Shown here: piece after piece, positions 1-64,000 of the stretch | Layout: the number at the start of each line of letters is the position of its first letter | How positions within the stretch are numbered: position 1 is the first letter of the stretch | NCBI RefSeq assembly: GCF_000710465.2 | Contig: NZ_JAIZ01000061.1 | Span: 1 to 64,000 of the forward strand | Direction: 5' to 3' | DNA from: Kitasatospora sp. MBT63 | Lineage (GTDB): Bacteria > Actinomycetota > Actinomycetes > Streptomycetales > Streptomycetaceae | DNA length: 64,000 nt | Position numbers and translations under genes: made by a program | Notes under the pieces: model-generated | Seen by the model: the letters and a program-made list of their open reading frames with translations, nothing else | Databases searched by the model: none | Told to the model about the DNA's origin: nothing

Positions 1-186
1 CGCCCGCCCGGCCACCCCTGGGCATGGCCCGCCGCCGCGGACAGCCCCGGCACCGAGGACAGGGACACCATCAGCCCGTCGCCGCCCCGCCGGCTCCCGG
101 CCCCTGTCACCCGAACGAGGGCCCGCACGGCCACGGCAGGCCCCGCCGCTCACCGCGCATCCGAACGCTGTGGGACGGTACGGGCC

Positions 187-786
187 ATGACCCCGCGCGC
201 GAACCGGCACCTGCAGCCCGTCCCAGCCGCCCGGCCGGCGCACGCCCCCGAGGGCCAAGAGCTCTCAGATCGCGACCGAGCAGCCGCGCTCGTAGATGAA
301 CTCCTCACCGCCGCATCCGAGCTGCGGTGCGTACCGGGCTATGTCAACGGCGACCACATGGACCAGTGGTACGTTCCCGCGAGCAAGCGCCTGCTGGAAA
401 GCCTGGCCGACCTCGCCGCCGCGGTCCACCAGCCCGAACTGGAGCTGCGGCTGCGCCAGGTGGACAGCCCCCGCTGCTACCGCGATCCACGCCCCGGGCA
501 GCCGACGCGCGGCATCCGGATCTGCGGACGCCCGGTCGACGCCTGGCACCAACTCTGCCCGGAGCACCAGGAAGTGGAGGACCGTGCTCGCGCGGCCCGC
601 CGCGCCCAGGCCGACGCCCAGGCCGAGCAGGCGCGGCTACGACGCGACGCGGAGAACCTGCGCGCCCTCCAGCGCCCCTGCCCCCGCTGTGAAGCCCGGC
701 CCGGCAGCGGCTGCACCACCCGCAACGGCAACCCCTGCGACATCCACAGCCCCCGCAAGCGGGACAGCCCGCAGGCCAACCGGTAA
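187..786 (+). CDS. Hypothetical protein with Cys-rich C-terminal finger
   Basis: A 199-residue protein I do not recognise. The middle has a possible metal site (CGRPVDAWHQLCPEH) followed by a charged Ala/Arg/Glu-rich stretch that should form a coiled coil. The C-terminus carries CPRCEARPGSGC followed by CDIH, a short zinc-finger arrangement frequent in small actinobacterial and phage proteins. This suggests binding of nucleic acid or protein, but no function can be assigned. The ATG start has no strong Shine-Dalgarno sequence. The first 186 bases of the window contain nothing convincing. Confidence 0.65.
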   Translation: MTPRANRHLQPVPAARPAHAPEGQELSDRDRAAALVDELLTAASELRCVPGYVNGDHMDQWYVPASKRLLESLADLAAAVHQPELELRLRQVDSPRCYRDPRPGQPTRGIRICGRPVDAWHQLCPEHQEVEDRARAARRAQADAQAEQARLRRDAENLRALQRPCPRCEARPGSGCTTRNGNPCDIHSPRKRDSPQANR

Positions 787-962
787 CCGATCCCCGGGAC
801 AGCCAACGCGCTGGCGCGGGCCAACCCGAGCCGACGGGTCAGCGCCCGCCGACCGCCCGCGGCGATCCCCTGGCGGACACCGCCGTCAAGTCCGCACCCC
901 AACCCTCACCCTCCTCGGGCAAAGAGGCCCGAACCACCTACCGGATCGGGCACGATGAGGCC

Positions 963-2987
963 ATGCCTGCCCCGATCACCAACCCCCTCCGATGCTCAGG
1001 CTGCGCACGCAGCCACGCCGCAGCGAGCGACCAGTCCGAGTGGAACGGGGACTACGCCAAAGGTGTCCTCAGAGCGGTGATCTGCCCGGGGTGCCAGACC
1101 CCCGCCCAGTCGGTCGAGGCGCTGGTCAATGCGGCACTGATCGGCCCGGGGACCATCAGCCGCACCCCCGACGGGCGCGCGCGAATCATCGAGCCGGGAA
1201 TGTGGACCCGGGTCGAGGCCGCCGCCCACCCCCTCGTCCAGGACGACCCGGACGTCCACCTCGCGATGACGGTGCGCGACGGCACCCTGCTGATCTCCGT
1301 CGCTCGACACAGCGACGCCGCTCTCGTCTCGGCGCTCGCCCCCGGCCCCTGCGCGGAGGTCGCCACGGCCGCGCTCAGCGCCGCCGGCGCCACCCGCACC
1401 GGACGCCGGGTGACGGTCACCGCCGCGGACAACATCCCGGCCGACACGGCGTTCCTCGCCGCTGACCACGCCGCTCTCGAGGACCATGAGGACCGCAGCG
1501 AGCTGATCCTGCTCTTCAGCCCGGACATTGACCCGGCTCTGCTGCGCGCCGTCGCCCCCGACATCGCCGCCGCGATGCGCAGCCAGCTCCGCTCCACCGT
1601 CGGCGTTGCGGACGGGCCCCGCGGCCTGCCCGGCCAGCGGACGGACGGCACCGACCTGCAAGCGGTGGGGTTGGTCACCAGCGGGCCGGCCTGGCAGCAG
1701 TTCTGGTACGGCGCGGCAGACTCCGGCTTCGACCTGGAGGCCGGCCTGCGGGGCTGGATCGAGCGGGTCATGGCCGACAGCGACGCAACCGCCCTCCTGG
1801 CCACCCGGTACGGGCTGACCTGGTCAGAGCTGCCCGCCGACCACCGCGCGCAGCTCCACATCCCGACCGCCGGCGACGGGCCCGGCCTCAGCCTGGCCAC
1901 CCTGATGCTCAGCACCCGCGAGGCCGACTGGGAGTGGGACCGCCGCTTCACCCGTGTCTGCCCCGACCGGCTCCCGTCCGACCTGCGCGGCCTCGTGCCC
2001 ACCCACCTCAGCGCGCTCCGATCCGGCCTCGTCACGCCAGCTGCCTTCCAGCCCGACCGCCGGCGCAGCCCCGCCGCACTCCAGGCCCACCGCGTCGCCG
2101 CACTGGCCACCACCGCGGCCTACCTCGCCATCGACCACGCCCATTTCGTCCCCGCGGACCTCGCCCTCGACGTCGCGACCACCACCGAGCCAGACGCCGG
2201 CACCCTCCAGGCGCTGCGCCTGCCCGGACTGTGGAACCTGGTCCTCCACGAGCCGGTCCCGGTCCGGGCGATCAGCGCCGACGACGACGAGCTGGAGGTC
2301 ATGACCGCCCATGGCGTGGTGCTGGGCCGCGAGCAGGCCGTGCTCGGCGCGGTGCTCGCCGCCCACCCCGACCACACCGTCGACACCAGCATGGGCCTGG
2401 TCCTGGTCACCGACGTCGATGACCGCGGCACCCGCCGCTGGTACCTGCATCCCGCCGCCTACGGCAGCCACCCCGCCGGCCGGCTCCTCTACTCCTACGC
2501 CGCCCAACTGAGCTTCGCCGCCTGGCTGAACGCGCCCGAGCCGCCAGCGCGCGGGACCTCCGGCAAGCCGGACTCAGCGAACCAGCTCAAGCGCCTGGCC
2601 AGACACCCGGCCGTCAGGGCCGGCGCGCTGCACCGCATGCGCGTCCTCGACTACACGCCACCGCCGGCCGAGCCCGCCGCCCCTCTGCCCTCCGACGGCA
2701 CCGGCACGCCGCTGAGCCACTCCAGCACCCGCCGCGCGTTCTGGAAACCCGGCGTTCGGATCGGCATCCGCGACAGCTCCGGCCGCATGGTCGGCCCCGT
2801 CTACAAGGACGGCGCTGTCGAGGGCGAGACCTTCAACCGGGAACGCCGGTGGATCCGCCGATCCACCGTGCGCCCGGACCTGCCGCCACGCCCGGACCGC
2901 CGCGTCTACGAGCTCACCAACGACCCGGCCACCGCCGCCCCCGGAACAACCCCGGAGGGCCACGACCCCGATAGGCTCCGTCCGTGA
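963..2987 (+). CDS. Large hypothetical protein with N-terminal zinc-ribbon-like cysteines
   Basis: A 674-residue protein of unknown function. The N-terminus contains CSGC (residues about 11-14) and CPGC (about 42-45), a plausible four-Cys zinc ribbon. The long middle is Ala/Leu-rich and probably helical with no recognised motif. The C-terminal quarter is basic and Pro-rich. The stop codon overlaps the GTG of the next small gene by four bases, so the two are probably co-translated. Codon use is typical of the chromosome and the reading frame is clearly the coding one. Confidence 0.7.
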   Translation: MPAPITNPLRCSGCARSHAAASDQSEWNGDYAKGVLRAVICPGCQTPAQSVEALVNAALIGPGTISRTPDGRARIIEPGMWTRVEAAAHPLVQDDPDVHLAMTVRDGTLLISVARHSDAALVSALAPGPCAEVATAALSAAGATRTGRRVTVTAADNIPADTAFLAADHAALEDHEDRSELILLFSPDIDPALLRAVAPDIAAAMRSQLRSTVGVADGPRGLPGQRTDGTDLQAVGLVTSGPAWQQFWYGAADSGFDLEAGLRGWIERVMADSDATALLATRYGLTWSELPADHRAQLHIPTAGDGPGLSLATLMLSTREADWEWDRRFTRVCPDRLPSDLRGLVPTHLSALRSGLVTPAAFQPDRRRSPAALQAHRVAALATTAAYLAIDHAHFVPADLALDVATTTEPDAGTLQALRLPGLWNLVLHEPVPVRAISADDDELEVMTAHGVVLGREQAVLGAVLAAHPDHTVDTSMGLVLVTDVDDRGTRRWYLHPAAYGSHPAGRLLYSYAAQLSFAAWLNAPEPPARGTSGKPDSANQLKRLARHPAVRAGALHRMRVLDYTPPPAEPAAPLPSDGTGTPLSHSSTRRAFWKPGVRIGIRDSSGRMVGPVYKDGAVEGETFNRERRWIRRSTVRPDLPPRPDRRVYELTNDPATAAPGTTPEGHDPDRLRP

Positions 2988-3295
2988 CCATCCACCCTCG
3001 TCCGGGTAATACCCTTCAACTGCCCGTCGATCCGGAGGACGCCGCGGGAGTCGATGCCTGGCTCAGGCCGTACGGCTGGTGCGTCGAACCCGACCCCGCA
3101 CAGGCGAGGCTCGGACACTTTCGCCTGCGGCCGCTGCGTACGAGCGACCCCGACGACCACGACGGCGGCCGCACCTTCAAGCCTGGTGCCATCATTCAGT
3201 GGACCGGTGTAGACGTCGTCCGCTTCGCCCCTCCCGTTCCCAGGCCGCTGCGCCCCGTCGTCGCGATGATCGGCAACTCGGCCGTTCTCTCCTGA
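2984..3295 (+). CDS. Small hypothetical protein coupled to the upstream gene
   Basis: A 103-residue protein of unknown function. It starts at a GTG overlapping the stop of the 674-residue protein (GTGA), which implies translational coupling. It is acidic in the middle (SDPDDHDGG) and has no signal peptide, transmembrane segment or known motif. The following 167 bases up to the SDR gene contain no further gene I can support. Confidence 0.55.
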   Translation: MTIHPRPGNTLQLPVDPEDAAGVDAWLRPYGWCVEPDPAQARLGHFRLRPLRTSDPDDHDGGRTFKPGAIIQWTGVDVVRFAPPVPRPLRPVVAMIGNSAVLS

Positions 3296-3462
3296 TCGGG
3301 ACGACAGAGGAACCAACCACAGCCACGGCGCCGCTCGCGCGGCTTCACGCGACGGAAGCTCTTCATTCCACGGCAGGATGGGGCCATGATGCCGCTGTCG
3401 GAGGTCGTACCCGTGTGTCCAGTCCGTCTTGAAGCTGGACATGTGGCAGCAAGGAGCGGGGG

Positions 3463-4236
3463 ATGACCGACAGCGTACTGGCCGGCCTGCGCCTTGCGGT
3501 GACGGGAGGATCCCGCGGGCTGGGAGCCGAGATCGTCCGGCTCGCGCTGGCCGGCGGAGCGAAGGTGTCGACCTGCGCACGAGGGAAGTCCCAGCTTGAG
3601 ACACTTCACCGAGATGTTGGCGGGACTTCTATCCATACGCACCTGGCGGACGTGACCGCCCCTGGCGGCGTCGAGGGCTTCGTTCAGGCCGCTGTGGACG
3701 CGATGGGTGGCTTGGATGCGGTAGTGGCCTGCGCAGGCGGATCTCGAGGGGGCGGCATCGAGGAGGCTGACCCTGCCGACTGGGCCTGGACGCTGGACAT
3801 GAACGTCGGGCACGCGGCCCGGTTGATCGGCAGCGCCGCACCGTACATGCGGGAGGCCGGCGGCGGGTCCGCAGTGGTGGTCTCGTCGATCTCGGGGTGG
3901 AAGCCGGGACGGCCGGCGCAGTATGGGGCGGCGAAGGCGGCCCAGATCAGCTTGGTGGCGTCGACGGCGCGAGAGCTTGCTGCGGACGGGATCAGGGTGA
4001 ACGCAGTGTCTCCGGGGTCGATGCTCATTCCGGGCAGGCGCTGGGATCGGCTCAGGCAGGAAGACCCGGTGGAGTTCGCACGGCTGTTGGCGCTGGTCCC
4101 CGGCGGCAGGTTGGTGACGCCCCGGGAGGTGGCGGAGGCCGTCCTGTTCCTGCTCTCCCCTGCCGCCTCGGGCATCAGCGGGGTGAACCTGCCGGTGGAC
4201 CGGGCGCAGGGCGCGCCCGGTCCGGACGGCTACTGA
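3463..4236 (+). CDS. SDR-family NAD(P)-dependent oxidoreductase
   Basis: A 257-residue classical short-chain dehydrogenase/reductase. The nucleotide-binding motif TGGSRGLG lies at residues 14-21 and an ACAGG equivalent of the NAG motif near residue 90. The catalytic Ser is in the SSISGW segment and the Tyr/Lys pair in YGAAKAA. The segment NAVSPG follows, as in the family. Members reduce or oxidise small hydroxyl or keto substrates in the cytoplasm; the substrate here is not predictable. The ATG is preceded by an AAGGAG-type Shine-Dalgarno. It is transcribed alone and converges on the TPR regulator downstream. Confidence 0.9.
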   Translation: MTDSVLAGLRLAVTGGSRGLGAEIVRLALAGGAKVSTCARGKSQLETLHRDVGGTSIHTHLADVTAPGGVEGFVQAAVDAMGGLDAVVACAGGSRGGGIEEADPADWAWTLDMNVGHAARLIGSAAPYMREAGGGSAVVVSSISGWKPGRPAQYGAAKAAQISLVASTARELAADGIRVNAVSPGSMLIPGRRWDRLRQEDPVEFARLLALVPGGRLVTPREVAEAVLFLLSPAASGISGVNLPVDRAQGAPGPDGY

Positions 4237-4247
4237 CCGGCGGGATG

Positions 4248-5633
4248 TCAGGCGGCCGCGCCGAGCAGAGGCCGTGCGGCGCGGCGGAACGCCCGTACGG
4301 CGGGCTCGGTGGCCCGCGAGTCGAGGCGCAGGTTGAAGTCTCGGAGTGCTTGAACCGAGCGCTCGCTGCGGGTGTCGGTGAGGTGCTCCAATGCCTGGTG
4401 GGCAGTGTCGAGCGCGGCGTCCAGGTCGTTCTGCTGGAGGAGTGCGGTGGCTTGGACGGAGCGGCTGATGGCCTGGCGTCGGCGCCGGTTGGCGTTGGCG
4501 TCGACTGAGGCGCGAGCGAGGCGCTCGGCGGCTACTGCTTCGCCGAGGTCTCGGTGAACGAGGGCGGCTTCGGCTTCCAGGTAGTGGGGGTCGAGGTAGC
4601 CGACCCACGGTGACTCGCTTTCGGCGCCGCGGCTGGAGGCCAGGGAGATGTGTGCGGCCTCGAGTGCGCGGGTTGCCGCGCGGTGGTTGCCGAGGGCGGC
4701 GTGGGCGCGGGCATGCATCGCCTGCAGGCGCATCAGGCCCAGTGGGCTGCCTGTGTGTCGGGCGGTGGCGATGCCGGTCTCGGCGAGGTCCGCGCCTTCG
4801 CTGGGGTTGCCGAGGCTGGTGGCGAGGTGGGAGAGCCCAGCGAGAATCTGGCCGGCGAGTACGCGGTCGCCGCCTTCTTCGCACAGGCGCAGGGCCTGGA
4901 TCATGTAGCGCTGGGCGAGACCGTAGTCGGCACGGTCGTAGGAGGACCAGCCTGCCATGGCGGCGAGCTTCGCGGCGTAGGTGAACAGCTGCGGGCGTTC
5001 GCCGGCGGGGAAGGTGCCACGAAGTTGAGGGATGAGCTGGGTGGTCAGGTAGTTGATGATGCTGGCCTGGACTCCGGCGCCGCCCCATTCGTTGTCCATC
5101 GCGTCGAACATCGTGATCATGCTCTTGGCCTGGGCCAGGGCGCTGCTGTCTGCGACGGCGGCGTGGAGCGAGGGGTCACGGTTGAGGAGGTGGAGTAGCC
5201 AGGCGCGCTGGGGAGGGTGGAGGGCGGAGGAGACGAACGGGAGGGCGCCGGTGAGGAGGGATCGGCGGCTGAGGCCGTCGCCGCCCAGCTCGGCGGTGGT
5301 CTGGAGGGCTTCATGCACACTCCGACGGTACGTCAGAGTTCTTGTCGAGAAGTCGCGGTGCGGGTCTGCAGGGAATCCGAGGGCTGCCGGATCGACGCGG
5401 CGGCCGAGCAGGGAGCCGATCGCCTCGGCGATGAGCTGGGGGATAGGGACTCGCGGAACGTCGCCATAGCGGACCCATCGGGTTACCGACGCCTTGTCGT
5501 ACCTCGTGACCAGGCCCTGGGCCGTGGCGAGCTGGTTGACGCGTAACGCCAGGCCGGCGTTCGAGCAGCCGGCTTCGAGGATGGCGGCTGCCAGCGCCGG
5601 GTTGCCGGTAACGTCCGCTTTCTGGCCTGCCAT
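4248..5633 (-). CDS. HTH/TPR transcriptional regulator (bldA-dependent)
   Basis: A 461-residue Streptomyces-type regulator. An N-terminal helix-turn-helix region (about residues 12-60, containing LALRVNQLATAQGL and SVTRWVRYGDVP) is followed by a linker with an RRSLLTG motif near residue 120 and then TPR-like helices rich in Ala, Leu and Arg to the C-terminus. It probably binds DNA under control of a ligand or partner. Leu30 is encoded by TTA (5544-5546 on the complementary strand), so translation should depend on the bldA tRNA. The gene is divergent from the 5897 gene and shares with it an intergenic inverted repeat that could be its operator. Confidence 0.85.
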   Translation of the reverse strand: MAGQKADVTGNPALAAAILEAGCSNAGLALRVNQLATAQGLVTRYDKASVTRWVRYGDVPRVPIPQLIAEAIGSLLGRRVDPAALGFPADPHRDFSTRTLTYRRSVHEALQTTAELGGDGLSRRSLLTGALPFVSSALHPPQRAWLLHLLNRDPSLHAAVADSSALAQAKSMITMFDAMDNEWGGAGVQASIINYLTTQLIPQLRGTFPAGERPQLFTYAAKLAAMAGWSSYDRADYGLAQRYMIQALRLCEEGGDRVLAGQILAGLSHLATSLGNPSEGADLAETGIATARHTGSPLGLMRLQAMHARAHAALGNHRAATRALEAAHISLASSRGAESESPWVGYLDPHYLEAEAALVHRDLGEAVAAERLARASVDANANRRRRQAISRSVQATALLQQNDLDAALDTAHQALEHLTDTRSERSVQALRDFNLRLDSRATEPAVRAFRRAARPLLGAAA

Positions 5634-5694
5634 GGCTGAAATCCTGCCCGCTCCGAGGGTCCGCTGTCCGGCGAATCACGATCTTCTGCTTGCC

Positions 5695-5733
5695 GGTTGT
5701 GCGGATGTACACCCGCACAACCCTCGCACAACC
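5695..5733. promoter_or_regulatory. Operator-like inverted repeat with a third half-site
   Basis: GGTTGTGCGG at 5695-5704 is the exact reverse complement of CCGCACAACC at 5713-5722, separated by eight bases. A third copy of the half-site (CGCACAACC) follows at 5725-5733. The site lies between the divergent TPR regulator (start at 5633) and the 5897 gene, a typical place for an autoregulatory operator. Which protein binds is not known. Confidence 0.6.
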
Positions 5734-5896
5734 CCCCTCTTGGAGCGACCGGCCCGTCACACTGGGTACGCCTCTCGCGTTCGGCGGGCAGGCTCACCCG
5801 ACTCTCCCGCAAGCCCTCCCGCGCCACGCGACATCGCCCGCCGGGATGGCGCGGACAGCGTTCGGGGCGACAGCGGATCCGGGACGGAGGCGAAAG

Positions 5897-7384
5897 ATGG
5901 CCGTGTGGGCCCCGGAGACCCCGACGTTGTTCTGGCGGCGCCTGGAACAACTCGGCAGCGCGAGCTGGGCCGCCTTCCAGATTCACCTGCCCAGAGCGGC
6001 CCTCCGGGCAGCTGAGGAACTCGACGAGCCGAAGCTGGCCAAGGTCTCGGCTTCCAATCCGTCCTTCCGGCGCTGGGCCTCCGGAATCAGCGAGCCCCGC
6101 GACGACGCTGCCCGGGTCATCGTTCACTGGCTCGGCCACCCGATCGAAGCGCTGATGGCTCCCGCAACCGGGCTCACCGCCGCGCGTACCCTCCCGGACG
6201 ACGTCCTCGCCCATGCCCAGCGTGCCGGGCGCCGCTGGCCGACATCGACCCTGATCCCCGCCGAGGCGGTCCCCGGCTTCGGCGGACACTGGCGCCTCGA
6301 CGGCATTGCCGCGTACGACTCGACGACGACCGTTGCCCAGGTCTACGAAGCGACCCGCCAAGGTGATCTGCTGGTCATCGATCCGGCTGACCACGACCAT
6401 GTCCGCCAGCTCGCCGATGCCTCCGCCCGCATGCTCCTGCTTGCCGCGTACGACGGCGAGCTGTACCTCCTTGATGCCGCGCACGCCCGCCGGCACCTGG
6501 CCCGGCGCCCTTTCGCGGTCCTGCCCGTGCCGCGCGCCAACCGCCTCGACGACCTCACCTACGCCCTGACCCTGGCTCTGCTCACCTGCGACGACGCCCT
6601 GCTGGCCGACGACTGGGCCATAGAGGAGCAGCAGGAGGCGCTGGAGCGCTACCGGTCGCTGCCCCGCTCGGCGCCGGCCAGGACTTCCATGCCGGACCTG
6701 CGGGCGGTCACGAGCGCGTTCATCGGGTCGGAGTTCTGCGCCCGGCACATCCTCGGCCACCTGGCCGACACGGAGTCCGTTCCGCTGTTCTGGACCCGGG
6801 AGCAGCGGGGCGAGCAGGGCATCGGGTGGTTGATGTGGCGGCACAAGCACGTCTACCTGCGGGAGTTGACCGGCCGGTTCGGCACAGGTGGGCGGAAGCG
6901 GATGGCCAGGGCGTTCTGCATCCCGGCCTCCGCCGTGTCCTCCAGCGATCCCTACGAGCGGATCTTGTTGTTCTTGACGGTGGCGCTGATGGAGCTTCAC
7001 GGCCTGGACGTGTGGGTGAGCGCCGACGAGCGCCTGGCCGACGTGGACGGCTTCGTCCTGGTGCCCGGTGAGCACGCGGTCCTGGCGAACTGGGTGGCCG
7101 GCGAGGCGATGTGGCGGGTCGATGCCACCGCGGAGCCGGCCGACCTGCTCAGCTACCAGCACATGCTGGACCACGCGCGCGCCACCTCGGTGGTGCGGGG
7201 AGAGGAGCCCCGCCAGCGCCTTCGGGCCCTGGCCGAGCACCTCGCCCTCGACTGGGCGTGGCTGACCGCGCGCTGCGGCGAACTCGCCCGGTCGGGCAGC
7301 ACGGCGATGCTGCGCCCCCGCAGCCGCCACCTGACCCTGGCCGAGGTCGACCGGGTGCTGGCCTTCGTCGGCACCCTCGGCTGA
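5897..7384 (+). CDS. Hypothetical protein, possibly regulatory
   Basis: A 495-residue protein without a recognised catalytic motif. I chose the ATG at 5897 because GGAGG lies six bases upstream; the frame stays open further upstream, but that part overlaps the operator-like repeat and reads as non-coding. The N-terminal 60 residues (FRRWASGISEPRDDAARV) could be a helix-turn-helix; the rest is helical and Leu/Ala-rich. It precedes the asparaginase gene by 60 bases on the same strand, so it may regulate or be co-transcribed with it. Confidence 0.65.
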   Translation: MAVWAPETPTLFWRRLEQLGSASWAAFQIHLPRAALRAAEELDEPKLAKVSASNPSFRRWASGISEPRDDAARVIVHWLGHPIEALMAPATGLTAARTLPDDVLAHAQRAGRRWPTSTLIPAEAVPGFGGHWRLDGIAAYDSTTTVAQVYEATRQGDLLVIDPADHDHVRQLADASARMLLLAAYDGELYLLDAAHARRHLARRPFAVLPVPRANRLDDLTYALTLALLTCDDALLADDWAIEEQQEALERYRSLPRSAPARTSMPDLRAVTSAFIGSEFCARHILGHLADTESVPLFWTREQRGEQGIGWLMWRHKHVYLRELTGRFGTGGRKRMARAFCIPASAVSSSDPYERILLFLTVALMELHGLDVWVSADERLADVDGFVLVPGEHAVLANWVAGEAMWRVDATAEPADLLSYQHMLDHARATSVVRGEEPRQRLRALAEHLALDWAWLTARCGELARSGSTAMLRPRSRHLTLAEVDRVLAFVGTLG

Positions 7385-7444
7385 CCGTCGAGCCGGTAGG
7401 CTCCGCAACGCACCCGGCGCCGAGACGATGCGAGGACGAACACC

Positions 7445-8449
7445 GTGACCGACTCCCGCCCCCGCGCCCGCGTGCTGTATGTCGGCCTCGGCGGCACCAT
7501 CGCCATGACCCGGACGGACACCGGCGGCATCACCCCCGTACTCGGAGCCGACGCGCTGATCGCCGCGGTGCCGGGCCTGGCCGAACTGCCCGTCTCGGTC
7601 GAGTCCCGCAACCTGGCCCAGGTGCCCGGCGCGTCGCTGACCATCGACACCATCGCGCGCGTCGCCGCCGAACTTGCCGCCGAACTGGACACCGGCCGCT
7701 ACGCCGGCGCGGTCATCACCCAGGGCACCGACACCCTGGAGGAGACCGCCTACCTGCTCTCCCTCCTGCACCGCACCGACCACCCCCTGGTGGTCACCGG
7801 AGCGATGCGCGCGCCGTCCCTCGCCGGCGCCGACGGCCCCGCCAACCTGCTCGCCGCCGTCACCGCCGCCGCCGACCCGCAGCTGCGCGGCCTCGGACCG
7901 CTGATCGTCTTCAACGACCAGATCCTCGACCCCGCCCGCACCCGCAAGACCCACTCCACCAGCACCGCCGCGTTCACCGCCGACACCGGCCCCCTTGGGC
8001 ACATCGTCGAAGGCCGCGTGCGCTTCCTGGCCCGCCCCCTGCCCCGCATCGTGCACGCCCAGCCGTTCACCCGCCCGGCCACCGTCGGCCTGCTCACCCT
8101 CAGCCTGGGCGACGACGGCGAGATGCTGCGCGCCGCCCAGGGCCGCTTCGACGGCCTGGTCGTCTCCGCGTTCGGAGCCGGCCACGTGCCCGGCGGCCAC
8201 GTGGAGCTCCTCCAGAAGGAAGCCGCCCGCATCCCTGTCGTCCTGGCTTCCCGCACCGGTGCCGGCCCGGTGCTGTCGCACACCTACGCCTTCCCCGGCT
8301 CCGAGAGCGACCTGCTCGCCCGCGGCCTGATCGGCGCCGGCTACCTCGACCCCTACAAGGCCCGGATCCTGCTCACCGTCCTGCTGCGCACCGGCGCCGA
8401 CCTCGGCGCGGTTCGTGCTGCCTTCGACCCCTCCGCCGTGGAGCTGTGA
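7445..8449 (+). CDS. ansA: L-asparaginase
   Basis: A 334-residue enzyme of the bacterial asparaginase/glutaminase family, of normal length. The first active-site signature GGTIAMT is at residues 16-22 and the second, TQGTDTLEE, near residue 90. The motifs VTGAMR and GADGPANL match the family core. It hydrolyses L-asparagine to aspartate and ammonia. No signal peptide is present, so it is probably cytoplasmic. The GTG start is supported by the GGACGAAC region just upstream. Its stop overlaps the start of the DUF296 gene by one base (TGATG). Confidence 0.92.
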   Translation: MTDSRPRARVLYVGLGGTIAMTRTDTGGITPVLGADALIAAVPGLAELPVSVESRNLAQVPGASLTIDTIARVAAELAAELDTGRYAGAVITQGTDTLEETAYLLSLLHRTDHPLVVTGAMRAPSLAGADGPANLLAAVTAAADPQLRGLGPLIVFNDQILDPARTRKTHSTSTAAFTADTGPLGHIVEGRVRFLARPLPRIVHAQPFTRPATVGLLTLSLGDDGEMLRAAQGRFDGLVVSAFGAGHVPGGHVELLQKEAARIPVVLASRTGAGPVLSHTYAFPGSESDLLARGLIGAGYLDPYKARILLTVLLRTGADLGAVRAAFDPSAVEL

Positions 8450-8916
8450 TGGACTTCCAGCAGGCCACCCTCGGGCGCTCGTTCGTCCTCGCCTTCGCCG
8501 ACGGCGACGACTTCCTTGCCGAGCTGCGCCGCTTCTGCGAGCAGCAGCAGCTCCTCCAGGGCTACATCCCGATGTTCCTCGGCGGTTTCCGGGTTGTGCG
8601 GCTCGTCGGTTCGTGCGGCCCCCTGGCCGACCCGGAGGCCCCCGTATGGGAGGAGACCGTCCTCCAGCACGTGGAAGCCGTCGGCGCGGGCACTCTGGCC
8701 CGGCACCCCGACGGCGGCTTCGACCCCCACATCCACTTGTCGGTCGGCGTGAAGGCCGACCGCGCCCGCGGCCACACCAGCCACCTCCTCGGCGCCCAGG
8801 TGCAGTTCATCCAGGAGATGGTGGTCACCGAGATCCTGGCACCGGTCATGAACCGGCCACGCCTGGGGCCGCACGGCATCCCTACCCTGGAGATCAGTTC
8901 CGCGCCGCTCCCGTAG
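8449..8916 (+). CDS. DUF296 / PPC-domain DNA-binding-like protein
   Basis: A 155-residue protein resembling the PPC (DUF296) domain found alone in bacteria and attached to AT-hooks in plants. Family-like features are GYIPMFLGGFRVVRLVG, then the His-containing strand DGGFDPHIHLSVGV, and the final QVQFIQEMVVTEI. Such proteins form trimers; their bacterial role is unclear. It is translationally coupled to asparaginase by a TGATG overlap, so the two probably form a transcription unit. Its last 23 bases overlap the end of the convergent aldo/keto reductase gene. Confidence 0.8.
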   Translation: MDFQQATLGRSFVLAFADGDDFLAELRRFCEQQQLLQGYIPMFLGGFRVVRLVGSCGPLADPEAPVWEETVLQHVEAVGAGTLARHPDGGFDPHIHLSVGVKADRARGHTSHLLGAQVQFIQEMVVTEILAPVMNRPRLGPHGIPTLEISSAPLP

Positions 8917-9952
8917 GCGTGGCGGGGGCCGGAAGCTCGGCACACAACGCGTCGTAGACGGACTCGACGAAGCCGAACTCCTCGACGGACAGAGGAGAGC
9001 GCGCGGCCGCCAGGAGTCCGTCGACCTGCTCGCCGCTGCTCGCGCCGACCATCACCGTGGCGCGGTCGCTGCTCTGCAGGCAGTACTGCAGCGCGAGGCG
9101 CACCAACTGCGCCGGATCGGGGCCGAACCGCTCGCGCAACCGGTCGAGATGCCGGTCGACAGTCCGGAGCGGCTGCGCACCGAACCACCCGTGCATTGCC
9201 CGCAGGTCCCCCTCGGCGAAGCGGTGTTCGGCGCCCGACGAGTACACGCCGGTGAGCAGACCGTGGGAGAGCGGCCCGTGGACCACAAGCCCGTAGCCCT
9301 TGCGGTGTGCGAACTCCCTCACGCTCTCGGCGCCGAGCCGGGCCGACGGGAGCAGGTCGGCGAACCCCACCGCGAGGACGTCCGGCTGCACCCGGTGGAG
9401 GAGTTCTGTGAAGCGGGCGAAGCCGGCGCTTTCGTCGGTCCTGCCCGCGGTTGCCGGCAGTGGCAGGCCCAGGCTCCGGGTCCAGCCGCTGTCGCGCAGG
9501 GAGCGCATCACCTCAACGATCTCGTCCGCGTCCCCCAGTCCTGGATCCACACGGGCCAAGGAGATGATGTCGAGCTCTTCGACGCCCGCGTTCTCGTTGA
9601 GCAGTTCGAGCTGGTGCCGCATGTGGACCGGCTGGAGCGAGTGCGAGGCGGTGCCTCGGAACTGCCCCAGAGTGATCGACAGCCGCAGCTCCCGGGCCGC
9701 GTCCTCTCCCAGGTCGTTGCGGAGTCGCCCGATGAGCCGCTCGGCATGGCCCAGCCCGTATACATCGCTGCTGTGGATACGGCGGATGCCCGCTGACCAG
9801 GCCCGATGCAGTAGCGCCAGGGCTTGGTCGCTGCTGATCTCCGCACCGCCTACGGGTACCCCGTCGACCACAGCGGGACCGCCGAGGGGACGGCTGCCGA
9901 GGCCGAGGCGCCCCAGTGGCGAACTCGGTGCATCCGAGGCATCCGTGCTCAC
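8894..9952 (-). CDS. Aldo/keto reductase-like protein lacking catalytic Lys and His
   Basis: A 352-residue aldo/keto-reductase fold protein. The Asp and Tyr of the catalytic tetrad are visible in SSDVYGLGHAE. The strand that normally ends in Thr-Lys reads LSITLG here, and the usual leucine-His-Arg of the substrate pocket reads SLARVDP. Two of the four tetrad residues therefore appear to be replaced, and classical NADPH-dependent carbonyl reduction is doubtful. It starts at GTG with a GGGAG upstream. The 386 bases before it hold a large inverted repeat. Confidence 0.75.
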   Translation of the reverse strand: MSTDASDAPSSPLGRLGLGSRPLGGPAVVDGVPVGGAEISSDQALALLHRAWSAGIRRIHSSDVYGLGHAERLIGRLRNDLGEDAARELRLSITLGQFRGTASHSLQPVHMRHQLELLNENAGVEELDIISLARVDPGLGDADEIVEVMRSLRDSGWTRSLGLPLPATAGRTDESAGFARFTELLHRVQPDVLAVGFADLLPSARLGAESVREFAHRKGYGLVVHGPLSHGLLTGVYSSGAEHRFAEGDLRAMHGWFGAQPLRTVDRHLDRLRERFGPDPAQLVRLALQYCLQSSDRATVMVGASSGEQVDGLLAAARSPLSVEEFGFVESVYDALCAELPAPATPTGAARN

Positions 9953-10011
9953 AACAGCGTGCTCCCATCCAGGGTCGACGATCCGCCTGGACGCACAGTC
10001 CCAGTTCGGGC

Positions 10012-10178
10012 GGCGTCACCGCTACAGCGGCAGGCGTCACTTCAGCGTCACTTCACGGACTCGCGGTCCCGCAGTCTGGAGATGGTGATCGTGAAAGGGG
10101 CCGCGTGCGGCTGACGGCCAGTGCAGCATGCTCTCGAAATGACGCTGAAGTGACGCCCGCCGCTGTAGCGGTGACGCC
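10012..10178. repeat. Large imperfect inverted repeat with nested direct repeats
   Basis: Bases 10012-10049 and 10141-10178 are reverse complements over 38 positions with one mismatch. The left arm contains an 11-base unit GCGTCACTTCA twice in tandem (10034-10044, 10045-10055) and a related GCGTCACC at 10013. The right arm carries the same elements in reverse with some divergence. About 90 bases lie between the arms. The structure sits upstream of the aldo/keto reductase-like gene and downstream of the trmO-like gene. It could be a multi-site operator, a long hairpin or a small mobile-element relic. The rest of 9953-10338 holds no supportable gene. Confidence 0.85.
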
Positions 10179-10338
10179 TGTTCGAGCGCGACCGTTTCAC
10201 TCCGCAGGTCGGACCGACTGACGAGTGAGACGGAGGCGCATCATGCAGACGGCTGTCGTACTAGCAGGCGCCTTCGCAGTCGAACGGTTGAGCTCGGCCG
10301 CCGTCCGCGGCCGAGTTTCAGATAGTCCAGAAGTCGAT

Positions 10339-10818
10339 CTACAACGGGCGCTTGTCAGCGTCGTCCCAGTAGTGGGCGAGCATCTCGCCCGGCCAGGCCG
10401 GCTCGGTGATGGGTCCGCGCGGGCCCATGGCGACGAACCAGGGCGCCAGGTCCAGCACGGGCGTGCCGTCCACGGCGTCCAGGTCCGTGACGTGCAGGTC
10501 CCGACCGTCGACGCGCAGCAGGCGGGGGTAGGACGTCCCGATTTGAGCGGGCCTGCGGTGGTTGCGATGGACGAAGGTGCCGGTGGCCGGCCACCGGCTG
10601 TCTCCGCGGGGGCTGCGGGCGTGCAGCTGGACATCGTCGGGCGACGCCCGGTGGAAGAACCAGACAACAGCGAGGTGGGAGAACTCCTCGAGGCCCTGAA
10701 GGGTGTCGAGCGGGTACTCACTATTCAGTCTGATGATCGACTCCACGCCGCCCTGAAAGTCGTCGGCGGGCTCGGTGTGCCCGCTGACCACGGTGGCGAT
10801 CGGCTTGAACTTGAGCAT
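10339..10818 (-). CDS. TrmO/TsaA-family (UPF0066) methyltransferase-like protein
   Basis: A 159-residue protein of the TsaA/TrmO family, whose studied members use S-adenosylmethionine to methylate the N6-threonylcarbamoyladenosine at tRNA position 37. Matching features are the start KFKPIATVVSG, the central LDTLQGLEEFSHLAVVWFFH, and the C-terminal DGTPVLDLAPW that corresponds to the family DGTPVLDIKPY. The ATG at 10818 fits the family N-terminus; an in-frame TTG at 10869 would add 17 residues without similarity. A role in tRNA modification is inferred from the family only. Confidence 0.8.
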   Translation of the reverse strand: MLKFKPIATVVSGHTEPADDFQGGVESIIRLNSEYPLDTLQGLEEFSHLAVVWFFHRASPDDVQLHARSPRGDSRWPATGTFVHRNHRRPAQIGTSYPRLLRVDGRDLHVTDLDAVDGTPVLDLAPWFVAMGPRGPITEPAWPGEMLAHYWDDADKRPL

Positions 10819-10908
10819 GTCGTCCGGCACGGCTGGTTCCCATCTCGTTCGGCCCATCGGGCCGCCCAAAGGCTGGGGCCGGGCCGGGGGTTCGTGGGTG
10901 TGGCGCGG

Positions 10909-12390
10909 TCAGCCTACGGTGCGCAGGAACTCCTGGGCGCGCCGGTCGAGCCGGGCCGCAACGCTCCCGCCGCGCTTGCGGACCGGGGACAGGGTGCGGC
11001 GCATCTGGACCACCGTGCTCCGGGCCCGGGCGGACTGGAGGCCGACCATGGCGTCCAAGGCCTGGTCCCAGGTGGCGCAGCCGGCCTCGATGTGGCCTTG
11101 GCGGACCTGGACGTCCCCGAGGTATCCGAGGGTGACGGCCCGGGTGCGCGCGAACGGCAGCAGACGGGTACGGACGCTGTGCTGGAACTCGATCTCCGCG
11201 CCCTGGAGGTCCCCGAGGTCGCGCAGGGTGCACGCCGTCTCGTGGGCGAGGCTGGCCTCGCCGAAGAAGTCGACCCGCGCGGGATCCTCCCCGCTGCCGG
11301 CCGGGGCCGCGTTGCCGAGGTAGTTCTCGGCCCGCAGCAGCGCCGTCAGCGCGTCCTGCCGGCGGCCGGAGGCGGCCAGGGCCCGCGCATGGACGACGCC
11401 CAGCAGCGACTTCTCCCTGGAGCTCGCCCGGCCGTAGCGGCGGCGGTCCATGGAGGCCTCGGCGAGCTGCAGCGCTCGGCCGGGGTGTCCGAGGTCCACG
11501 GCCTGGTGCGCGGCGGCGCGCAGGATGTGGCCGGCCAGCGGGGCGTCGTCCGCCTCGGCGGCCAGGGCCAGCGCCACCTCGAAGCCCCGCTGAGCCGAGC
11601 CCTGCCGGCCCGCGTCGAAGTCCATCCAGCCGGCCACGTAGACGAGCTCACCGGCAGCCGCGGCGAGATCGCGGCGGACCTGCTCGCTGGGGAAGCGCCC
11701 GGCCATGTAGTCGGCGACGTCCGTGCGCAAGTACGTCGTCAGCGCTGCTCGGCCGGCGCGGCCGCCCAGGCGCTGGTCGCGCGAGGAGAAGAACACGGCC
11801 GCCTCGCGAACGGCCTCGACCTCAACAGGGCTGACGGCCAGGCGCGAGAGCGGAACGCGCCGCTGGGCGGCGGCCAGCCTGCTCTGCCACCACGGCTCCG
11901 GCGGGAGCACGGCTCCGATCGCGGAGTAGACCGAGCCTCCGATCACCTGTCGCCGGCTCAACATGTCGCTGCTCCCGAGGTCTGCGAGTGCGGAAACGCT
12001 GTCGGCGTCCCAGCCGGGCGCCGCGGGTGCCTCGTCGGCAGGGGCGAGCCCGACGGCCGAGGGCGTGATCACGCGCCCCAGTCCCCTGGAGAGCGTCGCG
12101 CACAAGATATCCGGGGCGCGACCGCTGGGTTTCACTCCCCGGAGCCACTGCGAAATGTGGCTGCGGGTCACCGACAGCAGTTCGTCGGCGCCCTGCTCGG
12201 CGGCCAGGCGGCGGAAGTGGCCGGCCAGCTGTTCCTGCGACCAGCCCAACTCCTTGACGACGGCGTCGAGCAGCAGGTTGCGTTCAAGCGCCACGGTGCG
12301 CCGCTCCTCCTCGAAACGATCTTTAGCAGCTTTAGCGGCATCCGCTGCCGCGACCGGGTACCCACGGGCCGTGATCGGCGGTTCGCTCAC
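10909..12390 (-). CDS. HTH/TPR transcriptional regulator
   Basis: A 493-residue regulator of the same architecture as the one at 4248-5633. It has an N-terminal HTH (ELGWSQEQLAGHFRRLA, followed by RSHISQWLRGVKPS), an LSRRQVIGG motif near residue 130, then a long TPR-like helical region. Start chosen at GTG 12390 because the frame upstream is not protein-like. It diverges from the signalling operon at 12.5 kb and may control it. A 272-base spacer separates the two and contains one small reading frame (12511-12666). Confidence 0.85.
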   Translation of the reverse strand: MSEPPITARGYPVAAADAAKAAKDRFEEERRTVALERNLLLDAVVKELGWSQEQLAGHFRRLAAEQGADELLSVTRSHISQWLRGVKPSGRAPDILCATLSRGLGRVITPSAVGLAPADEAPAAPGWDADSVSALADLGSSDMLSRRQVIGGSVYSAIGAVLPPEPWWQSRLAAAQRRVPLSRLAVSPVEVEAVREAAVFFSSRDQRLGGRAGRAALTTYLRTDVADYMAGRFPSEQVRRDLAAAAGELVYVAGWMDFDAGRQGSAQRGFEVALALAAEADDAPLAGHILRAAAHQAVDLGHPGRALQLAEASMDRRRYGRASSREKSLLGVVHARALAASGRRQDALTALLRAENYLGNAAPAGSGEDPARVDFFGEASLAHETACTLRDLGDLQGAEIEFQHSVRTRLLPFARTRAVTLGYLGDVQVRQGHIEAGCATWDQALDAMVGLQSARARSTVVQMRRTLSPVRKRGGSVAARLDRRAQEFLRTVG

Positions 12391-12510
12391 TGTCGACGAT
12401 ATTCCGCCGCGGCACCGTGCCGAGGCGGTTTCGTCAAGGTCAACGCCCGGGTCCCGCAGTCGCGCTACCCGCTGGCGGCCGACACCGGCCTCACGAAGGG
12501 GGGAGCGAGC

Positions 12511-12666
12511 GTGGTCACGGTGGCGACGAACTCCGGCCCGGCAGGCCGAGCGGTCGCACTCCGCCATGGATGCCCGGCGGCGGCAGCCGCTTCGACAGCA
12601 CAGGTACGCAGCACGCTGGGCGCGGTGCCCCGCAGCGGCGCTGACGCGAGGGAGCTGAAGGCATGA
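12511..12666 (+). CDS. Small leader ORF coupled to the HATPase gene (possible)
   Basis: A 51-codon frame starting at GTG with a strong purine-rich Shine-Dalgarno (AAGGGGGGAG, five bases upstream) and ending in a TGA that overlaps the ATG of the following gene by four bases. The product is Ala/Gly/Arg-rich with no known motif. The ribosome site and coupled ending favour real translation, either as a peptide or as a coupling leader. Only experiment can settle this. Confidence 0.4.
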   Translation: MVTVATNSGPAGRAVALRHGCPAAAAASTAQVRSTLGAVPRSGADARELKA

Positions 12667-13181
12667 CGACAAGCCCGGACCAGCCCTGGCTGCTCCCCGA
12701 GCCGGACCCGGGGACGCTCCCGGACCGCAGCGAGGTCGAGGAGCTTCGGGCGGTGGAGCTGCGGGCGGACGGAGCCGCTGCCTCGGCCGGCCGCCGTCTG
12801 GTTCGCACCGAGCTCCTCGGCTGGGGCCTGGCCGACTTGGCCGACGACGTGGTCCTGGTGGCCAGTGAGCTGATCACGAACGCGGTCCTGCACGGACGCG
12901 GGCCCGGCGCCGACAAGGGCTTCGTGACCGTGACCGTCGCCCGCTACCGCAGGATGGTCGCCGTCTGCGTCGAGGACCAGAACCTCAGCTGCCCGGTCGT
13001 CCGCGCGGCCGGTGCGGACGCTACCGGCGGCCGCGGGCTCGAACTGGTCGGCAAGCTGAGCGACCACGTGACCCTCGGGCGGACCGAGGCCGGCCGCGGG
13101 AAGCGGATCACGGCCTACTGGCGCAGCGACGGCACCGCCACGTGCCTCCAGAGCGCCACCGAGCCGGCACTCGCCACCTGA
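12663..13181 (+). CDS. Anti-sigma-factor-like ATP-binding protein (HATPase_c_2)
   Basis: A 172-residue protein with a single histidine-kinase-like ATPase domain. The N-box LVASELITNAVLHG (near residue 68), a DQNL G1-like element and the GGRGLELVGKLSDH G2 box are clear. Such proteins act in the cytoplasm as serine kinases/anti-sigma regulators in partner-switching networks. It opens a run of tightly spaced genes to 20.6 kb. A GGGAG element precedes the ATG. Confidence 0.85.
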   Translation: MTTSPDQPWLLPEPDPGTLPDRSEVEELRAVELRADGAAASAGRRLVRTELLGWGLADLADDVVLVASELITNAVLHGRGPGADKGFVTVTVARYRRMVAVCVEDQNLSCPVVRAAGADATGGRGLELVGKLSDHVTLGRTEAGRGKRITAYWRSDGTATCLQSATEPALAT

Positions 13182-13225
13182 GACCCACCCGTCACCACAC
13201 CCAATCACCCGTCCCTGGGGGGGAA

Positions 13226-13969
13226 ATGACCACCACCCGTGCTGGAGGCACACGTCGGCGCAAGCCGCCCGCGCCCGGACGCCGCCTCCTCGACCGGCTC
13301 GGCACCCTGATACGGCCCGGCTACGCGGGCAACGCCATCCGGCCGCGTACGGTCCGTCCCCAAAGCGCCAGCTATGACCGCCGTCCGTCGCCAGGGTGCA
13401 CCGACCTGGCCGCCATCACACCGGCGCAGACAGCGGCAGGCCAGAACCTTCCGACGGCAGCCGCGTTGCACAGCGGCGGAGTTGAGCTGGCTCCCTTGTC
13501 CGAGCATCGCTTGGTGGCGCCCGAGCGGGAGGCAGGGGACTTCACGGTCGACCATCTGGTGGCCGACCAGCTCGTCCGCCACGCTGATGCCGTCCGCCTC
13601 GCGATCCGGCGGCAGACCGGTACCGGTGACTACATGTGGGCGGAAACCCGGCTGACGGCCGCCCGGCACGCGGTCGATCTCCTCACCGCGATCGTGGCCG
13701 ACCACGGCTGGCCTTCGTACCGGCTTATCGGCGAGGAGGCCAGCATTGCGGCGCTGCTGATCGCCACCGAGGCCGATCTGGCGGCGCAGGCGCAGCTGCG
13801 AGACGCGCTGGGCAGGGCTGTCGACCACGGCAGGGTCCCGCCTGGCTACGTCGTCTTCCTCGACACCTACGGCCGCATCGCCTTCGGCGCTGCGGTGTCA
13901 CCGCCCCGGCGCACCCTGGACCGAGAGCAGTCCGGCCGGTCCCAGTACGTGGGGGCCGCCGCGTGCTGA
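13226..13969 (+). CDS. DUF6624-like protein
   Basis: A 247-residue protein. The first third is basic and low in structure. The C-terminal two thirds (VADHGWPSYRLIGEEASIAA, then AQAQLRDALGRAVDHGRVPP, then YVVFLDTYGRI) resembles the DUF6624 pattern of actinobacterial proteins, whose function is unknown. The ATG at 13226 follows a run of G residues acting as Shine-Dalgarno. Its end overlaps the GTG of the next gene by seven bases. Confidence 0.65.
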   Translation: MTTTRAGGTRRRKPPAPGRRLLDRLGTLIRPGYAGNAIRPRTVRPQSASYDRRPSPGCTDLAAITPAQTAAGQNLPTAAALHSGGVELAPLSEHRLVAPEREAGDFTVDHLVADQLVRHADAVRLAIRRQTGTGDYMWAETRLTAARHAVDLLTAIVADHGWPSYRLIGEEASIAALLIATEADLAAQAQLRDALGRAVDHGRVPPGYVVFLDTYGRIAFGAAVSPPRRTLDREQSGRSQYVGAAAC

Positions 13970-14460
13970 ATTCCCCGCGCTCGGAGCCCGGACTCCAGCT
14001 CGGTCGGCCCCGTGAGCTGGTCATCGGATCGACCATGCGCTTCCCCCGCCCGCACGCCGGCACCCCGGCCCCCTGCTCTCCCGCAGGGCTGGCCGGCCTG
14101 GTCACCGGCATCAGCGGCGGGGTCGGCGCGGTGCGCACCACCACCGCGGGAGAGATCCTCGCCCACACGCTCGGACTCGACCCGGCAACCACGGCGGACC
14201 TGGCGAGGGTCGCGGTCGGCGGCTGGCGGTGGGCCCGGGACGGCGGCCACCTCGGGAGGCTCTGGTACTGGGCGCGCCGTACCCACGACACCCAGGCCAT
14301 CGTCACGGCTCTCGACGACAGTTGCCTGCTCGTGGTCGCGGCCGACGGCACCACGGCCGTCGACACGATGCGGTCTGCGCTCAGGGCCTTCTCGCTGGCC
14401 CCGTCGTCCGGCCCGTGCACAGCCGACTACGCGCCCCTCGCCACAGGGCGGACCCGGTGA
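13963..14460 (+). CDS. Hypothetical protein
   Basis: A 165-residue protein of unknown function starting at a GTG inside the end of the preceding gene and ending in a GTGA overlap with the next. The stretch VGGWRWARDGGHLGRLWYWA is rich in aromatic and basic residues; there is no signal peptide or clear transmembrane helix. Its place inside a string of coupled genes supports a role in the same signalling unit. Confidence 0.6.
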   Translation: MLNSPRSEPGLQLGRPRELVIGSTMRFPRPHAGTPAPCSPAGLAGLVTGISGGVGAVRTTTAGEILAHTLGLDPATTADLARVAVGGWRWARDGGHLGRLWYWARRTHDTQAIVTALDDSCLLVVAADGTTAVDTMRSALRAFSLAPSSGPCTADYAPLATGRTR

Positions 14461-14891
14461 CCGGCACGGCCCTGCGGGGCCGGCAGGCACCGGGGGCCAG
14501 GTACCAGGTCGCGCGAAGCGGCTACGGCCTCATCCCGCAGTGGGTACCCCGCGACCAGGTCGAATCCGTCGTCCTGGGCGACCGATTCGACGTCGTCCGG
14601 ATGCCGCAGGAGATCGGACGCCGGGTGATCGCGGCGCTGGGCAAGGAGTGCGGGATGGTCCTGGCCAGCCGCCTGGCCGACAGCATGGACTTCCTGGTCG
14701 AGCCCGGAGTTCTCACCCCGGGCTGGCGAGCCTGCGGTGCCCGGCTGCGACGCGCCGACGCCCGCCTGAGCGTGCCCCCCGCAGCGGTGCGATCCGGCCG
14801 GGACGTGCACTGGGCCATTCCGCCGGGCCGGCTGGTGGCCACCGCTCCCAGTGCCCTGCTGGCCGCCCTCGGAGTGCCCCAACCGAACTGA
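14457..14891 (+). CDS. Hypothetical protein, paralogue of the 17335 product
   Basis: A 144-residue protein. It shares a pattern with the 153-residue protein at 17335: a G-[RD]-x-F-[DE]-V-[VL]-R element, an acidic helix ending in A-[LI]-G-x-x-CG, then FL[VL]xPG, VPP, and [VL][HY]W-x-[IV]-PPG near the end. This recalls the small primase-polymerase-like domain proteins common in Streptomyces, but I see no complete catalytic motif. It starts at GTG overlapping the previous stop by four bases. Confidence 0.6.
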   Translation: MTGTALRGRQAPGARYQVARSGYGLIPQWVPRDQVESVVLGDRFDVVRMPQEIGRRVIAALGKECGMVLASRLADSMDFLVEPGVLTPGWRACGARLRRADARLSVPPAAVRSGRDVHWAIPPGRLVATAPSALLAALGVPQPN

Positions 14892-14948
14892 GCACCCCTC
14901 ATCCGCCCTGCCCCCATTCGACGACGGGCACCCACCTTGGAGGTGATC

Positions 14949-15959
14949 GTGAGTACCAGGTCGATCCGCAGACACCGGCGGGCCGCGCCGCAGCCGGAAG
15001 CCGAGTTGGACAGTCTCCGCAGCCAGCTCGCCGGAGCCGGCCGGGCGGCGGTCGAGGCGTTCGTCCGCGGCGGCCTTCCCCGGATCCTTCGGACGGTCCG
15101 CCCCGGCGGCCTGCCGCTGCACCCGAGCGCCGCACCGGAGCTGCACCAGGCGGTCTGGCAGATCTCGAACTGCTTCGGCCAGCTCCAGCACGCGGCACGC
15201 CAGGACCTGCTGGCCAGCCTCGAGCCCCTCCTGGGCGTCCTGGAGGTCCAGCGCCGTATGTTCGCCCAGCAGCAGCTGTCGCTCACCGACCCCCAAAAGC
15301 TCGACTCGGCGATGGGCCTCGACCACGCCAACGCGATGGCCCACCACGGCGTGCTGCGCGCGCTCGTGCTGGCCGGCGGCGCCTGGCCCGAGCGCCGCCG
15401 CAGGCCCGCCACCCTGGTCGAGGTCGCTCAAGGCGCTCAGTGCGCGATCGCCGACTTCCAGCGTGTCGAGGTGACCGGTGACTCCGCCCTCCAGGTCCAC
15501 GGGCGGGTAGTCGAGCCGCTGATGACGGCCCTGGCCGAACTGCTCGACAACGCCGTCCGCGCCTGCGCCGAAGGCGAGGAACCCGTCCACCTGCACGTCG
15601 AGCGCAGCGCCGACGGCGGCGCTCTCGTCAGCGTCACCGACGCCGGAGTCGGCATGGACGACCTCACCCTGGCGCAGGCCACCGCGCTGGTCGAGGGGCG
15701 GCTCCACCCGGCGTCGGACGCGACTCCCCCGCCCGGAACCGTCCGGCCGGCACCGCGCCAGCCTCTTCCCCGGCTCGGGCTGCGCACCGTGGCCCTGGCG
15801 GCGACCGCGCTCGGTCTCCACGTCCACCTGCAGTCCGCCCCGGGCGGCGGCACACGCGCCACCGTCCTGCTACCGGGCCACCTGCTCGTCCTGCCCGATG
15901 ACGCTCCGCCGGCCCCGGCGGCCTTCTCCCCCACGCCCGAATCCCTGGAAGAAGTCTGA
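14949..15959 (+). CDS. Conservon-type (CvnA-like) histidine-kinase-like ATPase
   Basis: A 336-residue cytoplasmic protein with a helical N-terminal half (GLDHANAMAHHGVLRALVLAGG resembles the dimerisation region of CvnA-like proteins) and a C-terminal GHKL ATPase domain. The N-box is LMTALAELLDNAVRACA and the G1 box is DAGVGMD. The usual charged Arg/Asn run after LDH is replaced here. No transmembrane segment is present, unlike many CvnA sensors. GTG start at 14949 lies directly after a perfect GGAGGTGATC. It overlaps the roadblock gene by one base. Confidence 0.85.
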   Translation: MSTRSIRRHRRAAPQPEAELDSLRSQLAGAGRAAVEAFVRGGLPRILRTVRPGGLPLHPSAAPELHQAVWQISNCFGQLQHAARQDLLASLEPLLGVLEVQRRMFAQQQLSLTDPQKLDSAMGLDHANAMAHHGVLRALVLAGGAWPERRRRPATLVEVAQGAQCAIADFQRVEVTGDSALQVHGRVVEPLMTALAELLDNAVRACAEGEEPVHLHVERSADGGALVSVTDAGVGMDDLTLAQATALVEGRLHPASDATPPPGTVRPAPRQPLPRLGLRTVALAATALGLHVHLQSAPGGGTRATVLLPGHLLVLPDDAPPAPAAFSPTPESLEEV

Positions 15960-16342
15960 TGAACCAGCCCCGCACCGACCTCTCCGAGACCCTGACCGCC
16001 ATGGCCGGGACGGTCCCCGGCATCCGCCACGCGCTCCAGGTCAGCCAGGACGGTCTCCTCATGGCGTCCACGGACGCTATGCCCCGAGACCTCGCGGACA
16101 CCCTCTCCGCCGCGGTCACCGGCCTGGGCCACCTCGCCGCCGGCGTCGCCCGGGCGCTGCAGGGGGCGTCGACCCAGCACATCTCCATCGACTACCACGA
16201 CGCCCAGCTGCTGATCGTGACCGCCGGAGACGGCTCGCTGCTCGCCGCCCTCGGCACCGGTGAGGCCGAGATGGGAGACATCGGCAAGCAGCTCGCGATG
16301 CTGGCCGACCGCCTGACCCCTGCCGGCGCGCTGTCGGCCTGA
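15959..16342 (+). CDS. Roadblock/LC7-domain protein (CvnB-like)
   Basis: A 127-residue single-domain roadblock/LC7 protein: PGIRHALQVSQDGLLMAST, then LADTLSAAVTGLGHLAAGVA, then QLLIVTAGDGSLLAALG. In Streptomyces conservons these sit next to a CvnA-like ATPase, a DUF742 protein and a Ras-like GTPase. Here the first partner is present but the DUF742 and GTPase genes are not found nearby. Translation is coupled through TGATG. Confidence 0.9.
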   Translation: MNQPRTDLSETLTAMAGTVPGIRHALQVSQDGLLMASTDAMPRDLADTLSAAVTGLGHLAAGVARALQGASTQHISIDYHDAQLLIVTAGDGSLLAALGTGEAEMGDIGKQLAMLADRLTPAGALSA

Positions 16343-16389
16343 CCTCCGGCCCGAATCCCGCACGCCGTCCGCGACCGCTGGAGAACCCG

Positions 16390-17325
16390 ATGCCCCTCAC
16401 CACCCGCCGACCCCCCGGCCCGGCCCGCCCCGCGACCAGGCTCCACACCCTGCCGCGGCAGATCGCCGGCACCGGATTCCGGGTGCCCTGGGACGGACTC
16501 GCACCGGACCCGGGCGAGCACCCCTGTCGGCGGCTGGACATGAGCCTCCCGCAGTCCGCGCGCGTGGAGGACGTACTGCTCGGGGGGAAGACGAGCTTCC
16601 CCGCCGACCAGACGGCAGCCCGGCAGGTCCTGGACGGCGACGAGGCGGAGGAGCGAGCCGTGGCCCGCAAATGCTTCCGCACGCTCGCCGCCGCCCACCT
16701 CGCCCGCCTCCCCGGTGCCGACCAGCTCATCGACTTCGGGTGCGGCCTCCCCCTCCCGCCGCAGCTGCTCCAGGCGTCCGGGCCCGGATTCGCCGAGCTC
16801 CACCGCCTGGCCGCCCCGGGGTCCACGGTGGTGCACGTCGACAAGGACCCGCTGGTGATGACGCACGCCCGGGCCCTGCTCGCCGCTCCGCAGGGCGGTG
16901 CGGTGGCCGTGCGGCACCACGAGACCGACTTCGCCGACCCGGCCGGCGTCCTCGGCCGGTCCGGAGTGCCGATCGCCTGGGACCGGCCGGTGGCGCTGCT
17001 GTTCTTCGACGTCCTCCACGAGATCCCGGACGCCCACCAGGTGCTCGACGCCTACAAGGCGGCGGTGCGTCGCGGCAGCTGGCTGGTGGTCAGCCACCGC
17101 AGCGCGGACAGCCCGGCCGGCGGCGCCGAGGCCGACGGCTACCGGGCAGCGGGTCTGCCCTGCACCGCGCGCACCCGTGAGGAGGTCGCAGCGCTGGTCG
17201 AGGGCTGGGACCTGCTCGGTCCCGGAGTCGCCCCCGTGCGGGAGTGGTCCCCGTCCCTGGGCCCGACCGATCCGCGAGCGCAGCGCCGGGCCAGCGGCTA
17301 CGCCGTGATCGCCCGCAAGCCGTAG
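16390..17325 (+). CDS. SAM-dependent methyltransferase, DUF574 family
   Basis: A 311-residue protein of the Streptomyces DUF574 methyltransferase family. The entry motif ARVEDVLLGGKTSFPADQ corresponds to the family ARxYDYxLGGK. The SAM-binding loop is LIDFGCGLPLPP, and VVHVDKDPLVMTHARALL is the following acidic strand. The substrate of this family is unknown; members often accompany regulators and conservons. It is 47 bases downstream of the roadblock gene. Confidence 0.85.
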   Translation: MPLTTRRPPGPARPATRLHTLPRQIAGTGFRVPWDGLAPDPGEHPCRRLDMSLPQSARVEDVLLGGKTSFPADQTAARQVLDGDEAEERAVARKCFRTLAAAHLARLPGADQLIDFGCGLPLPPQLLQASGPGFAELHRLAAPGSTVVHVDKDPLVMTHARALLAAPQGGAVAVRHHETDFADPAGVLGRSGVPIAWDRPVALLFFDVLHEIPDAHQVLDAYKAAVRRGSWLVVSHRSADSPAGGAEADGYRAAGLPCTARTREEVAALVEGWDLLGPGVAPVREWSPSLGPTDPRAQRRASGYAVIARKP

Positions 17326-17334
17326 GGGGCCGCG

Positions 17335-17796
17335 ATGCACACCACCCGAGTCCCTGCCCAGGCGTCGTTCCCGCCCCGGCCGATGTGGCTGCCGGCCCAC
17401 ACGATCCGCCTCTACTGCGGGCGTGCGTTCGAGGTGCTGCGGTGCAACGGGGAGGAGACGGAGACGGTACTGGCCGCAATCGGTCCTGCCTGCGGGCCGG
17501 TGATCACCTCGGCGTTGGGCTACTCCGACTTCCTCCTTCCGCCGGGAGAGCACATCCGAGAGGCGGTGCCGCGCGCGAGCGGGGTGCGGATGATGCCGCC
17601 GGGCACGCAGATCGACGTCCCGCCGCTGGCCGCCACGTCCTCGGAAGGCCTGTACTGGCGGGTCCCGCCAGGCGCCGGGTTCACCCGCCTCACCGAGGTC
17701 GCCGCAGCGCTGGGCCCGCCCGTTCCTCCGCCTTTCGAACACACCCCTCCGGCCCTCGCCGAGCACCCGGTGCGTACGTGGCGGCGGCTCAGCTGA
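17335..17796 (+). CDS. Hypothetical protein, paralogue of the 14457 product
   Basis: A 153-residue protein nine bases after the methyltransferase. It shares the FEVLR, AAIGPACGPV, DFLLPPG, DVPP and YWRVPPG landmarks with the protein at 14457, so the two are likely old duplicates. They bracket the CvnA/roadblock/methyltransferase genes. Function unknown; a distant primase-polymerase-like fold is possible but unproven. Confidence 0.6.
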   Translation: MHTTRVPAQASFPPRPMWLPAHTIRLYCGRAFEVLRCNGEETETVLAAIGPACGPVITSALGYSDFLLPPGEHIREAVPRASGVRMMPPGTQIDVPPLAATSSEGLYWRVPPGAGFTRLTEVAAALGPPVPPPFEHTPPALAEHPVRTWRRLS

Positions 17797-17846
17797 CCGC
17801 GCCCCGTCCCCCTTCCGTCCACCTCGAACACCTGAAGGAGCCCGCG

Positions 17847-18029
17847 ATGCCCTCCGAAGCACCCCCGTCCGGCAAGACGTCCGACACCGAGGAGGACCAG
17901 CTCGTCTCCTTCTTCCCCGAGCAGGGCTGGGGGCAGCTGGCCAGCGGCACGCTGGTCTTCGGTGACGGCAGCCAAATGGACCCCGACGGCACGATCGTGC
18001 CCCCCGTGTACGAGCGGGTGACCTGGTGA
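17847..18029 (+). CDS. Small acidic peptide (60 residues), possible modified-peptide precursor
   Basis: A 60-residue acidic peptide. ATG at 17847 is preceded by GAAGGAG. The N-terminal third is polar and leader-like (SDTEEDQLVSFFPEQGWG); the C-terminal part is rich in Gly, Asp, Ser and Thr and ends VPPVYERVTW. Its stop overlaps the GTG of the next gene by four bases. Size, composition and a radical-SAM-barrel-like protein three genes downstream make a ribosomal peptide precursor possible, but a structural or regulatory protein is equally possible. Confidence 0.6.
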   Translation: MPSEAPPSGKTSDTEEDQLVSFFPEQGWGQLASGTLVFGDGSQMDPDGTIVPPVYERVTW

Positions 18030-18559
18030 GAGCCGTCGCCCCCGTCGCCCCCGTCGCCCCGGGCTGCTTCGCCCGCGTCCCGGCAACCGCGCCCGAACCC
18101 ACCGCGGAGCAGATCGCCGTGCTCAAGGGCACCCCGGCCGACCACGACCGGCTCGCCGCCTGGCTCGCCGGCCCCGAAGCGCCGGCCGACCCGTGGGCGA
18201 ACCCCGCGCTACCCGTGGAGATCGACGGCGAGGGCCGCTTCGAGGTGGTGCGCCTGCTCACCCCGGTCGCCCTCGCCGCACTCGCCCGCCTGCTGCTGGC
18301 CGGCGACCCGGTCGGCCCGGTGCTGGCCACCACCCCCCGGCACTGCCTGGAACTGCTGTGCGAGCCGGGCACCGCCCGCGGCCTCGCCCTGTACGGCGTC
18401 GTCCGCTCGGCGCAGTCCGTGCGGTGCCCCCGTCCCGGCCGCATCGCCCGGGGCCGGCACTGGCTGTCCGTCCCGACAACCCACCAGCTCACCCGGTCCG
18501 CCGACCTGGTCAAGGCGATGCTCCAGGACGCCCCGGTACCCGCAGGCGGTGCGCGATGA
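18026..18559 (+). CDS. Hypothetical protein
   Basis: A 177-residue protein. It begins with a short VAPVAPVAPG repeat produced by three 9-base units. The remainder (FEVVRLLTPVALAALARLLL, then TTPRHCLELLCEPGTARGLA) is helical without a known motif. It is coupled at both ends by 4-base overlaps with the small peptide gene before it and the 166-residue protein after it, so the four genes are surely made together. Confidence 0.6.
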   Translation: MRAVAPVAPVAPGCFARVPATAPEPTAEQIAVLKGTPADHDRLAAWLAGPEAPADPWANPALPVEIDGEGRFEVVRLLTPVALAALARLLLAGDPVGPVLATTPRHCLELLCEPGTARGLALYGVVRSAQSVRCPRPGRIARGRHWLSVPTTHQLTRSADLVKAMLQDAPVPAGGAR

Positions 18560-19056
18560 CCGCCGCCGCGTTCCACCACGACATCGAGAACCTCCCCGGC
18601 GCGGCGCGGGCCCGGGCCGTCGCGGACACGTCCGGGCTGCCGGTGGCGCTCCTGGCGTCCGCCGACGCGCCCTGGACCGCCACCGAGGCCACGGACGTCG
18701 CCGGCCCGGCGTTCACCGTCTGCCGGTACGAAGACGGCAGCCGCACCGAGGCCCATCCCCTCCCAGACTCCGCAGTCCGGTCCGATCGCGGCCGGGAGCG
18801 CTTCGTCCGGGCACTGCTCGCCGCCACCGTGCCCGACGGCAAGGACGCGGGCTACCTCAGCGCCTTCCTCCAAGGACGGCTCCAGGAGTCCACGGTCCGC
18901 GTCGACGGGACGTGGCGCTGCTACGCGAACGTCGTCGAGCGGTCGCTGGTCCTGGCGGTGGTGCCCGACCGCGCGGGCGCAGGCACCGCACCGAACCTGG
19001 TCATCGTGCATCCCGCCGCGCCGGCCGCCGACCGGGGCCGGGGGGCAGCCGCGTGA
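18556..19056 (+). CDS. Hypothetical protein
   Basis: A 166-residue protein. Landmarks are TVCRYEDGSRTEAHPLPDS, then GRERFVRALLAATVPDG, and a C-terminal VVERSLVLAVVPDR. No known domain is recognised and no membrane segment is present. It starts in an ATGA overlap with the previous stop and ends in a GTGA overlap with the next gene. Confidence 0.6.
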   Translation: MTAAAFHHDIENLPGAARARAVADTSGLPVALLASADAPWTATEATDVAGPAFTVCRYEDGSRTEAHPLPDSAVRSDRGRERFVRALLAATVPDGKDAGYLSAFLQGRLQESTVRVDGTWRCYANVVERSLVLAVVPDRAGAGTAPNLVIVHPAAPAADRGRGAAA

Positions 19057-19895
19057 GGCAGACCCGGACCTTCGCCGTTGCCGAGGACAGCGCCGGCAGC
19101 CGGCCTCTGGTCTTCGACCCGCTGACCGGCGCCGCCCACCGGGGCCCTCAGCCGCTCCCCTGCGGCCGGGCGGGCATGGACGAGCAGCAGGTCACCGGCT
19201 GGCCGGAGGAACGGCGCACCCCGGTCCTAGCCGTCAGCGCCCCCAGCCGGATGTTCACCGACGCGGCCGCCGCACTGCCCACTCTGGAGCGGGCCGGCAT
19301 CGTCGCGGTGAACCTGCTGGCGGCCGGCCTGGACGAGACCCTGGTCCGCTCTGCCCGGCTGCTGAACCGCGCGGGCCTGGTGGTGACCGTGACGACCAAC
19401 CGGCCCGGCCTGCCGCGGCTGGCCGAGGAACTGGCCGGTGTCGTCCACGCCGTGCGGGTGCAGCTCCACGCGCCCACCGAGGGCGAGCACGACCGGCTGG
19501 CCTCGCCGCACCAGGCGCGCTGGGCGGAGTCGTTGACCGGAATCCTGTCCGCGGTCAACGCCGGGCTGCCCGTCCAGCTCGTCGTCGAAGCACCGCCGCT
19601 CGGCGCCCGGGACACCGAGCGGCTGCTCCTCGCGGACGCTGCCGCCCACCGCGCGGCCCAACTCGGGGTCTGCGGCCTGACCCTGCTGCCGCGGCCCGGC
19701 GCTCCCGCCGTACGGCCGCTCGGCCGCAGCAAGGGCCGCCCCCCGGAGGCCGGGGCCCGGCTCCTTCACCGGCGCGGCAGTACCGGCCGGCCGGTGGCGA
19801 CCCGGATCGGGATCGGCCGGGCGGAGAGGCCGATGTCCGGCCTGGGCGCCCTGGCCGTGCTGGGCGCGGTGCTCGCCGTCGCGGAGGTGGCCTGA
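19053..19895 (+). CDS. Radical-SAM-barrel-like protein without the Fe-S cysteine motif
   Basis: A 280-residue protein. The middle reads like the later strands of a radical-SAM barrel: LDETLVRSARLLNRAGLVVT, VTTNRPGLPRLAEELAG, VRVQLHAPTEGEHDRL and LTGILSAVNAGLPVQLV match the pattern of a TNG strand, a Leu-Asp-Ala strand followed by HDRL, and an ag-pv strand. The C-x3-C-x2-C cluster motif that belongs before this part is missing, so it should not bind a catalytic 4Fe-4S cluster there. It may be a non-catalytic, peptide-binding relative. The assignment is by eye only. It starts at GTG in a 4-base overlap. Confidence 0.55.
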   Translation: MRQTRTFAVAEDSAGSRPLVFDPLTGAAHRGPQPLPCGRAGMDEQQVTGWPEERRTPVLAVSAPSRMFTDAAAALPTLERAGIVAVNLLAAGLDETLVRSARLLNRAGLVVTVTTNRPGLPRLAEELAGVVHAVRVQLHAPTEGEHDRLASPHQARWAESLTGILSAVNAGLPVQLVVEAPPLGARDTERLLLADAAAHRAAQLGVCGLTLLPRPGAPAVRPLGRSKGRPPEAGARLLHRRGSTGRPVATRIGIGRAERPMSGLGALAVLGAVLAVAEVA

Positions 19896-20611
19896 TGGTG
19901 CGCGCACCGCTGTCCCCGGCCGAGGCACCCGTGCCGTACCTGACCGCCCGTCACGGCGAGGTGCAGGAGCGGCCGTCCGTTGTCTACGTCCGGCAAGGCA
20001 CCACGGTGGTCGGGATCGGCTACGCCGACGAGAGCGAGGAGGACCGCGACGCTCGCGGCGTCCTGTGGGAGCGCGTCAGCGAGAACCCGGGCGGTGCGCC
20101 GAGGTACCGCTACGCGCACCCCGAGCGCCAGGCCGCCGCGATGGACGACCTGCGCTGCCAGGTCCTCTTCACCGAGGCCGACTGGACCGAGAAGGGCGTC
20201 CTCTTCCTTTTGCGAGACATCCGGGGTGATGAGCAGACGCCCGCCGGCTGGCCGGAGGGCGCGGTGACGCTCCACCCCCCGCTGTCCCTGGAAGGTGCGG
20301 CCTGGTCGGTCCTGGCCTGCGGGCACCTGGCGGAGGGCTGGGTCGCCGTGCGGGTCGCCGACCCCGACCCGGAGTACGGCTACTCCGGCACCCTCTACCA
20401 GCCCTCGTCCGCCGGGCCGGTCCCCGTACCCGAGGGCAAGGCCGCGACCGTCACCTACCAGCACTCGCTGGTGGGCTGGCTGGTCGCCTCCGCCCAGGCG
20501 GCGGTCCTGCGCGGATGTACGGTCGTCGACCTGGCCGCCGAGCTCTCGGCCGCCGGCCACGCGGAGCTCGCCAAACGGGTCGCCGCCGCCTACCCCGAGG
20601 TCCCGGTCTGA
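19895..20611 (+). CDS. Hypothetical protein of a Streptomyces family, Cys motif eroded
   Basis: A 238-residue protein. The order IGYADE, DARGVLWERV, then a GVLFLLRD and GWPEGAV segment, and a late RGCTVVDLAAEL, is one I associate with a common Streptomyces family whose members carry paired CxxC motifs around the GVLWLL segment. Here only single cysteines remain (RCQVLF and VLACGHL), so a zinc site is probably lost. It starts at ATG one base inside the previous gene and ends the coupled run. Confidence 0.6.
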   Translation: MVRAPLSPAEAPVPYLTARHGEVQERPSVVYVRQGTTVVGIGYADESEEDRDARGVLWERVSENPGGAPRYRYAHPERQAAAMDDLRCQVLFTEADWTEKGVLFLLRDIRGDEQTPAGWPEGAVTLHPPLSLEGAAWSVLACGHLAEGWVAVRVADPDPEYGYSGTLYQPSSAGPVPVPEGKAATVTYQHSLVGWLVASAQAAVLRGCTVVDLAAELSAAGHAELAKRVAAAYPEVPV

Positions 20612-20694
20612 TGCCGGGCACCGACGACGACCGCGCTCCGTGGCGCAACTGCCTCCGACCGCCCCGGCTGATCCACCAGGTCCGTCCGCCGTAG
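20611..20694 (+). CDS. Very short coupled ORF (27 residues, doubtful)
   Basis: A 27-codon frame beginning in a TGATG overlap with the preceding stop. It is Arg/Pro-rich and has no family features. Coupled initiation is the only support; it may simply be a read-on artefact. Confidence 0.2.
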   Translation: MPGTDDDRAPWRNCLRPPRLIHQVRPP

Positions 20695-20753
20695 CGGTGG
20701 ACGCGACCGCCGCTCCACCGCCCGCCACCTGTCTTCCATCTAAGGATCTCGCT

Positions 20754-21386
20754 GTGCCGCCCCTGCCCACCGCCGCCCGACCGACAGCATCCATCAGCAC
20801 CGGCACCCCGCCTGCACGGGACGCCCTGCCGGGCGGGGCACCGGAGCCCGCCGCCTTGACGACGGTGTTCGGCGAGTCGTGCCCGTGCGGCCACACCGTG
20901 GCGGTGGCCGCGGCCGACGCGGCGCTGCTGCTGCCCCTGGCCCGCGGCCTGACCACGGCCGCCGTCGCCCGACAACTCGGCCTGAGGGAGAACCAGGCCC
21001 GCGACGGCATCAAGAGGCTGCGCACCACCCTCGGAGCCGAGCGGATCCCGCAGCTGGTCGACCTGGCCATCCGGTGGAGGCTGATCGACCCGGGCATGGT
21101 CGCCCCGATCCGCCCGGGGCGGCCCAGCCGCGACCTGAAGCGCCTCGAGATCGGCGCCCTGGCGAACGCCGCCGCCGGAATGAGCGCGGACGCCAGCGCC
21201 AAGGACCTTGGCATCACCACCGGCCAGCTGGCCAAAGTCCTGGCCGCAGCCCGGGACGTCCTTCTGGCCCGCGACACTGCCCACGCCGTCGCCCTCGGCC
21301 ACCGCCTGCACCTGCTGCCCAACAGCCACCCGCACCTCGTCACGCACGAGAGTGCCGACCTCGCCGCCGAAGCCGGTGCTGCGTGA
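20754..21386 (+). CDS. Double helix-turn-helix regulator (LuxR-like HTHs)
   Basis: A 210-residue protein with two LuxR-type DNA-binding segments. The first is LPLARGLTTAAVARQLGLRE (about residues 62-90); the second is ANAAAGMSADASAKDLGITT (about 130-165). A CPCG pair lies before the first HTH. No receiver domain is present. I chose GTG at 20754 because AAGGA lies upstream; the earlier in-frame sequence is Pro/Ala-rich and less convincing. It overlaps the STAND ATPase gene by four bases, so the ATPase may be its signal-sensing partner. Confidence 0.7.
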   Translation: MPPLPTAARPTASISTGTPPARDALPGGAPEPAALTTVFGESCPCGHTVAVAAADAALLLPLARGLTTAAVARQLGLRENQARDGIKRLRTTLGAERIPQLVDLAIRWRLIDPGMVAPIRPGRPSRDLKRLEIGALANAAAGMSADASAKDLGITTGQLAKVLAAARDVLLARDTAHAVALGHRLHLLPNSHPHLVTHESADLAAEAGAA

Positions 21387-23488
21387 GCCTGGAGAGCCAC
21401 AACGAGATCAGAGGCGGGCAGTTCGGCGCGACCGTGCAGGCCCGCTCGATCGAGAGCCTGACGATCAACCCCGCCGCCCCGGCCCATCGACCTCCCGTTC
21501 AGCGCCAACTGCCCCGCCGGCCAGCGCACTTCCTGGACCGCAGCGACATCACCGCGTACCTGACCGAGGAGCTGGCCCGCACCCCGGACCGGATCCACGT
21601 CGTGCACTCCCCCGCCGGCATCGGCAAGAGCGCCCTCGCCGTCGAACTGCTCACCAGGCTGCCGTGCCCGCCCGGGGGCCAGCTGTACGCGGATCTGCGC
21701 GGTGCCGCCGTCGGCGGGCCGGCCCGCGACCTCGAGATCCTGGCCCGGCTGCTGCGCTCGCTGGGCTGGGACGGTCCGTGGCAGGACCCGGCCGAGGCCG
21801 CAGCCTGGTTCCGCAGTGCGACCGCCGAGCGCCCGGTCGCCCTGCTGCTGGACGACGCGGCCAGCGCCGAGCAGGTGCGCGCGGTGCTCCCGGCCACCGG
21901 GTCCACCGTGCTGGTCACCAGCCGCAGCGTGCTGCCCGGCCTCGTCGCCGTCGGCGCCGAGCACCACGAGCTGGGGCCGCTCCCGGCGGCCGAGGCGGTG
22001 GAGCTGCTGACGCTCCTGGCCGGTACGCGACACATCCCCGACCCGCAGGCCGCCCGGGCCACGGTCGAGGCATGCCGGAACCGTCCGCTGCTGATCGCCC
22101 TGGCGGCAGCGCGCCTGCAGACCCGCCCCGGCGCCGCGGCGCTGCCCGACCCCGACGACTCCATGGACGTGATCACCGTTCACCTGACCGAGTCCTACCG
22201 GGCGCTGCCCGAAGACGCCGCCGCAGCGTACCGGGCCGCCGGCACCGTGCCGTTCAGCAACATCACCGAGGAGATGCTCGCCGCCGTCCTCGCCACCGAC
22301 CGGGCGACGGCCCGGCGCAGCCTCGCCGCGCTGGAGCAGGCCGGGCTCATGGCGGCCACCGGCGACGCCTTCACCCTGGTCCCGGCCGGCGACGGCCAGC
22401 GTGCCGCCGCCGACCTGGCCCAACTCACCGACAGCCCTGAGCAGCTGACCGAGCAGCGCCGCCGGGCGCTGGAGTGGTGGCTGGCCGCCCTCACCCGAGC
22501 CGAGCGGCACCTGGCCCCCCACCACCGCGAGCTGGACCGCACCTACCTCCACCCGGCCACCGCCGACCCGCACTTCGACTCCCGCGAGCAGGCCTGGGCC
22601 TGGCTGGCCGGCCAGGAGGAGCAGATCCGCCCGGCCCTCGCCGCCGCCGAGGAGGCCGGCTGGGACGACCTGGCCTGGCAGATGGTCCACGCACTGTGGC
22701 CGCTGTGGCACCGGCTCCGTCCCTACGAGCTGTGGCTGTGGGCCTGCCAGCTCGCCGTCGATGCCGCCCGCCGCACCGGCGACGGGCTGGTGCTCCGCGA
22801 GATGCTCAACCAGCACGCGGTGGCGCTGCGCGGCCTGCACCGCCCCGCCGACGCCCTTCCCCTGATCGAGGAGGCCCTGGACCTGGCCCGCCGGGACGGG
22901 GATCAGCGTGGCGAGGGCCAGCACCGGCACGAGATCGGTGCCACCCTCGTTGAGATCGGCCGGGACAATCCCGGTGACCTCCCCAGCGTCGAGCAGGCCG
23001 CCGCCGCCCGGCCGCACCTGACCGAGGCCCGGCAGCTGCGCGAGCAGACCGGCTACAGGCGCGGCGCGGCGGTCACCGACATCCTGCTCGGCCAGGTACA
23101 CGCCGCCCTCGGCGACCACGACCAAGCGTTGGCCGCTCTGGACCGGGCCCGCGAAACCCTGCTGGCCGTGGACGATCTCCACGACGCCGCCCGGGCGCTC
23201 GCCTGGCGCGGCCGGATCCAGCTCTTGAACGGCGAGACCGCCAACGCGGCCAGGGCCCTGCACCACGCGCAGTCGGAGTTCGCTGCCGCGGGCTCGCGTG
23301 CCTGGGAGGCGCTGGCCCTGGAGTGGCGTGCGGACGCGGCTGAGGCCGCTGGCCGCCGGGACAAGGTCGACGCGCTGCTGCGCGCGGCGCTGGCGGTCTA
23401 CGGCGGCAGCCCCCGCGATGCCGGCCGGATCCAATCGCGGCTCGAGCAGACCTCCGCTGGCTCCGGCGCCGAACCGCCGGGCAGGTGA
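21383..23488 (+). CDS. STAND/NB-ARC-type NTPase with TPR repeats
   Basis: A 701-residue protein. The N-terminal HNEIRGGQFGATVQARSI is a short motif typical in front of bacterial NLR-like ATPases. Walker A is HSPAGIGKSALA (about residues 75-86), Walker B-like is VALLLDDA, and VLVTSR is the sensor strand. The C-terminal half is TPR (LREMLNQHAVALRGLHRPAD, GQVHAALGDHDQALAALDRA). Such proteins sense ligands and regulate transcription or act in defence. It is coupled to the double-HTH gene, which favours signalling. Confidence 0.85.
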   Translation: MSLESHNEIRGGQFGATVQARSIESLTINPAAPAHRPPVQRQLPRRPAHFLDRSDITAYLTEELARTPDRIHVVHSPAGIGKSALAVELLTRLPCPPGGQLYADLRGAAVGGPARDLEILARLLRSLGWDGPWQDPAEAAAWFRSATAERPVALLLDDAASAEQVRAVLPATGSTVLVTSRSVLPGLVAVGAEHHELGPLPAAEAVELLTLLAGTRHIPDPQAARATVEACRNRPLLIALAAARLQTRPGAAALPDPDDSMDVITVHLTESYRALPEDAAAAYRAAGTVPFSNITEEMLAAVLATDRATARRSLAALEQAGLMAATGDAFTLVPAGDGQRAAADLAQLTDSPEQLTEQRRRALEWWLAALTRAERHLAPHHRELDRTYLHPATADPHFDSREQAWAWLAGQEEQIRPALAAAEEAGWDDLAWQMVHALWPLWHRLRPYELWLWACQLAVDAARRTGDGLVLREMLNQHAVALRGLHRPADALPLIEEALDLARRDGDQRGEGQHRHEIGATLVEIGRDNPGDLPSVEQAAAARPHLTEARQLREQTGYRRGAAVTDILLGQVHAALGDHDQALAALDRARETLLAVDDLHDAARALAWRGRIQLLNGETANAARALHHAQSEFAAAGSRAWEALALEWRADAAEAAGRRDKVDALLRAALAVYGGSPRDAGRIQSRLEQTSAGSGAEPPGR

Positions 23489-23561
23489 TCCGAGCCGGTC
23501 GCGGCACGGAGCACTCCGGGACTCCCCCACTTTCACCCAACCTCGTACTGAAGGACCTACT

Positions 23562-24899
23562 GTGAATGCACTCCCCGAGCTGCTGGCCAAACCCGACCTG
23601 GTAGGCCTGGATCTGCCCGGCATGGCCGGGCTCGCCCAGTACCTGCTGGAGGCCGGTGCCCTGCCGACCAGCTCCCACGCGATCCCGGGTGTGCGGGTGG
23701 AGGCCGCTTTGGGGGTCGACCGTACCTGTCTGATCGCGCCGGACAACTTCTGTTTCGACGAGGCTGAGGCGAGGCAGGCAGCCGTGCTCGGGCTGCCGGT
23801 GCTGACCCACTCACGAGCTGTGGCGATGCTGGTGGACGCCGCGCCGCTCAGCGTGGTGGTGGCAGGGGCCCACACCACCGCGGTGACGGCCACCGCCCTC
23901 ACCAGCGCCATCGGCTACCGCAACCCCGCATGGGTACTGCCCTCCGCGTTGATCGGCCGGACGCCGGGGCATGCCAGCGGTGGCGATCTGCTGATCGCCA
24001 CCCTCTCCGCCAGCCCGCCCCCATGCGCTCCGACCGTTCTTGTCGTCACATCCCTCGCCACGGCCGAGCCGGATACGGCCGCCGATGCGGGACTCAACGC
24101 GACGCTGGCGGTGGCCCGGAACGCGAAGGTGGTGGTGGCGGCCATCTGGGATCCGGGCGTACGGCGGTTCGTCGAGTTGCTGGCCGGTGAAGGCGGACCG
24201 CAGGTGCTCACGGTGGGCACCGACCGGGAGTGCGACGTACGGCTGATGCAGGACATGTGGTCCGGCACCGCAACTCACGCCGCCGTCCGCGACGTGGACG
24301 GGGCCGTGCACCGTTTCACCCTGCCCATGCCCGGCCGGCACCACGCGGCAGCCGCGGCGGCCGCGTTCGCCGCAGGCGTCGCGCTGGACTGCCGACCGGC
24401 CGATCTCGCCGCCGGCCTTACCGCCTTCCCCGGCGCCGACGGCTGCCTCACCGTGGTCGGAACCGCCGGCGGGGTCGCCGTGATGGCCACCTCTATCCGA
24501 AGTGCCGAGGAGTTCCACGCCGACCTGGACACCGTCCTCAACTTGACGGACGGCCCCCTGCTTGTCGCCGTCGACACCACCGGGCTCGACAACGAGACCG
24601 CCGCCCGCGTCGGCACGGACCTCGCCGACGCTGCCCGCCTCGTACTCACCGGCCCGGCCGACGACCCCAGCGCCACCACTCAGGCCGTCGTCCGCGCCGC
24701 CGGAGCCGCCGGAGTCCCCGATGAGGAGATCACCGTCTGGCGGCCCGGCCCGTGCAAGCCGAACCTCGTCGCCGTACTCGCAGAACTGGCGGTGCCCGGC
24801 GGCACCGTTCTGATCTCCGCCGACGACGCCCACGGTCGAGCCGAGCAGCTCTTGGAGCACCTGCGCACCGCCACCCCGGCAGCGAACAGGACTCGCTGA
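23562..24899 (+). CDS. MurC-like Mur-ligase homologue with lost P-loop
   Basis: A 445-residue protein laid out like UDP-N-acetylmuramate-alanine ligase: LDLPGMAGLAQYLLEAGALP corresponds to the MurC N-terminal GxGMSG region, then GLPVLTHSRAVAMLV and VVVAGAHTTAVTATALTSAI. In true Mur ligases that last place reads AGTHGKTTTT; here the Gly-Lys-Thr is absent, so ATP binding of the normal kind is unlikely. A later GRHHAAAAAAAFAAGVALDC resembles the HNxxNxxAA element but lacks the Asn residues. It begins at GTG and overlaps the next gene by one base. Probably a repurposed, catalytically altered relative rather than a cell-wall enzyme. Confidence 0.7.
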   Translation: MNALPELLAKPDLVGLDLPGMAGLAQYLLEAGALPTSSHAIPGVRVEAALGVDRTCLIAPDNFCFDEAEARQAAVLGLPVLTHSRAVAMLVDAAPLSVVVAGAHTTAVTATALTSAIGYRNPAWVLPSALIGRTPGHASGGDLLIATLSASPPPCAPTVLVVTSLATAEPDTAADAGLNATLAVARNAKVVVAAIWDPGVRRFVELLAGEGGPQVLTVGTDRECDVRLMQDMWSGTATHAAVRDVDGAVHRFTLPMPGRHHAAAAAAAFAAGVALDCRPADLAAGLTAFPGADGCLTVVGTAGGVAVMATSIRSAEEFHADLDTVLNLTDGPLLVAVDTTGLDNETAARVGTDLADAARLVLTGPADDPSATTQAVVRAAGAAGVPDEEITVWRPGPCKPNLVAVLAELAVPGGTVLISADDAHGRAEQLLEHLRTATPAANRTR

Positions 24900-25810
24900 T
24901 GCACTCCCAGCTCACGACCGCCCCGTCGACCGCTGTCGGAATCCCGGCCTCGACCGAATTACACCCGGGCCATGTCCCGGTCGGCCCGCTTGTGCTGGGT
25001 GCGTGGCTACGCACCGAGCGCTGCGCCGGCGGGATCCGGCTGCGGACGTCCGCCGCCACCATCGGGCGCACGGTCCGTGATCTGCGGGACATCGAGGCCG
25101 GGATGGCCCCGGCCGCGCCCGGCGAGATCTACACCCTGCTGCAGCTGTACGGAAGCGGCGCCGACCAGCACCACGCGCTGACCGCGATCGCCCACGTTCT
25201 CCACGACGGCACCGAGCCACACGACCAGCTGGCCGACCTCTGCCAGGGCTGGCCGAGCCGCCTGTTCCAACTGATCTGGCAGGCCAGCCGGGTGAGAGCT
25301 GCCGCCAACTGCGTCGTCCCGCTCGGCCTGCGGTCCCCTCTATACGGTGCGACAGTCGCCGAGCAGATCATCGGCGTCGCCGAAGACGACCTCCCCCTGC
25401 TGACCCACCCGATTCCAGCCTCGCGCCTGACCGCGCAGCCGTGGACGGTCGTGCTCGGCGAAGCCATTGCGATTCGCTACTTCCTACCGGGGCTGGACGC
25501 CCAGCTCGACCACCTTCTGCACCTTTCCGAGACCGGCGCCGTCGACCTGCGCGTGGCCACCGGCCCCGCTCACCCCAGTGCCGAGCTCCTCGAGCTCGTC
25601 CTTCCCGGGCCGCCCGTCGTCACAGTCGTCGCCGAGGTCACCCGCCGAGGTGTCCTCTACCGGGCCGGGCCCCACGGCGCGGCCGGGGAACTGTCCCGGC
25701 TGATCGACAGCGCCCGAGCCGGCGCGGCCTCCCCGGAGGCCAGCCGCATCCTGCTGCGCCGCTCCTACGCCGCCCTTGCCATCGCTGCCCTGGCCGCCGC
25801 CGTCTCCTGA
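24899..25810 (+). CDS. XRE-type regulator with DUF5753-like domain
   Basis: A 303-residue regulator. The N-terminal LGAWLRTERCAGGIRLRTSA and RTVRDLRDIEAG fit the HTH_31 helix-turn-helix of Streptomyces regulators. The C-terminal WTVVLGEAIAIRYF segment is in the place of the DUF5753 motif. It starts at ATG in a TGATG overlap with the MurC-like gene and precedes a GH15 gene by 45 bases. Family members often pair with small partner proteins; none is obvious here. Confidence 0.75.
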   Translation: MHSQLTTAPSTAVGIPASTELHPGHVPVGPLVLGAWLRTERCAGGIRLRTSAATIGRTVRDLRDIEAGMAPAAPGEIYTLLQLYGSGADQHHALTAIAHVLHDGTEPHDQLADLCQGWPSRLFQLIWQASRVRAAANCVVPLGLRSPLYGATVAEQIIGVAEDDLPLLTHPIPASRLTAQPWTVVLGEAIAIRYFLPGLDAQLDHLLHLSETGAVDLRVATGPAHPSAELLELVLPGPPVVTVVAEVTRRGVLYRAGPHGAAGELSRLIDSARAGAASPEASRILLRRSYAALAIAALAAAVS

Positions 25811-25855
25811 CCTTTGATCCGCTCCATCCCACCCAATGAACGGACAGCCACCACA

Positions 25856-27775
25856 GTGCCGCGTACTTCTTCCCCCACCGCACCCGTCCCGTTGAGCACC
25901 CCGTTGGAGGAACTCGTCCCGCTGAGCGACAACAGGGCGGCCGTCCTGCTGAGTACGAGCGGAGTCGTTGAGTACGGCTGCGACGCGATCGGCAGCAGCG
26001 CACACTTCGCGCGCGTGCTCGGCCACCGCGACCACGGTGACTGGGCCCTCGCCCCGATCGACGGCGGCCGGGCCGACCGCAGCGGCTGGCAGGGCGACAC
26101 CGCAGTTCTCGTGCAGGAGTGGACCACCTCCGGCGGCACAGTACGTATCAGCTCCTTCATGCCGCCCCAGCCGCATCGCGGCGCGCCCAGCCGTCTGCAC
26201 CAGGTCATCGAAGGCGTCACCGGCAGCGTCCTGATCCGCTCCGAGTTCGCACCCCGGTTCGAGGACGGGCGGCTGCCCGGGCACTCCGAGACGCTGGTGC
26301 GGCCCGACGGGTCGCGCGCGCTGCGGCTGTCCGCCGGACCGGTCACCCTGCGCCTCGACGGGCCGGCCCACCGCCTCGACGCGTGCGGTCGGTGGACGGC
26401 GGACTTCACCGTATCCGCGGGCGAGCGGATCGCGCTCACGCTGACGATCGGCAACTTCGAACTCGGGGCGGACACCGTGCCGCACGCCCACACCGACCTG
26501 CGCGCCACCCTCCGCGACTGGGACGAGTGGACGGCCCGCCTCACCTACACCGGGCCCAACCGCGAGGCGGTGCTGCGCAGCGCCATGCTGCTGCGGGGCC
26601 TGACGATCCGGGGCACCGGCGCCGTCGCGGCGGCATTGACCCGCAGTCTGCCGGAGCTGATCGGCGGCGAGCGGAACTGGGACTACGAGGCATGCTGGTT
26701 GCGTGACGCGGCGCTGACCATTCACGCCCTGGTCAGCGTCGGATTCCTGGACGAGGCGGCGCGGTGGCGCGGATGGCTACTGCGAGCCGTCGCCGGCGAC
26801 GTGACCAAGATCGCCATCATGTACCGCCTCGACGGCGGCCGGACCCTGACGGAGCGCGAGCTGGACTGGCTGCCCGGCTACGAGGGCTCCCGTCCGGTGC
26901 GGGCCGGCAACGCCGCCGCCACCCAGCGGCAGAACGACGTCTACGGCGAGGTCATCCAGGCCCTGGTGGCGGCCGAGCATGCCGGGCTGCCCGCCGACCC
27001 TGGCATCGACGCCCTCCTGCCGGCGCTCGGCGAGGAGATCGTGCGGATCTGGCGGCAGCCTGACGCAGGGATCTGGGAAGTGCGCGGGCCGGAGCGGCGC
27101 TTCGTCCATAGCGCCCTGATGTGCTGGCAGGGCCTCCAGCTGTTGGTGGAGTGGGCCGAGGCGCGGACGCGCACCAGGGTGCCCGTCGTGGATGCCAGTA
27201 CGGTGGCCCGCTGGGCGGCCGAACGCGACACGATCAAAGCCGACATCCTCCAGCACGCCTTCGACCCGGATCTCCGGGCCTTCACCCAGTACTACGGCGG
27301 GCGGGAACTGGACGCAGCGGTGCTGCTGATGGCGACGAACGGCTTCCTGCCGCCCGACGACAAGCGACTTGTCTGCACGATCGACGCGATCTCGCGGGAG
27401 CTGACCGACCCCGCCGGCTTTGTCCGCCGCTATATCCCCGCGGCAGACGGCCGCGTGGACGGACTCACGGACGACGAGGGCGCGTTCCTGGCCTGCAGTT
27501 TCCACCTGGTCCAATCGCTGGCCTACATCGGCCGCACCGCCGACGCCAACGAGTTGTTCGGCAAGCTCCTCGCGCTGCGCACCCCCCACGGGGTGATGAC
27601 CGAGATGTGGGACGCCGAGCGGAAGCGGCCGGTCGGCAACATGCCCCAGGCCTTCACGCTCTGGTCGCTGATCGGTGCCGCTCTGGCCCTTGAGGTCCGG
27701 CCCGGCGGCGGCACCGGCCACGTCGTGCTCCCCGGGCAGCGCACCCAGAACACAACAACGACGGTCGCCGTGTGA
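25856..27775 (+). CDS. Glycoside hydrolase family 15 (trehalase/glucoamylase-type)
   Basis: A 639-residue protein. Clear GH15 core motifs are NWDYEACWLRDAALT, YLDEAARW-type FLDEAARWRGWLLRAVAGD, LPGYEGSRPVRAGNAA, DVYGEVIQAL, EVRGPERRFVHS and the late PVGNMPQAF. These enzymes cleave alpha-glucosidic bonds; mycobacterial-type homologues of this length are trehalases, so trehalose is a reasonable guess. No signal peptide. Start taken at GTG 25856; TTG 25814 would add 14 residues. A strong terminator follows. Confidence 0.85.
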   Translation: MPRTSSPTAPVPLSTPLEELVPLSDNRAAVLLSTSGVVEYGCDAIGSSAHFARVLGHRDHGDWALAPIDGGRADRSGWQGDTAVLVQEWTTSGGTVRISSFMPPQPHRGAPSRLHQVIEGVTGSVLIRSEFAPRFEDGRLPGHSETLVRPDGSRALRLSAGPVTLRLDGPAHRLDACGRWTADFTVSAGERIALTLTIGNFELGADTVPHAHTDLRATLRDWDEWTARLTYTGPNREAVLRSAMLLRGLTIRGTGAVAAALTRSLPELIGGERNWDYEACWLRDAALTIHALVSVGFLDEAARWRGWLLRAVAGDVTKIAIMYRLDGGRTLTERELDWLPGYEGSRPVRAGNAAATQRQNDVYGEVIQALVAAEHAGLPADPGIDALLPALGEEIVRIWRQPDAGIWEVRGPERRFVHSALMCWQGLQLLVEWAEARTRTRVPVVDASTVARWAAERDTIKADILQHAFDPDLRAFTQYYGGRELDAAVLLMATNGFLPPDDKRLVCTIDAISRELTDPAGFVRRYIPAADGRVDGLTDDEGAFLACSFHLVQSLAYIGRTADANELFGKLLALRTPHGVMTEMWDAERKRPVGNMPQAFTLWSLIGAALALEVRPGGGTGHVVLPGQRTQNTTTTVAV

Positions 27776-27849
27776 CCAAGGCCGCGCCCACAGCTGCCGC
27801 CCGGAGGCATCCGTCCCGATGGCCGGACCGCAGCCCGAGCCGGACCTGC

Positions 27850-27881
27850 CCCCGCCGGCCCCTGATCCGGGGCCGGCGGGG
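27850..27881 (+). terminator. Strong GC hairpin terminator after the GH15 gene
   Basis: CCCCGCCGGCCCC (27850-27862) pairs perfectly with GGGGCCGGCGGGG (27869-27881) around a six-base loop and is followed by ACTTT. It ends the 20.7-27.8 kb unit. Directly after it, TTCCGA and TCGGAA (27885-27900) form a second small inverted repeat that could be an operator for the helicase gene. The rest of the 213-base gap shows nothing else. Confidence 0.8.
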
Positions 27882-27988
27882 ACTTTCCGAAATCTCGGAA
27901 GACGAACACGGACAGACAGACATGTGAGAGCGGGCGGTGAAGTGCCCGGACCAATCACCAATCCCGATGAATAGGAGAGGCACCGTAC

Positions 27989-30121
27989 GTGGGAGCTCTG
28001 TTGTGGCCGCACCAGGAGGAGGCAACCGAAAGCGTTGCCAAGGTGCTCGCCCAAGACCGCAAAGCTGTGCTGCTGATGGCCTGCGGAACAGGCAAGAGCC
28101 GTACTGCGGCAGCGGTCGTCAACACGATGCTTGACCATCCAAGCGGCCACATCCTCGTCGGAGCGCCCACGCTGGATCTTCTCTCCCAGATGCTCCAGCA
28201 GTGGATCGACGCCTTCGGCCGCAGGTGGCTCGGCGAGATCCTGGCAGTGTGCACCGACAAGGAGCTCCTGTCGGCCCAGGTCTTCCGCGGCGGGCCGGGC
28301 GCAGGCGTCAGCAGCAACCCCGCAGACATCGCGCACCAGCTGGGACCTGACCGCAGGGTGACTACTGCGGTCACCTACCAGAGCCTGCACACCCTGGTTG
28401 CAGCCCACCGTGACCACGGGCTGCAACCATGGGACCTGGTGATCGCCGACGAAGCGCATCGCACTGTCGGCGTCAACAACAGCTGGTCCGTGATCCACGA
28501 CGAACGGCTGCTCCCGTCCCGGCTGCGCCTGTCGATGACCGCAACACTGAAGGCCGTTATCGGAAGCGAGGACGATGACCGGGCCGTAAGCCTGGACCGG
28601 CCGGACCAGGTCGGACCCATCGCGTACAGCCTGCCGTTCAGCCAGGCCATCGAGCGGGACTTGCTCGCGGACTACCGGCTGGTCGTCGCTACTGTCACCG
28701 ACGACGACATCCGCGCGCTCGTGTCCGACGGCAGCCAGTATCTGACGATCGGCCACAGCAGTGTCGAGGCCGCCGTCTTCGCCAAGGCCATCGCGGTCCT
28801 GCGGGCCGCAGCGAAATACGGCTGCCGGCGGATGATCACCTATCACGCCACGATCGCCGCCGCCAAGGCGTTCGCGCTGGTCCTCCACCAGGCGATGGAG
28901 CACCTGCCAGCGGAGGAACGACCGGCATCGCTGTGGACCGGACACGTCAACGGCGAGCAGCGCCGCGAGACTCGCCGACGGGTCTTGGACCGGCTGCGCA
29001 CCGGGACCGACGCCCTGACGGTGGTGACCAACGCGAAGCTCCTGACCGAGGGCGTCGACGCACCGGAAGTCGACTCGGTTGCCCTCATCGACGAGCGCGG
29101 CTCCGTCATCGACCTCATCCAGATCATCGGACGTGCCCTGCGCCGCGGTGACCGGAACAGTCCCAAGACCGCCACCGTGATCATTCCCGCACTTGTCGGT
29201 CCCGGCGATGGCGGAGATGAGGAGGCTGCCTCCGCCTCAGCAGTGCTGGCACCGGTGATGGCCATGGCCGCAGTGGACGACCGGGTTCGTGTGACGCTCG
29301 ACCGTGCCAGACGGGGCCGGCACACCACACACTCCGGCTCCGGTGGCGGGCCGAGCTCCTCGCTCCCGGACTGGATCTCCTTCGAGGGCACCGCGGTCCC
29401 GGAGAGCTTCGTCCAGGCGATCAGGGTGTCTGCTCTCGACGCCTCTGCCTCCCGCCGCGAACACATCCTGGACGCGCTGGCCGCCTTCAAGGCCGAGCAC
29501 GGCCATCTTCTCGTCCCCCTGGACTGGGTCAGCCCCGCCGGGGTCATGGCCGGCAGGTGGCTCGCCAACATCAGGAGGAGGCCCGGCTACCTGCCCCCCG
29601 CCATCCGTCAGCGCCTGGATGAACTCGGTGTGGTCTGGAACAAGCTCGACGCGGCCTGGGACCAGTTCATCACCGACCTGGCCGCGTACAAAGAGGAGTA
29701 CGGGGATCTGCTGGTTCCGAGCGCCTACGTCACCCCCGAAGGGCGGAGGCTCGGCTACCGCGTCCAGCACGCCCGTGCGGACTACGACCGCTACACCCCC
29801 ACCCAGCGCAAGCAACTGGACGACCTGGGCTTCGTCGTGAGTGACCTGGAGCGGCGCCGTCAAGTCTGGATGGGGCTCCTTCGGCAGTACATCGCTGACA
29901 CCAGGCGCCGGCGCGTGGTGCAGAGCTACGTCACACCTGATGGCGACAAGCTCGGCGCCTGGTTCAACACCGTCCTCGTCAAGGCCCGCCGGGGACAGCT
30001 TTCCGATGAGCACCGAGCGGAACTTGTTGCGGTGGGAGCCGATATCCCCCTCCCGAGGGATGCTCCGAATCGTCCTGGCCTCGACCCCGACCCCACGCAT
30101 GCCTCTACCGCCGTGCTCTGA
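27989..30121 (+). CDS. SF2 DEAD/DEAH helicase with three helicase-associated (HA) repeats
   Basis: A 710-residue protein. The N-terminal half is a superfamily-2 ATPase: WPHQEEA Q-like motif, MACGTGKSRTA Walker A (about 30-40), IADEAHRT DEAH box (about 152), LSMTATLK motif III, and IQIIGRALRRG motif VI. The C-terminal part holds three helicase-associated modules near residues 490, 560 and 630, each with a Trp/Leu core (LLVPLDWVSPAGVMAGRWL; DLLVPSAYVTPEGRRLGYRV; VVQSYVTPDGDKLGAWF). Relatives are common in Actinobacteria and on mobile DNA; the role is unknown. The GTG start follows AGGAGAGG by eight bases. Confidence 0.88.
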   Translation: MGALLWPHQEEATESVAKVLAQDRKAVLLMACGTGKSRTAAAVVNTMLDHPSGHILVGAPTLDLLSQMLQQWIDAFGRRWLGEILAVCTDKELLSAQVFRGGPGAGVSSNPADIAHQLGPDRRVTTAVTYQSLHTLVAAHRDHGLQPWDLVIADEAHRTVGVNNSWSVIHDERLLPSRLRLSMTATLKAVIGSEDDDRAVSLDRPDQVGPIAYSLPFSQAIERDLLADYRLVVATVTDDDIRALVSDGSQYLTIGHSSVEAAVFAKAIAVLRAAAKYGCRRMITYHATIAAAKAFALVLHQAMEHLPAEERPASLWTGHVNGEQRRETRRRVLDRLRTGTDALTVVTNAKLLTEGVDAPEVDSVALIDERGSVIDLIQIIGRALRRGDRNSPKTATVIIPALVGPGDGGDEEAASASAVLAPVMAMAAVDDRVRVTLDRARRGRHTTHSGSGGGPSSSLPDWISFEGTAVPESFVQAIRVSALDASASRREHILDALAAFKAEHGHLLVPLDWVSPAGVMAGRWLANIRRRPGYLPPAIRQRLDELGVVWNKLDAAWDQFITDLAAYKEEYGDLLVPSAYVTPEGRRLGYRVQHARADYDRYTPTQRKQLDDLGFVVSDLERRRQVWMGLLRQYIADTRRRRVVQSYVTPDGDKLGAWFNTVLVKARRGQLSDEHRAELVAVGADIPLPRDAPNRPGLDPDPTHASTAVL

Positions 30122-30244
30122 CGGTGAGGTCCGCCCTGATCACCGTGCCGCTGCGAGGAGCCCTCCCCGTGCCCAGGGACCTGGCCGCACGGCTGCAGAT
30201 TGCCGCAGCGGCGTCGCCGCTAAGCCCGCCCTGGAGGTCTACGT

Positions 30245-30340
30245 ATGAAGATCGAGATAGTCCTGATGTCTGTTCCTCGGGTCGCGGCCGTGCGGGTTGC
30301 CAACCAGCGAATGGGCGGGACCTGGGGGCCACAGCGGTGA
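30245..30340 (+). CDS. Short peptide ORF (31 residues) coupled to the next gene
   Basis: A 31-codon frame with a good Shine-Dalgarno (GGAGG, seven bases before the ATG). Its stop overlaps the GTG of the next gene by four bases. The peptide begins MKIEIVLMSVP and ends GGTWGPQR. I cannot assign a function. It may be a translated leader or a peptide partner of the downstream protein. Confidence 0.45.
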   Translation: MKIEIVLMSVPRVAAVRVANQRMGGTWGPQR

Positions 30341-30771
30341 GCACGGCCGACGTCGCACCCCAACTTCCTGCCCTTGTCGCCGCCCGGGTACCGCGAGACG
30401 CATGGCCGACCATGAACGCAGCGAACCCCCTGCGGTTCGCGGTACTCGGCGCCCCGGTTCTTCACACCACGGCGCTCACCCGCCGCGGGCACCAGGCCGC
30501 CACCTACCCCGGGCCTGGTCTGATCGTCCCGGCTCCGGGACTACCGCTCACCGCGGGGCTCTTCAGCCTGGACGCGATCGATGACGCTGCCGCCGGGCAG
30601 GTCCGCCAGCTGAGCACGACCTTACCCACCGTGCCGGTGATCGTCATCGGGCGGCTCCTCGCCAAGGTCGGCGCCCCCACCCGCCTGAGCGCGGCCGCCG
30701 TCGCCGCCCGGCACAGCCTGCTGCCCGATCGTCCCACCGCTCCATCCCTGCAAGGAGAACGTCCAGCATGA
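30337..30771 (+). CDS. Hypothetical protein with a TTA codon
   Basis: A 144-residue protein of unknown function. The GTG start at 30337 overlaps the 31-residue peptide stop; the frame is open further upstream but that part is not protein-like. Leu96 is encoded by TTA (30622-30624), the rare codon read by the bldA tRNA in Streptomyces, so production should be developmentally controlled. It ends in an ATGA overlap with the SNF2 gene and so may set translation of that gene. Confidence 0.5.
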   Translation: MSTADVAPQLPALVAARVPRDAWPTMNAANPLRFAVLGAPVLHTTALTRRGHQAATYPGPGLIVPAPGLPLTAGLFSLDAIDDAAAGQVRQLSTTLPTVPVIVIGRLLAKVGAPTRLSAAAVAARHSLLPDRPTAPSLQGERPA

Positions 30772-33700
30772 CCGGAGGGACGGCCGGCCCGGCCGAGCTT
30801 GCGGAGTACCTCCAGCTCAAGAAGCGGAAGGAGGAGAAGGCACGCCTAAAGGAGGAGATGAAGCTCCTGGCGGACCCCACGACGGACTTCAGCATCCTTC
30901 AGGACCGCGTCTTCGGGCGGCTGCTGCGAGCGGTCTGCGCCAGCGGCGTCGTGCCGGAGCCGTTCAGGGACGAGCTGGTGCTGCGGGTGAGCGCCGGCCG
31001 GTGCCGCGCACCGTACCTGCGCGCCCTGTTGCTCGGCGACAAGGTGCCCGGCGTCATGCCGCTGGCTGTCGTGGCGTGGGAGGCGATGGCAGCGGCACCG
31101 CACAAGGCGGTCGCCGTGCTGACCGCCCACCACCAGGCCACCGACGAGTGCGCCCGGCTGGTGGTCCGCCAGGTCCCGGTGTCCGGGGACGGAGTGGCCG
31201 TCCAGGCCGCCTGCCGCTCGGACGCCGGCTTCGTCCACGGCGCCGCGGCCTTCGCCCACACCCTGGAGGCGGCACAGGACCTGGCCGTCCTGAGCCTGCT
31301 CGGACACCTCAGCGGAGCCCACCCGGTCGCCCAGAGCGAGCCGGACGGGGACGGCTGGTCGCCGTACGGTGCCAAGCCGGCACCGGAACCTCCGGCCGCT
31401 GCTCCGGGGGCGTTCCACACCGAGCTGCTGCGGCTGTGCGCGCTGGAGACGGTGGCGCCGGCGGTCCTGGCCGAGATCTCCGCCCGGGTCCGCGCGGGCG
31501 CCCTGACAGCACGCGACCTCCACCTGGTCCTGTTCCGGGCCGCCGGGCCGCAGTGGGAGCCGGTACGCGTGACCGCGCTGGAGGCCGCGGCGGCCCCCGG
31601 CAAGGCCCAGGCCGTGCTGAAAGCCCACGCCAAGGAGGCAGGGGCCCTCAGGCCGGTGTACCAACAGGAGCCGGCCGCGGACCCCGCCGACTTGGGGGAG
31701 CGCCATGCCGTCCGAGTCGTCTACGAGGTCGGCGAGCACGTGCACGAGGTGACCAGCGGCCTCTACCGCTCGCCGACGACGGCCCTCTCCGTCGCCGCGC
31801 TCCGCCTGCTGGCCGACCTCGCCGGCCTTCCCACGCCCGACCTCGCCGGACCGGCCGCCGCAGACCCTCAGGGAGGTGAGAACAACATCGCCACGCTGCG
31901 CGAGATGGAGCAGGCGATGCTCCTGACCGGTCTGCAGATCGAGGACGACGACGAGCTGACCGGCACCTCCTTGATGTTCAACTGCCGTATCACGTGCAGC
32001 GCCGGCGGCCGGGACCTCGAGTCCCGCGGGAGTGGGGCGAGCACCGCAGGCGCCCGGGTCAAGGCGGCGGACGCGATGCTGCGGCTCGTTCTCGACCTCC
32101 CCAGACTCGACCCCCACCCCAGGCAGCCACCACAACTGCCGGTGAGGATGGTGGCCCCGCCGGAGCTCACCGACGGCCGGGATCCGCTGCGGGTGCTGAA
32201 AGTGCTGCGCGACCGGCGGACGATCACCGACGTGACGGAGGACGTCGGCGCTCCGACCGGCCCGGCCCACAGCCCGCGGTTCCCCTGCACCTTCTCCTGC
32301 CGCATCCAGGGCGCCGCCTACTCGGCCACCGCCCGCGCCGTCGGCAAGCAGACTGCCCGGCGCGAGGCCGCACGAGCCCTGCTGCGTCGGCTCGGCACCG
32401 TCCCCCTCCCCGCCACCGTCACCGCGCCGGCCGCACCACCGGCCCCCGAGCCCGTGCCGGTCCCGGCGCAGCGCCGCGCTCCGGCGGCGAGCGCCGCCGA
32501 GGTGGTGGCGGCCGAGCGGGCGGTGTGCGAAGTGCTGCTGGACGGTGCGGCGATGGTCGCCGAGCCGGTGGACGGCGGCATGGCGATGTCAGTGTTCCGG
32601 GTGGACGGCGCTGCTCTGCCGGGCGGCTGCCCCGCACCGCTGCTGGAGGCCGACCTGGAGCTGGTCCTCCCTCACATGGGCGTGGGCGTTCGGGCGGTGG
32701 CCGTTGCCGTCTGGCGGGTGCCGGTGCGGCTGCTGACCGGCATCCTGGCCCGGCTGCCGGACCAGGGCCTGCATCCGTCGGTGCGGCTGTGGGCGCGGGC
32801 GACCCGGCTCGCGCTGACCGCGATCGCGGCCGGGCTGCTCTACCCGACCCTGGACGCCGGCGACCGCGACGTGTGGCGCCTGGGCCCGCTCCCCGCAGGG
32901 CTGGCCGCCGAGGCCGCGGGGCTTGCCGACGCGATGCCGGCCCACGCCCACTGCGTGCCGGCCGCCCGCGCGCCGTACCGGCTGTGGGCGCCGCGCACCG
33001 TGCTGCGCCAGTACCTGGACGCCGTGGCCGAGGCGGTGGTCCGCGGTCCCGGCACCGCCGCCGTCCTGGGGACCGGGCCGTGGAGCGGCCCGGTCCCGCG
33101 CCCGCAGCAACCGCGGCTCCGGGCCTGGTGCGACCAGGTGGAGCGCAGCATCGGACACCGGCTGCCGGCGCTGGTCGTGACCATCCGGCAGCCGTCCGAG
33201 GGCAGCCCCCTGGACACCGACCTGCTGTGGGTCCAGCTGGGCGTGCGCACCACCACCACGCGCGGCGGGCGCCTCCACCTCGTCCCTGCTGCGGAGTACC
33301 TGCCCGTCGCGGGCTGCGACCTGGCCCGGCTGGAGCGGGTCCGAAGCGCGCTGAGGGCGGCCGAGCCCGCCTGGCCGCCGCTGGGCCGGCTGCTGGAGCA
33401 GGAGCGGCCCGGCCGGTTCACCGTCCGCCCTGCCGAAGCGGCGCTGCTCCTGGGCGAGATGGGCCAGCGCCTCACCCGGGCCGGCGTCGAGGTCGCCTGG
33501 CCCGGGCACTGGGCGATGGGGCTGCAGCTGCGCACCGTCGTCGGCTCCCGCCCCGTCCCTGAGGCCACCGACGCCCCGCACCGCTTCGGCCTCGCGAACC
33601 TGCTGGACCTCCGCTGGCAGCTCGCCCTCGACGGCGACCACCTCACCGAGGCGGAGATGGACGCCCTCGCCGCCTCGGGCCGGCCGCTGCAGCAGGTGCG

Positions 33701-35363
33701 GCGGCGCTGGGTCCTTCTCGACAGGCCCACCGCCCACCGCGCCGGCCACCGCGACATCGGCACCCTCGACGTCCCCCAGGCCCTGGACGCCGCGCTGACC
33801 GGCTGCGCCGCCGTCGACGGAGTGGACCACCCCTGCGATCCGGCCGGACCGCTCGCCGACCTGGTCGAAGCGCTGCGCCCCGGTGCCCGCGAGCCCGTGC
33901 CCGCGCCCGCCGCGCTGACCACCGCGCTGCGCGACTACCAGGAACGCGGCATGAGCTGGCTGGCCCACACCCTGGACCTCGGCTTCGGCGCCGTCCTGGC
34001 CGACGACATGGGCCTGGGCAAGACCGTCCAGACCCTCGCGCTGCGGCTTCACCGCCGGGAACAGATCGCCCGGCCCCACCCGGACCTGATCGTCGCACCG
34101 GCGAGCATGATCACCGTCTGGCAGCGCGAGATCGCCCGTTTCGCCCCCGGCACCCCGACCCGTATCTACCACGGCCCCGAACGCACCCTGGAGGGCGTCA
34201 CCGCGGACACGGTCGTCATCACCACCTTCGGCACCCTGCTGCGCGACGTCGACGCCCTGGCCGGCTTCCCGGTCGACCTCCTCATCGTCGACGAGGGGCA
34301 GTTCGCCAAGAACCACCTGAGCCTCACCGCCCGCGCCCTGCGCCGCATCCGCAGCACACGGCGCATCGTGCTGACCGGCACCCCGCTCGAGAACCGCCTC
34401 CTGGACCTGTGGTCGGTCGCAGACCTGGCCAACCCCGGCCTCTTCGGGACAGTGCGCGTCTTCGGCGAGCGCTTCGCCCGGCCGATCGAGGCGGACCCCG
34501 GCGGCGAGGCGACCCGCCGCCTGTCCCGGCTCATGAGCCCGTTCCTGCTGCGCCGCCGCAAGAGCGACGCCCACATCCTCCAGGAACTTCCCCCGAAGAT
34601 CATCTCCCACCGCTGCATCCCGCTGACGCCCGAACAGGCCGTCCTGTACGAGCGGGTAGCCCAGGAGGCGATGGAGCGCATCCGCACCGCCGAGTCGCCG
34701 CACCGGCACGCAATGGTCCTGACGCTCCTGTCCGAGTTGCGGAAGATCTGCAACACCCCCGCCCACTACCTGAAGGAGGAGCCGCAGGAGCCGGGCACCT
34801 ACGACGTGCCGGCGGCGCGGCGCCGCTCGGGCAAGCTCGCGGCCCTCGACGAGCTCGTCGAACAGGTCCTCCAGGAGGAGAGCGGCGGGGGCGCGCTGGT
34901 GTTCACCAACTACGCCGTGATGGGGCGGCTGCTGGTCGCCCACCTCAAGGCGCAGGGCATCGCACCCTTGTTCCTGCACGGCGGCGTCCCGCCCGGCCCC
35001 AAGCGGCAGCACCTCGTCGACGCCTTCCAGGACGGGCTCAGCCCGGTCCTGATCAGCACGATGAAGGCCGGCGGCAACGGGCTGACGCTCACCCGCGCCA
35101 CGGACGCGATCCTCTACGACCGCCCCTGGAACCCGGCCGTCGAGGACCAGGCGACCGACCGCGCCCACCGCTTCGGCCAGGACAGCACGGTCCGCGTCCA
35201 CCGGCTGACGACCGAGCTGACGGTCGAGGACCGCGTCGACGCCCTCCTTCACCACAAGCGGATCCTGGCCGACGCCGCCGTTCCCCATGCCGCGGAGACC
35301 GCGCTCGGAGAGCTCTCGAACGGCGAACTCGCCGACCTCATCACCCTCGGAGCACGCCCATGA
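30768..35363 (+). CDS. SNF2-family ATPase with dsRNA-binding-like modules
   Basis: A 1531-residue protein, much longer than ordinary bacterial SNF2 ATPases. After a basic coiled start (LKKRKEEKARLKEEMKL) come three dsRBD-like segments near residues 312-355, 402-448 and 503-550; the third, ending GKQTARREAARALLRRLG, is the most convincing. The ATPase lies in the C-terminal third: LADDMGLGKTVQT (Walker A, about 1078), VDEGQFAKN (DEGQ in place of the usual DEAQ/DEAH), VLTGTPLENRL, and RAHRFGQD (motif VI, about 1466). It probably moves along or remodels nucleic acid, perhaps sensing RNA. It overlaps the SWIM-protein gene by four bases. Confidence 0.88.
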   Translation: MTGGTAGPAELAEYLQLKKRKEEKARLKEEMKLLADPTTDFSILQDRVFGRLLRAVCASGVVPEPFRDELVLRVSAGRCRAPYLRALLLGDKVPGVMPLAVVAWEAMAAAPHKAVAVLTAHHQATDECARLVVRQVPVSGDGVAVQAACRSDAGFVHGAAAFAHTLEAAQDLAVLSLLGHLSGAHPVAQSEPDGDGWSPYGAKPAPEPPAAAPGAFHTELLRLCALETVAPAVLAEISARVRAGALTARDLHLVLFRAAGPQWEPVRVTALEAAAAPGKAQAVLKAHAKEAGALRPVYQQEPAADPADLGERHAVRVVYEVGEHVHEVTSGLYRSPTTALSVAALRLLADLAGLPTPDLAGPAAADPQGGENNIATLREMEQAMLLTGLQIEDDDELTGTSLMFNCRITCSAGGRDLESRGSGASTAGARVKAADAMLRLVLDLPRLDPHPRQPPQLPVRMVAPPELTDGRDPLRVLKVLRDRRTITDVTEDVGAPTGPAHSPRFPCTFSCRIQGAAYSATARAVGKQTARREAARALLRRLGTVPLPATVTAPAAPPAPEPVPVPAQRRAPAASAAEVVAAERAVCEVLLDGAAMVAEPVDGGMAMSVFRVDGAALPGGCPAPLLEADLELVLPHMGVGVRAVAVAVWRVPVRLLTGILARLPDQGLHPSVRLWARATRLALTAIAAGLLYPTLDAGDRDVWRLGPLPAGLAAEAAGLADAMPAHAHCVPAARAPYRLWAPRTVLRQYLDAVAEAVVRGPGTAAVLGTGPWSGPVPRPQQPRLRAWCDQVERSIGHRLPALVVTIRQPSEGSPLDTDLLWVQLGVRTTTTRGGRLHLVPAAEYLPVAGCDLARLERVRSALRAAEPAWPPLGRLLEQERPGRFTVRPAEAALLLGEMGQRLTRAGVEVAWPGHWAMGLQLRTVVGSRPVPEATDAPHRFGLANLLDLRWQLALDGDHLTEAEMDALAASGRPLQQVRRRWVLLDRPTAHRAGHRDIGTLDVPQALDAALTGCAAVDGVDHPCDPAGPLADLVEALRPGAREPVPAPAALTTALRDYQERGMSWLAHTLDLGFGAVLADDMGLGKTVQTLALRLHRREQIARPHPDLIVAPASMITVWQREIARFAPGTPTRIYHGPERTLEGVTADTVVITTFGTLLRDVDALAGFPVDLLIVDEGQFAKNHLSLTARALRRIRSTRRIVLTGTPLENRLLDLWSVADLANPGLFGTVRVFGERFARPIEADPGGEATRRLSRLMSPFLLRRRKSDAHILQELPPKIISHRCIPLTPEQAVLYERVAQEAMERIRTAESPHRHAMVLTLLSELRKICNTPAHYLKEEPQEPGTYDVPAARRRSGKLAALDELVEQVLQEESGGGALVFTNYAVMGRLLVAHLKAQGIAPLFLHGGVPPGPKRQHLVDAFQDGLSPVLISTMKAGGNGLTLTRATDAILYDRPWNPAVEDQATDRAHRFGQDSTVRVHRLTTELTVEDRVDALLHHKRILADAAVPHAAETALGELSNGELADLITLGARP

Positions 35364-36571
35364 CCCCCAACGGCCCGTGGGCCCAGGCCTGGCAGCTCGC
35401 CGCGCAGCAGGCCGCCGCCCACCAGCACACCTTCCTTCAGGCAAGCGCGATCCACCTCGCGGGCGGAGTCGGCGACCTGAACCTGGCCGCCGGGAGGGCC
35501 ACCGGGCTCGTCACCGCCCACCAGGACGAGCCGGCCCGCGCCCAGCTGGACCTCGTGCCGTTCACCGCCGACGAGCAGGCCACGCTCGCCGCCGCCCTCG
35601 CGGCCGGCCCGCACCGGGAACTGCTGCTCGCCGGGCACCTCCCGGCAGCGCTCACCGACTCCGACCACACCGGCGGCATCAACATCGCCCCCGACCCCGG
35701 GCACTTCACCTGGGACTGCTCCTGCGGCCAGGCACCCTGCCGGCACACCGCCGCCCTCGCCCACGCCGTCACCGACCGCCTCGACGCCGACTCCGCTCTC
35801 CTCCTTCTCCTACGGGGGCTTGGCGAGCACCGCCTCACCCAGCTCCTCCACGACCACGCCCCCGGCGCCCGCCCCAAGCGCCAACACCAGTACGCCGCGC
35901 TCGTCCCCGCCCACCAGGCCTTCCAGGCCCGGCCGGCCGCGCTGCCCACCCCTGCGGCATCCGAACCCCTCCAGGAGCCGAACGCCGTCACGTTCGCCGA
36001 CGCGCCGCTGCCCGCACCGCCCGAACCCGCCCCCGCGCTCGCCCAGCTGCGCCACCTCGCCGCCCTCGCGGCCGACGAGGCCCGGTACCTCCTCGCGGGC
36101 CGCGGCACGCCGGACAGCGACCCGGTCAGCGACGCCGTCCGCATCGCCGCCGCCCTGCCCGCCGCCGGAAAGGTACCCGACCTCGCGCACCACCTCGGCC
36201 TGGAACCCGACGAACTACGCCTGCTTCTGGCCGCCCACGTAGCGGGCGGCGCGGCCGGAGTACGGGCCGCCCGGACGGACTTCCCCGCCGACCCGGCCCT
36301 GCTGGAGCGAGCACAGCGGGCCATCGCCCCGCTCCGGCCCGCCAGTCGGGCACCCCTGTCGGCCGAGGGCAACCGGATCACCGACACGCTCGTCGGCGTC
36401 CAGGTCCGCGTCGACCCCGACGGGAACTGGCACCCGTTCACGGCGGCCGACGGCGACTGGAGGCTCGCCGGGCCGGCGGCCCAGGACGCCGCGGGCGCGT
36501 ACCGCGACGCTCTCGCATCCCGCCGCATCCGCACGAAAGTGCTCTCCCAGGACCGAGGTCGGCATGCCTGA
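35360..36571 (+). CDS. SWIM zinc-finger protein, partner of the SNF2 ATPase
   Basis: A 403-residue protein. The CSCGQAPCRHTAALAHAV segment near residue 120 is a SWIM zinc finger (CxC...CxH). The second half is Ala-rich and helical with no recognised domain. Bacterial SWIM proteins are typically encoded beside SNF2 helicases and are thought to guide them to DNA or protein; here the two genes overlap by an ATGA, which strongly supports a shared complex. Confidence 0.85.
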   Translation: MTPNGPWAQAWQLAAQQAAAHQHTFLQASAIHLAGGVGDLNLAAGRATGLVTAHQDEPARAQLDLVPFTADEQATLAAALAAGPHRELLLAGHLPAALTDSDHTGGINIAPDPGHFTWDCSCGQAPCRHTAALAHAVTDRLDADSALLLLLRGLGEHRLTQLLHDHAPGARPKRQHQYAALVPAHQAFQARPAALPTPAASEPLQEPNAVTFADAPLPAPPEPAPALAQLRHLAALAADEARYLLAGRGTPDSDPVSDAVRIAAALPAAGKVPDLAHHLGLEPDELRLLLAAHVAGGAAGVRAARTDFPADPALLERAQRAIAPLRPASRAPLSAEGNRITDTLVGVQVRVDPDGNWHPFTAADGDWRLAGPAAQDAAGAYRDALASRRIRTKVLSQDRGRHA

Positions 36572-36604
36572 GCTGACGGCCGTCCAGGTTCCGGCGGCAT
36601 CCGC

Positions 36605-37924
36605 ATGAGCGGGTCGGTGCCGGTGAGCGGCACCTCGCAGAGGAACACGGACCTCGAGAGGATCGTGCGGGACGAACTCAAATGGTCGATGTCGGGTTTC
36701 GCCAAGCGGGTTCGCGAGCGCTGCGCGGCCACCGGCCAGCCCCGGTCCGTGAGCACCAGCACGGTGTCGCGATGGTGCGCGGGGGCGCACCCGGGGCCGG
36801 ATCTGGCGGCCGCGGCGTGCTACGTCCTCACCCAGGCGTGCAAGCGCCCAGTGACACCCGAGCACCTGAGGTGGCCCCCCGAGGATGTGAGGGTCGCCGA
36901 GCAGGCGCTCCAGTACGGCGACCTGACCCACGCGGTGCGGATGCTGAGCCGACTGTGGCAGATGGACGCCGTCCCCGGAAGCGCGTCGGTACGAGCGATG
37001 CCGTTCGCCGCGACGCCCCCTGCGCTGGAGGCGCTGGTCATGCTGCCCGACCCCGAGATCGCAGGGTCCGGGCAGCGCCGGGTGACCGTGGCGGACATCG
37101 AGTTGCTGGACGCGCACACCGACCTGTACGGCAGGACGGACGCCCGGCACGGCGGCGGGCGGTTCCGCTCCGTGTTCGCCGGCTTCCTGGCCGCCCACGC
37201 TGTTCCGCTGCTCGAAGGCGGGTACAGCACCGGGCGCGGGCGGCGACTGCTCGGCAGCGTCGCCGACGCGGTGCTCGCGCTGGCGAGCATGGCCTACGAC
37301 GACCAACTCCCGGGCCTGGCGCAGCGGTACGACGTGCAGGCGATGCGGCTGGCGCAGGCGATCGGTGATCGCGGCCGGCTGGCGCGCGGCTGCATCCACC
37401 AGGCACGGCTGGCGGCGGTGCGGGGGGACGGCCGGGAGGTGCTGACCCACGCCCGCAGCGCGGTGGTCGCGGCCACCGGCTCTCCCGCGCTGGTGCGGGC
37501 GTATGTCGCGGTGACGGAGGCAAGGGCCTGGGCCTACAACGGGGACGCCGGCCAGTGCCGGGCGGCGGTGGAGCGGGCGCGGGCGGCGTTCAACCGGGCC
37601 GGGAGCGGGTCGGACCCGCGGTGGCTGGCGTGGCTGGACCGCCCGGAGCTGGAGGGCCAGGCCGCGTGGGCGCTGGCGATGGCCGGGCTGGTCAAGGAGG
37701 GCAGGCAGGCGCTGAAGGTGGCGATGGGCCTGTCGCCGGAGCGCACGCGCGACAGCGTGGAGCTGCTGATCACCGGTGCCGAGCTGGCCCGGCTGCGCGG
37801 GGACCGGGCGGAGCGCGAGGAGTTGCTGGCGAGGGCGAAGACGACGGCGCAGCACCTCAAGAGCCGCCGGCTGGCGCGGCGCCTGGCCGACGCCGCCGCG
37901 GGCGGCCCGCTCCACGACTTCTGA
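36605..37924 (+). CDS. HTH/TPR transcriptional regulator
   Basis: A 439-residue protein, third of this type in the window. The N-terminal region (LKWSMSGFAKRVRERCAATG, then STSTVSRWCAGAHPG) is a helix-turn-helix; TPR-like helices follow to the end. The start codon is 33 bases after the SWIM gene, so it may be co-transcribed with the SNF2/SWIM pair. It is also the nearest regulator to the peptide biosynthetic locus, with which it converges, and is a candidate for its control. Only 43 bases lie between the converging stops. Confidence 0.82.
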   Translation: MSGSVPVSGTSQRNTDLERIVRDELKWSMSGFAKRVRERCAATGQPRSVSTSTVSRWCAGAHPGPDLAAAACYVLTQACKRPVTPEHLRWPPEDVRVAEQALQYGDLTHAVRMLSRLWQMDAVPGSASVRAMPFAATPPALEALVMLPDPEIAGSGQRRVTVADIELLDAHTDLYGRTDARHGGGRFRSVFAGFLAAHAVPLLEGGYSTGRGRRLLGSVADAVLALASMAYDDQLPGLAQRYDVQAMRLAQAIGDRGRLARGCIHQARLAAVRGDGREVLTHARSAVVAATGSPALVRAYVAVTEARAWAYNGDAGQCRAAVERARAAFNRAGSGSDPRWLAWLDRPELEGQAAWALAMAGLVKEGRQALKVAMGLSPERTRDSVELLITGAELARLRGDRAEREELLARAKTTAQHLKSRRLARRLADAAAGGPLHDF

Positions 37925-37967
37925 CCCCGGGCCGACCGGGCCGGGCTGCCGGTGGTCAGGGAGCCGA

Positions 37968-38558
37968 TCAGGCCGCGGTGGAGCCGAGCCAGCTGAGCCT
38001 GGAGCGGACGTCGATCGCCGCACGGGGCCGGGCCGCCTCGCCGGGGACCGGGGTGCCGACGTACAGGTAGCCGAGCAGCTGCTCGTCGTCTCCGATGCCG
38101 AGGTGCTTGCGAACCTGCGGCGCCTCCGGGCAGGGGCCGCCGAACCAGACTCCGCCCCAGCCGCGCGCGTCCAGGAGCAGCAACAGGGTGATGGCCATCG
38201 CGGACGTCGCTGCCAGCTGCTCCCAGCGCGGGACGGTCGGGTGGTCGCGGGGCTGGAAGACGAGGCCGAGCATCAGCGGTGCGCGCAGGTGCTTGGCGGC
38301 GATCCGCTCGGCCAGGTCGGCGGTGGGCGCGGCCTCGGCGGCGGCTTCGCCGAGCCGGGCCCGGGCGTCGCCACAGATCGCGATCACGCGCCAGGGACGC
38401 AGCTGCCCGTGGTCGGGCGCAGTGGCCGCAGCCGCCAGCAGGTCGAGGAGTTCGGCCTCGCCAGGGGCAGGCTCGGTGAGGCGGATGGTGCTGCGCCGGG
38501 CGCGGATCGCCGCCTCGGTGCCGACCGCGGCGGGCCGGGAGTCGGAGGTGGAGGTCAC
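37968..38558 (-). CDS. Nitroreductase-family protein
   Basis: A 196-residue protein with the nitroreductase pattern: AIRARRSTIRLTEPAP at the N-terminus, LLAAAATAPDHGQLRPWRVI for the FMN-binding part, and GWGGVWFGGP with LGYLYVGTP towards the end. Members are FMN-dependent, often dimeric, reductases or oxidases; in peptide pathways they can dehydrogenate azolines. It starts at GTG overlapping the antiporter stop by four bases and is the last gene of the minus-strand run from the peptide gene. Confidence 0.82.
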   Translation of the reverse strand: MTSTSDSRPAAVGTEAAIRARRSTIRLTEPAPGEAELLDLLAAAATAPDHGQLRPWRVIAICGDARARLGEAAAEAAPTADLAERIAAKHLRAPLMLGLVFQPRDHPTVPRWEQLAATSAMAITLLLLLDARGWGGVWFGGPCPEAPQVRKHLGIGDDEQLLGYLYVGTPVPGEAARPRAAIDVRSRLSWLGSTAA

Positions 38559-39835
38559 CGGGCTGCTCCCGGGGTGCCGGTCTGCGCAGGGGCCGGCACC
38601 TCGGCGGGACCCGGGGTCGTCAGGTCGGGGGCGCCCCGGGTGAGGCGGTCGAGCAGGGGCGCAGTGGCGGCGGTGGTCACGACCGCCATGAGAACCATGA
38701 TCGTGAACAGGCCGGTGGAGATGACGCCGAGCTGGAGGCCGATGCCTAGGACGACGATCTCGGTGATCCCGCGGCAGTTCATCAGGGTGCCCATCAGCGC
38801 CGACCACCGCCAGTCGCAGCCGGCCAGCCGGGCCGCCCCGGCGGCCCCGATCCACTTGCCCGCCACGGCGACGGCCAGGACCAGAGCGGCCCAGCCCCAC
38901 TGGCCGGCCGGGAGGTGGGCGAGGTCGGTGTGCAGGCCGAGGTCGACGAAGAACAGCGGGAGCAGCACCGGGACGAAGACCGCCTGGAGGCGGGCGGCGG
39001 TGCGCTCGACGGCCGGCAGGCCGCGCGGCACCGTCGCGCCGAACAGGAACGCTCCGAAGGCGGGGTGGACGCCGATCCGGTCGGTGGCGCACGCGGCCAG
39101 GAGCAGCCCGGCGACCAGCAGCACCGTCACCAGGTCATCCGAGCTGCGGGCGACGCGCTCCAGCATCCACTTCAGCACCGGGCGGGCCAGGGCCAGGGCT
39201 GCGGTGAGGGCAGCGGTGAACGCGAGGGCGGTGAGTGCATCCAGCGGGGAGCCGGCGGTGGCCAGGGCGGTGACGGCGATGAGCAGGCACCAGGCGAGCG
39301 CGTCGTCGGTGGCCGCGCACGCGAGGGCGAAAGCGCCCAGGCGCGTGGTGGCCAGGCCCCGGTCGGTGAGGATCCGGGCGAGGACGGGGAACGCGGTGAC
39401 GGACAGCGCGGTGGCGACGAACAGGACGAACGGCAGCCGCTGCACGCCGGGCGGGGCCAGGGCCGGGTACATCACGACGGCGAGCCCGGCACCGAGGCCG
39501 AGCGGCAGCAGGATGCTCCCGGCGGCGACGGAGGCCACGGCGCGGCGGGTGGTCCGCAAGGAGCGGAAGTCGAGTTCCAGGCCGACGAGGAAGAGGAACG
39601 CGAGCAGGGCGATGTTGCCGAGCACCGAGGTGTAGGGCAGGACGGTGGCCGGCAGCAGGGCGTGCTGGACACCGGGGGCGACCCAGCCGAGCAGGGAGGG
39701 GCCGAGGAGTATACCGACGGCCATCTCGCCGATGACGGGCGGCTGGCCGAGGCGGCGGGCGGCCCAGCCGCCGGCCTGGCAGGCCAGCACCACGGCCGGG
39801 ACGGCGAGGAGGACGAGCGAGAGCGGAGTGGACAA
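38555..39835 (-). CDS. CPA2-type cation:proton antiporter
   Basis: A 426-residue integral membrane protein with about a dozen hydrophobic segments. Landmarks are LGQPPVIGEMAVGILLGPSL, FLFLVGLELD, and ATDDALAWCLLI, matching Na+/H+ or K+/H+ antiporters of the KefB/NapA type; the ATDD element is the family ND/DD site. It starts at TTG with GGAGA seven bases upstream. It sits at the end of the biosynthetic run and could serve ion balance, product export or resistance. Confidence 0.85.
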   Translation of the reverse strand: MSTPLSLVLLAVPAVVLACQAGGWAARRLGQPPVIGEMAVGILLGPSLLGWVAPGVQHALLPATVLPYTSVLGNIALLAFLFLVGLELDFRSLRTTRRAVASVAAGSILLPLGLGAGLAVVMYPALAPPGVQRLPFVLFVATALSVTAFPVLARILTDRGLATTRLGAFALACAATDDALAWCLLIAVTALATAGSPLDALTALAFTAALTAALALARPVLKWMLERVARSSDDLVTVLLVAGLLLAACATDRIGVHPAFGAFLFGATVPRGLPAVERTAARLQAVFVPVLLPLFFVDLGLHTDLAHLPAGQWGWAALVLAVAVAGKWIGAAGAARLAGCDWRWSALMGTLMNCRGITEIVVLGIGLQLGVISTGLFTIMVLMAVVTTAATAPLLDRLTRGAPDLTTPGPAEVPAPAQTGTPGAAR

Positions 39836-39952
39836 CAGGGTCTCCGGGCGAAGGGCCGGCCTGGAGTGCGGGCTCCGAGAGCGGCCGGGCAGGGATCGAC
39901 ATGCAGGGCGGGCAGCTGCTCGACGGCAGCGGCGTCGAGGCCGGGCGTTCGG

Positions 39953-41056
39953 TCAGGCCGTGGGGAACAGGGCCTGGTAGAGCGGGTCAGCCCGGAAGGG
40001 GCCGCCGTGGTGGGGGGAGGTCAGCGAGGCGTGGTGCTCCTGGCCGCCGGTGGTGCGCAGCGTGGCGGAGAGGTGGTAGTCCGGGTGGATGCCGTCGTCG
40101 CTGAGTGCTGTTTCGATGGTGAGTTCCAGGACGTCTCCGGGTGCGACCGGCACGGGCTGGTCGAAGAGCGGGAAGTAGATGCTGGCCCAGTTGGTCTTCA
40201 TGCGCAGCGCGTCGAGCGGTTCCTCGTCGGGCAGGCACCAGAGGTTGAGCCAGGTGAGCACGCCGTCGACGTGGCCGGCCCGGGTGATGGCCAGGCGGGT
40301 GGTCGTGCGCTGCTGCGTGCGCAGGTCGCCGTTGAAGTCGAGCACTTCGACGGGCCGGCCCTCGCAGAGGAGGGCGTCGGTGTTGGGGTTCTCGATGCGC
40401 AGCCGGATGTCGAAGGGGCTGCCGTGCCAGTCGAAGATGTGCTGCAGGTACGGCAGGGCCTCCTCGGCGAACGCGACGGGCTGGCCGGGCAGTAGGCCGG
40501 GGAGGTGGACGGGGGCGGCGAGGGTCACCGCGCGGTGCGGCACCACCAGGCCCCCGGGCGCCAGGTGGCGGTCGCGGGCGTCGGTCAGGACGGCTGCCGC
40601 GCCTTCGGCGCCGGCCAGCGAGCCGATGATCTCCGCCACGCAGATGTCGGCCCTGGGTGCGAACTGGAGGGCGGTCGACTCGCCGTGCAGCAGCGTGATC
40701 ATGTCGCGCTCGTCGAGGGTCTCCAGGGTGCCGGCGGCCGTGTGGAAGGCGTCCGCGATGACCTCGACGGCCACCGCGGTGCGGGCTCCGGCCTGCACGC
40801 TCTCGCGGGCCCACAGGAGGTCCTCGCCGGTGCCGATGTCCAGGACGCGCCGGCCCGGGGCGAGCTTGGCCAGCGCCGCGAGGAAGCGCTGGTTGCGCTC
40901 GTGGTCGGTGGTCATGGTCGAGTAGAGGAACCCGTCGTAGATGGGGTACTCGCCGACCGTCGGCCACAGGGCCGCCCTGCCTTCCCGCCCGGGCTCCGGG
41001 TCCACCTCCACGAGCACGGTGTGTCCGTGTACCTCAAGCTCTCGGGTCTTGTGCAT
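39953..41056 (-). CDS. Protein-arginine-methyltransferase-like enzyme
   Basis: A 367-residue class-I PRMT-like enzyme. The entry helix YPIYDGFLYSTMTTDHERNQ, SAM loop VLDIGTGEDLLWA, the two-glutamate loop AEIIGSLAGAEG (two Glu nine apart), and TNWASIYF in the place of the Thr-His-Trp loop are all visible. Known members methylate arginine guanidine nitrogens on proteins; the bacterial relative SznE methylates free arginine in streptozotocin synthesis. Context beside other arginine enzymes and an Arg-repeat peptide suggests methylation of the peptide or of free Arg. AAAGG precedes the ATG. Confidence 0.85.
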   Translation of the reverse strand: MHKTRELEVHGHTVLVEVDPEPGREGRAALWPTVGEYPIYDGFLYSTMTTDHERNQRFLAALAKLAPGRRVLDIGTGEDLLWARESVQAGARTAVAVEVIADAFHTAAGTLETLDERDMITLLHGESTALQFAPRADICVAEIIGSLAGAEGAAAVLTDARDRHLAPGGLVVPHRAVTLAAPVHLPGLLPGQPVAFAEEALPYLQHIFDWHGSPFDIRLRIENPNTDALLCEGRPVEVLDFNGDLRTQQRTTTRLAITRAGHVDGVLTWLNLWCLPDEEPLDALRMKTNWASIYFPLFDQPVPVAPGDVLELTIETALSDDGIHPDYHLSATLRTTGGQEHHASLTSPHHGGPFRADPLYQALFPTA

Positions 41057-41102
41057 GGTCAGCCTTTCGCGGGTGTTCGGACGGTCGGGCGGGGTCTGCG
41101 CT

Positions 41103-41160
41103 CGGTGCTCGGCCGCCGGTCGCCGCAGTTTCGGCGGCCGGAAGCGGTGCTCGGCCGCCG
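41103..41160 (-). repeat. Intercistronic hairpin and 16-base direct repeat
   Basis: Between the pentein and methyltransferase genes, CGGCCGCCG (41110-41118) pairs with CGGCGGCCG (41132-41140). The 16-base sequence CGGTGCTCGGCCGCCG occurs twice, at 41103-41118 and 41145-41160. The spacer is 168 bases, long for this operon, and may act as an attenuator or RNA-processing site. Confidence 0.55.
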
Positions 41161-41224
41161 AGCGGGCGCGGCGGCTCGGCCCGGCGGCCGTGCTTGCCGG
41201 GCTCGGGTGGTGCGCGGTCGGGGG

Positions 41225-42097
41225 TCAGGTGCGCAGCAGGGGCAGGGTGGTGCAGCGCAGGGAGCCGGGGATGCGGGTGACCTCGGAGTAGTCGACGGCC
41301 AGGACCTCGAGTCCGAGGGCGGTCAGGGCGGCGGCGATGCGGTCGCTGCCGGCGGCGACGACGACCGTCATGGGGCCGATGGCCAGGACGTTGACCTGGA
41401 CGGCGCGGGCCTCGGCGTCGGTGACGGGGACGAGGTGGTCGAAGTGGGCGTCGAACCAGCGGTTCTGGTCGGCGGTGAAGACCTCGCGGTGGATCAGGGC
41501 GGTGCCGGGCGCGACCACGGCGAGGTGGTCGTCGAGGTGCACGATCCCCTTGACCGCGAAGGGCACCGGGACGACTTCGCGGCCGATGCCGTGCCGGGCA
41601 AGGGCGTCCTGGAGGGCGGCCGCGCCGTCGGGGCTGGTCTCCTCGCTGAGGCCGACGAGGACCCGGGTGGTGTCGGGGAGCAGGACGTCGCCGCCCTCGA
41701 TCGTGCCGCGCGCGAGGTCGACGGGCTGGACGCCGAGGGCGGGGTCGGCGAGGGCGTCGGCCTCGGGCAGGCGGTGCTCGGAGTTGAGGCGGGCGCGGAT
41801 GAGGAGGTGGTCGACGGCGAAGGCGATGTCGCGGGGGTAGTGCTGCACGGAGCAGCCCGGAGCGTCGGGGAGCAGGACCACGTCGGTGCCACGGTCGCGG
41901 AGCAGGGCGATCAGCCGGTCCTGCTGTGCGCGGACGGCGCCCGGGTCGTAGGTGCCCCAGGTGCTGGTGGCCTGCTGGCGGGCGAGGACCGGGTGGACGC
42001 CGGGGCCGTCCAGGGGGCGGGTGAAGTCTCCTGCGTGGCGCATGGCCACCCGCTCGAGGGTGCCGTACTCGGTGGCGACACGGACAGCGTGGTCCAC
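41225..42097 (-). CDS. DDAH/arginine-deiminase-like pentein hydrolase
   Basis: A 290-residue guanidino-modifying enzyme. Motifs in order are YPRDIAF (acidic substrate-binding), GTIEGGDVLL, KGIVHLDDHLAVVAPG (catalytic His), and the C-terminal GSLRCTTLPLL with the nucleophilic Cys, as in dimethylarginine dimethylaminohydrolase and arginine deiminase. It would convert an arginine or methylarginine guanidine to citrulline plus an amine. It starts at GTG, GGAGG five bases upstream. Placed directly before the methyltransferase gene, it fits an arginine-modification route. Confidence 0.85.
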   Translation of the reverse strand: MDHAVRVATEYGTLERVAMRHAGDFTRPLDGPGVHPVLARQQATSTWGTYDPGAVRAQQDRLIALLRDRGTDVVLLPDAPGCSVQHYPRDIAFAVDHLLIRARLNSEHRLPEADALADPALGVQPVDLARGTIEGGDVLLPDTTRVLVGLSEETSPDGAAALQDALARHGIGREVVPVPFAVKGIVHLDDHLAVVAPGTALIHREVFTADQNRWFDAHFDHLVPVTDAEARAVQVNVLAIGPMTVVVAAGSDRIAAALTALGLEVLAVDYSEVTRIPGSLRCTTLPLLRT

Positions 42098-42168
42098 GGG
42101 TCCTCCAGGGATCGGTGCGGGCGCGGTGGTGTGCGGGGTGGAGGCGGTCCCGGCACGGCCCGGTGGGT

Positions 42169-42208
42169 CTGCGGGGGCGGGCGCTGTCAGGCGCGCCCGC
42201 CCCCGCAG
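42169..42208 (-). terminator. Perfect 16-bp hairpin between GFA and pentein genes
   Basis: CTGCGGGGGCGGGCGC (42169-42184) and GCGCCCGCCCCCGCAG (42193-42208) pair fully around an eight-base loop. It sits eleven bases after the GFA gene stop. With no U-tract it may be a partial terminator or an mRNA 3'-end stabiliser rather than a full stop. Confidence 0.65.
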
Positions 42209-42218
42209 GGCCCGTGGG

Positions 42219-42704
42219 TCAGCCGGCCGCGCCGGGCTGGGCGCACTGGGCGAGCCAGGGCGCGGCCTCGGCGACCCGGTTGAGGTTCGTGGGAACCAGG
42301 GCCGGGTCGGTGCCGTAGTCGTCCAGGGCGGTGGCGAGGAAGCCGATCATCGTGTCGTCGCCGTAGTCGCGGGCGGCGAGGTGGGTTCCGCACCTGCCGC
42401 AGAATCCTCGGGCCGTCTTGCCGGGGTAGGTGTCGAACCAGGTCGGCTCACCGCCCTCGCCGGTCCACTCCAGCCCGTCCGCCCGGAACCCGACCCACCA
42501 CTGGAACGGCGCGCCGGAGCGCTTGGCGCAGTGGGCGCAGTTGCACACGTGCGGGTCGTCCACCGGCCCGGTGACGGTGAAGCGGATCCAATCGCACAGG
42601 CAGCCGCCGGAGCGGACCTTGAGGTCGGGGCCGGTTGCGGCAGCGACGATGGCAGTGGCAGTGGCAGTGGCGGTGGCGGTGGCGGTGACGACGGCGTCGG
42701 ACAC
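42219..42704 (-). CDS. GFA / CENP-V-type zinc-binding protein
   Basis: A 161-residue protein with the zinc ligands of the GFA family: GGCLCDWIRF, HVCNCAHCAKRSG and FCGRCGTHLA. The founding member binds formaldehyde-glutathione, though direct enzyme activity is disputed. A role in handling formaldehyde released by oxidative demethylation of methylated arginine would fit this operon but is inference. The N-terminus has a run of alternating Thr-Ala (about residues 8-16) produced by a 6-base tandem repeat. GTG start overlaps the preceding stop by one base. Confidence 0.8.
   Translation of the reverse strand: MSDAVVTATATATATATAIVAAATGPDLKVRSGGCLCDWIRFTVTGPVDDPHVCNCAHCAKRSGAPFQWWVGFRADGLEWTGEGGEPTWFDTYPGKTARGFCGRCGTHLAARDYGDDTMIGFLATALDDYGTDPALVPTNLNRVAEAAPWLAQCAQPGAAG
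42651..42686. repeat. Six-base tandem repeat inside the GFA gene
   Basis: Three copies of GGCAGT (42651-42668) are followed by three of GGCGGT (42669-42686) on the plus strand. They encode an alternating Thr-Ala tract at the protein N-terminus. Six-base units keep the frame, so copy-number changes would alter only linker length. Confidence 0.75.
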
Positions 42705-43567
42705 TAGTTCAGTTCCCTTGCACGGTAGGCCAGTTGGGTCCACCAGTGTGCCATCGCGCAGAAGATCTGGAGGAAGCCCTCCAGGGCCTGCGGCAGGTCG
42801 AGGTGGAAGAGGTCACTCTGACGGACGAACCGGGCCAGGCCCTCGATGTGGGCCTCCTCCACGCTCATGCCGCCGACCTGCGCGGCCTCGTGGCCCTCGT
42901 CGAGGTGGAGCCGGTAGTAGTAGTCCAGGTTCTTCAGCTGCGCGCCGCTGGACTGGATGGTCAGCTCGCCGTACCGGTCGGTGATGGCGCGCAGGATCTC
43001 CGTCTCGGCGACGGCGACGCCCTCGGTGGCGTAGTAGCCGCCGGCGATGAGGCCGGTCATGTGGCTGTTCACCAGGACCTGGTGCTGGAGGACCAGCTTG
43101 GCGGTCTCGTCGGCAGGGACGTGGCCGTTAACGAGCAGGCCGAGGTCGGCGAGCAGCGCGCGGGTGTAGAGGATGTAGTGGGCGGGGACCTTGCCGGGCT
43201 CGCCGCCCTCCTCCAGGAAGTTGCGGTCGAACTCGTGCCCCAGCGCCGGGCAGGAGCCGTAGACCTGGCTGGCCGCCAAGCGCAAGAACTGCGCGTTGTG
43301 CCGGGCGAAGACCGCCAGCTCCGCGATGTACATGCGGGCCTGCGCCGCGGTGAGGGTCGCGGGGTCGACCAGGGAGCGGATCTGCCGGTAGACCGCGTCG
43401 ATCATGGGCCTGAGGTGCTTGTCGACGAGGTCGTCGCCGCTGTCGCGGGTGCCCTGGAGGGTGGCGTGGATGTAGCCGCGGGTCTCCGGGTTCGCGGCCA
43501 GGTACACCTCGACGAGGCTGGTACCGCGCAGGCTGTCGAGCGTGGGCGCGGTGGCGGTGGTGGTCAC
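42704..43567 (-). CDS. Haem-oxygenase-like di-iron oxygenase (HDO)
   Basis: A 287-residue helical protein. The Glu/His pair in AELAVFARHNAQFLRL and the YYYRLHLDEGHEAAQ helix with LH..DEGH match the ligand pattern of HDO-type di-iron oxygenases. Well-studied relatives include the central domain of SznF (N-oxygenation of methylarginine) and other N-oxygenases or desaturases. The GTG start overlaps the JmjC gene stop by four bases, so the two enzymes are made together. In this setting arginine N-oxygenation is a reasonable guess. Confidence 0.8.
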   Translation of the reverse strand: MTTTATAPTLDSLRGTSLVEVYLAANPETRGYIHATLQGTRDSGDDLVDKHLRPMIDAVYRQIRSLVDPATLTAAQARMYIAELAVFARHNAQFLRLAASQVYGSCPALGHEFDRNFLEEGGEPGKVPAHYILYTRALLADLGLLVNGHVPADETAKLVLQHQVLVNSHMTGLIAGGYYATEGVAVAETEILRAITDRYGELTIQSSGAQLKNLDYYYRLHLDEGHEAAQVGGMSVEEAHIEGLARFVRQSDLFHLDLPQALEGFLQIFCAMAHWWTQLAYRARELN

Positions 43568-44847
43568 GCGGTCTCCTCGGGCGTGGTGGTGAGGCTCAGG
43601 CCGCCGGTGGCGCCGAGCGTGCGGATCGCGGCGAGCACCTGCGGGTCGTCGGGCAGGGTGGTGGGGCCGGCGTTGAGGCGCTCGACCAGGTCGGGGGTGA
43701 GGACGGCGGGGTCGGCCGCCGTCTCGCAGCCGCGCAGGAACGCCTGCTCGCCGGTGACGATCAGCCGGTAGGGGGCGCGGACAGCGACGCTCGTGCCGGG
43801 CCCGAGCGCGACGGCGGCGAACGCCGCGGCGACCTCGTCCCGGGCGAGGTCGAGTTCGGTCTGCTGCCAGCCGCCGTTGCTCAGGACGGTGTACCACCGC
43901 TGGTGGGCGTGCTGGGCGGCGGCGGCCGTCGCCCGCTCGGCGGCGGCGGTGAACGCGTCGGCGGCCACCGCGCCCAGGCGGCGGGCGAGCTCGCCCGGGC
44001 CGCCGGCCAGCGGCTGCATCGGGGAAGGCCGGCCGGCGTCGGTGTCGGGCTCGCTGGCCAGGAGGTTCTCCAGCAGGTCGGGCGCGATCCAGCCGCGGGC
44101 GACCGCGGCGTCGGGGAAGGTGTAGAGGGGGATGGCGACGGAGATGCTGAACTCGTCCTGGCGGCCGACGTGGAAGACGCGCTCGGGCAGGAACAGGGCG
44201 TCGCCGGGCTCCAGGGCGAAGTGCTGGCCGTGTTCCAGCAGCCACGTGTAGTCGCCGTACAGCGGCTCGCTGCCGCCGGTGAGCTTGCGGTACTCCTCGG
44301 CCGGCCAGCAGTAGAAGTCCTTGGTGCCGGGGCCCTGGTGGGTGAGGACCGCGTTCTCGTAGCCCTCGTGCACGCCGAACGCGGTCCCGCTGTAGTTGCC
44401 GACGAAGGCGACCAGCTCGGCGCCGCCGGCCGGGACGCCCCAGCCGTCGATCAGCGCGCCGACGAACTCGCCCAGGCCCGCGGCCAGCGGCTCGGAGACG
44501 CTCTCCAGGGTGTTGAGGACCAGGCTGAACCGGTCGGCGCCGATCTGCTCCTGCATCCACGCGACGAAGTCGCCCTGCGGCCAGGCGTCGGCGGCCAGGA
44601 CCTTGTCCACCAGGTCGGGGCGGTGCTCCTCGCCCACGTACACCCGGGCGTTCGCGGTGATCTCCACTCCGGCGGCGTGGGCCCGCCGGATCGCGGCGAA
44701 GCCCTCGAGCACGGCGGCGGGGTTCGCCGCCGACGGGGGGATGATGCCCTTGAACAGGTACGGGCGCGTCATGCCGTCGGTCCTGGCGGGCAGGGTGTCG
44801 GTCCAGAACTCGCGGGGCGGGGGCCACTGTCCGGGGGTGCTGCTCAT
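43564..44847 (-). CDS. JmjC/cupin-type oxygenase-like protein with an HxG variant
   Basis: A 427-residue protein. The double-stranded barrel is visible as FVGNYSGTAFGVHEGYEN, then THQGPGTKDFYCWP, and the closing strand LEPGDALFLPERVFHVG with the distal His. In ribosomal-arginine hydroxylases of this fold the first motif is His-x-Asp; here the corresponding position is Gly (HEG). Loss of the carboxylate is known in iron/2-oxoglutarate halogenases, though a degenerate or differently liganded site is equally possible. The C-terminal 180 residues (LARDEVAAAFAAVALGP) are helical. AAGGAG lies ahead of the ATG. Confidence 0.75.
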   Translation of the reverse strand: MSSTPGQWPPPREFWTDTLPARTDGMTRPYLFKGIIPPSAANPAAVLEGFAAIRRAHAAGVEITANARVYVGEEHRPDLVDKVLAADAWPQGDFVAWMQEQIGADRFSLVLNTLESVSEPLAAGLGEFVGALIDGWGVPAGGAELVAFVGNYSGTAFGVHEGYENAVLTHQGPGTKDFYCWPAEEYRKLTGGSEPLYGDYTWLLEHGQHFALEPGDALFLPERVFHVGRQDEFSISVAIPLYTFPDAAVARGWIAPDLLENLLASEPDTDAGRPSPMQPLAGGPGELARRLGAVAADAFTAAAERATAAAAQHAHQRWYTVLSNGGWQQTELDLARDEVAAAFAAVALGPGTSVAVRAPYRLIVTGEQAFLRGCETAADPAVLTPDLVERLNAGPTTLPDDPQVLAAIRTLGATGGLSLTTTPEETA

Positions 44848-44923
44848 GGCCGGGTACTCCTTCGGTTTCGCGGCCGCGCGGGGGCGGCCGGGTGGGCGTG
44901 CACGGGGTGCGGGCCGGGGCGGA

Positions 44924-46063
44924 CTACGCGACGAGGTAGTCCTCGGGGCCGCCGTCGCGGACGGTGTCGAGGGTGAAGCAGTGGTGCCCGCCGCCGAACA
45001 GGCGCCGGTGGCGGTGCCGGACCGGGACGACCGTGAAGCCGCGCTGCTCCAGCACCTTGATCAGCTCCGGGTAGAGGGAGTTGACGACGACCGTGCTCTC
45101 GTCGATCGACAGGACGTTGATGTCGATGTACCGGGACGCGGTGGGAACGACGAACCCGAACCCGTCGTAGTCGGGCTCGGGCACCGAGCTGGGCGGCGGG
45201 TAGATCGCCTCCCAGGTCCGCATCGCCTCCGGCAGGAGGTCGAGGTACTGCGGGTCGCGCAGCAGCATCAGGCCCGGGCGCAGGGGGACGACGATGGAGT
45301 CGACGTGGTTGTCGGCGATCCCGGGCAGCCGGTGCCAGCGCAGCTGGGGGAAGGTGCGGGCCAGCCACCGGAAGGCGAGCTCGTGATTGTGGTTGGCGAC
45401 GTTGACGAGGACGTCGCGGCCCAGGCGGACGCACTGCGCGCCGTCGAAGACCATCTCCAGGCCCAGGCCGTCGATGGGCAGGGCGTGCTCGCCGGCCATC
45501 GCCGCGGTGACGTCGATGCCGTTGCGCTCGAAGTAGGCGGTGTCCAGGGAGTGGGCGGCGAGCGCGGGGCGCGGCATGGCCAGCCAGTTCGAGCCCTGCT
45601 CGAAGTAGCGGGTGAAGAGCGCCTTGAGGTGGTCGTTCTCGAAGATGCGGCTGCGGATGTGCGGCGCGGTCTCCACGATCGTCTCCCCGAGGACGACCGC
45701 GTTGTCGCGGACGTTCAGCGGCGGCGTCGCACCGCTGCTCCACCACGGGGAGGAGACCTGGACGTCCTTGCCGGGGGCCGAGGGGCGCAGCACGCGCACC
45801 CCGCAGCCGGCCAGGGCGTCCGCGAAGCCGGTGACGTCCTCGATCAGCTCGTCGACGATCTGCTGCGGGATCGTCAGCTGCCGCTGGCCGTCGGGCAGGT
45901 GCGGGGCCACGTTCTCGTAGTAGAACAGGCGCCAGCTGCTGTCGGCGTCGTGCGCGGTGTAGTGGTCGGCGCGGCCGACGACGACCTCGCGCAGCCGGGT
46001 GAAGTCGTCGTAGCTGTGCGCACCTTGGGTGGGCGGGTCGAGCTGGGACTGGGGCTTGGTCAT
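44924..46063 (-). CDS. Arginine:amine amidinotransferase (GATM family)
   Basis: A 379-residue amidinotransferase. The catalytic triad positions are conserved: Asp in MVFDGAQCVRLGRDVLV, His in DNHVDSIVVPLRPG, and Cys in GGGHHCFTLDTVR. Family members move the amidino group from arginine to glycine, inosamine or lysine. Acceptor here is unknown; the Lys residues of the repeats or a small amine are candidates. A GAGGAGG precedes the ATG. It lies between the desaturase-like and JmjC genes. Confidence 0.88.
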   Translation of the reverse strand: MTKPQSQLDPPTQGAHSYDDFTRLREVVVGRADHYTAHDADSSWRLFYYENVAPHLPDGQRQLTIPQQIVDELIEDVTGFADALAGCGVRVLRPSAPGKDVQVSSPWWSSGATPPLNVRDNAVVLGETIVETAPHIRSRIFENDHLKALFTRYFEQGSNWLAMPRPALAAHSLDTAYFERNGIDVTAAMAGEHALPIDGLGLEMVFDGAQCVRLGRDVLVNVANHNHELAFRWLARTFPQLRWHRLPGIADNHVDSIVVPLRPGLMLLRDPQYLDLLPEAMRTWEAIYPPPSSVPEPDYDGFGFVVPTASRYIDINVLSIDESTVVVNSLYPELIKVLEQRGFTVVPVRHRHRRLFGGGHHCFTLDTVRDGGPEDYLVA

Positions 46064-46177
46064 GGGTGGCCGCCTCCTCGGCGGCGGGTGCCGGCGCGGG
46101 CCGGGCGGGCAGGGGATGCCGCCCGGACCGCGCTGCGGCGGGCCGGTCGTTGGTGGTGAAGAAACGGGGCTGAGCGG

Positions 46178-47254
46178 TCAGGCGGCCGTGCGTTCGGCGG
46201 CCGGGGCCTGGAGCGGTGCGGGCCGGGCGGTGAGACGGGCGATGACGTCCTCGATCACGCACGGCACGTCGGGGGTGGAGCGGCGGCGGAAGAAGTAGCC
46301 GGAGCACCACGGCACCTCGCTCCAGCGCTCCACGCGCTCGGCCAGGAGGGCGGTGGCCTCGGGCAGACGACGCCAGGGGATCTTGGGGCACCAGTGGTGC
46401 ACGGGGTGGTGCATGTCGTCGAGGTGACCGCCGAGCAGGTGCCGGGTGAGCCAGTGCGAGGACCAGCCGCGGGTCTGCAGCAGCACATCGTCGTCCTCGA
46501 TCAGGCCGGCGTGGTTGCCGAGGTCGGTGATCCAGGTGACCGTCGGCCGCACGAGCACCAGCGGGACCAGCCAGTACAGCACCAGGTCGCCGAGGACGCC
46601 GAAGGACCAGCACACGGTGGCGACGGCGGCCCACGCCGCCGCGCGGGCGGCCGGCGCCCAACGGCTCTCCCGCGGACCGCGGGTGACCAGCGTCCGCAGC
46701 GCCGACGTCGGCAGCCGCCACAGCGCGGCCCCGCCGATGACCCGCACCACGAACGCGGTCCTGGTCATCGGGGCGCGGACGGTGTGCAGACCTCCGGCCC
46801 GGTAGGACTGGAACATCGGATCGGCTCCGCTGCCGAGCTGCGCGTGGTGCACGCCGTGGGTGGCCCGGTAGGGCCGCAGCCCCTCACCGAGCAGCCCGGT
46901 CAGCAGGTACCCCACCAGGCGGTTGCCGCGCGCGGTGGCCAGCAGCTTGGCGTGGACGCACTCATGTGCCAGGTTCGAGAGATGCCGCTGGCGCACCCCG
47001 ATGTACAGCACGGCGAGCAGCGGGCCGACGACGTGCCCCACCAGGGAGCCGGCGAACCCCGCCGCGACGATCGCGCCGACGTCCAGCGCGACGTCCCGCA
47101 GGCCGACGCTCGGGGCGCCGCACAGGCTCTCCAGCTCGCCGATCAGCTCCGGCCCCAGCGCCTGCCGGACCGGACCGGACGCGCCGGTCGAGTGCCGGGT
47201 GCGCCTCGGTGTCTTCTCGCGCCGGGGTATCGACCACCGGCCGGGCCTGCCCAT
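46178..47254 (-). CDS. Membrane fatty-acid-desaturase-like di-iron protein
   Basis: A 358-residue membrane protein. The three His boxes are HECVHAK, HGVHH and HHPVHH, separated by hydrophobic segments (VALDVGAIVAAGFAGSLVGH; VATVCWSFGVLGDLVLYWLV). Such enzymes desaturate or hydroxylate lipids or other substrates; some act on peptides or amino acids. I prefer ATG 47254 because AAGGAGAG lies just upstream; an earlier ATG at 47272 has no such site. It is the first gene after the peptide gene, across a hairpin. Confidence 0.85.
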   Translation of the reverse strand: MGRPGRWSIPRREKTPRRTRHSTGASGPVRQALGPELIGELESLCGAPSVGLRDVALDVGAIVAAGFAGSLVGHVVGPLLAVLYIGVRQRHLSNLAHECVHAKLLATARGNRLVGYLLTGLLGEGLRPYRATHGVHHAQLGSGADPMFQSYRAGGLHTVRAPMTRTAFVVRVIGGAALWRLPTSALRTLVTRGPRESRWAPAARAAAWAAVATVCWSFGVLGDLVLYWLVPLVLVRPTVTWITDLGNHAGLIEDDDVLLQTRGWSSHWLTRHLLGGHLDDMHHPVHHWCPKIPWRRLPEATALLAERVERWSEVPWCSGYFFRRRSTPDVPCVIEDVIARLTARPAPLQAPAAERTAA

Positions 47255-47306
47255 CTGCTCTCCTTCGAACATCGCTGAGGGCTGGGTGTCGGCTTTCCGT
47301 GCACCG

Positions 47307-47340
47307 CTGTCGGTGGGCGGGGCGCCCCGCCCACCGACAG
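47307..47340 (-). terminator. Perfect 34-base palindrome after the peptide gene
   Basis: CTGTCGGTGGGCGGGGC (47307-47323) is followed directly by its exact reverse complement (47324-47340), 31 bases after the peptide stop. It can form a 15-17 bp hairpin. Placed between a precursor gene and its enzymes, it probably acts as a partial terminator, so that the peptide is made in excess over the enzymes. No U-tract follows. Confidence 0.85.
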
Positions 47341-47370
47341 CAGCACGTCAGCCGATCAGGACGATCGGGG

Positions 47371-47505
47371 TCAGGCGGCGGCGCCCGGCCGCATGCCGAG
47401 CTTGATGCCCGGGCGCATGCCGAGCTTCACGGAGGCGCCGGGGCGCATGCCGAGCTTCACGGTGCCGTTGCCCGGGCGCATGCCGAACTTCAGGGTCTGG
47501 TCCAT
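47371..47505 (-). CDS. Repetitive peptide precursor: four K-[L/F]-G-M-R-P-G units
   Basis: A 44-residue peptide. After MDQTL come KFGMRPG (6-12), KLGMRPG (17-23), KLGMRPG (27-33) and KLGMRPG (35-41), joined by NGTV, ASV and I and ending AAA. Each unit is preceded by a hydrophobic residue (L, V, V, I). There is almost no leader. The ATG has AGAGGAG upstream; an in-frame TTG at 47625 would add a 40-residue leader but has no ribosome site. The only Arg residues are in the repeats, and the following operon is rich in arginine-modifying enzymes, so this is probably the substrate. It is too short and repetitive for a folded enzyme. Confidence 0.85.
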   Translation of the reverse strand: MDQTLKFGMRPGNGTVKLGMRPGASVKLGMRPGIKLGMRPGAAA

Positions 47506-47652
47506 GGGTTCTCCTCTCGGGCCGCGGGCATGCCGCAGCCACGCGTGGTGAATCGGATGGTCGAGCCGCAGACGAGCAGGCTCGAAGGAGCCGGCCGGGG
47601 CGCTGCGCCGTAGCGCCGGTGACAAACCGTCGCGCCGAGTGGCCGTGCCATC

Positions 47653-47734
47653 ACGCTAGGACCGGACCGGGGGCGGCGGCAACGGGTCGTGCCGTTGCGT
47701 CGGATGCGCCGGACCGTTGCGTCCCCGTTGCGTC
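47653..47734 (-). promoter_or_regulatory. Promoter with phased direct repeats for the peptide operon
   Basis: On the minus strand a TTGCCG (47682-47677) and a TAGCGT (47658-47653) are 18 bases apart, a fair match to a Streptomyces vegetative promoter; transcription would begin about 140 bases before the peptide ATG. Upstream of the -35 lie three copies of CCGTTGCGTC (plus-strand 47692-47701, 47714-47723, 47725-47734), spaced by 22 and 11 bases, i.e. whole helical turns. An inverted half (GCAACGG, 47679-47685) covers the -35. Repeats of this phasing are typical of activators such as SARPs. The rest of 47506-47943 shows no gene. Confidence 0.7.
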
Positions 47735-47943
47735 CACCATGCCGATGACCTGGGCAACCGCCTGCCGGTGCGGCCGGAATCGCCGACACCGTCCACAGGC
47801 CGGAGCCCTGGGTCGATGCGCGCGGTCTTCTGTCCCGCGGCAGCACGCGACTACCTTGAGGCGCTCCAGGGGATCCGCTCCGCCCGGATCGCCACACCAT
47901 GGTCAACTCCCCTTACCTGCAACCCTGTTGAGAGGAAGTGCGC

Positions 47944-48837
47944 ATGTCCGCGCTGCCCGACCCCATTCGTCTCAAGGCCGACGTGCTGCACGGCCTGCGG
48001 GCCCTGCTGCACGAGGAGCGCTTCACCGAGGTGGTCACCCCCGTCGCCCGCCGGGCCGACCTCGGGCCCGGCCGCCGTGTCCCCGCCGCCCTCCACGAGG
48101 GCCGGCACCTGCGCGCGATGATCGGCCCGGCGCTGCGCGTCAACGTCCGCGCCGACCTCCCGCGGGTGTACGAGATCGGCCCCTGCTTCCGCCCCGAGGC
48201 CCCCGATGCCCTCCACGCCTCCGAGTTCACGATGCTCGACCTGTACGCCGCCGGCCTGACCTTCGAGGGCCTGATCGGCCTCGCCTGGCGCCTGGTCGGC
48301 CCGCACCTGACCGCCTACACCCCCGACCGCCTCTCGATCACCGACCACGTCCGCGACGCATTCGGTATCGACCTGCGCACCGAGCCCCTCGGTGACCTGC
48401 ACACACGTATGGCCGCCCGGATCGGCGCCGATGCGGGCGAGCCGTTCCGCGACGTCCTCGGCCTCTACATCGCCCGCGAACTCGAGGCCGGTACCGCGGG
48501 CCGCGCGGTGTTTCTCACCGACTACCCGACCGGCGGCGACGAGCCCTGCGCCCGCCTGGCCCCCGGTACCACCGCCGTCCTGGAGCGGTTCGAGCTGATC
48601 GTCGACGGCGTCGAGCTCGTCCACGGCTACACCGACGAGACCGACACCGCGGCCTTCACCGACCGCGCCAAGGCCGTCGGCCTCTACGACGCCGAGCAGC
48701 AGCTCGCCCTGGACGCCGTCGAAGCCGGAGCCGTCCCCGCGGACACCGCCGGCCTCGGCATCGGCATCGAGCGCCTGTGCGCCGTCTCCGCAGGGCTGCG
48801 CGACATCACCCCCTTCCTCCAGTCCCCCCAGTTCTGA
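47944..48837 (+). CDS. Truncated lysyl-tRNA-synthetase-like (EpmA/PoxA-type) ligase
   Basis: A 297-residue class-II synthetase core without the N-terminal tRNA anticodon-binding domain. Motif 2 is VYEIGPCFRPEAPDALHASE followed by FTMLDLYAA; FLTDYPTGG is the usual substrate-loop segment; motif 3 is GLGIGIERL. EpmA/PoxA proteins of this size transfer lysine-type amino acids to a protein side chain instead of to tRNA. Here it may aminoacylate the repeat peptide or an amine. The ATG at 47944 has AGAGGA seven bases upstream. It is divergent from the peptide gene. Confidence 0.85.
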   Translation: MSALPDPIRLKADVLHGLRALLHEERFTEVVTPVARRADLGPGRRVPAALHEGRHLRAMIGPALRVNVRADLPRVYEIGPCFRPEAPDALHASEFTMLDLYAAGLTFEGLIGLAWRLVGPHLTAYTPDRLSITDHVRDAFGIDLRTEPLGDLHTRMAARIGADAGEPFRDVLGLYIARELEAGTAGRAVFLTDYPTGGDEPCARLAPGTTAVLERFELIVDGVELVHGYTDETDTAAFTDRAKAVGLYDAEQQLALDAVEAGAVPADTAGLGIGIERLCAVSAGLRDITPFLQSPQF

Positions 48838-48870
48838 CCCCGGCGCATCCACCCTGGACCTGGAGGCACG

Positions 48871-49791
48871 ATGGACCTCGCGATCACCCCGCTGCCCGGC
48901 GGATTCGGCGCCCGCGTCGAGACCGACCTCGCCCGCACGGCCGGCCCCGCCGCAGCGCGCACGCTCACCGATCTCCTGCACCAGCACCGGGTGCTGGTGC
49001 TGCCCGGCCAGCACCTCAACCACGCCGACCTGCTCGCCGCGGCCGCCCTGTTCGGCGACGTCGACACCGCCACCGACCGCCGGTACACCGTCCCCGGGTT
49101 CCCCGGCCTGACCGTCGTCTCCAACATCCACGACCAGGACGGCCAGCCGATCGGCATCTACGACGGCGACGACGAGGAGGAGTGGCACGCCGACAACTCC
49201 TTCAAGCCGCAGCTCACCACCGCCACCCTGCTCTACTCGGTCATCACCCCCGACGAGGGCGGCGAGACCCGCTTCGCCGACGCCACCCGCGCCTACGCGA
49301 ACCTTCCGACCGACCTCCGGGAGCGGGTCGACGCTCTGAGCGCCGTCCACTCCGCCCAGCACCTGGGCACCCTGCAGGCCGACGCCGCCGGCGGCCGCTC
49401 CTCCACCCAGGCCGGCACCCTCGCGCGCCTGCCCGAGGTCATCCACCCCCTCGCCCCCATCCACCCCGTCACCGGCACCCGCACCCTGCTGCTCGGCTCC
49501 ATGGTGATCCCCCGCATCGAGGGGCTGCCCGACGCCGAAGGCCAGGCGCTGCTCGACGACCTCCTGACCCGCGCCACCGGCCCCGACTACCTCTACACCC
49601 ACCGCTGGAGCCAGGGAGACCTGGTCATCTGGGACAACCGCGCGGTGCTGCACACCGCCTCCCCCTGCGACAGCTCCCGCCACCAGCGGCTGCTGGTCCG
49701 CGCCGCCGTCCGCCAGGCGACACGCCGCCCAGGTCCTCCCGACGGGGGAATCCCCACCGAGTCGCCCACCACCGCGCCGACCCACCACTAG
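48871..49791 (+). CDS. TauD/TfdA-family Fe(II)/2-oxoglutarate dioxygenase
   Basis: A 306-residue oxygenase. The iron site is WHADNSF (His-x-Asp) with the distal His in RAVLHTASPCDSSRHQR and the 2-oxoglutarate-binding Arg shortly after. GETRFADATRAYANLP is family-typical. It hydroxylates an unactivated carbon; Lys or Arg side chains would fit the context. It follows the ligase by 33 bases with GGAGG before the ATG, so both form one transcription unit. Confidence 0.88.
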   Translation: MDLAITPLPGGFGARVETDLARTAGPAAARTLTDLLHQHRVLVLPGQHLNHADLLAAAALFGDVDTATDRRYTVPGFPGLTVVSNIHDQDGQPIGIYDGDDEEEWHADNSFKPQLTTATLLYSVITPDEGGETRFADATRAYANLPTDLRERVDALSAVHSAQHLGTLQADAAGGRSSTQAGTLARLPEVIHPLAPIHPVTGTRTLLLGSMVIPRIEGLPDAEGQALLDDLLTRATGPDYLYTHRWSQGDLVIWDNRAVLHTASPCDSSRHQRLLVRAAVRQATRRPGPPDGGIPTESPTTAPTHH

Positions 49792-49800
49792 GGTGACCGA

Positions 49801-50937
49801 GTGAGTTCCCAAGTTCCCCTAAAGGACAAGGCCTTGAGCCCAGAGCGGATCGCCCGGATCGGGCGCGAGATGCAAACGGCCTGCCCCGCCTTCGACGCCG
49901 CCTCCTTCACCACCCAGGTCACCGCCGACCTTCCCCGCCTGGAACTCAAGGCCCGCATCACCCGCACCGCACAGGGCCTGCACCAGCATCTGCCCCTCAC
50001 CGGGCCGCCCGCCCTCGACACCGTGCTGCGCTCCCTCCCGGCCACTCCGGAGGCCGCCGGCGCCGAGGTCGACTTCGGGCTCTACACCTACGCCCCGCAC
50101 TCCGCGTACGTCGCCGCCCACCACCTCCACCCCGAGACGCTCGACCAGGCCCTCGCCGCGTTCGCCACCATCACCCCGTACTTCTCCGCAGAGGACGCCG
50201 TCCGCACCGCCCTCACCTCCTTCCCCGAGCAGACGCTCGCCGCCGCCGCCGGGTGGGCCACCGCGTCCGACCACCGGGTACGGCGCCTGGCCAGCGAGGC
50301 CACCCGACCGCACCTGCCCTGGTCCGTGAGCGCCGGCCTGCCCGTCGACGCTGCCCTCCCGCTGCTCGACCTGCTGTACGCCGACACCAGCCGGTTCGTG
50401 ACCACCTCGGTCGCCAACCACCTGCGCGACATCTCCCGCACCCTGCCCGACCTCGTCCTCGACACCCTGACCCGGTGGCGCACCGAGGGACGCGCCAAGC
50501 CCGCCGAGCTCGCCTTCATCACCCGCGAAGCACTGCAACTGCGACTCAAGGCCGGCTGGGCACCCGCCTACACCGCCCTCGGCTACGACCCGCAGGCCGC
50601 CGTCAGCGTCGGCCCGATCCGCCTCGACCGCACCGACTACCAGCTCGGCGACAACCTCTCCTTCGAGGCAGACCTCACCGCGCCCACCGACACCCCGGTG
50701 CACGTGATGTACGTCCTGACCCGCACCGGCCCCGACGCCCGGACGAGGGAGAAGGTCTCCCACCTCACCCGAGCCACCGTCAAGGCCGGTGCACCACTGC
50801 GCCTGGCCAAGGCCCATGCCCTGCCGTCCACCGGCAGAGCCGCCCTCACACCGGGCAGCTACCACCTCTCACTCCAGGTCAACGGCCGCCGCCACCCCCC
50901 GGCGTTGCTCCGCATCACCAGCGACCGTTCCAACTGA
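49801..50937 (+). CDS. HEAT-repeat DNA-alkylation-repair-like protein (AlkD type)
   Basis: A 378-residue protein made of helical HEAT-like repeats: WATASDHRVRRLASEATRPH, FVTTSVANHLRDISRTLPDL and VLDTLTRWRTEGR match the AlkC/AlkD group, which excise alkylated bases. The C-terminal third (VGPIRLDRTDYQLGDNLSFE) is beta-rich. It starts nine bases after the TauD gene, so may be part of that unit; repair of alkylation could protect a producer of an alkylating product. Confidence 0.75.
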   Translation: MSSQVPLKDKALSPERIARIGREMQTACPAFDAASFTTQVTADLPRLELKARITRTAQGLHQHLPLTGPPALDTVLRSLPATPEAAGAEVDFGLYTYAPHSAYVAAHHLHPETLDQALAAFATITPYFSAEDAVRTALTSFPEQTLAAAAGWATASDHRVRRLASEATRPHLPWSVSAGLPVDAALPLLDLLYADTSRFVTTSVANHLRDISRTLPDLVLDTLTRWRTEGRAKPAELAFITREALQLRLKAGWAPAYTALGYDPQAAVSVGPIRLDRTDYQLGDNLSFEADLTAPTDTPVHVMYVLTRTGPDARTREKVSHLTRATVKAGAPLRLAKAHALPSTGRAALTPGSYHLSLQVNGRRHPPALLRITSDRSN

Positions 50938-51002
50938 CCTAGGGGCCGCCCGCCCATGCTCTCCGCAATGGGCAGCGCCGTCCCGTTCGGAGACCCGATC
51001 CG

Positions 51003-51896
51003 ATGACCTGTTCCCCGCCCCTGCCTGAGGTGCTCGCCTGGGTCGCCGGGCACCTGCCCGGCCCGGTCGAGGCCGTGGACTGCTCCTGGCCGCGCGCAAC
51101 CTCCCGGGTGTGGCGTCTCGACGGCCCCGACGGCGCCGCCGCGTTCCTCAAGATCAGCCCCGACGAGGCGGCGTACGACCGGGAGGTGGCCGGATACGTC
51201 TACGCCGCTAAAGCCCTGACGAAGGGGCAGGCGCCGCGGCTGCTGGCGGGCGATCCGGGGCTGCGCGCGCTGCTCACCTCGGCGCTGCCCGGCCGTGTCG
51301 TGCGCGACCTGCCGCTGGAGCGGGGCGTGGAGGTGAGGCTGCACGAGGACGCGGGGCGGCTGCTGCGGCGCTGGCACGACCACTCCGGCCCCACAGCTGC
51401 CGACCGGGCGGCGGTCGCTGAGGCAATGGGCGCCTACGCGCAAGAAGCGGAGGAGTGCCGGACCGCTCTCGCGGGGCAGGTTCCGGACGAGGTGCTCGCC
51501 CTCGTCGCCGCCGCGGCCGCCGAGATCCCCGGTCTGGCCGACCGGCTGCCGCTGCGCTTCCTGCACGGCGACTATGCGACCCGCAACTGGCTGATCGACC
51601 CGGACACCGGCCGACACGGCCTGATCGACTTCGAACAGGCCCGCCACGGGCTGGTGGTCGAGGAGTTCGTGTGGCTGCTGGGGGCGTTGTGGCCGACGCG
51701 CCCCGACCTGCGCAAGGCGTTCTTCGCTGGGTACGGTCGTCCGCTCGACCCGGTGGAGGAGCGGCTGCTGGTGCTGCTGACCGTCCGCCTCGGCGCCTCC
51801 TACCTCCACACCGGCCTGCGCAAGGGCCGCACCGACCTCCAGGAACGCGGCCGTCTCGCCCTCGTCCGCACCATCGCCCACCCGTCCCGTCCCTGA
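51003..51896 (+). CDS. Aminoglycoside-phosphotransferase-family kinase-like protein
   Basis: A 297-residue protein with the APH/choline-kinase fold. The catalytic loop is FLHGDYATRNWLID (HxDx4N) and the magnesium-binding DFEQ follows. It begins at an ATG 65 bases after the HEAT gene. Members phosphorylate aminoglycosides, macrolides or small metabolites; the substrate cannot be told from sequence. It could be self-resistance or housekeeping. Confidence 0.8.
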   Translation: MTCSPPLPEVLAWVAGHLPGPVEAVDCSWPRATSRVWRLDGPDGAAAFLKISPDEAAYDREVAGYVYAAKALTKGQAPRLLAGDPGLRALLTSALPGRVVRDLPLERGVEVRLHEDAGRLLRRWHDHSGPTAADRAAVAEAMGAYAQEAEECRTALAGQVPDEVLALVAAAAAEIPGLADRLPLRFLHGDYATRNWLIDPDTGRHGLIDFEQARHGLVVEEFVWLLGALWPTRPDLRKAFFAGYGRPLDPVEERLLVLLTVRLGASYLHTGLRKGRTDLQERGRLALVRTIAHPSRP

Positions 51897-51940
51897 CTCG
51901 CACCGCCGTTGCCCCGCCCGCCCACACGAAGGAGACGATC

Positions 51941-52969
51941 GTGTCTGTCGCCGAACCGCACATCGCGCCCGTCGGGCAGGAGCCTGAGGAACCGGGCGCC
52001 GCCCGGCGGCACCCCCTGGCCCATCACCCTGCCCCGCTGGCCTGCGCCGACGCCCTTCTGCGCTCCCCTGATGGGCGGCTGCTCATCGTCGACCCCACCT
52101 ACAAGGCCGACTGGTACCTGCCCGGCGGCATGGTGAAGGAGGAACTGCCCGCGGACGCCTTGACCCGCGACCTGCACGAGGGACTCGGCATCCAGACGAC
52201 AGTCGGACGGCTGCTGGCCGTGGACGGGGAGTCCGCCCCGTTGGGCCGGCCGCTGGTGTCCTACGTCTACGCGGCGCACGCATCGGGCCCGGTGGAGGTG
52301 ATGCTGCAGGCGGGGGAGATCCGGGAGGCCCGGTGGGTCACCGAAGGGGAAGCACTGCAACTGCTCGCCCCGCACGTGGCGGCGCGGCTGCGGGCGGCGC
52401 TGGACGCCGAGCGCGGCGCGCACACCGCCCTGCTGCGCGACGGGGTGCCGGTGCCGCCCTCGTCGCGGGACTACTACCGGCAGCTGCCGTCCCCGCTGGC
52501 GGCCGCCACCGTGCTGGTCCGCGACACCGCAGGCCGGGTCCTCGTCCTAGAGCCCACCTACAAGCAGCACTGGGAGCTGGTCGGAGGCATGGTCGAGGCC
52601 CACGAGTCCCCGGTCGAGGCCGGGGCGCGCGAGGTGAAGGAGGAGATCGGGCTCAACCTGCCGGTCGGGCGGCTGCTGGTGGTGGACACCGTCCCGGGCC
52701 GCCTTGCCCGCAACGGCCGTGCCCTGATCGCCCACGTACACGACCTGGAGCCGCTGACGCCCGCTCAGGTGGACGCGATGGCCCTGGACTCCGGCGAAGT
52801 GCGCTCGGCCCGCTGGCTGGCCCCCGCCGAAGCCGCCGGCCTGCTGCCGCGCATCCTGGCCGAGCGCGTCACCGCCGCGCTGCGCGCCCTGGAGAACGGC
52901 ACCGTCGAGATCCTGGACCGCACGGACACCACCACCCTGGCGGACCCCGAACGTGGGGACGCCGAGTAG
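51941..52969 (+). CDS. Double-Nudix hydrolase with one degenerate domain
   Basis: A 342-residue protein with two tandem Nudix domains. The C-terminal domain has a complete Nudix box (GGMVEAHESPVEAGAREVKE, then EIG). The N-terminal box reads GGMVKEELPADALTRDLHEG, with the REx2EE core replaced by RDLHEG, so it is probably inactive. Nudix enzymes hydrolyse nucleoside diphosphates linked to other groups. It starts at GTG with AAGGAG upstream. Confidence 0.82.
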   Translation: MSVAEPHIAPVGQEPEEPGAARRHPLAHHPAPLACADALLRSPDGRLLIVDPTYKADWYLPGGMVKEELPADALTRDLHEGLGIQTTVGRLLAVDGESAPLGRPLVSYVYAAHASGPVEVMLQAGEIREARWVTEGEALQLLAPHVAARLRAALDAERGAHTALLRDGVPVPPSSRDYYRQLPSPLAAATVLVRDTAGRVLVLEPTYKQHWELVGGMVEAHESPVEAGAREVKEEIGLNLPVGRLLVVDTVPGRLARNGRALIAHVHDLEPLTPAQVDAMALDSGEVRSARWLAPAEAAGLLPRILAERVTAALRALENGTVEILDRTDTTTLADPERGDAE

Positions 52970-53073
52970 CGCCCGCCCCGGTCCTACCGACCGAGGAGCA
53001 CCCGTTCCTGGCGTCGGCTCAACCCGTTCGGCCGGTACGGTAGCGTCCGGCCGGCTCGCCGGCCCCCGCTCCA

Positions 53074-53329
53074 GTGCCCGGCCGCACCACACCGGCCCGT
53101 CTCGGCACCAACTCGAACCTGCTCGCCCACGTCGCCGACGGCGCGCTGGCGGCGTGCGCGATCGACGTCGTCTACCGGGGCCACGACGGCCCCGCCCACC
53201 CCGGCGGCCTGTGGGGCCGCGTCCACACGGTCGTCGCCGACCCGCGCCACCGCCACCGCCCCGGGGACTGGAGAGGCAGTCACCCGGGCCCTGGTCGGCA
53301 AGCTCCGGGAACGGGGCTGCGCCCGGTGA
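53074..53329 (+). pseudogene. Possible frameshifted small gene
   Basis: A plus-strand reading begins at GTG 53074 (LGTNSNLLAHVADGALAACA, then IDVVYRGHDGPAHPGGLWGR). It appears to continue in a different frame after about 53270 as TRALVGKLRERGCAR and stop at 53327-53329. Both parts look protein-like, so a frameshift or a broken gene is likely. No family was recognised. Confidence 0.35.
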
Positions 53330-53390
53330 CGGCCTCCACCAAGCCGTCGGTGCCCAGCCCGGGGCACCAACGCAACGAACCCCACTCAGA

Positions 53391-53987
53391 TCAGAGGAAC
53401 TCCGACAAGTCGATGGCTGGCACGCCGTTGCTACTGTCGGCCTGGCGGTGCAACAGCGCGCGGCCGGCAGAGGTCAGCACCGCCGTATTCCCATCCGCTG
53501 CGCCCTCCACCAGTCCGTTGGCGACCAGACCTGAGAGCGGGCGGGTGTCGAGCGGCGAACCCCCTAGCGGGCCGGAGTCGACCCACCGCCCGCGCTGCTT
53601 GGTGACGCGCGCCTGGTCGACGGCGATGAGTAGCCGCCGGTCCTCAGTGGCCAAGGGCCGGACCGCGCTCACCTGGACGCCTACGTTGCGGCAAGCCGGC
53701 GCGTCGATCGTCACGGCCTCCATCCCACCATCGCGCACCAACTGGCGGATCTGGTCGTGGAAGCGGCCCTCGCTGAGCTCGTCGCCCTCGTCGTGGACGT
53801 AGCTGACCCTCCAGCCAGGTGGATGCTCTGTCTTCTCGAGGACGAAGCCCGAGCGGCGGTGCACCACCAAGCCGGCTTCATCGCGGCCTGCTTCCTGGCG
53901 GGGCAGTAGCCCCTTGGAGGTGAGCAGGCGGACCAGCACGTCCTTGCCCGGACGGGTGCGGATGAGCGGGGACTCCTCTGCCTGCAT
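53391..53987 (-). CDS. Hypothetical protein
   Basis: A 198-residue protein of unknown function. It is acidic and basic in patches, with no signal peptide. Landmarks are TRPGKDVLVRLLTSKGLLP, FVLEKTEHPPGWRVSYVHDE and a C-terminal LLHRQADSSNG. I chose ATG 53987, which has GAAGG upstream. It is transcribed alone and may belong to a transferred patch. Confidence 0.55.
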   Translation of the reverse strand: MQAEESPLIRTRPGKDVLVRLLTSKGLLPRQEAGRDEAGLVVHRRSGFVLEKTEHPPGWRVSYVHDEGDELSEGRFHDQIRQLVRDGGMEAVTIDAPACRNVGVQVSAVRPLATEDRRLLIAVDQARVTKQRGRWVDSGPLGGSPLDTRPLSGLVANGLVEGAADGNTAVLTSAGRALLHRQADSSNGVPAIDLSEFL

Positions 53988-55386
53988 GAATCGCCTTCTG
54001 GAGGAACGCGGTGCGAGCCGCGGATGCCGTCTGCCCGAGCGGCGTTCGGGCCCGACTAGCACCGTAGGGGTGGGCTTCGGTGCCCGAGGGTGGGCAGGCC
54101 GTAGACGTACCGGAAAGGGTGAAGCCGAGGTGGCCGTGATTGCCGCTCGGGACGGGCGGCGGCCCTGGAGCGCGCCTCCTGCGTCCGTTGAGCAGGGGTG
54201 GGGGCCGCAACCAGCGACAGCGGCCTTGTCTCCCCCAGGTGGTCAGTCCGGACCACTTCGTTCACGGACCTTGCCTCGGTGGGGTTGCGGGTGCCGTTCT
54301 CCGGAGGTGGCAGATGACCCGGACTGGATCCCGGGGTGGGCCAGCGCCCGCACCGTCCAGCCGCAGCCGCCGCAACTGCCGTCCGAGCCGCACCCGCCCG
54401 ATCATCCGGTCCATGGCCGCGAGCCTAGGTAGCTGCCGGATGCCCTCTCAAGGCGGTGCGAGCTGACGAGATTCGTCAATCCGTGACCGGGCCGCAGTGA
54501 CCGCGGGGTTCTCCTGTCTCCGGGCGGTTTACGCGTCCACTCGTTATTACTCTTCGGTAGGAATAGACGGAGGCTCGCCGGGCACGCCCGGCTGGATCGC
54601 TCCCCGGCATGGAACCTGGGCGCTGGACGCGCGCTGCCGTTGAACACGCCACGGTGGCAGCAGCTTCGAGCTGGACGGCGCACCGGCTACGCATGGTCAT
54701 CGGCAGCGGGAACAATCCGCCGCCCGTCAGGCAGGCGCTCACGTCCAGGCGGCAGCCGGAGTGGAATCCGGGCATCGCGCTTCGCGACCTCCGGAAATTC
54801 CTCCGCCATCGGTTCGTCTTCAAACTGTAATGAGGGGGCTGCATCGCGCTCGACTAAATCACCGAGCCACTCATCTCAGCTCCACCGAAGCAACTCTGAC
54901 AGGCCGTCAGCTATTCCCCTACCCCCCTCGTCGCCGGCGGCGGTGGCGGTCCGGTGCTGGTCAGCCAAGTGATCCGGCGAACACCGCAGCGGCGAGTCGG
55001 CACAGCATGAGTTCGGAGAGTAGCGATGGAAAGGGATTTATCGGACTTTGATGTAGGTCAAATCGGTCATTTTGGACCCCATCTCTCACAACTGCTACAC
55101 ATTGTGACAAAGAGTTTTCGGTTGACTCTGCAAGGTGATCGTGCGAGATTCGGCCAGTAGTTCCGTGGCAACCTGTCCGAAAATGGACACGACAATCACG
55201 GCAGGGTCACGCAAGGGGGAGTCATGGACGGGCGAGTCTGTCGCATCAGCCGTGGCCGAGCCTGCGCGGCTCCCGATACACCGGTTGAGCCGCTCGGGTG
55301 GGCTCCCGGCCAGGCGCTGTGCCCTACGAGGGCTGACTGAACCGCTCATGACGGACCGTGACCACCACTCGCCAGGGGGTATGACA
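53988..55386. other. Non-coding 1.4-kb stretch ahead of the pilus genes
   Basis: No gene of confidence is seen in about 1.4 kb. From about 54,840 to 55,200 the sequence is much richer in A and T than its surroundings, as expected for a promoter and regulatory region of the pilus operon; a TTGACT at about 55,122 could be a -35. One 38-codon frame starts at 55224 after AAGGGGGA (ends 55340); it contains three Cys and no known motif and may be a translated leader. Confidence 0.6.
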
Positions 55387-55965
55387 GTGGCAATTGCCGA
55401 TCCACGTTCGCGCCGTGCGGCCGCAGCAGCGGCACTGGTCGGCTCCGTGCTCGCGCTCGCCGGATGCCAGTCGTCCGGCGGCAGCGCGGCGCCGAGCGCG
55501 CCCGCGTCCGCCCCGACGAGTGCGGCGCCGAGCCCATCCGCCAGTCCGGATGCCGAGGCGCGTCAGCTGGTTCTGGCCGCGTACAAGGGCATGTGGGCCG
55601 AGCAGGTCAAGGCGTTCACCAGCGGCACGCTCAAGGACGTGAAGCTGGAGACGTTCGCCGGCGACAAGGCGCTGGCGGACATCAAGAGCGCCGCTGTCTA
55701 CTACCAGGACAACAACCTGGTCCTCAAGGGCGAGCCCAAGCTCTCCCCCGAGATCACCGCGCTCGACCTCACCGGTACCCCGCACCGGGCCACCGTCCGG
55801 GACTGCGTCGACACCAGCAGCTTCCTGCCCTACGACAAGGGGACCGGCCAGCCCGCGCAGCTGACCGACACCAACCGACGTCATGTCCAGACGAGCACCC
55901 TGCGGATCTACGACGGCCGCTGGGTGGTCATGGAGTCCACCCTGAGCAAGGACCAGACGTGCTGA
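55387..55965 (+). CDS. Secreted lipoprotein of the pilus locus
   Basis: A 192-residue lipoprotein. A short positive N-terminus and hydrophobic stretch lead to the lipobox LALAGC, then a Ser/Ala/Pro-rich linker and a soluble domain with YKGMWAEQVKAFTSG, LKGEPKLSPEI and RIYDGRWVVMES. I prefer GTG 55387 because AGGGGG is seven bases upstream; the ATG at 55381 sits too close. Anchored outside the membrane; probably an accessory of the Tad pilus, with which it is contiguous. Confidence 0.75.
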   Translation: MAIADPRSRRAAAAAALVGSVLALAGCQSSGGSAAPSAPASAPTSAAPSPSASPDAEARQLVLAAYKGMWAEQVKAFTSGTLKDVKLETFAGDKALADIKSAAVYYQDNNLVLKGEPKLSPEITALDLTGTPHRATVRDCVDTSSFLPYDKGTGQPAQLTDTNRRHVQTSTLRIYDGRWVVMESTLSKDQTC

Positions 55966-56900
55966 GCACGCGACGGGCCCTGGCCGGCATCGGGGCCGTC
56001 ATCGCCGTGCTGCTCGGATTCCTGGCGACACCCGCGCTCGCCGACGGCGGGGCGAACTGCCCGCCGTTCGTGCTGGACTGCACCGTCAACGCCGGCGGTG
56101 GCGGCACCACCGGCGGAACCGGCGGGGGCGGCGGGGGCGGCGGAAACAACGGCGGCGGAGGCGGCAGCGGAGGCGTGGCCAAGTGCCACGCAGGCGAGCG
56201 GGAGGTGCCCTGCTACCGCGACGGCCTGGGCTGGTTCAACAGCTTCGACAGTTGCTACTACACGCTGATGGACCCGCAGCCGCCGGCCGACGACCCGATC
56301 TGGACCGGGCCGATCGCGGCGCAGGCGAAGGCGTACATGGCGACCTGCCCCTACAGCACCGCGCCGACCACCAACCCCGGCGGCATGCGCATCCTGAGCA
56401 CCCCTCCCCCTGGCTTCGGCGGCCCGGCGGTCGACCCGCGCCAGCTCGCGGAGACCGCCGTGGAGAACATGCGGCTCCAGGGCGCTGACATCGGCATCGC
56501 CCCGAAGCAGGGTGGCGTGAGCCTGGTCGGCCTGCCGGTGTGGCTGTGGACCGCGGTGTCCGACACCACCTGGGGGCCGAAGAGCACGAGCGTCAGCGCC
56601 GGCGGGGTCACCGTCACCGCGACCGCGAAGGTCGACAAGATCGCGTGGTCGATGGGCGACGGCACGACCGAGGTCTGCCGCACCCCCGGCGAGGCCTACG
56701 ACCCCTCGTACGGGACGCGCACGCCCTCCTGCGGCCACACCTACACCAAGGTGTCCGGCTCCAGCCCGTACAAGATCGACGCGACCAGCACCTGGATCGT
56801 GACCTGGACCTCCAACACCGGTCAGGGCGGCACGATCACCACCACCCGCGCGTCGTCCACGACGGCCGCGATCGCCGAACTGCAGACCGTCAACCGCTGA
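55959..56900 (+). CDS. Secreted Gly-rich protein of the pilus locus
   Basis: A 313-residue protein with a signal peptide (RRALAGIGAVIAVLLGFLAT then PALA) and a Gly/Asn-rich linker (about residues 45-70). The C-terminal half has CxxC-like cysteines (GDGTTEVCRTPGEAYDP and SCGHTYTKVSG) and beta-rich Thr/Ser repeats, resembling PKD-like surface domains. The GTG start overlaps the lipoprotein stop. It is likely surface-exposed and could be a pilus-associated adhesin. Confidence 0.72.
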   Translation: MLSTRRALAGIGAVIAVLLGFLATPALADGGANCPPFVLDCTVNAGGGGTTGGTGGGGGGGGNNGGGGGSGGVAKCHAGEREVPCYRDGLGWFNSFDSCYYTLMDPQPPADDPIWTGPIAAQAKAYMATCPYSTAPTTNPGGMRILSTPPPGFGGPAVDPRQLAETAVENMRLQGADIGIAPKQGGVSLVGLPVWLWTAVSDTTWGPKSTSVSAGGVTVTATAKVDKIAWSMGDGTTEVCRTPGEAYDPSYGTRTPSCGHTYTKVSGSSPYKIDATSTWIVTWTSNTGQGGTITTTRASSTTAAIAELQTVNR

Positions 56901-56936
56901 CCTGTCTGCCCGTAGAACCCATTCGTGAGGACACCG

Positions 56937-57611
56937 ATGGCCCGCAGCACCACCAAGCAGCGCACGGATCCGGCGACCGACTCGGCGCCGGCTTCCGTGC
57001 CGATCACCGAGTCTGCGCCCCGGCGTGGCCGCCGCCCGGCCCTGGTCGGGATCGGCGTCGCCGTTGCCGTCGTCGGCGCGCTCGGCGGCTGGAGTCTGGT
57101 GGACCAGGCGCGCGACCGCGTCCAGGTCCTCGCCGTCGCCCGCCCGGTCCCGGCCGGGCAGGCGATCACGGCCGCCGACCTGGTGGCCGCGGAGGTCGCC
57201 CCCGATCCGGCGCTGCGCCCGGTCGCGGTCAGCCGCAGCAAGGAGATCGTCGGCAAGACCGCGGCCACCGACCTGGTCCCGGGCTCGCTGATCACCACCC
57301 AGTCCGTGCGCGAGGGCAAGCCGGTGACGACCGGCAGGGACGTCGTCGGCATCCTCACCAAGCCGGGGCAGATGCCCCAGGGCCGGCTGCAGATCGGTGA
57401 CGCGGTCATCCTGGTCGCCACTCCCCGTCAGGACGACACCAAGGCGGACGCGCAGCCCGCGACCATCAACGCGGTCGTGGCCCGGGTCGGCGATGCCGAC
57501 GGCAACGGCGTCATCGTGGTGGACGTGGCGGTCAGCCCGGTCGACTCGCCCTCGGTGGCCGCGTGGACCGCCTCCGGGCGCATCGGGATCGTCCTCAAGG
57601 CCAAGTCATGA
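56937..57611 (+). CDS. cpaB: CpaB/RcpC-type SAF-domain pilus protein
   Basis: A 224-residue protein with one N-terminal membrane segment (ALVGIGVAVAVVGALGGWSL) and a SAF domain (VLAVARPVPAGQAITAADLV) typical of CpaB, which acts in Flp-pilus assembly in the periplasm or cell envelope. ATG 56937 has GAGG six bases upstream. It overlaps the TadZ-like gene by four bases. Confidence 0.85.
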   Translation: MARSTTKQRTDPATDSAPASVPITESAPRRGRRPALVGIGVAVAVVGALGGWSLVDQARDRVQVLAVARPVPAGQAITAADLVAAEVAPDPALRPVAVSRSKEIVGKTAATDLVPGSLITTQSVREGKPVTTGRDVVGILTKPGQMPQGRLQIGDAVILVATPRQDDTKADAQPATINAVVARVGDADGNGVIVVDVAVSPVDSPSVAAWTASGRIGIVLKAKS

Positions 57612-58438
57612 TGGTCTCCCTCGTGTCCGCGAAGTCGAGCGGCGTCACCTGCTCGGCCCTGGCGCTGGCGCTCGCCTCGCCGCGGCCGACCGCGCTGGCC
57701 GAGTGCGATCCGGCCGGCGGCACCATCCGCACCGGTTACCTCCAAGGCGGCGGCCCGACGGCCGCTGTCGGGCTCCACCGGCTGGCCACCGCCTCGCGTG
57801 CAGGAACGATTCAGCACGAGTTTCCGGAGCACTGGGTGCGCCTGGACGACTTGGGCCACCGGATGTTCCTGCCGGGCCTGACCGACCCGTCCCAGGCGTC
57901 CGGCCTCGCCGGGGCCTGGGGCGACATGGGCCGCCTGCTGCGGGTGTGGGAGAACCCGGGCGGCCACGACGTCATCATCGACGCCGGCCGCGTCCAGGTG
58001 TCCTCCAAGACCACCCTTGACTCCGTGTCCTACCCGGCCGCGTTGCTGCGCCAGTCGGACCTGGTGCTGCTCGTGGTCCGCAACACTTTGCCGTCCGTCC
58101 TGTCGGCCGCGCCCGTAGTGCAGATCCTGCGCGCGGACCTGACCGAGCACGGCACCGGCGGTGAGGCTCTCGGTGTCCTGATGATCGAGGAGGGCGGCCT
58201 GTCCAGCAGCGAGATCGGCGCCCGCCTCGGCGTGCCCGTCCTGGCGGGACTGCCCTGGGACGAGGACATGGCACAGAACCTGACGACTGGCAAGGAGCTG
58301 CGCCGGGGCAAGCCGGCCCGCACCAAGTTGATGCGGCATGCGCGTTCCGCCTTCGGCCCGCTCACCGAGGCCGCCACCCGGCGGCAGATCCAGCTGCGTC
58401 GTCCCGGCGCGCTGACCGGCGCTGCGGAGGTGGCGTGA
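57608..58438 (+). CDS. TadZ/CpaE-like ParA-type ATPase with altered P-loop
   Basis: A 276-residue MinD/ParA-fold protein. The deviant Walker A position reads SAKSSGVTCSALALALA, with the second Lys of the KGGxGKT pattern missing, so nucleotide binding is doubtful. It should help localise the pilus machine. Later features are LAECDPAGGTIRTGYL and LVLLVVRNTLPSV. It is coupled at both ends, with ATG inside the CpaB stop. Confidence 0.82.
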   Translation: MMVSLVSAKSSGVTCSALALALASPRPTALAECDPAGGTIRTGYLQGGGPTAAVGLHRLATASRAGTIQHEFPEHWVRLDDLGHRMFLPGLTDPSQASGLAGAWGDMGRLLRVWENPGGHDVIIDAGRVQVSSKTTLDSVSYPAALLRQSDLVLLVVRNTLPSVLSAAPVVQILRADLTEHGTGGEALGVLMIEEGGLSSSEIGARLGVPVLAGLPWDEDMAQNLTTGKELRRGKPARTKLMRHARSAFGPLTEAATRRQIQLRRPGALTGAAEVA

Positions 58439-59991
58439 TGGTGGAGAAGACGCTCGGCCCCGCTACGCCCGTCAGCCCGGCCCATGCCCTCGCCGGGGCG
58501 TTCGCCGACGCACTCGAGCAGCGGCCCGCCGCGGTGCGCGTGGTTCCCCAGGTCGTGACCGGCCCGGTGGCCGCAGGTGCGGTGTCCCCGACTGCCGTCC
58601 CCGCGCCCGCCGGCCCCGCCGGTGTGCTGCCGGTTCCGTTCTCGGAGATCAGCGCGCTGCACACCCGGGTCTCGACCGAGCTCGCCGAGGAGACCGCCTC
58701 CCGCCCCGGGCTGTCGGAGGCAGACCGGCGACAGCTCGGCCAGACCATCGTCACCCGCGTGGTCAGCGTCTGGGCGACCGACTACGCCGCCACCCGGCGG
58801 CCTCTCACCCGCGCCGATGAGCAGGCCGTGCAGGCGGCCGTCTATAGCGAGCTCTTCGAAGCGGGCCGGCTCCAAGCGTTGTTGGACGACCCGGAGATCG
58901 AGAACATCATCCTGCGCGGGCACAAGACCGTCCGCGTCGACTACTACAACCGCCCGAGTCAGCTCGTCGCGCCGGTCGCCGACAGCAACGAGGGCGTCCT
59001 CGCCCTGGTCAACAAGTTGGCGCGGCAGGCCGGCCACTCCGAGCGCTCTCTCACCAACCCGAGCCCGATGCTGAACCTGGCCATGCCCGACGGGTCCCGT
59101 CTGGCCGCGACGGGCTTCATCAGCGCGGAGCCGGAGGTGGTGATCCGCCGTCACCGTGTCCAGCACCAGACCCTGGACGACCTGGTCGGCTGGGGGACCA
59201 TCGACACCACCCTCGCCCGGTTCTTGCGCGCCCTGGTCAGGGCGCGCAAGAACATCCTGGTGGTGGGAAGCCAGGGTGTCGGCAAGACGAGCCTGCTGCG
59301 CGCGATGGCGCGTGAGATCCCGCGGCACGAGCGGGTCGGCACGCTGGAGACCGACTACGAGCTGTGGCTCCACAAGGACGACGACGGCCCCGAGGTCGTC
59401 GCGTTCCAGTCCCGGGAGTCCAACGGCGAGCGCGGTCCGGACGGCAAGGCGTCGGGAGCCATCACGCTTCTCGACATCTTCCCGCAGGCCCTGCGGATGT
59501 CGCTGAGGCGGGTGATCGTCGGTGAGGTCCGCTCCGCCGAGGTCCTTCCGATGCTGCACGCCATGAACGAGGGCGAGGGAGGGTCGATGGCGACCCTTCA
59601 CGCCCGCACGGCACGCAAGGCGATCGAGCGCCTGGTCACCCTGTGCCTGGAAGCCGGCACCGGTATGACCCCGGACCTGGCGTACCGCCTCACCGAGGGC
59701 GTGGATTTCATCGTCTACGTCCGTCTGGTCGACGAGACCGAGATCGGTGGCCGCCGCCACCGTTTCGTCTCCGACGTCCTGGAGATCAACGGTCTCGGCG
59801 AGGGGGGCCGGCCCGCCACCAGCGCGATCTTCGGCCCACGGGAGGCAGGCGGGCGGCGTGAGCCGCGAGCGGTGCCGCTGCTGCCGCCGCAGTGCCTTGA
59901 CGACCTCGTCCGGGCCGGATTCGACCGCAGCCTCCTGCGTCAGGAGTGGGGCGCGTGGGCCGAGCCGATGAGGACGGTGACGCAGCTGTGA
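58438..59991 (+). CDS. tadA: TadA/CpaF secretion ATPase
   Basis: A 517-residue hexameric ATPase that powers pilus extension. Walker A is GSQGVGKTSLLRAMAREI (near residue 280), the aspartate-box region TLETDYELWL follows, and Walker B/His box is VIVGEVRSAEVLPMLHAMNE then GGSMATLHA. ATG 58438 fits GGAGGT six bases upstream. It overlaps the upstream stop by one base. Confidence 0.93.
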   Translation: MVEKTLGPATPVSPAHALAGAFADALEQRPAAVRVVPQVVTGPVAAGAVSPTAVPAPAGPAGVLPVPFSEISALHTRVSTELAEETASRPGLSEADRRQLGQTIVTRVVSVWATDYAATRRPLTRADEQAVQAAVYSELFEAGRLQALLDDPEIENIILRGHKTVRVDYYNRPSQLVAPVADSNEGVLALVNKLARQAGHSERSLTNPSPMLNLAMPDGSRLAATGFISAEPEVVIRRHRVQHQTLDDLVGWGTIDTTLARFLRALVRARKNILVVGSQGVGKTSLLRAMAREIPRHERVGTLETDYELWLHKDDDGPEVVAFQSRESNGERGPDGKASGAITLLDIFPQALRMSLRRVIVGEVRSAEVLPMLHAMNEGEGGSMATLHARTARKAIERLVTLCLEAGTGMTPDLAYRLTEGVDFIVYVRLVDETEIGGRRHRFVSDVLEINGLGEGGRPATSAIFGPREAGGRREPRAVPLLPPQCLDDLVRAGFDRSLLRQEWGAWAEPMRTVTQL

Positions 59992-60908
59992 AGCTCTCCC
60001 TGGAGTCCCTCGCCGGCGCGTTCTGCGGCCTGGTCGCCGTGCTCGGCCTGATCCTGGCCATCGCCGGTCTGATGCGCCGCCCCGCGCCCGCGTCCCGCCG
60101 CCGCGGGCCGCTGGAGCGCAAGGTGCGTACCCTGCTCGGCCTGGACAACCCCGATTCCCGCCGCGCCTGGTGGGCGCAGGACCGCACCCGTGTCCTCGGG
60201 TCCGTCGTCGTGGGGATCGCGGTCTGGCCGATCACCGGGTGGCTGCTCGGCGCGGTGCTGGTCACCGTGGCGCTTCTGGGCCTGCCGTGGATGCTGCAGC
60301 CGGGCAAGGGCGCCAAGAACCAGATCGTCCGCCTGGAGGCGCTCGAGGAGTGGGTGCGCCGCCTGTCGTCGATCCACACCGCCGGCGCGTCGCTGGAGTC
60401 GGCCGTCACCGCGAGCCTGCGCACCGTGCCCAAGCCGATCCAGGAGCCGGTCACCCACCTCAGCTCCCGTCTGAAGACGGGCTGGCCGGCGGCCCGGGCG
60501 TACGAGGCCTTCGCCGACGATCTCGACGACGCGACCGCTGACCAGGTCGCCGCCCTGTTCAAGCTGCACGCGCAGGACCGCGGCTCGGGCCTGAGCACCG
60601 CGCTGGAGGCGCTGGCCGGGTCGGTCGCCGAACAGGTCCGCATGCGCCGCCAGGTCGAGGCCGACCGGGCCAAGCCGCGGACCAACGCCCGCTGGGTCAC
60701 CGCGTTCTGCCTGCTCATCTTCGGCCTCGCCGTGATGAGCGGCAGCTACACCGAGCCGTACAGCAGCGTGATGGGCCAGCTCGTCCTGGTGCTGCTCGCC
60801 GTCTGCTTCGTCGGCGCCCTGCTGTGGATGCGCAGCATGGCCGCCAGCCGGCCGACACCCCGGTTCCTGACAGGCGTCGACCGCACCGGCTCCGGGGAGG
60901 AATCGTGA
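59988..60908 (+). CDS. tadB: TadB-type inner-membrane platform protein
   Basis: A 306-residue type II/IV secretion F-domain protein. Hydrophobic segments occur at the N-terminus, near residue 75, and at the C-terminus (FCLLIFGLAVMSGSYTEP; VLVLLAVCFVGALLWM). The cytoplasmic domain contains EEWVRRLSSIHTAGASLE. It is the membrane platform for the TadA motor. GTG start overlaps the TadA stop by four bases. Confidence 0.87.
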   Translation: MKLSLESLAGAFCGLVAVLGLILAIAGLMRRPAPASRRRGPLERKVRTLLGLDNPDSRRAWWAQDRTRVLGSVVVGIAVWPITGWLLGAVLVTVALLGLPWMLQPGKGAKNQIVRLEALEEWVRRLSSIHTAGASLESAVTASLRTVPKPIQEPVTHLSSRLKTGWPAARAYEAFADDLDDATADQVAALFKLHAQDRGSGLSTALEALAGSVAEQVRMRRQVEADRAKPRTNARWVTAFCLLIFGLAVMSGSYTEPYSSVMGQLVLVLLAVCFVGALLWMRSMAASRPTPRFLTGVDRTGSGEES

Positions 60909-61801
60909 TCGCCAGCGCCCCCGCCCTGGTCGCCGGAGCCGCCGTCGGCGGCGGACTCGTGGTGGCCGTGGCCGGCCTGCTGCCGGCCCGCGCCGACCTC
61001 GGCGACGTCATGCGCCGCCTGGACGCCGGACGGGTCGAGCACCTCGGTGCGCCGGCAGCCGGCCCGACCGGGCTCTTCGACAAGCTCGGCCTCAAGCTGC
61101 TGACCCAGGTCGGCGAAGGTGCCGTCCGGCTGCCGCGCCGCGAGCTCGACCTCATCGGGCGCAGCCCCTCCCACCACGTGGGCCTCAAGATCGGCATGGC
61201 GCTGGTCGGGCTGCTCATGCCGACCTTCGTCCTGCTCGGCACGATCGTGCTCGGCACGGGCCTGCCCGTCGCCGTTCCCGCACTCGGCGCGCTCGCCCTG
61301 GCGACGCTGTTCTGGCTGCTTCCCGACATCCAGGTGCGCCAGCTGGCCGCCGAGGCCAGGAGCGAGTTCCGCACCGCGATCGCCTCGTTCCTGGAGCTCG
61401 TCAGCCTGGAGCGGGCTGCCGACGCCGGCCCGATCGAGGCGCTGACCAGAGCGGCGAGTGTGGGCGACGGGTGGGTGTTCCACCGCCTGCGCGGCGCGCT
61501 GGACGCGGCCGAGCTGGCCGGCATCCCGCCGTGGGAGGGCCTGCGGCAGCTGTCGGAGGACCTCGGCGTCCCGGAGCTCGGCGCACCGGCCGACATCATG
61601 GCCGTCGCCGGCGAGGAGGGCGCGGCGGTGTACTCCACGCTGCAGGCCCAGGCCGCCTCACTGCGCGGCGCGCTGCTGACCGAGGCCCAGGCCGAGGCGA
61701 ACACCGCCTCCGAAAAGATGATCTTGCCGGTCTCCCTACTCGTGATCATCATGTCCAGTTTCATCGCCTATCCGATGATCATCAAGATCATGTCGAGCTG
61801 A
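60905..61801 (+). CDS. tadC: TadC-type inner-membrane platform protein
   Basis: A 298-residue F-domain protein that pairs with TadB. Membrane segments appear at residues 5-25, 100-130 and the C-terminus (LPVSLLVIIMSSFIAYPMII). The soluble part includes EFRTAIASFLELVSLERAAD. GTG start in a 4-base overlap with TadB. Confidence 0.87.
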   Translation: MIASAPALVAGAAVGGGLVVAVAGLLPARADLGDVMRRLDAGRVEHLGAPAAGPTGLFDKLGLKLLTQVGEGAVRLPRRELDLIGRSPSHHVGLKIGMALVGLLMPTFVLLGTIVLGTGLPVAVPALGALALATLFWLLPDIQVRQLAAEARSEFRTAIASFLELVSLERAADAGPIEALTRAASVGDGWVFHRLRGALDAAELAGIPPWEGLRQLSEDLGVPELGAPADIMAVAGEEGAAVYSTLQAQAASLRGALLTEAQAEANTASEKMILPVSLLVIIMSSFIAYPMIIKIMSS

Positions 61802-61846
61802 CCCCAGCCCGGCAGTACCCATCAACTCCCAAGGGGGAAAGCACAC

Positions 61847-62053
61847 ATGCAGGACATCAAGGTTCTCACTCTCGCCATCCAGGCCAAGTTCGAGCAGATG
61901 CGGGCCGTCGCCCAGAAGGGCGGCTCGGACCGGGGCGCCATATCCCTGGAGCTGGCCGTCCTGATCGCCTGCCTCCTGGGCCTGGGCATCCTCCTGGCCG
62001 GCGTCGCGCTGAGCAAGGCCAACGAGAAGAACGCCGTCATCACCGGCCAGTAG
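61847..62053 (+). CDS. Small Flp-type pilin-like protein
   Basis: A 68-residue peptide. A short amphipathic N-terminus leads to DRGAISLELAVLIACLLGLG, a hydrophobic pilin helix with a Gly/Ala-Ile-Ser-Leu-Glu start similar to the pseudopilins that follow. Its size and place right after TadC suggest the major pilin. The AAGGGGGAAAG upstream is a strong ribosome site. Confidence 0.82.
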   Translation: MQDIKVLTLAIQAKFEQMRAVAQKGGSDRGAISLELAVLIACLLGLGILLAGVALSKANEKNAVITGQ

Positions 62054-62095
62054 GCCGCCTCGCACCCGATCCGTACCATCGCCAAGGAGCCGTCG

Positions 62096-62518
62096 TTGCA
62101 TAGCCTGCTCCGCGCCGCTCCCCGGCGCGTGGCCGGGCGCATCCCGCGAAGCTCCAGGGACAGGGGAGCCCTGTCCCTGGAGCTCGCAGTGCTGTTCCCG
62201 GTCACCCTCATCATCATCTTCGCCGGTCTCCAGACGGTGTTCTGGTTCCACGCCAAGGACGTCGCCAGCACCGCGGCGCAGCGCGGGGTGGAGACCGCCC
62301 GGCTGCAGAACTCCTCGCTCGGTGACGGCACCGCCCGGGCCCGGGCCTACCTCGACCAGGTCGGCGGGAAGAGCCTGCGCGATGCCTCCGTGACCGCGAG
62401 CGGCGGCGCGACCGTCACCGTGACCGTCACCGGCACGATCGACACCTGGATCCCCGGCCTGCGCTTCTCCATCCGCCAGCACGCCTCGGCCCCGAAGGAG
62501 CGGGTGACGCAGCCGTGA
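62096..62518 (+). CDS. TadE-like pseudopilin
   Basis: A 140-residue protein with the RDRGALSLELAVLFPVTLII helix of TadE-like pseudopilins, then FAGLQTVFWFHAKDVASTAA and a beta-rich tail. TTG start with AAGGAG seven bases upstream. It overlaps the following TadE/F gene by four bases. Confidence 0.85.
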   Translation: MHSLLRAAPRRVAGRIPRSSRDRGALSLELAVLFPVTLIIIFAGLQTVFWFHAKDVASTAAQRGVETARLQNSSLGDGTARARAYLDQVGGKSLRDASVTASGGATVTVTVTGTIDTWIPGLRFSIRQHASAPKERVTQP

Positions 62519-62967
62519 CGCTGAAGCCGCTCAGCCGCCTTCGGCGCCCGGCCCGTGACCGGGGCGCCCTCTCGCTCGAGTTCGCCGTCCTCATCCCCGC
62601 AGTCTTCGTCCTGATCGGGCTGATCGCCATCGCCGGCCGGGTCACCGGTGCCGGCAACACCGTCGACTCCGCGGCCCGCGCGGCGGCCCGGGCCGCCTCC
62701 CTGGAACGCGACGGAGCCACCGCCCGCAGCAAGGCCCAGGCGGTGGCCAACGACATGCTCGCAGGCCAGGGCATCCGCTGCGTCTCCAGCTCCGTCGACG
62801 TGCCCACCGCCGGGTTCCAGGCCCCGCTGGGAACCGCAGCCAGCGTGACCGTCACCGTGACCTGCCAGGTCAACCTGGCCGACATCGCCTTCCCCGGCGC
62901 ACCCGGCACCAAGCAGCTGAGGGCGTCGTTCACGAGCCCGCTCGACCCCTACCGGCAGAGGCCCTGA
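62515..62967 (+). CDS. TadE/TadF-like pseudopilin
   Basis: A 150-residue protein with RDRGALSLEFAVLIPAVFVL, then AIAGRVTGAGNTVDSAARAA and a beta-rich tail with two cysteines (GIRCVSSSVD and TVTCQVNLAD). Probably a minor pilin. GTG start in a GTGA overlap. Confidence 0.85.
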   Translation: MTLKPLSRLRRPARDRGALSLEFAVLIPAVFVLIGLIAIAGRVTGAGNTVDSAARAAARAASLERDGATARSKAQAVANDMLAGQGIRCVSSSVDVPTAGFQAPLGTAASVTVTVTCQVNLADIAFPGAPGTKQLRASFTSPLDPYRQRP

Positions 62968-62969
62968 CC

Positions 62970-63404
62970 ATGATCCGCACAGTCACCCGCCACCTGCGCC
63001 GCGCCGCGGGCTCCGATGCGCAGCGCGGCGCGATGTCGCTGCTGGTGGCTGTCGTCGCTGTCGCTCTCCTGGCCGGCGTCGCGCTGATCGTCGACGGCGG
63101 AGGGAAGCTGCGCGCGGTCTCCAAGGCCGAAGCCACCGCCAACGAGGCCGCCCGCTCCGGCGCCCAGGCCATCAACGTCGGCTCGGCGATCGCCGGCAAC
63201 GGCATCGTGATCGACCGCGAGGCCGCCCTGCGGGCCGCCCGCAGCTACCTCGCCTCCGCCGGCGTCACCGGCACTGCCGAGCTCAGCTCGGACCGCCGCT
63301 CCATCGTCGTGAACGTCACCGCCACCTACCAGGGAGTCCTCATCCCCGGCTCGTGGCAGATCGGCGGGCACGGATCGGCCGCACTCGTCGTCCAGGGAGG
63401 CTGA
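62970..63404 (+). CDS. TadG-like pilus-assembly protein
   Basis: A 144-residue protein whose N-terminal AQRGAMSLLVAVVAVALLAG and VDGGGKLRAVSKAEATANEA segments match the TadG/TadE start. It probably anchors or assembles the pilus in the envelope. It begins two bases after the previous stop. Confidence 0.82.
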   Translation: MIRTVTRHLRRAAGSDAQRGAMSLLVAVVAVALLAGVALIVDGGGKLRAVSKAEATANEAARSGAQAINVGSAIAGNGIVIDREAALRAARSYLASAGVTGTAELSSDRRSIVVNVTATYQGVLIPGSWQIGGHGSAALVVQGG

Positions 63405-63409
63405 CCCAG

Positions 63410-64000
63410 ATGCCCCGCAGAACCACCTCACGCATCGGCGCGGCACTGCGCGCGCTGCTGTCCCTCACCGTGCTCGCCACCCTGCTGGTGGCCGTCCCGC
63501 TGCTCCTGTGGCGGGTCGGTGTCCTGCCGGGCTCCGTCCCGGGCCTCGGCGACATCACCGATGCGCTCACCAGCCCGGACAACGGCACCCTGTTCCTCGG
63601 GGCCGTGACGCTGCTGGGGTGGGCGGGCTGGCTGCAGTTCGCGTTCGCCGTCCTGGTCGAGCTGTTCTACACGGTGGTGCGCCGCCGCTCCGCCCCGCGG
63701 ATCCGTGTGCTCGGCGCGCCGCAGCGTCTGGCCGGCGTACTGGTGGCCAGCATCGTGCTGCTGGTGCCCACCGGCGCCGCGATGGCCAGCCCGGCCACCG
63801 CCAGCGCGGTGACGGCCAGCGCGTCCGCGACCCCGGGTGCCGTCCAGGCCGCACCCGCAGCCACGGCGGCGGCCTCGAACGCCTCGTGGACGGGTCCCGT
63901 CCACGAGGTCCACCAGGGCGACACGATGTGGGGCATCGCCGAAGCGAAGCTCGGCGACGGGGTCCGCTGGAAGGAGATCGCCGACCTCAACATCGGTGTC
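63410..64000 (+). CDS. Membrane LysM-domain protein (incomplete)
   Basis: The first 197 residues of a longer protein that runs off the window end. Hydrophobic segments are near residues 12-32, 60-85 and 105-125 (LAGVLVASIVLLVPTGAAMA). A LysM peptidoglycan-binding domain begins at HEVHQGDTMWGIAEAKLGDG. Large LysM proteins of this kind are common next to Streptomyces Tad genes. The GGGAGG is nine bases before the ATG at 63410. Confidence 0.82.
   Translation, partial: MPRRTTSRIGAALRALLSLTVLATLLVAVPLLLWRVGVLPGSVPGLGDITDALTSPDNGTLFLGAVTLLGWAGWLQFAFAVLVELFYTVVRRRSAPRIRVLGAPQRLAGVLVASIVLLVPTGAAMASPATASAVTASASATPGAVQAAPAATAAASNASWTGPVHEVHQGDTMWGIAEAKLGDGVRWKEIADLNIGV

Follow-up and report, generated by a model that had tools for sequence, protein, structure and literature searches.

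A repeat peptide encoded with a JmjC protein and a haem-oxygenase-like dimetal oxidase in two bacterial phyla: a candidate class of ribosomal natural products tailored by enzymes

The window analysed here (64,000 nucleotides of Kitasatospora sp. MBT63) contains a small minus-strand gene (positions 47371-47505) for a 44-residue peptide with four K-[L/F]-G-M-R-P-G units (MDQTLKFGMRPGNGTVKLGMRPGASVKLGMRPGIKLGMRPGAAA). On comparative grounds, this repeat peptide and the two oxygenases encoded with it are strong candidates for a hitherto undescribed class of natural products, synthesised on the ribosome and then tailored by enzymes. The open reading frame begins with ATG, is preceded by a good Shine-Dalgarno sequence (GAGAGGAGA) and opens a minus-strand run of genes for arginine/guanidine enzymes and oxygenases, in agreement with the original prediction. 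The peptide is almost leaderless (MDQTL precedes the units), and its tail is short and A-rich. In a pattern search of the 9.85-Mb genome, the repeat coding pattern was unique to this locus, and a reversed control pattern gave no match. The units differ synonymously (CCG/CCC, CGC/CGG) and the protein motif is kept across phyla (see below), which argues that selection acts on the peptide and not on a DNA repeat; these comparisons establish the precursor as a real gene under selection. As in RiPP systems in general, a short precursor gene is part of a conserved cluster that also encodes putative modifying enzymes. No RRE-like domain was detected by Pfam/NCBIfam among the scanned cluster proteins, no leader peptide was recognised (the first units lie ~3-25 residues from Met across the precursors), and no cluster-borne protease was found. 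The Pfam/NCBIfam scans of the cluster proteins also revealed no YcaO, TfuA, lanthionine synthetase, radical SAM or ATP-grasp protein, so the expectation that the hallmark RiPP enzymes would be missing held.

Domain and PDB searches recovered the predicted gene order on the minus strand. The precursor gene is followed by genes for a membrane di-iron desaturase/hydroxylase (46178-47254; PF00487), a distant GntB relative with conserved His boxes which is far under the NF041365 cut-off (93.8 vs 380 bits); a StrB1/AGAT-like amidinotransferase (44924-46063; best PDB match StrB1, E 1.2e-40; catalytic Asp/His/Cys kept); a JmjC/ROX-like 2OG-Fe oxygenase (JmjC/cupin; 43564-44847); a haem-oxygenase-like dimetal oxidase (HDO) with a Pfam match to DUF3865 (42704-43567); a GFA-family zinc protein (42219-42743; start codon uncertain); a DDAH/ADI-like pentein (41225-42097; catalytic His and Cys kept); an optional PRMT-like methyltransferase (39953-41056; best PDB match yeast RMT1; double-E loop kept); a CPA2 cation:proton antiporter (38555-39835) and a nitroreductase-family protein (37968-38558). 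Divergent from this run, on the plus strand, are the genes for a LysRS-like class II ligase consisting of the catalytic domain only (47938-48837; PF00152) and a TauD-family 2OG-Fe oxygenase with its HxD kept (48871-49791), as had been noted. All the genes originally listed are present, but the conserved block is wider (~36605-50937): it also includes the plus-strand genes for a HEAT/DNA-alkylation-like protein (49801-50937), conserved in the actinobacterial block, and for a conserved 439-aa protein bounding the cluster (36605-37924), which has no Pfam match and whose relatives are annotated as 'transcriptional regulator'. The APH and NUDIX genes on the right lie outside the block conserved in relatives.

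Between the precursor and the enzyme genes, the minus strand carries a strong GC-rich hairpin (47301-47346; MFE -69.5, z -8.0 vs shuffles). A stable hairpin is present 3' of the precursor gene in most relatives (weaker in loci L018, L082 and L026), and the two Nostoc loci have one as well (z -3.4 and -3.5). No T-tract terminator was found after the window hairpin, and Rfam gave no match; it is possibly an attenuator or mRNA stabiliser.

Precursor homologues occupy the equivalent position in 27 other loci, including two Nostoc plasmids, and a repeat peptide of 4-10 units is found there in all 12 amidinotransferase-matched loci of other genomes. Among 395 genomes of the family, the peptide and the JmjC protein (at least 61% identity) share exactly six, and none has just one of them. 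The proposed check for co-occurrence of motif and enzymes was thus strongly positive within the Streptomycetaceae (6/6 of 395 genomes) as well as between phyla; a phylum-wide scan (396 genomes) gave true matches only in two already-known family members. Two near-identical loci differ in unit number (seven in L021, nine in L025), which fits the repeat expansion expected of a multicore precursor. Only about half of the related clusters have a PRMT gene, which therefore cannot be central. One plasmid (L098) has the JmjC gene with neither the peptide nor the HDO gene. Weak JmjC matches in other Streptomycetaceae (L084-L094; 24-31% identity) are accompanied by no other cluster enzymes except distant NUDIX/DDAH matches, and no comparable repeat peptide was seen when most of these loci were scanned crudely for repeats. 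Three other DUF3865 loci (G265, G306, G061) also have no comparable repeat peptide; two of them have a nitroreductase and no other cluster enzyme. Single pattern matches elsewhere (e.g., L028, L031, L036), where the neighbouring enzymes are missing, are attributed to chance. A search of 5.39 million open-access papers for the motif and its variants returned nothing relevant (subscription journals may differ), and one on DUF3865 returned no paper mentioning it.

The two Nostoc plasmids encode a peptide with L-K-x-G-V-R-P-D repeats (the N. commune precursor contains MNQESLNALKAGVRPD), followed by JmjC, HDO and GFA genes. The Nostoc and window JmjC proteins share 34-36% identity, and the peptide-JmjC-HDO(-GFA) modules 34-43%. 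A LysRS-like homologue is present in the N. commune cluster; the N. carneum stretch examined lacks one and encodes an NRPS-like A-T-reductase protein instead. AGAT, DDAH-like, GntB-like and PRMT genes are missing in the Nostoc loci. By gene content, peptide, JmjC, HDO and GFA form a module conserved in two phyla. They constitute, on the same comparison, the ancestral core, often with the LysRS-like ligase, and the amidinotransferase, GntB-like hydroxylase, DDAH-like pentein, TauD protein and antiporter are to be read as actinobacterial additions. The original prediction had paired the precursor with an arginine/guanidine enzyme set, but the conserved core is of another kind: since Nostoc keeps only peptide, JmjC, HDO and GFA (and the LysRS-like ligase in one case), AGAT, DDAH and PRMT are later or optional. 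Azospirillum and E. coli plasmid matches to the Nostoc peptide were pieces of large unrelated proteins, and viral contigs scanned with the Nostoc HDO and phages scanned with the Nostoc JmjC yielded nothing.

The unit shared by the Streptomyces relatives and Nostoc comprises seven residues, Lys-x-Gly-x-Arg-Pro-Gly/Asp, in 4 to 10 copies. When only G and P were fixed, Arg preceded Pro 164 times out of 170; the remaining six had a Thr there, within an N-terminal stretch that resembles a unit. The Met position is variable (V, I, T, Q, E, R), and Lys is replaced by Gln in two units (L018). Arg and Pro are the most constrained residues of the unit.

The best structural match of the JmjC model is YcfD (Foldseek, E 1.8e-12). 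Residues 19-420 could be aligned to YcfD, whose ROX layout comprises a JmjC, a helical and a C-terminal domain (Foldseek/VIA, Z 11.9), but with an rmsd of 13-18; as the mean pLDDT is 62 and the full-length rmsd is above 12, this kinship is to be understood at the level of the fold only. The VIA matches also include JMJD5, a human arginyl C3-hydroxylase (Z about 10.8; PMC5862942), and JmjC enzymes with other target residues reach scores close to that of YcfD. The HxD...H triad of YcfD-like oxygenases is absent: every aligned JmjC member has HxG (H160-x-G162 in the window protein) and keeps H226, and E164 and K176 are invariant. Two-His hydroxylases exist (AspH, FIH D201G; PMC6817910), and the HxG metal site resembles those of two-His hydroxylases and halogenases. 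The HDO passes the DUF3865 gathering score (39.0 vs 31.6 bits, Pfam) and has the HDO fold; its nearest structures are 3b5o/3b5p, followed by CADD. HDO and JmjC are encoded by two separate genes rather than as an SznF-style fusion, and the pair has no known joint action. The comparison with SznF drawn in the original prediction can accordingly stand as an analogy only, as the JmjC protein resembles YcfD/JMJD5 hydroxylases.

These features are probably best explained by a pathway of the RiPP type. Its precursor, which has almost no leader, would be multicore, each K-x-G-x-R-P-[G/D] unit being a substrate site. The JmjC protein with its YcfD-like build and the HDO would act sequentially on one side chain per repeat, leaving a hydroxylated, dehydrogenated or C-C-cleaved residue. 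The target would most likely be the Arg before Pro and less likely the Lys; of the originally proposed tailoring of Arg and maybe Lys, the Arg part is favoured by the conservation and by the modelled YcfD-like JmjC fold. GFA may deal with a by-product, such as a small carbonyl compound. In actinobacteria, the GntB-like, AGAT, DDAH-like and TauD proteins, and sometimes PRMT, could further modify either the residue with the guanidine group or a free guanidino amino acid. The LysRS-like ligase would activate an amino acid and attach it to the product (cf. the ATP-grasp ligase of pheganomycin), and the antiporter might serve export or self-protection. Multicore release from the precursor is plausible; as no cluster-borne protease was found, general peptidases of the host would liberate several copies of a small product. 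Against this explanation stand the failure to recognise a leader peptide, RRE domain or protease, the fold-level nature of the YcfD kinship and the similar scores of JmjC enzymes with other targets, the known action of AGAT, DDAH and GntB relatives on free arginine, the solitary JmjC gene of plasmid L098, and the Gly replacing the HxD carboxylate in all members. Possible, though rather doubtful, is a new RiPP class of two phyla in which the HxG JmjC, with its vacated metal-ligand position, and the HDO remodel or cleave an Arg or Lys side chain of each repeat and the tRNA-synthetase-like ligase extends the product. BesC-like C-C cleavage would then free formaldehyde, a possible reason why a GFA gene is always present.

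Alternatively, the peptide could be a reusable scaffold: the ligase would load an amino acid onto the epsilon-amine of the repeat Lys (cf. EpmA on EF-P), and a small molecule would be built there and released. The best NCBIfam match of the ligase, which has no anticodon domain, is indeed EpmA/genX (TIGR00462), below the cut-off (82.9 vs 286.9 bits); it occurs in N. commune too, and Lys is nearly always present in the units, providing many sites per peptide. Yet the lysine-pocket signature is altered to H-G-Y-x-D (we take this site to be the lysine pocket from the residue roles of LysRS), the gene was not seen in the N. carneum stretch, Lys is less constrained than Arg (the Gln units of L018), and the Arg-Pro constraint would be left unexplained, making such a carrier role unlikely. 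Equally, it seems improbable that the enzymes make a small molecule from free arginine with the peptide as a signal, an immunity or regulatory factor, or a partner of HDO/JmjC. Free arginine is a known substrate for enzymes of the AGAT, GntB, DDAH and SznF types (SznF: PMC13108848), but the Nostoc peptide stays with JmjC and HDO though AGAT, DDAH and GntB-like genes are missing; furthermore, the variation from 4 to 10 units is not expected of a signal or partner peptide, and the structural relatives of the JmjC protein modify side chains of proteins. Methylation of arginine by PRMT followed by N-oxidation and rearrangement by HDO and JmjC to an N-nitroso product, as in streptozotocin, is very improbable: a PRMT with double-E loop, an HDO and a cupin-fold partner are all present, but PRMT is missing from ~half of the clusters and from Nostoc, and the separate JmjC protein matches ROX/JmjC hydroxylases.

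If the RiPP-type reading is correct, this ribosomal natural-product family would probably escape genome-mining tools that look for YcaO, radical SAM, lanthionine or ATP-grasp enzymes, and an HDO and a YcfD-like JmjC would be placed on one peptide. A 44-residue peptide with two or three small enzymes (cf. Nostoc) would provide a compact, easily expressed system for peptidyl arginine/lysine oxidation. The motif and the enzyme pair can be used to find further members.

Thiovarsolin (varAYTOLPS, Streptomyces varsoviensis) is, by analogy, the closest known system. Its pathway uses a repeat precursor, amidinotransferase and ligase genes and no protease, and the Cbeta-Cgamma double bond in Arg requires the HDO-type VarO (PMC6511847). 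The window likewise has a repeat precursor with an Arg/Pro core, an HDO-type protein (likened to VarO by type), an amidinotransferase, a ligase gene and no dedicated protease. However, VarA has a leader and APR/GPR units ((A/G)PR) and undergoes YcaO/TfuA thioamidation, whereas the window motif is K-x-G-x-R-P, YcaO, TfuA and ATP-grasp are absent, and JmjC, GFA, GntB-like, DDAH-like, TauD and LysRS-like proteins are added. In pheganomycin, a ligase couples a ribosomal core peptide with a guanidino amino acid, and an amidinotransferase is present (PMC8939145, PMC6511847); the window has an amidinotransferase gene and a ligase candidate as well, but PGM1 is an ATP-grasp enzyme, the candidate here is class II tRNA-synthetase-like (PF00152), and the oxygenase sets differ. 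The arginyl hydroxylases YcfD and JMJD5 act on peptidyl Arg and share the JmjC core with the window protein, which can be aligned, though at a high rmsd, over the whole multi-domain layout of YcfD; the window protein differs in its HxG, the invariant Glu at +4 and the HDO partner, and it would act on a small repeat peptide, not on a folded protein of the cell. A JmjC gene beside a precursor peptide recalls BipG/BpmG of biphenomycin, JmjC enzymes acting on an Arg-derived RiPP residue (PMC12707348, PMC12257519). BipG hydroxylates Orn (PMC12707348), but this occurs after MNIO and arginase, in a single core, with no HDO and no repeats. Finally, the window set resembles SznF (streptozotocin) in its HDO with a cupin-fold partner, and GntB (guanitoxin), a hydroxylase acting on arginine, in its GntB-like protein. 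Both known enzymes work on free amino acids, however, and SznF is one fused protein, unlike the window pair.

The repeat precursor gene (positions 47371-47505, minus strand) is preceded by a strong Shine-Dalgarno sequence and encodes MDQTLKFGMRPGNGTVKLGMRPGASVKLGMRPGIKLGMRPGAAA; a genome-wide pattern search found it to be the sole occurrence of the repeat pattern in the 9.85-Mb genome. On its 3' side, the same strand carries genes for a desaturase (PF00487, a distant GntB relative), an amidinotransferase (best PDB match StrB1), a JmjC/cupin protein, a DUF3865 haem-oxygenase-like dimetal oxidase (HDO), a GFA zinc protein, a DDAH/ADI-like pentein, a PRMT-like protein and, last in this order, a CPA2 antiporter and a nitroreductase. 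The opposite strand encodes a LysRS-like ligase, a TauD oxygenase and a HEAT/DNA-alkylation-like protein. Apart from occasional exceptions in individual members, the catalytic residues of the amidinotransferase, pentein, desaturase and TauD protein are retained, and so are motifs 2 and 3 of LysRS and the double-E loop of the PRMT. The ligase was rejected as EpmA and the desaturase as GntB, the scores being far under the cut-off. Two large helicases adjoin the cluster (27989-35363; an HA-domain/DEAD type and an SNF2 protein with DUF3670). The contig may be plasmid-borne, like the loci of its relatives.

A repeat peptide was present in all 12 loci retrieved from other genomes with the amidinotransferase, each time with the desaturase on one side and the divergent LysRS-like gene on the other, and 9 of these 12 have the unit K-x-G-M-R-P-D instead of the K-L-G-M-R-P-G of the window. 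Among 395 genomes of Streptomycetaceae, real tandem repeats and the JmjC gene (at least 61% identity) occurred in the same six, and neither was found alone. Some sampled genomes are apparently the same organisms as named loci (by sequence, G101 matches L015 and G269 matches L018), and not every locus therefore counts as independent. A phylum-wide sample of 396 genomes gave true matches solely in two family members already known. Plasmid records added eleven Streptomyces plasmids with both peptide and JmjC, and 9 of the 10 examined are linear by record. In four loci (L104, L108, L111, L020) the cluster ends within or just past the HDO/GFA genes, with integrase genes directly after the break in L104 and L108, which suggests that a mobile element inserted and that the clusters are decaying.

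The pattern [KQ]xGxRP[GD] gathered 166 units, which vary widely at the second position and are variable at the fourth (M 151, V 10, others 5); the first, where the pattern allows K or Q, is Lys in 164 and Gln in 2. As this pattern fixes R and P, a second count used G-x-x-P-[GD], leaving the residue before Pro free: it was Arg 164 times and Thr six times, all six within an N-terminal GMTPD stretch. Units differ in synonymous codons while the protein motif is unchanged, and their number per precursor (4 to 10) is not constant among close relatives.

Plasmids from two cyanobacteria, Nostoc carneum NIES-2107 and N. commune HK-02, also encode full-length JmjC homologues (34-36%), directly downstream of a repeat peptide, MNQESLNALKAGVRPDALKVGVRPDALKVGVRPDALKVGVRPDA in N. 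commune and MMNQEAFNGLKTGVRPDGLKTGVRPDG... in N. carneum. The fifth N. carneum unit (LKNWCSPRR; L095, the plasmid locus, 14729-14902) is out of register and looks like a frame-shifted repeat copy. The HDO (41-43%) lies directly downstream of JmjC, and GFA (33-36%) nearby. N. commune additionally has a LysRS-like protein, an Orn/Arg-type PLP decarboxylase and a protein that by eye resembles 2OG oxygenases, without a Pfam match; the N. carneum cluster encodes an amidotransferase and an NRPS-like A-T-reductase protein. The precursor of the Streptomyces locus L109, with units GVRPD, GQRPD and GERPD, bridges the Nostoc and Streptomyces repeat types. The repeat peptide gene is shown to be selected and inherited together with JmjC, HDO and GFA.

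In the window, the precursor gene is followed on its 3' side by a stable hairpin (z -8.0; no T tract). Most relatives have one as well, both Nostocs among them (z -3.4 and -3.5); in L018, L082 and L026 the hairpin was not clearly above chance. It is a possible device giving more precursor than enzyme message.

The predicted JmjC model (pLDDT 62) had as its top Foldseek match YcfD, the arginyl hydroxylase of ribosomal protein L16 (E 1.8e-12), with MINA53, NO66 and FIH next in rank. VIA-align gave Z 11.9 for YcfD, across most of the length with high rmsd, and Z ~11 (rmsd 3.5-4.4) against JmjC cores, JMJD5 among them; these scores are tied, and the substrate is therefore not readable from them. 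In every member the HxD motif reads HxG, the fourth residue past its His is an invariant Glu, and the distal His is kept. Two His can be enough for hydroxylation, as in AspH and FIH D201G, and halogenases exploit a similar metal-ligand vacancy (PMC6817910). The HDO model was closest to an uncharacterised Nostoc punctiforme protein (3b5o/3b5p), then CADD; identity with SznF was rejected, as the window cluster has no HDO-cupin fusion. Other DUF3865 genes of Streptomycetaceae (L121 in genome G306, L122 in G061) adjoin, by eye, genes similar to those for the hydrogenase maturation factors HypE/HypF, a context unrelated to the repeat-peptide cluster. A lone JmjC gene (54% identity) on the plasmid of Streptomyces sp. 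NBC_00445 (L098, 11983-13326), with no peptide, HDO or other cluster genes beside it, can be read as a remnant or as independent use. Region 8799-14160 of a Pantoea ananatis plasmid (L097) encodes a JmjC protein that is a distant relative (about 29%), together with an arginase-family protein, a further JmjC_2 protein, a GNAT and an MFS protein. This may be another pathway that modifies arginine; a comparable repeat peptide was not seen there.

In the pathway we propose as the most likely, the JmjC and HDO oxygenases would act on the Arg (or Lys) in every unit, the extra actinobacterial enzymes would elaborate the guanidine chemistry, the LysRS-like ligase would add an amino acid, and host peptidases would free several small products. 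A role for GFA is conceivable by analogy, since the HDO BesC is able to cleave a lysine side chain with release of formaldehyde (PMC13108848).

In the open papers searched, there was neither a relevant mention of the motif nor a description of this gene set. The nearest published logic is that of thiovarsolin and pheganomycin. In thiovarsolin, Arg desaturation in a repeat precursor requires an HDO-type protein, the gene set includes an amidinotransferase and a ligase, and a role for host peptidases was proposed (PMC6511847); in pheganomycin, a guanidino amino acid and a ribosomal peptide are coupled by a ligase (PMC8939145). Both are similar in outline, but their defining enzymes (YcaO/TfuA and ATP-grasp, respectively) are missing from the window cluster. 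In biphenomycin, a JmjC protein modifies an Arg-derived residue within a RiPP (PMC12707348). We rate the system as a candidate of the ribosomal multicore peptide type, itself a known kind, and think that it stands a fair chance of founding a new class.

What the first reader, a model, noticed from the sequence alone, without database searches (positions are those of the whole stretch)
42704..44847. HDO and cupin proteins side by side with a PRMT: a split SznF-like arrangement
In streptozotocin biosynthesis SznE (PRMT-like) methylates arginine and SznF (an HDO domain plus a cupin domain) turns methylarginine into an N-nitrosourea. Here a PRMT-like enzyme, an HDO enzyme and a cupin/JmjC protein are separate genes in one operon; the HDO and cupin genes overlap by four bases. 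The cupin here is much larger than the SznF cupin. A peptide-borne N-oxygenated or N-nitroso arginine is a testable possibility, and the AlkD-like gene nearby would fit an alkylating product.
Basis: partly seen in the sequence, partly recalled or inferred. Interest (0 to 1): 0.8.

Follow-up and report, generated by a model that had tools for sequence, protein, structure and literature searches.

The report
Repeat-peptide pathway with paired iron oxygenases
Next to the two overlapping enzyme genes lies a small gene for a peptide made of repeats that keep a lysine and an arginine, and this peptide, the two oxygen-using enzymes and a few partners travel together between unrelated bacteria, so they probably build an unknown, perhaps DNA-damaging, small molecule on a ribosome-made peptide.

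Summary
In detail: an HDO-fold enzyme (42704-43567) and a large cupin (43564-44847) overlap by four bases, with a PRMT-like gene two genes on. The split-SznF reading fails in its key part: the modelled cupin matches the ribosomal arginyl hydroxylase RoxA/YcfD, its metal motif is HxG rather than SznF's three histidines, and the PRMT is accessory. A 44-aa gene (47371-47505) encodes four K-x-GMRPG repeats. Of 35 distinct loci with this HDO (Streptomycetaceae, Amycolatopsis, Nocardia, Xenorhabdus, Nostoc, one Acidobacteriota MAG), 34 carry such a peptide; Gly, Arg and Pro are unchanged in 193 of 193 in-register repeats, Lys in 191. Partners: cupin 34/35, LysRS/EpmA-like ligase 34/35, GFA protein 31/35. 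The 'AlkD-like' gene is AlkC, an alkylpurine DNA glycosylase; one Nostoc operon has Tag instead. Best reading: a leaderless RiPP-type (or peptide-scaffold) pathway in which an HxG RoxA-like enzyme and an HDO oxidise a conserved basic side chain, probably Arg. Residue, reaction and product are not shown. No description was found in the open-access papers searched.

The parts
47371..47505 (-). precursor/scaffold peptide, 44 aa, MDQTLKFGMRPGNGTVKLGMRPGASVKLGMRPGIKLGMRPGAAA: four K-x-G-M-R-P-G repeats, no obvious leader
   Evidence: same kind of repeat ORF in 34 of 35 distinct HDO loci; synonymous but no amino-acid change at G, R, P
46178..47272 (-). FA_desaturase-type hydroxylase, best NCBIfam match GntB (guanitoxin L-arginine gamma-hydroxylase), below that model's cut-off
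   Evidence: 30 of 35 loci, actinobacteria only
44924..46063 (-). amidinotransferase (StrB1/GATM type; GGGHHC and HVDS motifs)
   Evidence: (1bwd, E 1.2e-40); 30 of 35 loci
43564..44847 (-). cupin: RoxA/YcfD-like JmjC protein with H160-x-G162, E164, K176, H226 invariant
42704..43567 (-). HDO-fold (DUF3865, CADD-like) enzyme
42219..42743 (-). GFA-family zinc protein (true start probably near 42704)
   Evidence: PF04828, E 4e-16; 31 of 35 loci
41225..42097 (-). DDAH/arginine deiminase-like amidine hydrolase
   Evidence: 24 of 35 loci
39953..41056 (-). PRMT-like methyltransferase (accessory)
   Evidence: 1g6q, E 1.8e-10; 11 of 35 loci; 7 of 10 Streptomyces HDO plasmids
38555..39835 (-). Na+/H+ exchanger-family protein, possible exporter
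   Evidence: 19 of 35 loci
37968..38558 (-). nitroreductase-family protein
   Evidence: 17 of 35 loci
47938..48837 (+). class II LysRS/EpmA-like amino acid ligase without anticodon domain, divergent operon
   Evidence: 34 of 35 loci
48871..49791 (+). TauD/TfdA-type dioxygenase
   Evidence: 28 of 35 loci
49801..50937 (+). AlkC alkylpurine DNA glycosylase, presumed self-protection
   Evidence: 5vi0, E 3.5e-38, residues 6-366; only copy in this genome; 26 of 35 loci

Best explanation
A RiPP-type or peptide-scaffold pathway. Shown by sequence: a short, apparently leaderless peptide of 4-10 tandem [L]-K-x-G-x-R-P-[D/G] units is encoded with a RoxA/YcfD-like JmjC cupin, an HDO-fold enzyme, a GFA protein and a LysRS/EpmA-like ligase. 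Inferred: the cupin and the HDO act one after the other on the conserved basic side chain of each repeat, most likely Arg (Lys second), recognising the repeat itself. In actinobacteria, arginine-type accessory enzymes (GntB-like hydroxylase, amidinotransferase, DDAH-like hydrolase, sometimes a PRMT-like methylase) elaborate the guanidine, and the processed unit is released and exported as a small basic product. The product is probably a DNA alkylator, against which AlkC (Tag in one Nostoc operon) protects the producer. My estimates: peptide is substrate or scaffold of the pair 0.75; Arg is the modified residue 0.45; product alkylates DNA 0.5.
For: Repeat peptide beside 34 of 35 distinct HDO loci, plus a further one in L065. 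In the 35 loci, 33 of 13,278 ORFs of 25 aa or more hold three or more K.G.RP, one each in 33 loci; L034 has two repeats with Gln for Lys, L048 has none. G, R, P unchanged in 193 of 193 in-register repeats, K in 191, while codons vary (Arg CGC 102, CGT 50, CGG 41). Cupin 34/35, ligase 34/35, GFA 31/35. Minimal Xenorhabdus clusters: peptide, cupin, HDO, GFA, ligase and a LysE-type exporter fused to a solute-binding domain. Cupin fold best matched by RoxA/YcfD, annotated in E. coli as L16-arginine 3-hydroxylase. JmjC hydroxylases of Orn (made from Arg) in a RiPP precursor are known: BipG, PbsQ (PMC12707348, PMC12257519, passages). AlkC identity; Tag in the Nostoc carneum operon.
Against: No product, peptide modification or activity was seen. 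The cupin lacks the Asp of the RoxA HxD motif, so ordinary hydroxylation is uncertain. Lys is almost as conserved as Arg, and of the characterised HDOs nearest in fold HrmI and BesC act on lysine or chlorolysine. The Acidobacteriota MAG locus L048 has HDO and ligase but neither cupin nor repeat peptide within 17 kb. No protease or RiPP recognition protein was noticed as constant. AlkC is also found away from any cluster: 62 of 394 family genomes have an AlkC-like protein, and an 80%-identical copy in G177 stands alone.
Confidence: 0.6

Rival explanations
1. Split SznF: the PRMT-like enzyme methylates Arg, the HDO N-hydroxylates it twice, the cupin rearranges it to an N-nitrosourea, on the peptide or on free Arg.
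For: All three enzyme types are in the window operon; the E120-x9-H130 spacing equals SznF E215/H225 (SznF numbers from PMC11705231, passages); AlkC fits an alkylating nitrosourea.
Against: Cupin fold is RoxA-like and its motif is HxG...H in 34 of 34, not three His. PRMT is missing from the Nocardia, Xenorhabdus, Nostoc and Amycolatopsis stretches fetched and from 3 of 10 Streptomyces HDO plasmids. HDO Z 14.4 to SznF against 19.4 to HrmI.
Confidence: 0.12
2. Hydrazine synthase built from other parts: the HDO makes an N-hydroxyl on a Lys or Arg side chain, the LysRS-like ligase esterifies it with an amino acid, and the cupin rearranges the ester to an N-N bond, as in PyrN/Spb40.
For: N-oxygenase, tRNA-synthetase-like ligase and cupin is the same trio as lysine N-hydroxylase, MetRS-like domain and Zn cupin in PyrN/RHS1 (PMC8664883, passages); ligase in 34 of 35 loci; HrmI, the nearest characterised N-oxygenase in fold to the HDO, makes N6-hydroxylysine on the way to a nitro group.
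Against: PyrN/RHS1 cupins are small, with D/H-x-H-x3-E...H; here the RoxA alignment puts H160 at the first position and Gly at the second. Whether E164 can replace the catalytic Glu is untested.
Confidence: 0.2
3. Bes-like cleavage on a peptide: the HxG cupin halogenates (or otherwise radically functionalises) the repeat Lys, the HDO cleaves its side chain releasing formaldehyde, GFA handles the formaldehyde.
For: HxG in 34 of 34 cupins where RoxA and two Pantoea homologues have HxD; loss of that carboxylate marks Fe/2OG halogenases (recalled). BesC is the only characterised HDO in the profile search, though weak (E 0.21), and releases formaldehyde (PMC13108848, passages). GFA in 31 of 35 loci.
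Against: No JmjC-fold halogenase is known to me (recalled); facial-diad hydroxylation or a dead site is possible; the GFA family name does not prove formaldehyde chemistry; Lys is Gln in two repeats of the L028/L034 peptide.
Confidence: 0.15
4. The repeat peptide is not a substrate but a regulator, metal carrier or recognition platform, and the enzymes act on a free or ligase-tethered amino acid.
For: L048 has HDO and ligase without the peptide; several accessory enzymes belong to families acting on free arginine (substrate knowledge recalled); no leader seen.
Against: Tandem copies of an invariant motif beside the enzymes in several phyla look like substrate units; the cupin's fold neighbours act on residues within proteins.
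Confidence: 0.2

Closest known systems
SznF (streptozotocin N-nitrosourea synthase)
   Same: HDO fold plus a cupin working as a pair; PRMT-like partner in some loci; E-x9-H spacing
   Different: separate genes; cupin is RoxA-like with HxG instead of three His; a ribosomal repeat peptide and a LysRS-like ligase are present; PRMT not constant
RoxA/YcfD ribosomal oxygenase (L16 Arg 3-hydroxylase)
   Same: whole-length fold, H125 and H187 conserved as H160 and H226
   Different: Asp127 is Gly162 in all 34 family members examined; lies in a gene cluster, often on plasmids, instead of a housekeeping setting
HrmI, CADD, BesC and other HDOs
   Same: fold (Z 23.3 to 3b5p, 19.4 to HrmI, 18.0 to CADD, 17.5 to BesC)
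   Different: third metal-binding helix broken in the model, H221 ... E237-x2-H240 in place of H-x3-D-x2-H; linked to a repeat peptide
PyrN/RHS1/Spb40 hydrazine synthases
   Same: N-oxygenase plus tRNA-synthetase-like ligase plus cupin
   Different: class II LysRS-like ligase and RoxA-like cupin; no flavin lysine hydroxylase seen in the operon
RiPPs with Arg/Orn-modifying JmjC enzymes (biphenomycin BipG, PbsQ)
   Same: JmjC cupin beside a small Arg-containing precursor
   Different: no MNIO or B12-radical SAM enzyme seen; tandem repeats, HDO, no leader

Membership tests
[quoted passage not shown]
   AF2 model pLDDT 90.5; VIA Z 23.3 to 3b5p (rmsd 3.0, 222 aligned), 19.4 to HrmI 9n1x (3.4, 227), 14.4 to SznF 6vzy (3.1, 219)
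[quoted passage not shown]
   In 26 of 26 sequences H130, H221, H240 and E120, E182, E237 are invariant with SznF-like E-x9-H, but the last motif is not H-x3-D-x2-H and geometry was not measured
SznF | HDO and cupin fused in one protein | tested here: not met
   separate ORFs overlapping by GTGA
SznF | cupin with three His ligands (HxH...H) | tested here: not met
   G-x-HxGxE ... LPxxV[FY]HVG in 34 of 34 cupins; His/Gly/His positions confirmed against RoxA; no direct alignment to SznF was made
SznF | makes N-nitroso product | not testable with these tools
   needs biochemistry
RoxA/YcfD-type JmjC oxygenase | fold | tested here: met
   Foldseek E 3.3e-13, VIA Z 19.4, rmsd 5.4, 336 aligned; sequence-profile match weak (probability 39.6)
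RoxA/YcfD-type JmjC oxygenase | HxD...H iron triad | tested here: not met
   HxG...H in 34 of 34, Asp in E. coli RoxA and in both Pantoea cupins
RiPP | genetically encoded precursor beside modifying enzymes | tested here: met
   34 of 35 distinct loci
RiPP | post-translational modification of that peptide | not testable with these tools
   needs mass spectrometry
PyrN/RHS1 Zn-cupin hydrazine synthase | D/H-x-H-x3-E...H cupin | tested here: inconclusive
   H160-x3-E164 and H226 invariant, but RoxA alignment places H160 one position earlier
AlkC DNA glycosylase | full-length similarity to AlkC | tested here: met
   phmmer 5vi0 E 3.5e-38, residues 6-366 of 378

The most novel reading that the evidence does not exclude
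A new class of leaderless, tandem-repeat RiPP in which a JmjC-fold enzyme with a halogenase-type HxG centre, the first of its fold, and an HDO convert the Arg or Lys of each K-x-G-x-R-P unit into a DNA-alkylating warhead; several warheads are cut from one ribosomal peptide, and AlkC or Tag guards the producer's DNA.
Probability: 0.15. Interest if true: 0.92.

Novelty: new variant of a known kind. Interest (0 to 1): 0.76.

Why it matters
If true, an HDO working as a core enzyme on an encoded repeat peptide would extend HDO chemistry to a new RiPP class, and the HxG RoxA-like cupin would show that the JmjC fold can lose its iron-binding acid and stay under strict selection. The AlkC and Tag genes make a defined prediction, a small alkylating product, and the minimal clusters of about six genes make the test easy. 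It also gives a function to look for in DUF3865, whose solved member (3b5o/3b5p) is deposited as of unknown function.

Tried and rejected
SznF-like cupin: rejected on the metal motif and best fold match. The SznF cupin did not appear in the Foldseek/VIA rows shown, which alone would prove nothing. Chance origin of the repeat ORF: rejected.

PRMT as core enzyme: rejected. On two plasmids (L022, L024) the PRMT lies beyond an inserted element, so the near-locus count of 11 of 35 understates it; the whole-plasmid count is 7 of 10 Streptomyces HDO plasmids.

Idea that the NRPS-like protein of Nostoc carneum replaces the ligase as amino-acid activator: dropped. It is adenylation-carrier-reductase, and the A-domain region aligned to gramicidin synthetase shows no obvious counterpart of the Asp that binds an alpha-amino group (residue role recalled).

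Ligase pocket: LysRS side-chain Glu positions appear as D101 and D233 (alignments; roles recalled), hinting at a bulkier basic substrate; too weak to use.

Literature: (open-access PMC library only). Repeat motifs as text: 0 papers; DUF3865: 1 paper, listing only, apparently unrelated. Papers seen as passages only: PMC13108848, PMC8664883, PMC11705231, PMC12257519, PMC12707348, PMC9040887, PMC10849742. The other listed papers were seen as search listings only.
Full report
Observation. The HDO-like ORF (42704-43567, minus) and the cupin ORF (43564-44847, minus) overlap by GTGA. The operon also holds, in transcription order: a 44-aa repeat peptide (47505-47371), a desaturase-type hydroxylase, an amidinotransferase, the cupin, the HDO, a GFA protein, a DDAH-like hydrolase, a PRMT-like methylase, an antiporter and a nitroreductase; a divergent operon holds a LysRS-like ligase, a TauD dioxygenase and AlkC.

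Relatives. HDO relatives were found on 12 plasmid records (10 Streptomyces, 2 Nostoc), in 6 of 394 genomes of the family sample, the window's own included, in 3 of 394 of the class sample and, by one scan of genome contigs, in 22 loci. Ten of the 12 plasmid regions were fetched; H2 and H8 were not. After removing three duplicates (L026, L028, L050) 35 distinct loci including the window were compared. A further locus, L065, found later, has the same kind of genes and a repeat peptide and is not in the counts. Two plasmids carry the cupin without an HDO match: L053, where the gene order is conserved as far as the cupin and the downstream part is missing, and L054, where only the cupin is left.

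The peptide. In 34 of the 35 loci an ORF with at least three [KQ]-x-G-x-[RK]-P units lies in the cluster; the exception is the Acidobacteriota MAG locus L048. The ORFs were picked with that pattern, so peptides that lost it entirely would be missed. Repeats inside them were counted with a looser rule: 195 windows, of which 2 are out of register and were dropped. In the 193 left, G, R and P never change, K is Gln twice (both in the AA1529 peptide), position 4 is M, V, L, Q, E, T, I or A, and the residue after P is mostly D or G. Arg codons are CGC 102, CGT 50, CGG 41, and Gly and Pro use four codons each, so selection acts on the protein. As a chance control, the 35 loci hold 13,278 ORFs of 25 aa or more; 33 have three or more K.G.RP, one each in 33 loci, and two more have exactly two. 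Copy number ranges from 4 to 10.

Conserved partners (tblastn E 1e-4, half of the query or more; contig ends and insertions lower some counts): cupin 34/35, ligase 34/35, GFA 31/35, desaturase and amidinotransferase 30/35 (all 30 actinobacterial loci, no other), TauD 28/35, AlkC 26/35, DDAH-like 24/35, antiporter 19/35, nitroreductase 17/35, PRMT 11/35. The smallest clusters, in Xenorhabdus, are peptide, cupin, HDO, GFA, ligase and a LysE-type translocator fused to a solute-binding domain, which suggests that a small basic product is exported. In an HDO tree the locus without peptide (L048) groups with Xenorhabdus (100/100; long branch, placement to be treated with care).

HDO. The AF2 model (pLDDT 90.5) matches 3b5p (Z 23.3), HrmI (19.4), CADD (18.0), BesC (17.5), FlcD (16.7), RohS (16.5) and SznF (14.4). 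Invariant candidate ligands in 26 of 26 sequences are E120, H130, E182, H221, E237 and H240. The third helix is broken in the model, and the usual H-x3-D-x2-H is replaced by H221 ... E237-x2-H240, so I call the ligand set probable, not proven.

Cupin. The model (pLDDT 89.2) matches RoxA/YcfD best: Foldseek E 3.3e-13, Z 19.4 over 336 residues but rmsd 5.4; NO66 follows at 15.4 and JMJD5 at 14.3. Sequence support is weak (profile probability 39.6), yet MAFFT and hhalign agree on the His positions. RoxA H125 and H187 are H160 and H226 here, and RoxA D127 is Gly162. G-x-H-x-G-x-E holds in 34 of 34 cupins, while two Pantoea homologues keep HxD. HxG/HxA is the mark of Fe/2OG halogenases (recalled), but a facial-diad oxygenase or a non-redox role cannot be excluded.

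Self-protection. The Nostoc carneum operon carries Tag, 3-methyladenine glycosylase I. Two different alkyladenine glycosylases in the same setting point to a small alkylating product. Against this, AlkC-like proteins occur in 62 of 394 family genomes, and in G177 an 80%-identical copy stands without the cluster.

How it most likely works. Shown: gene content, repeat conservation, folds of the models, motifs. Inferred: the cupin and the HDO act on the repeats; Arg is favoured because the cupin's nearest fold hydroxylates a protein arginine and because the actinobacterial accessory enzymes belong to guanidine families; Lys is favoured by the HDO's neighbours HrmI and BesC and by the EpmA-like ligase. 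Three reactions remain open: oxidation of the Arg or Lys side chain with or without halogenation, PyrN-like N-N bond formation, and BesC-like cleavage. SznF-like nitrosation is the least supported of those considered.

Novelty. Each part belongs to a known superfamily, but the combination and the HxG RoxA-like cupin were not found in the papers searched (list in Tried and rejected). I file it as a new variant of a known kind (RiPP or peptide-scaffold pathway), with a minority case for something categorically new.

Noticed in passing
L022 12819-12944 and L024 12819-12944 (plasmids); L039 10819-10941: The GFA gene is cut off after 41 codons in all three; in L022 and L024 integrase genes follow at the same place, so GFA may contain the attachment site of an integrative element. 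In L024 a GFA-family piece appears about 11.8 kb further on.
   Followed up: partly
L055 4215-8923 (Pantoea ananatis plasmid): An arginase-family gene, two RoxA-like cupins (HxD kept), a GNAT and an MFS gene beside a 57-aa peptide gene ending GGGGLGRDRRDTGH: possibly another Arg-modifying RiPP cluster.
   Followed up: partly
L061 13367, L062 13141 (genomes G177, G036): Cluster-type AlkC (80-83% identical) without the rest of the cluster; the L062 copy is broken into two frames. Possible orphan immunity genes or relics.
   Followed up: partly
L018 14346-17351 (Nostoc carneum plasmid): An adenylation-carrier-reductase protein sits in the same operon, with Tag after it; the Nostoc cluster may release or make an aldehyde.
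   Followed up: partly
L048 6322-10397 (Acidobacteriota MAG): HDO and ligase with a PhyH dioxygenase and a PLP decarboxylase-like protein but no cupin or repeat peptide: a related pathway without the peptide.
   Followed up: partly
L016 16575-17288: The PRMT-like gene on this plasmid matches in two pieces and is annotated only as a hypothetical protein: probably broken.
   Followed up: no
window 56925-63404: Tad/Flp-pilus-like genes (ATPase, membrane and pilin-like proteins, by eye) on the same 67-kb contig; with 10 Streptomyces plasmid hits for the HDO this suggests, but does not show, that the window is plasmid DNA.
   Followed up: no
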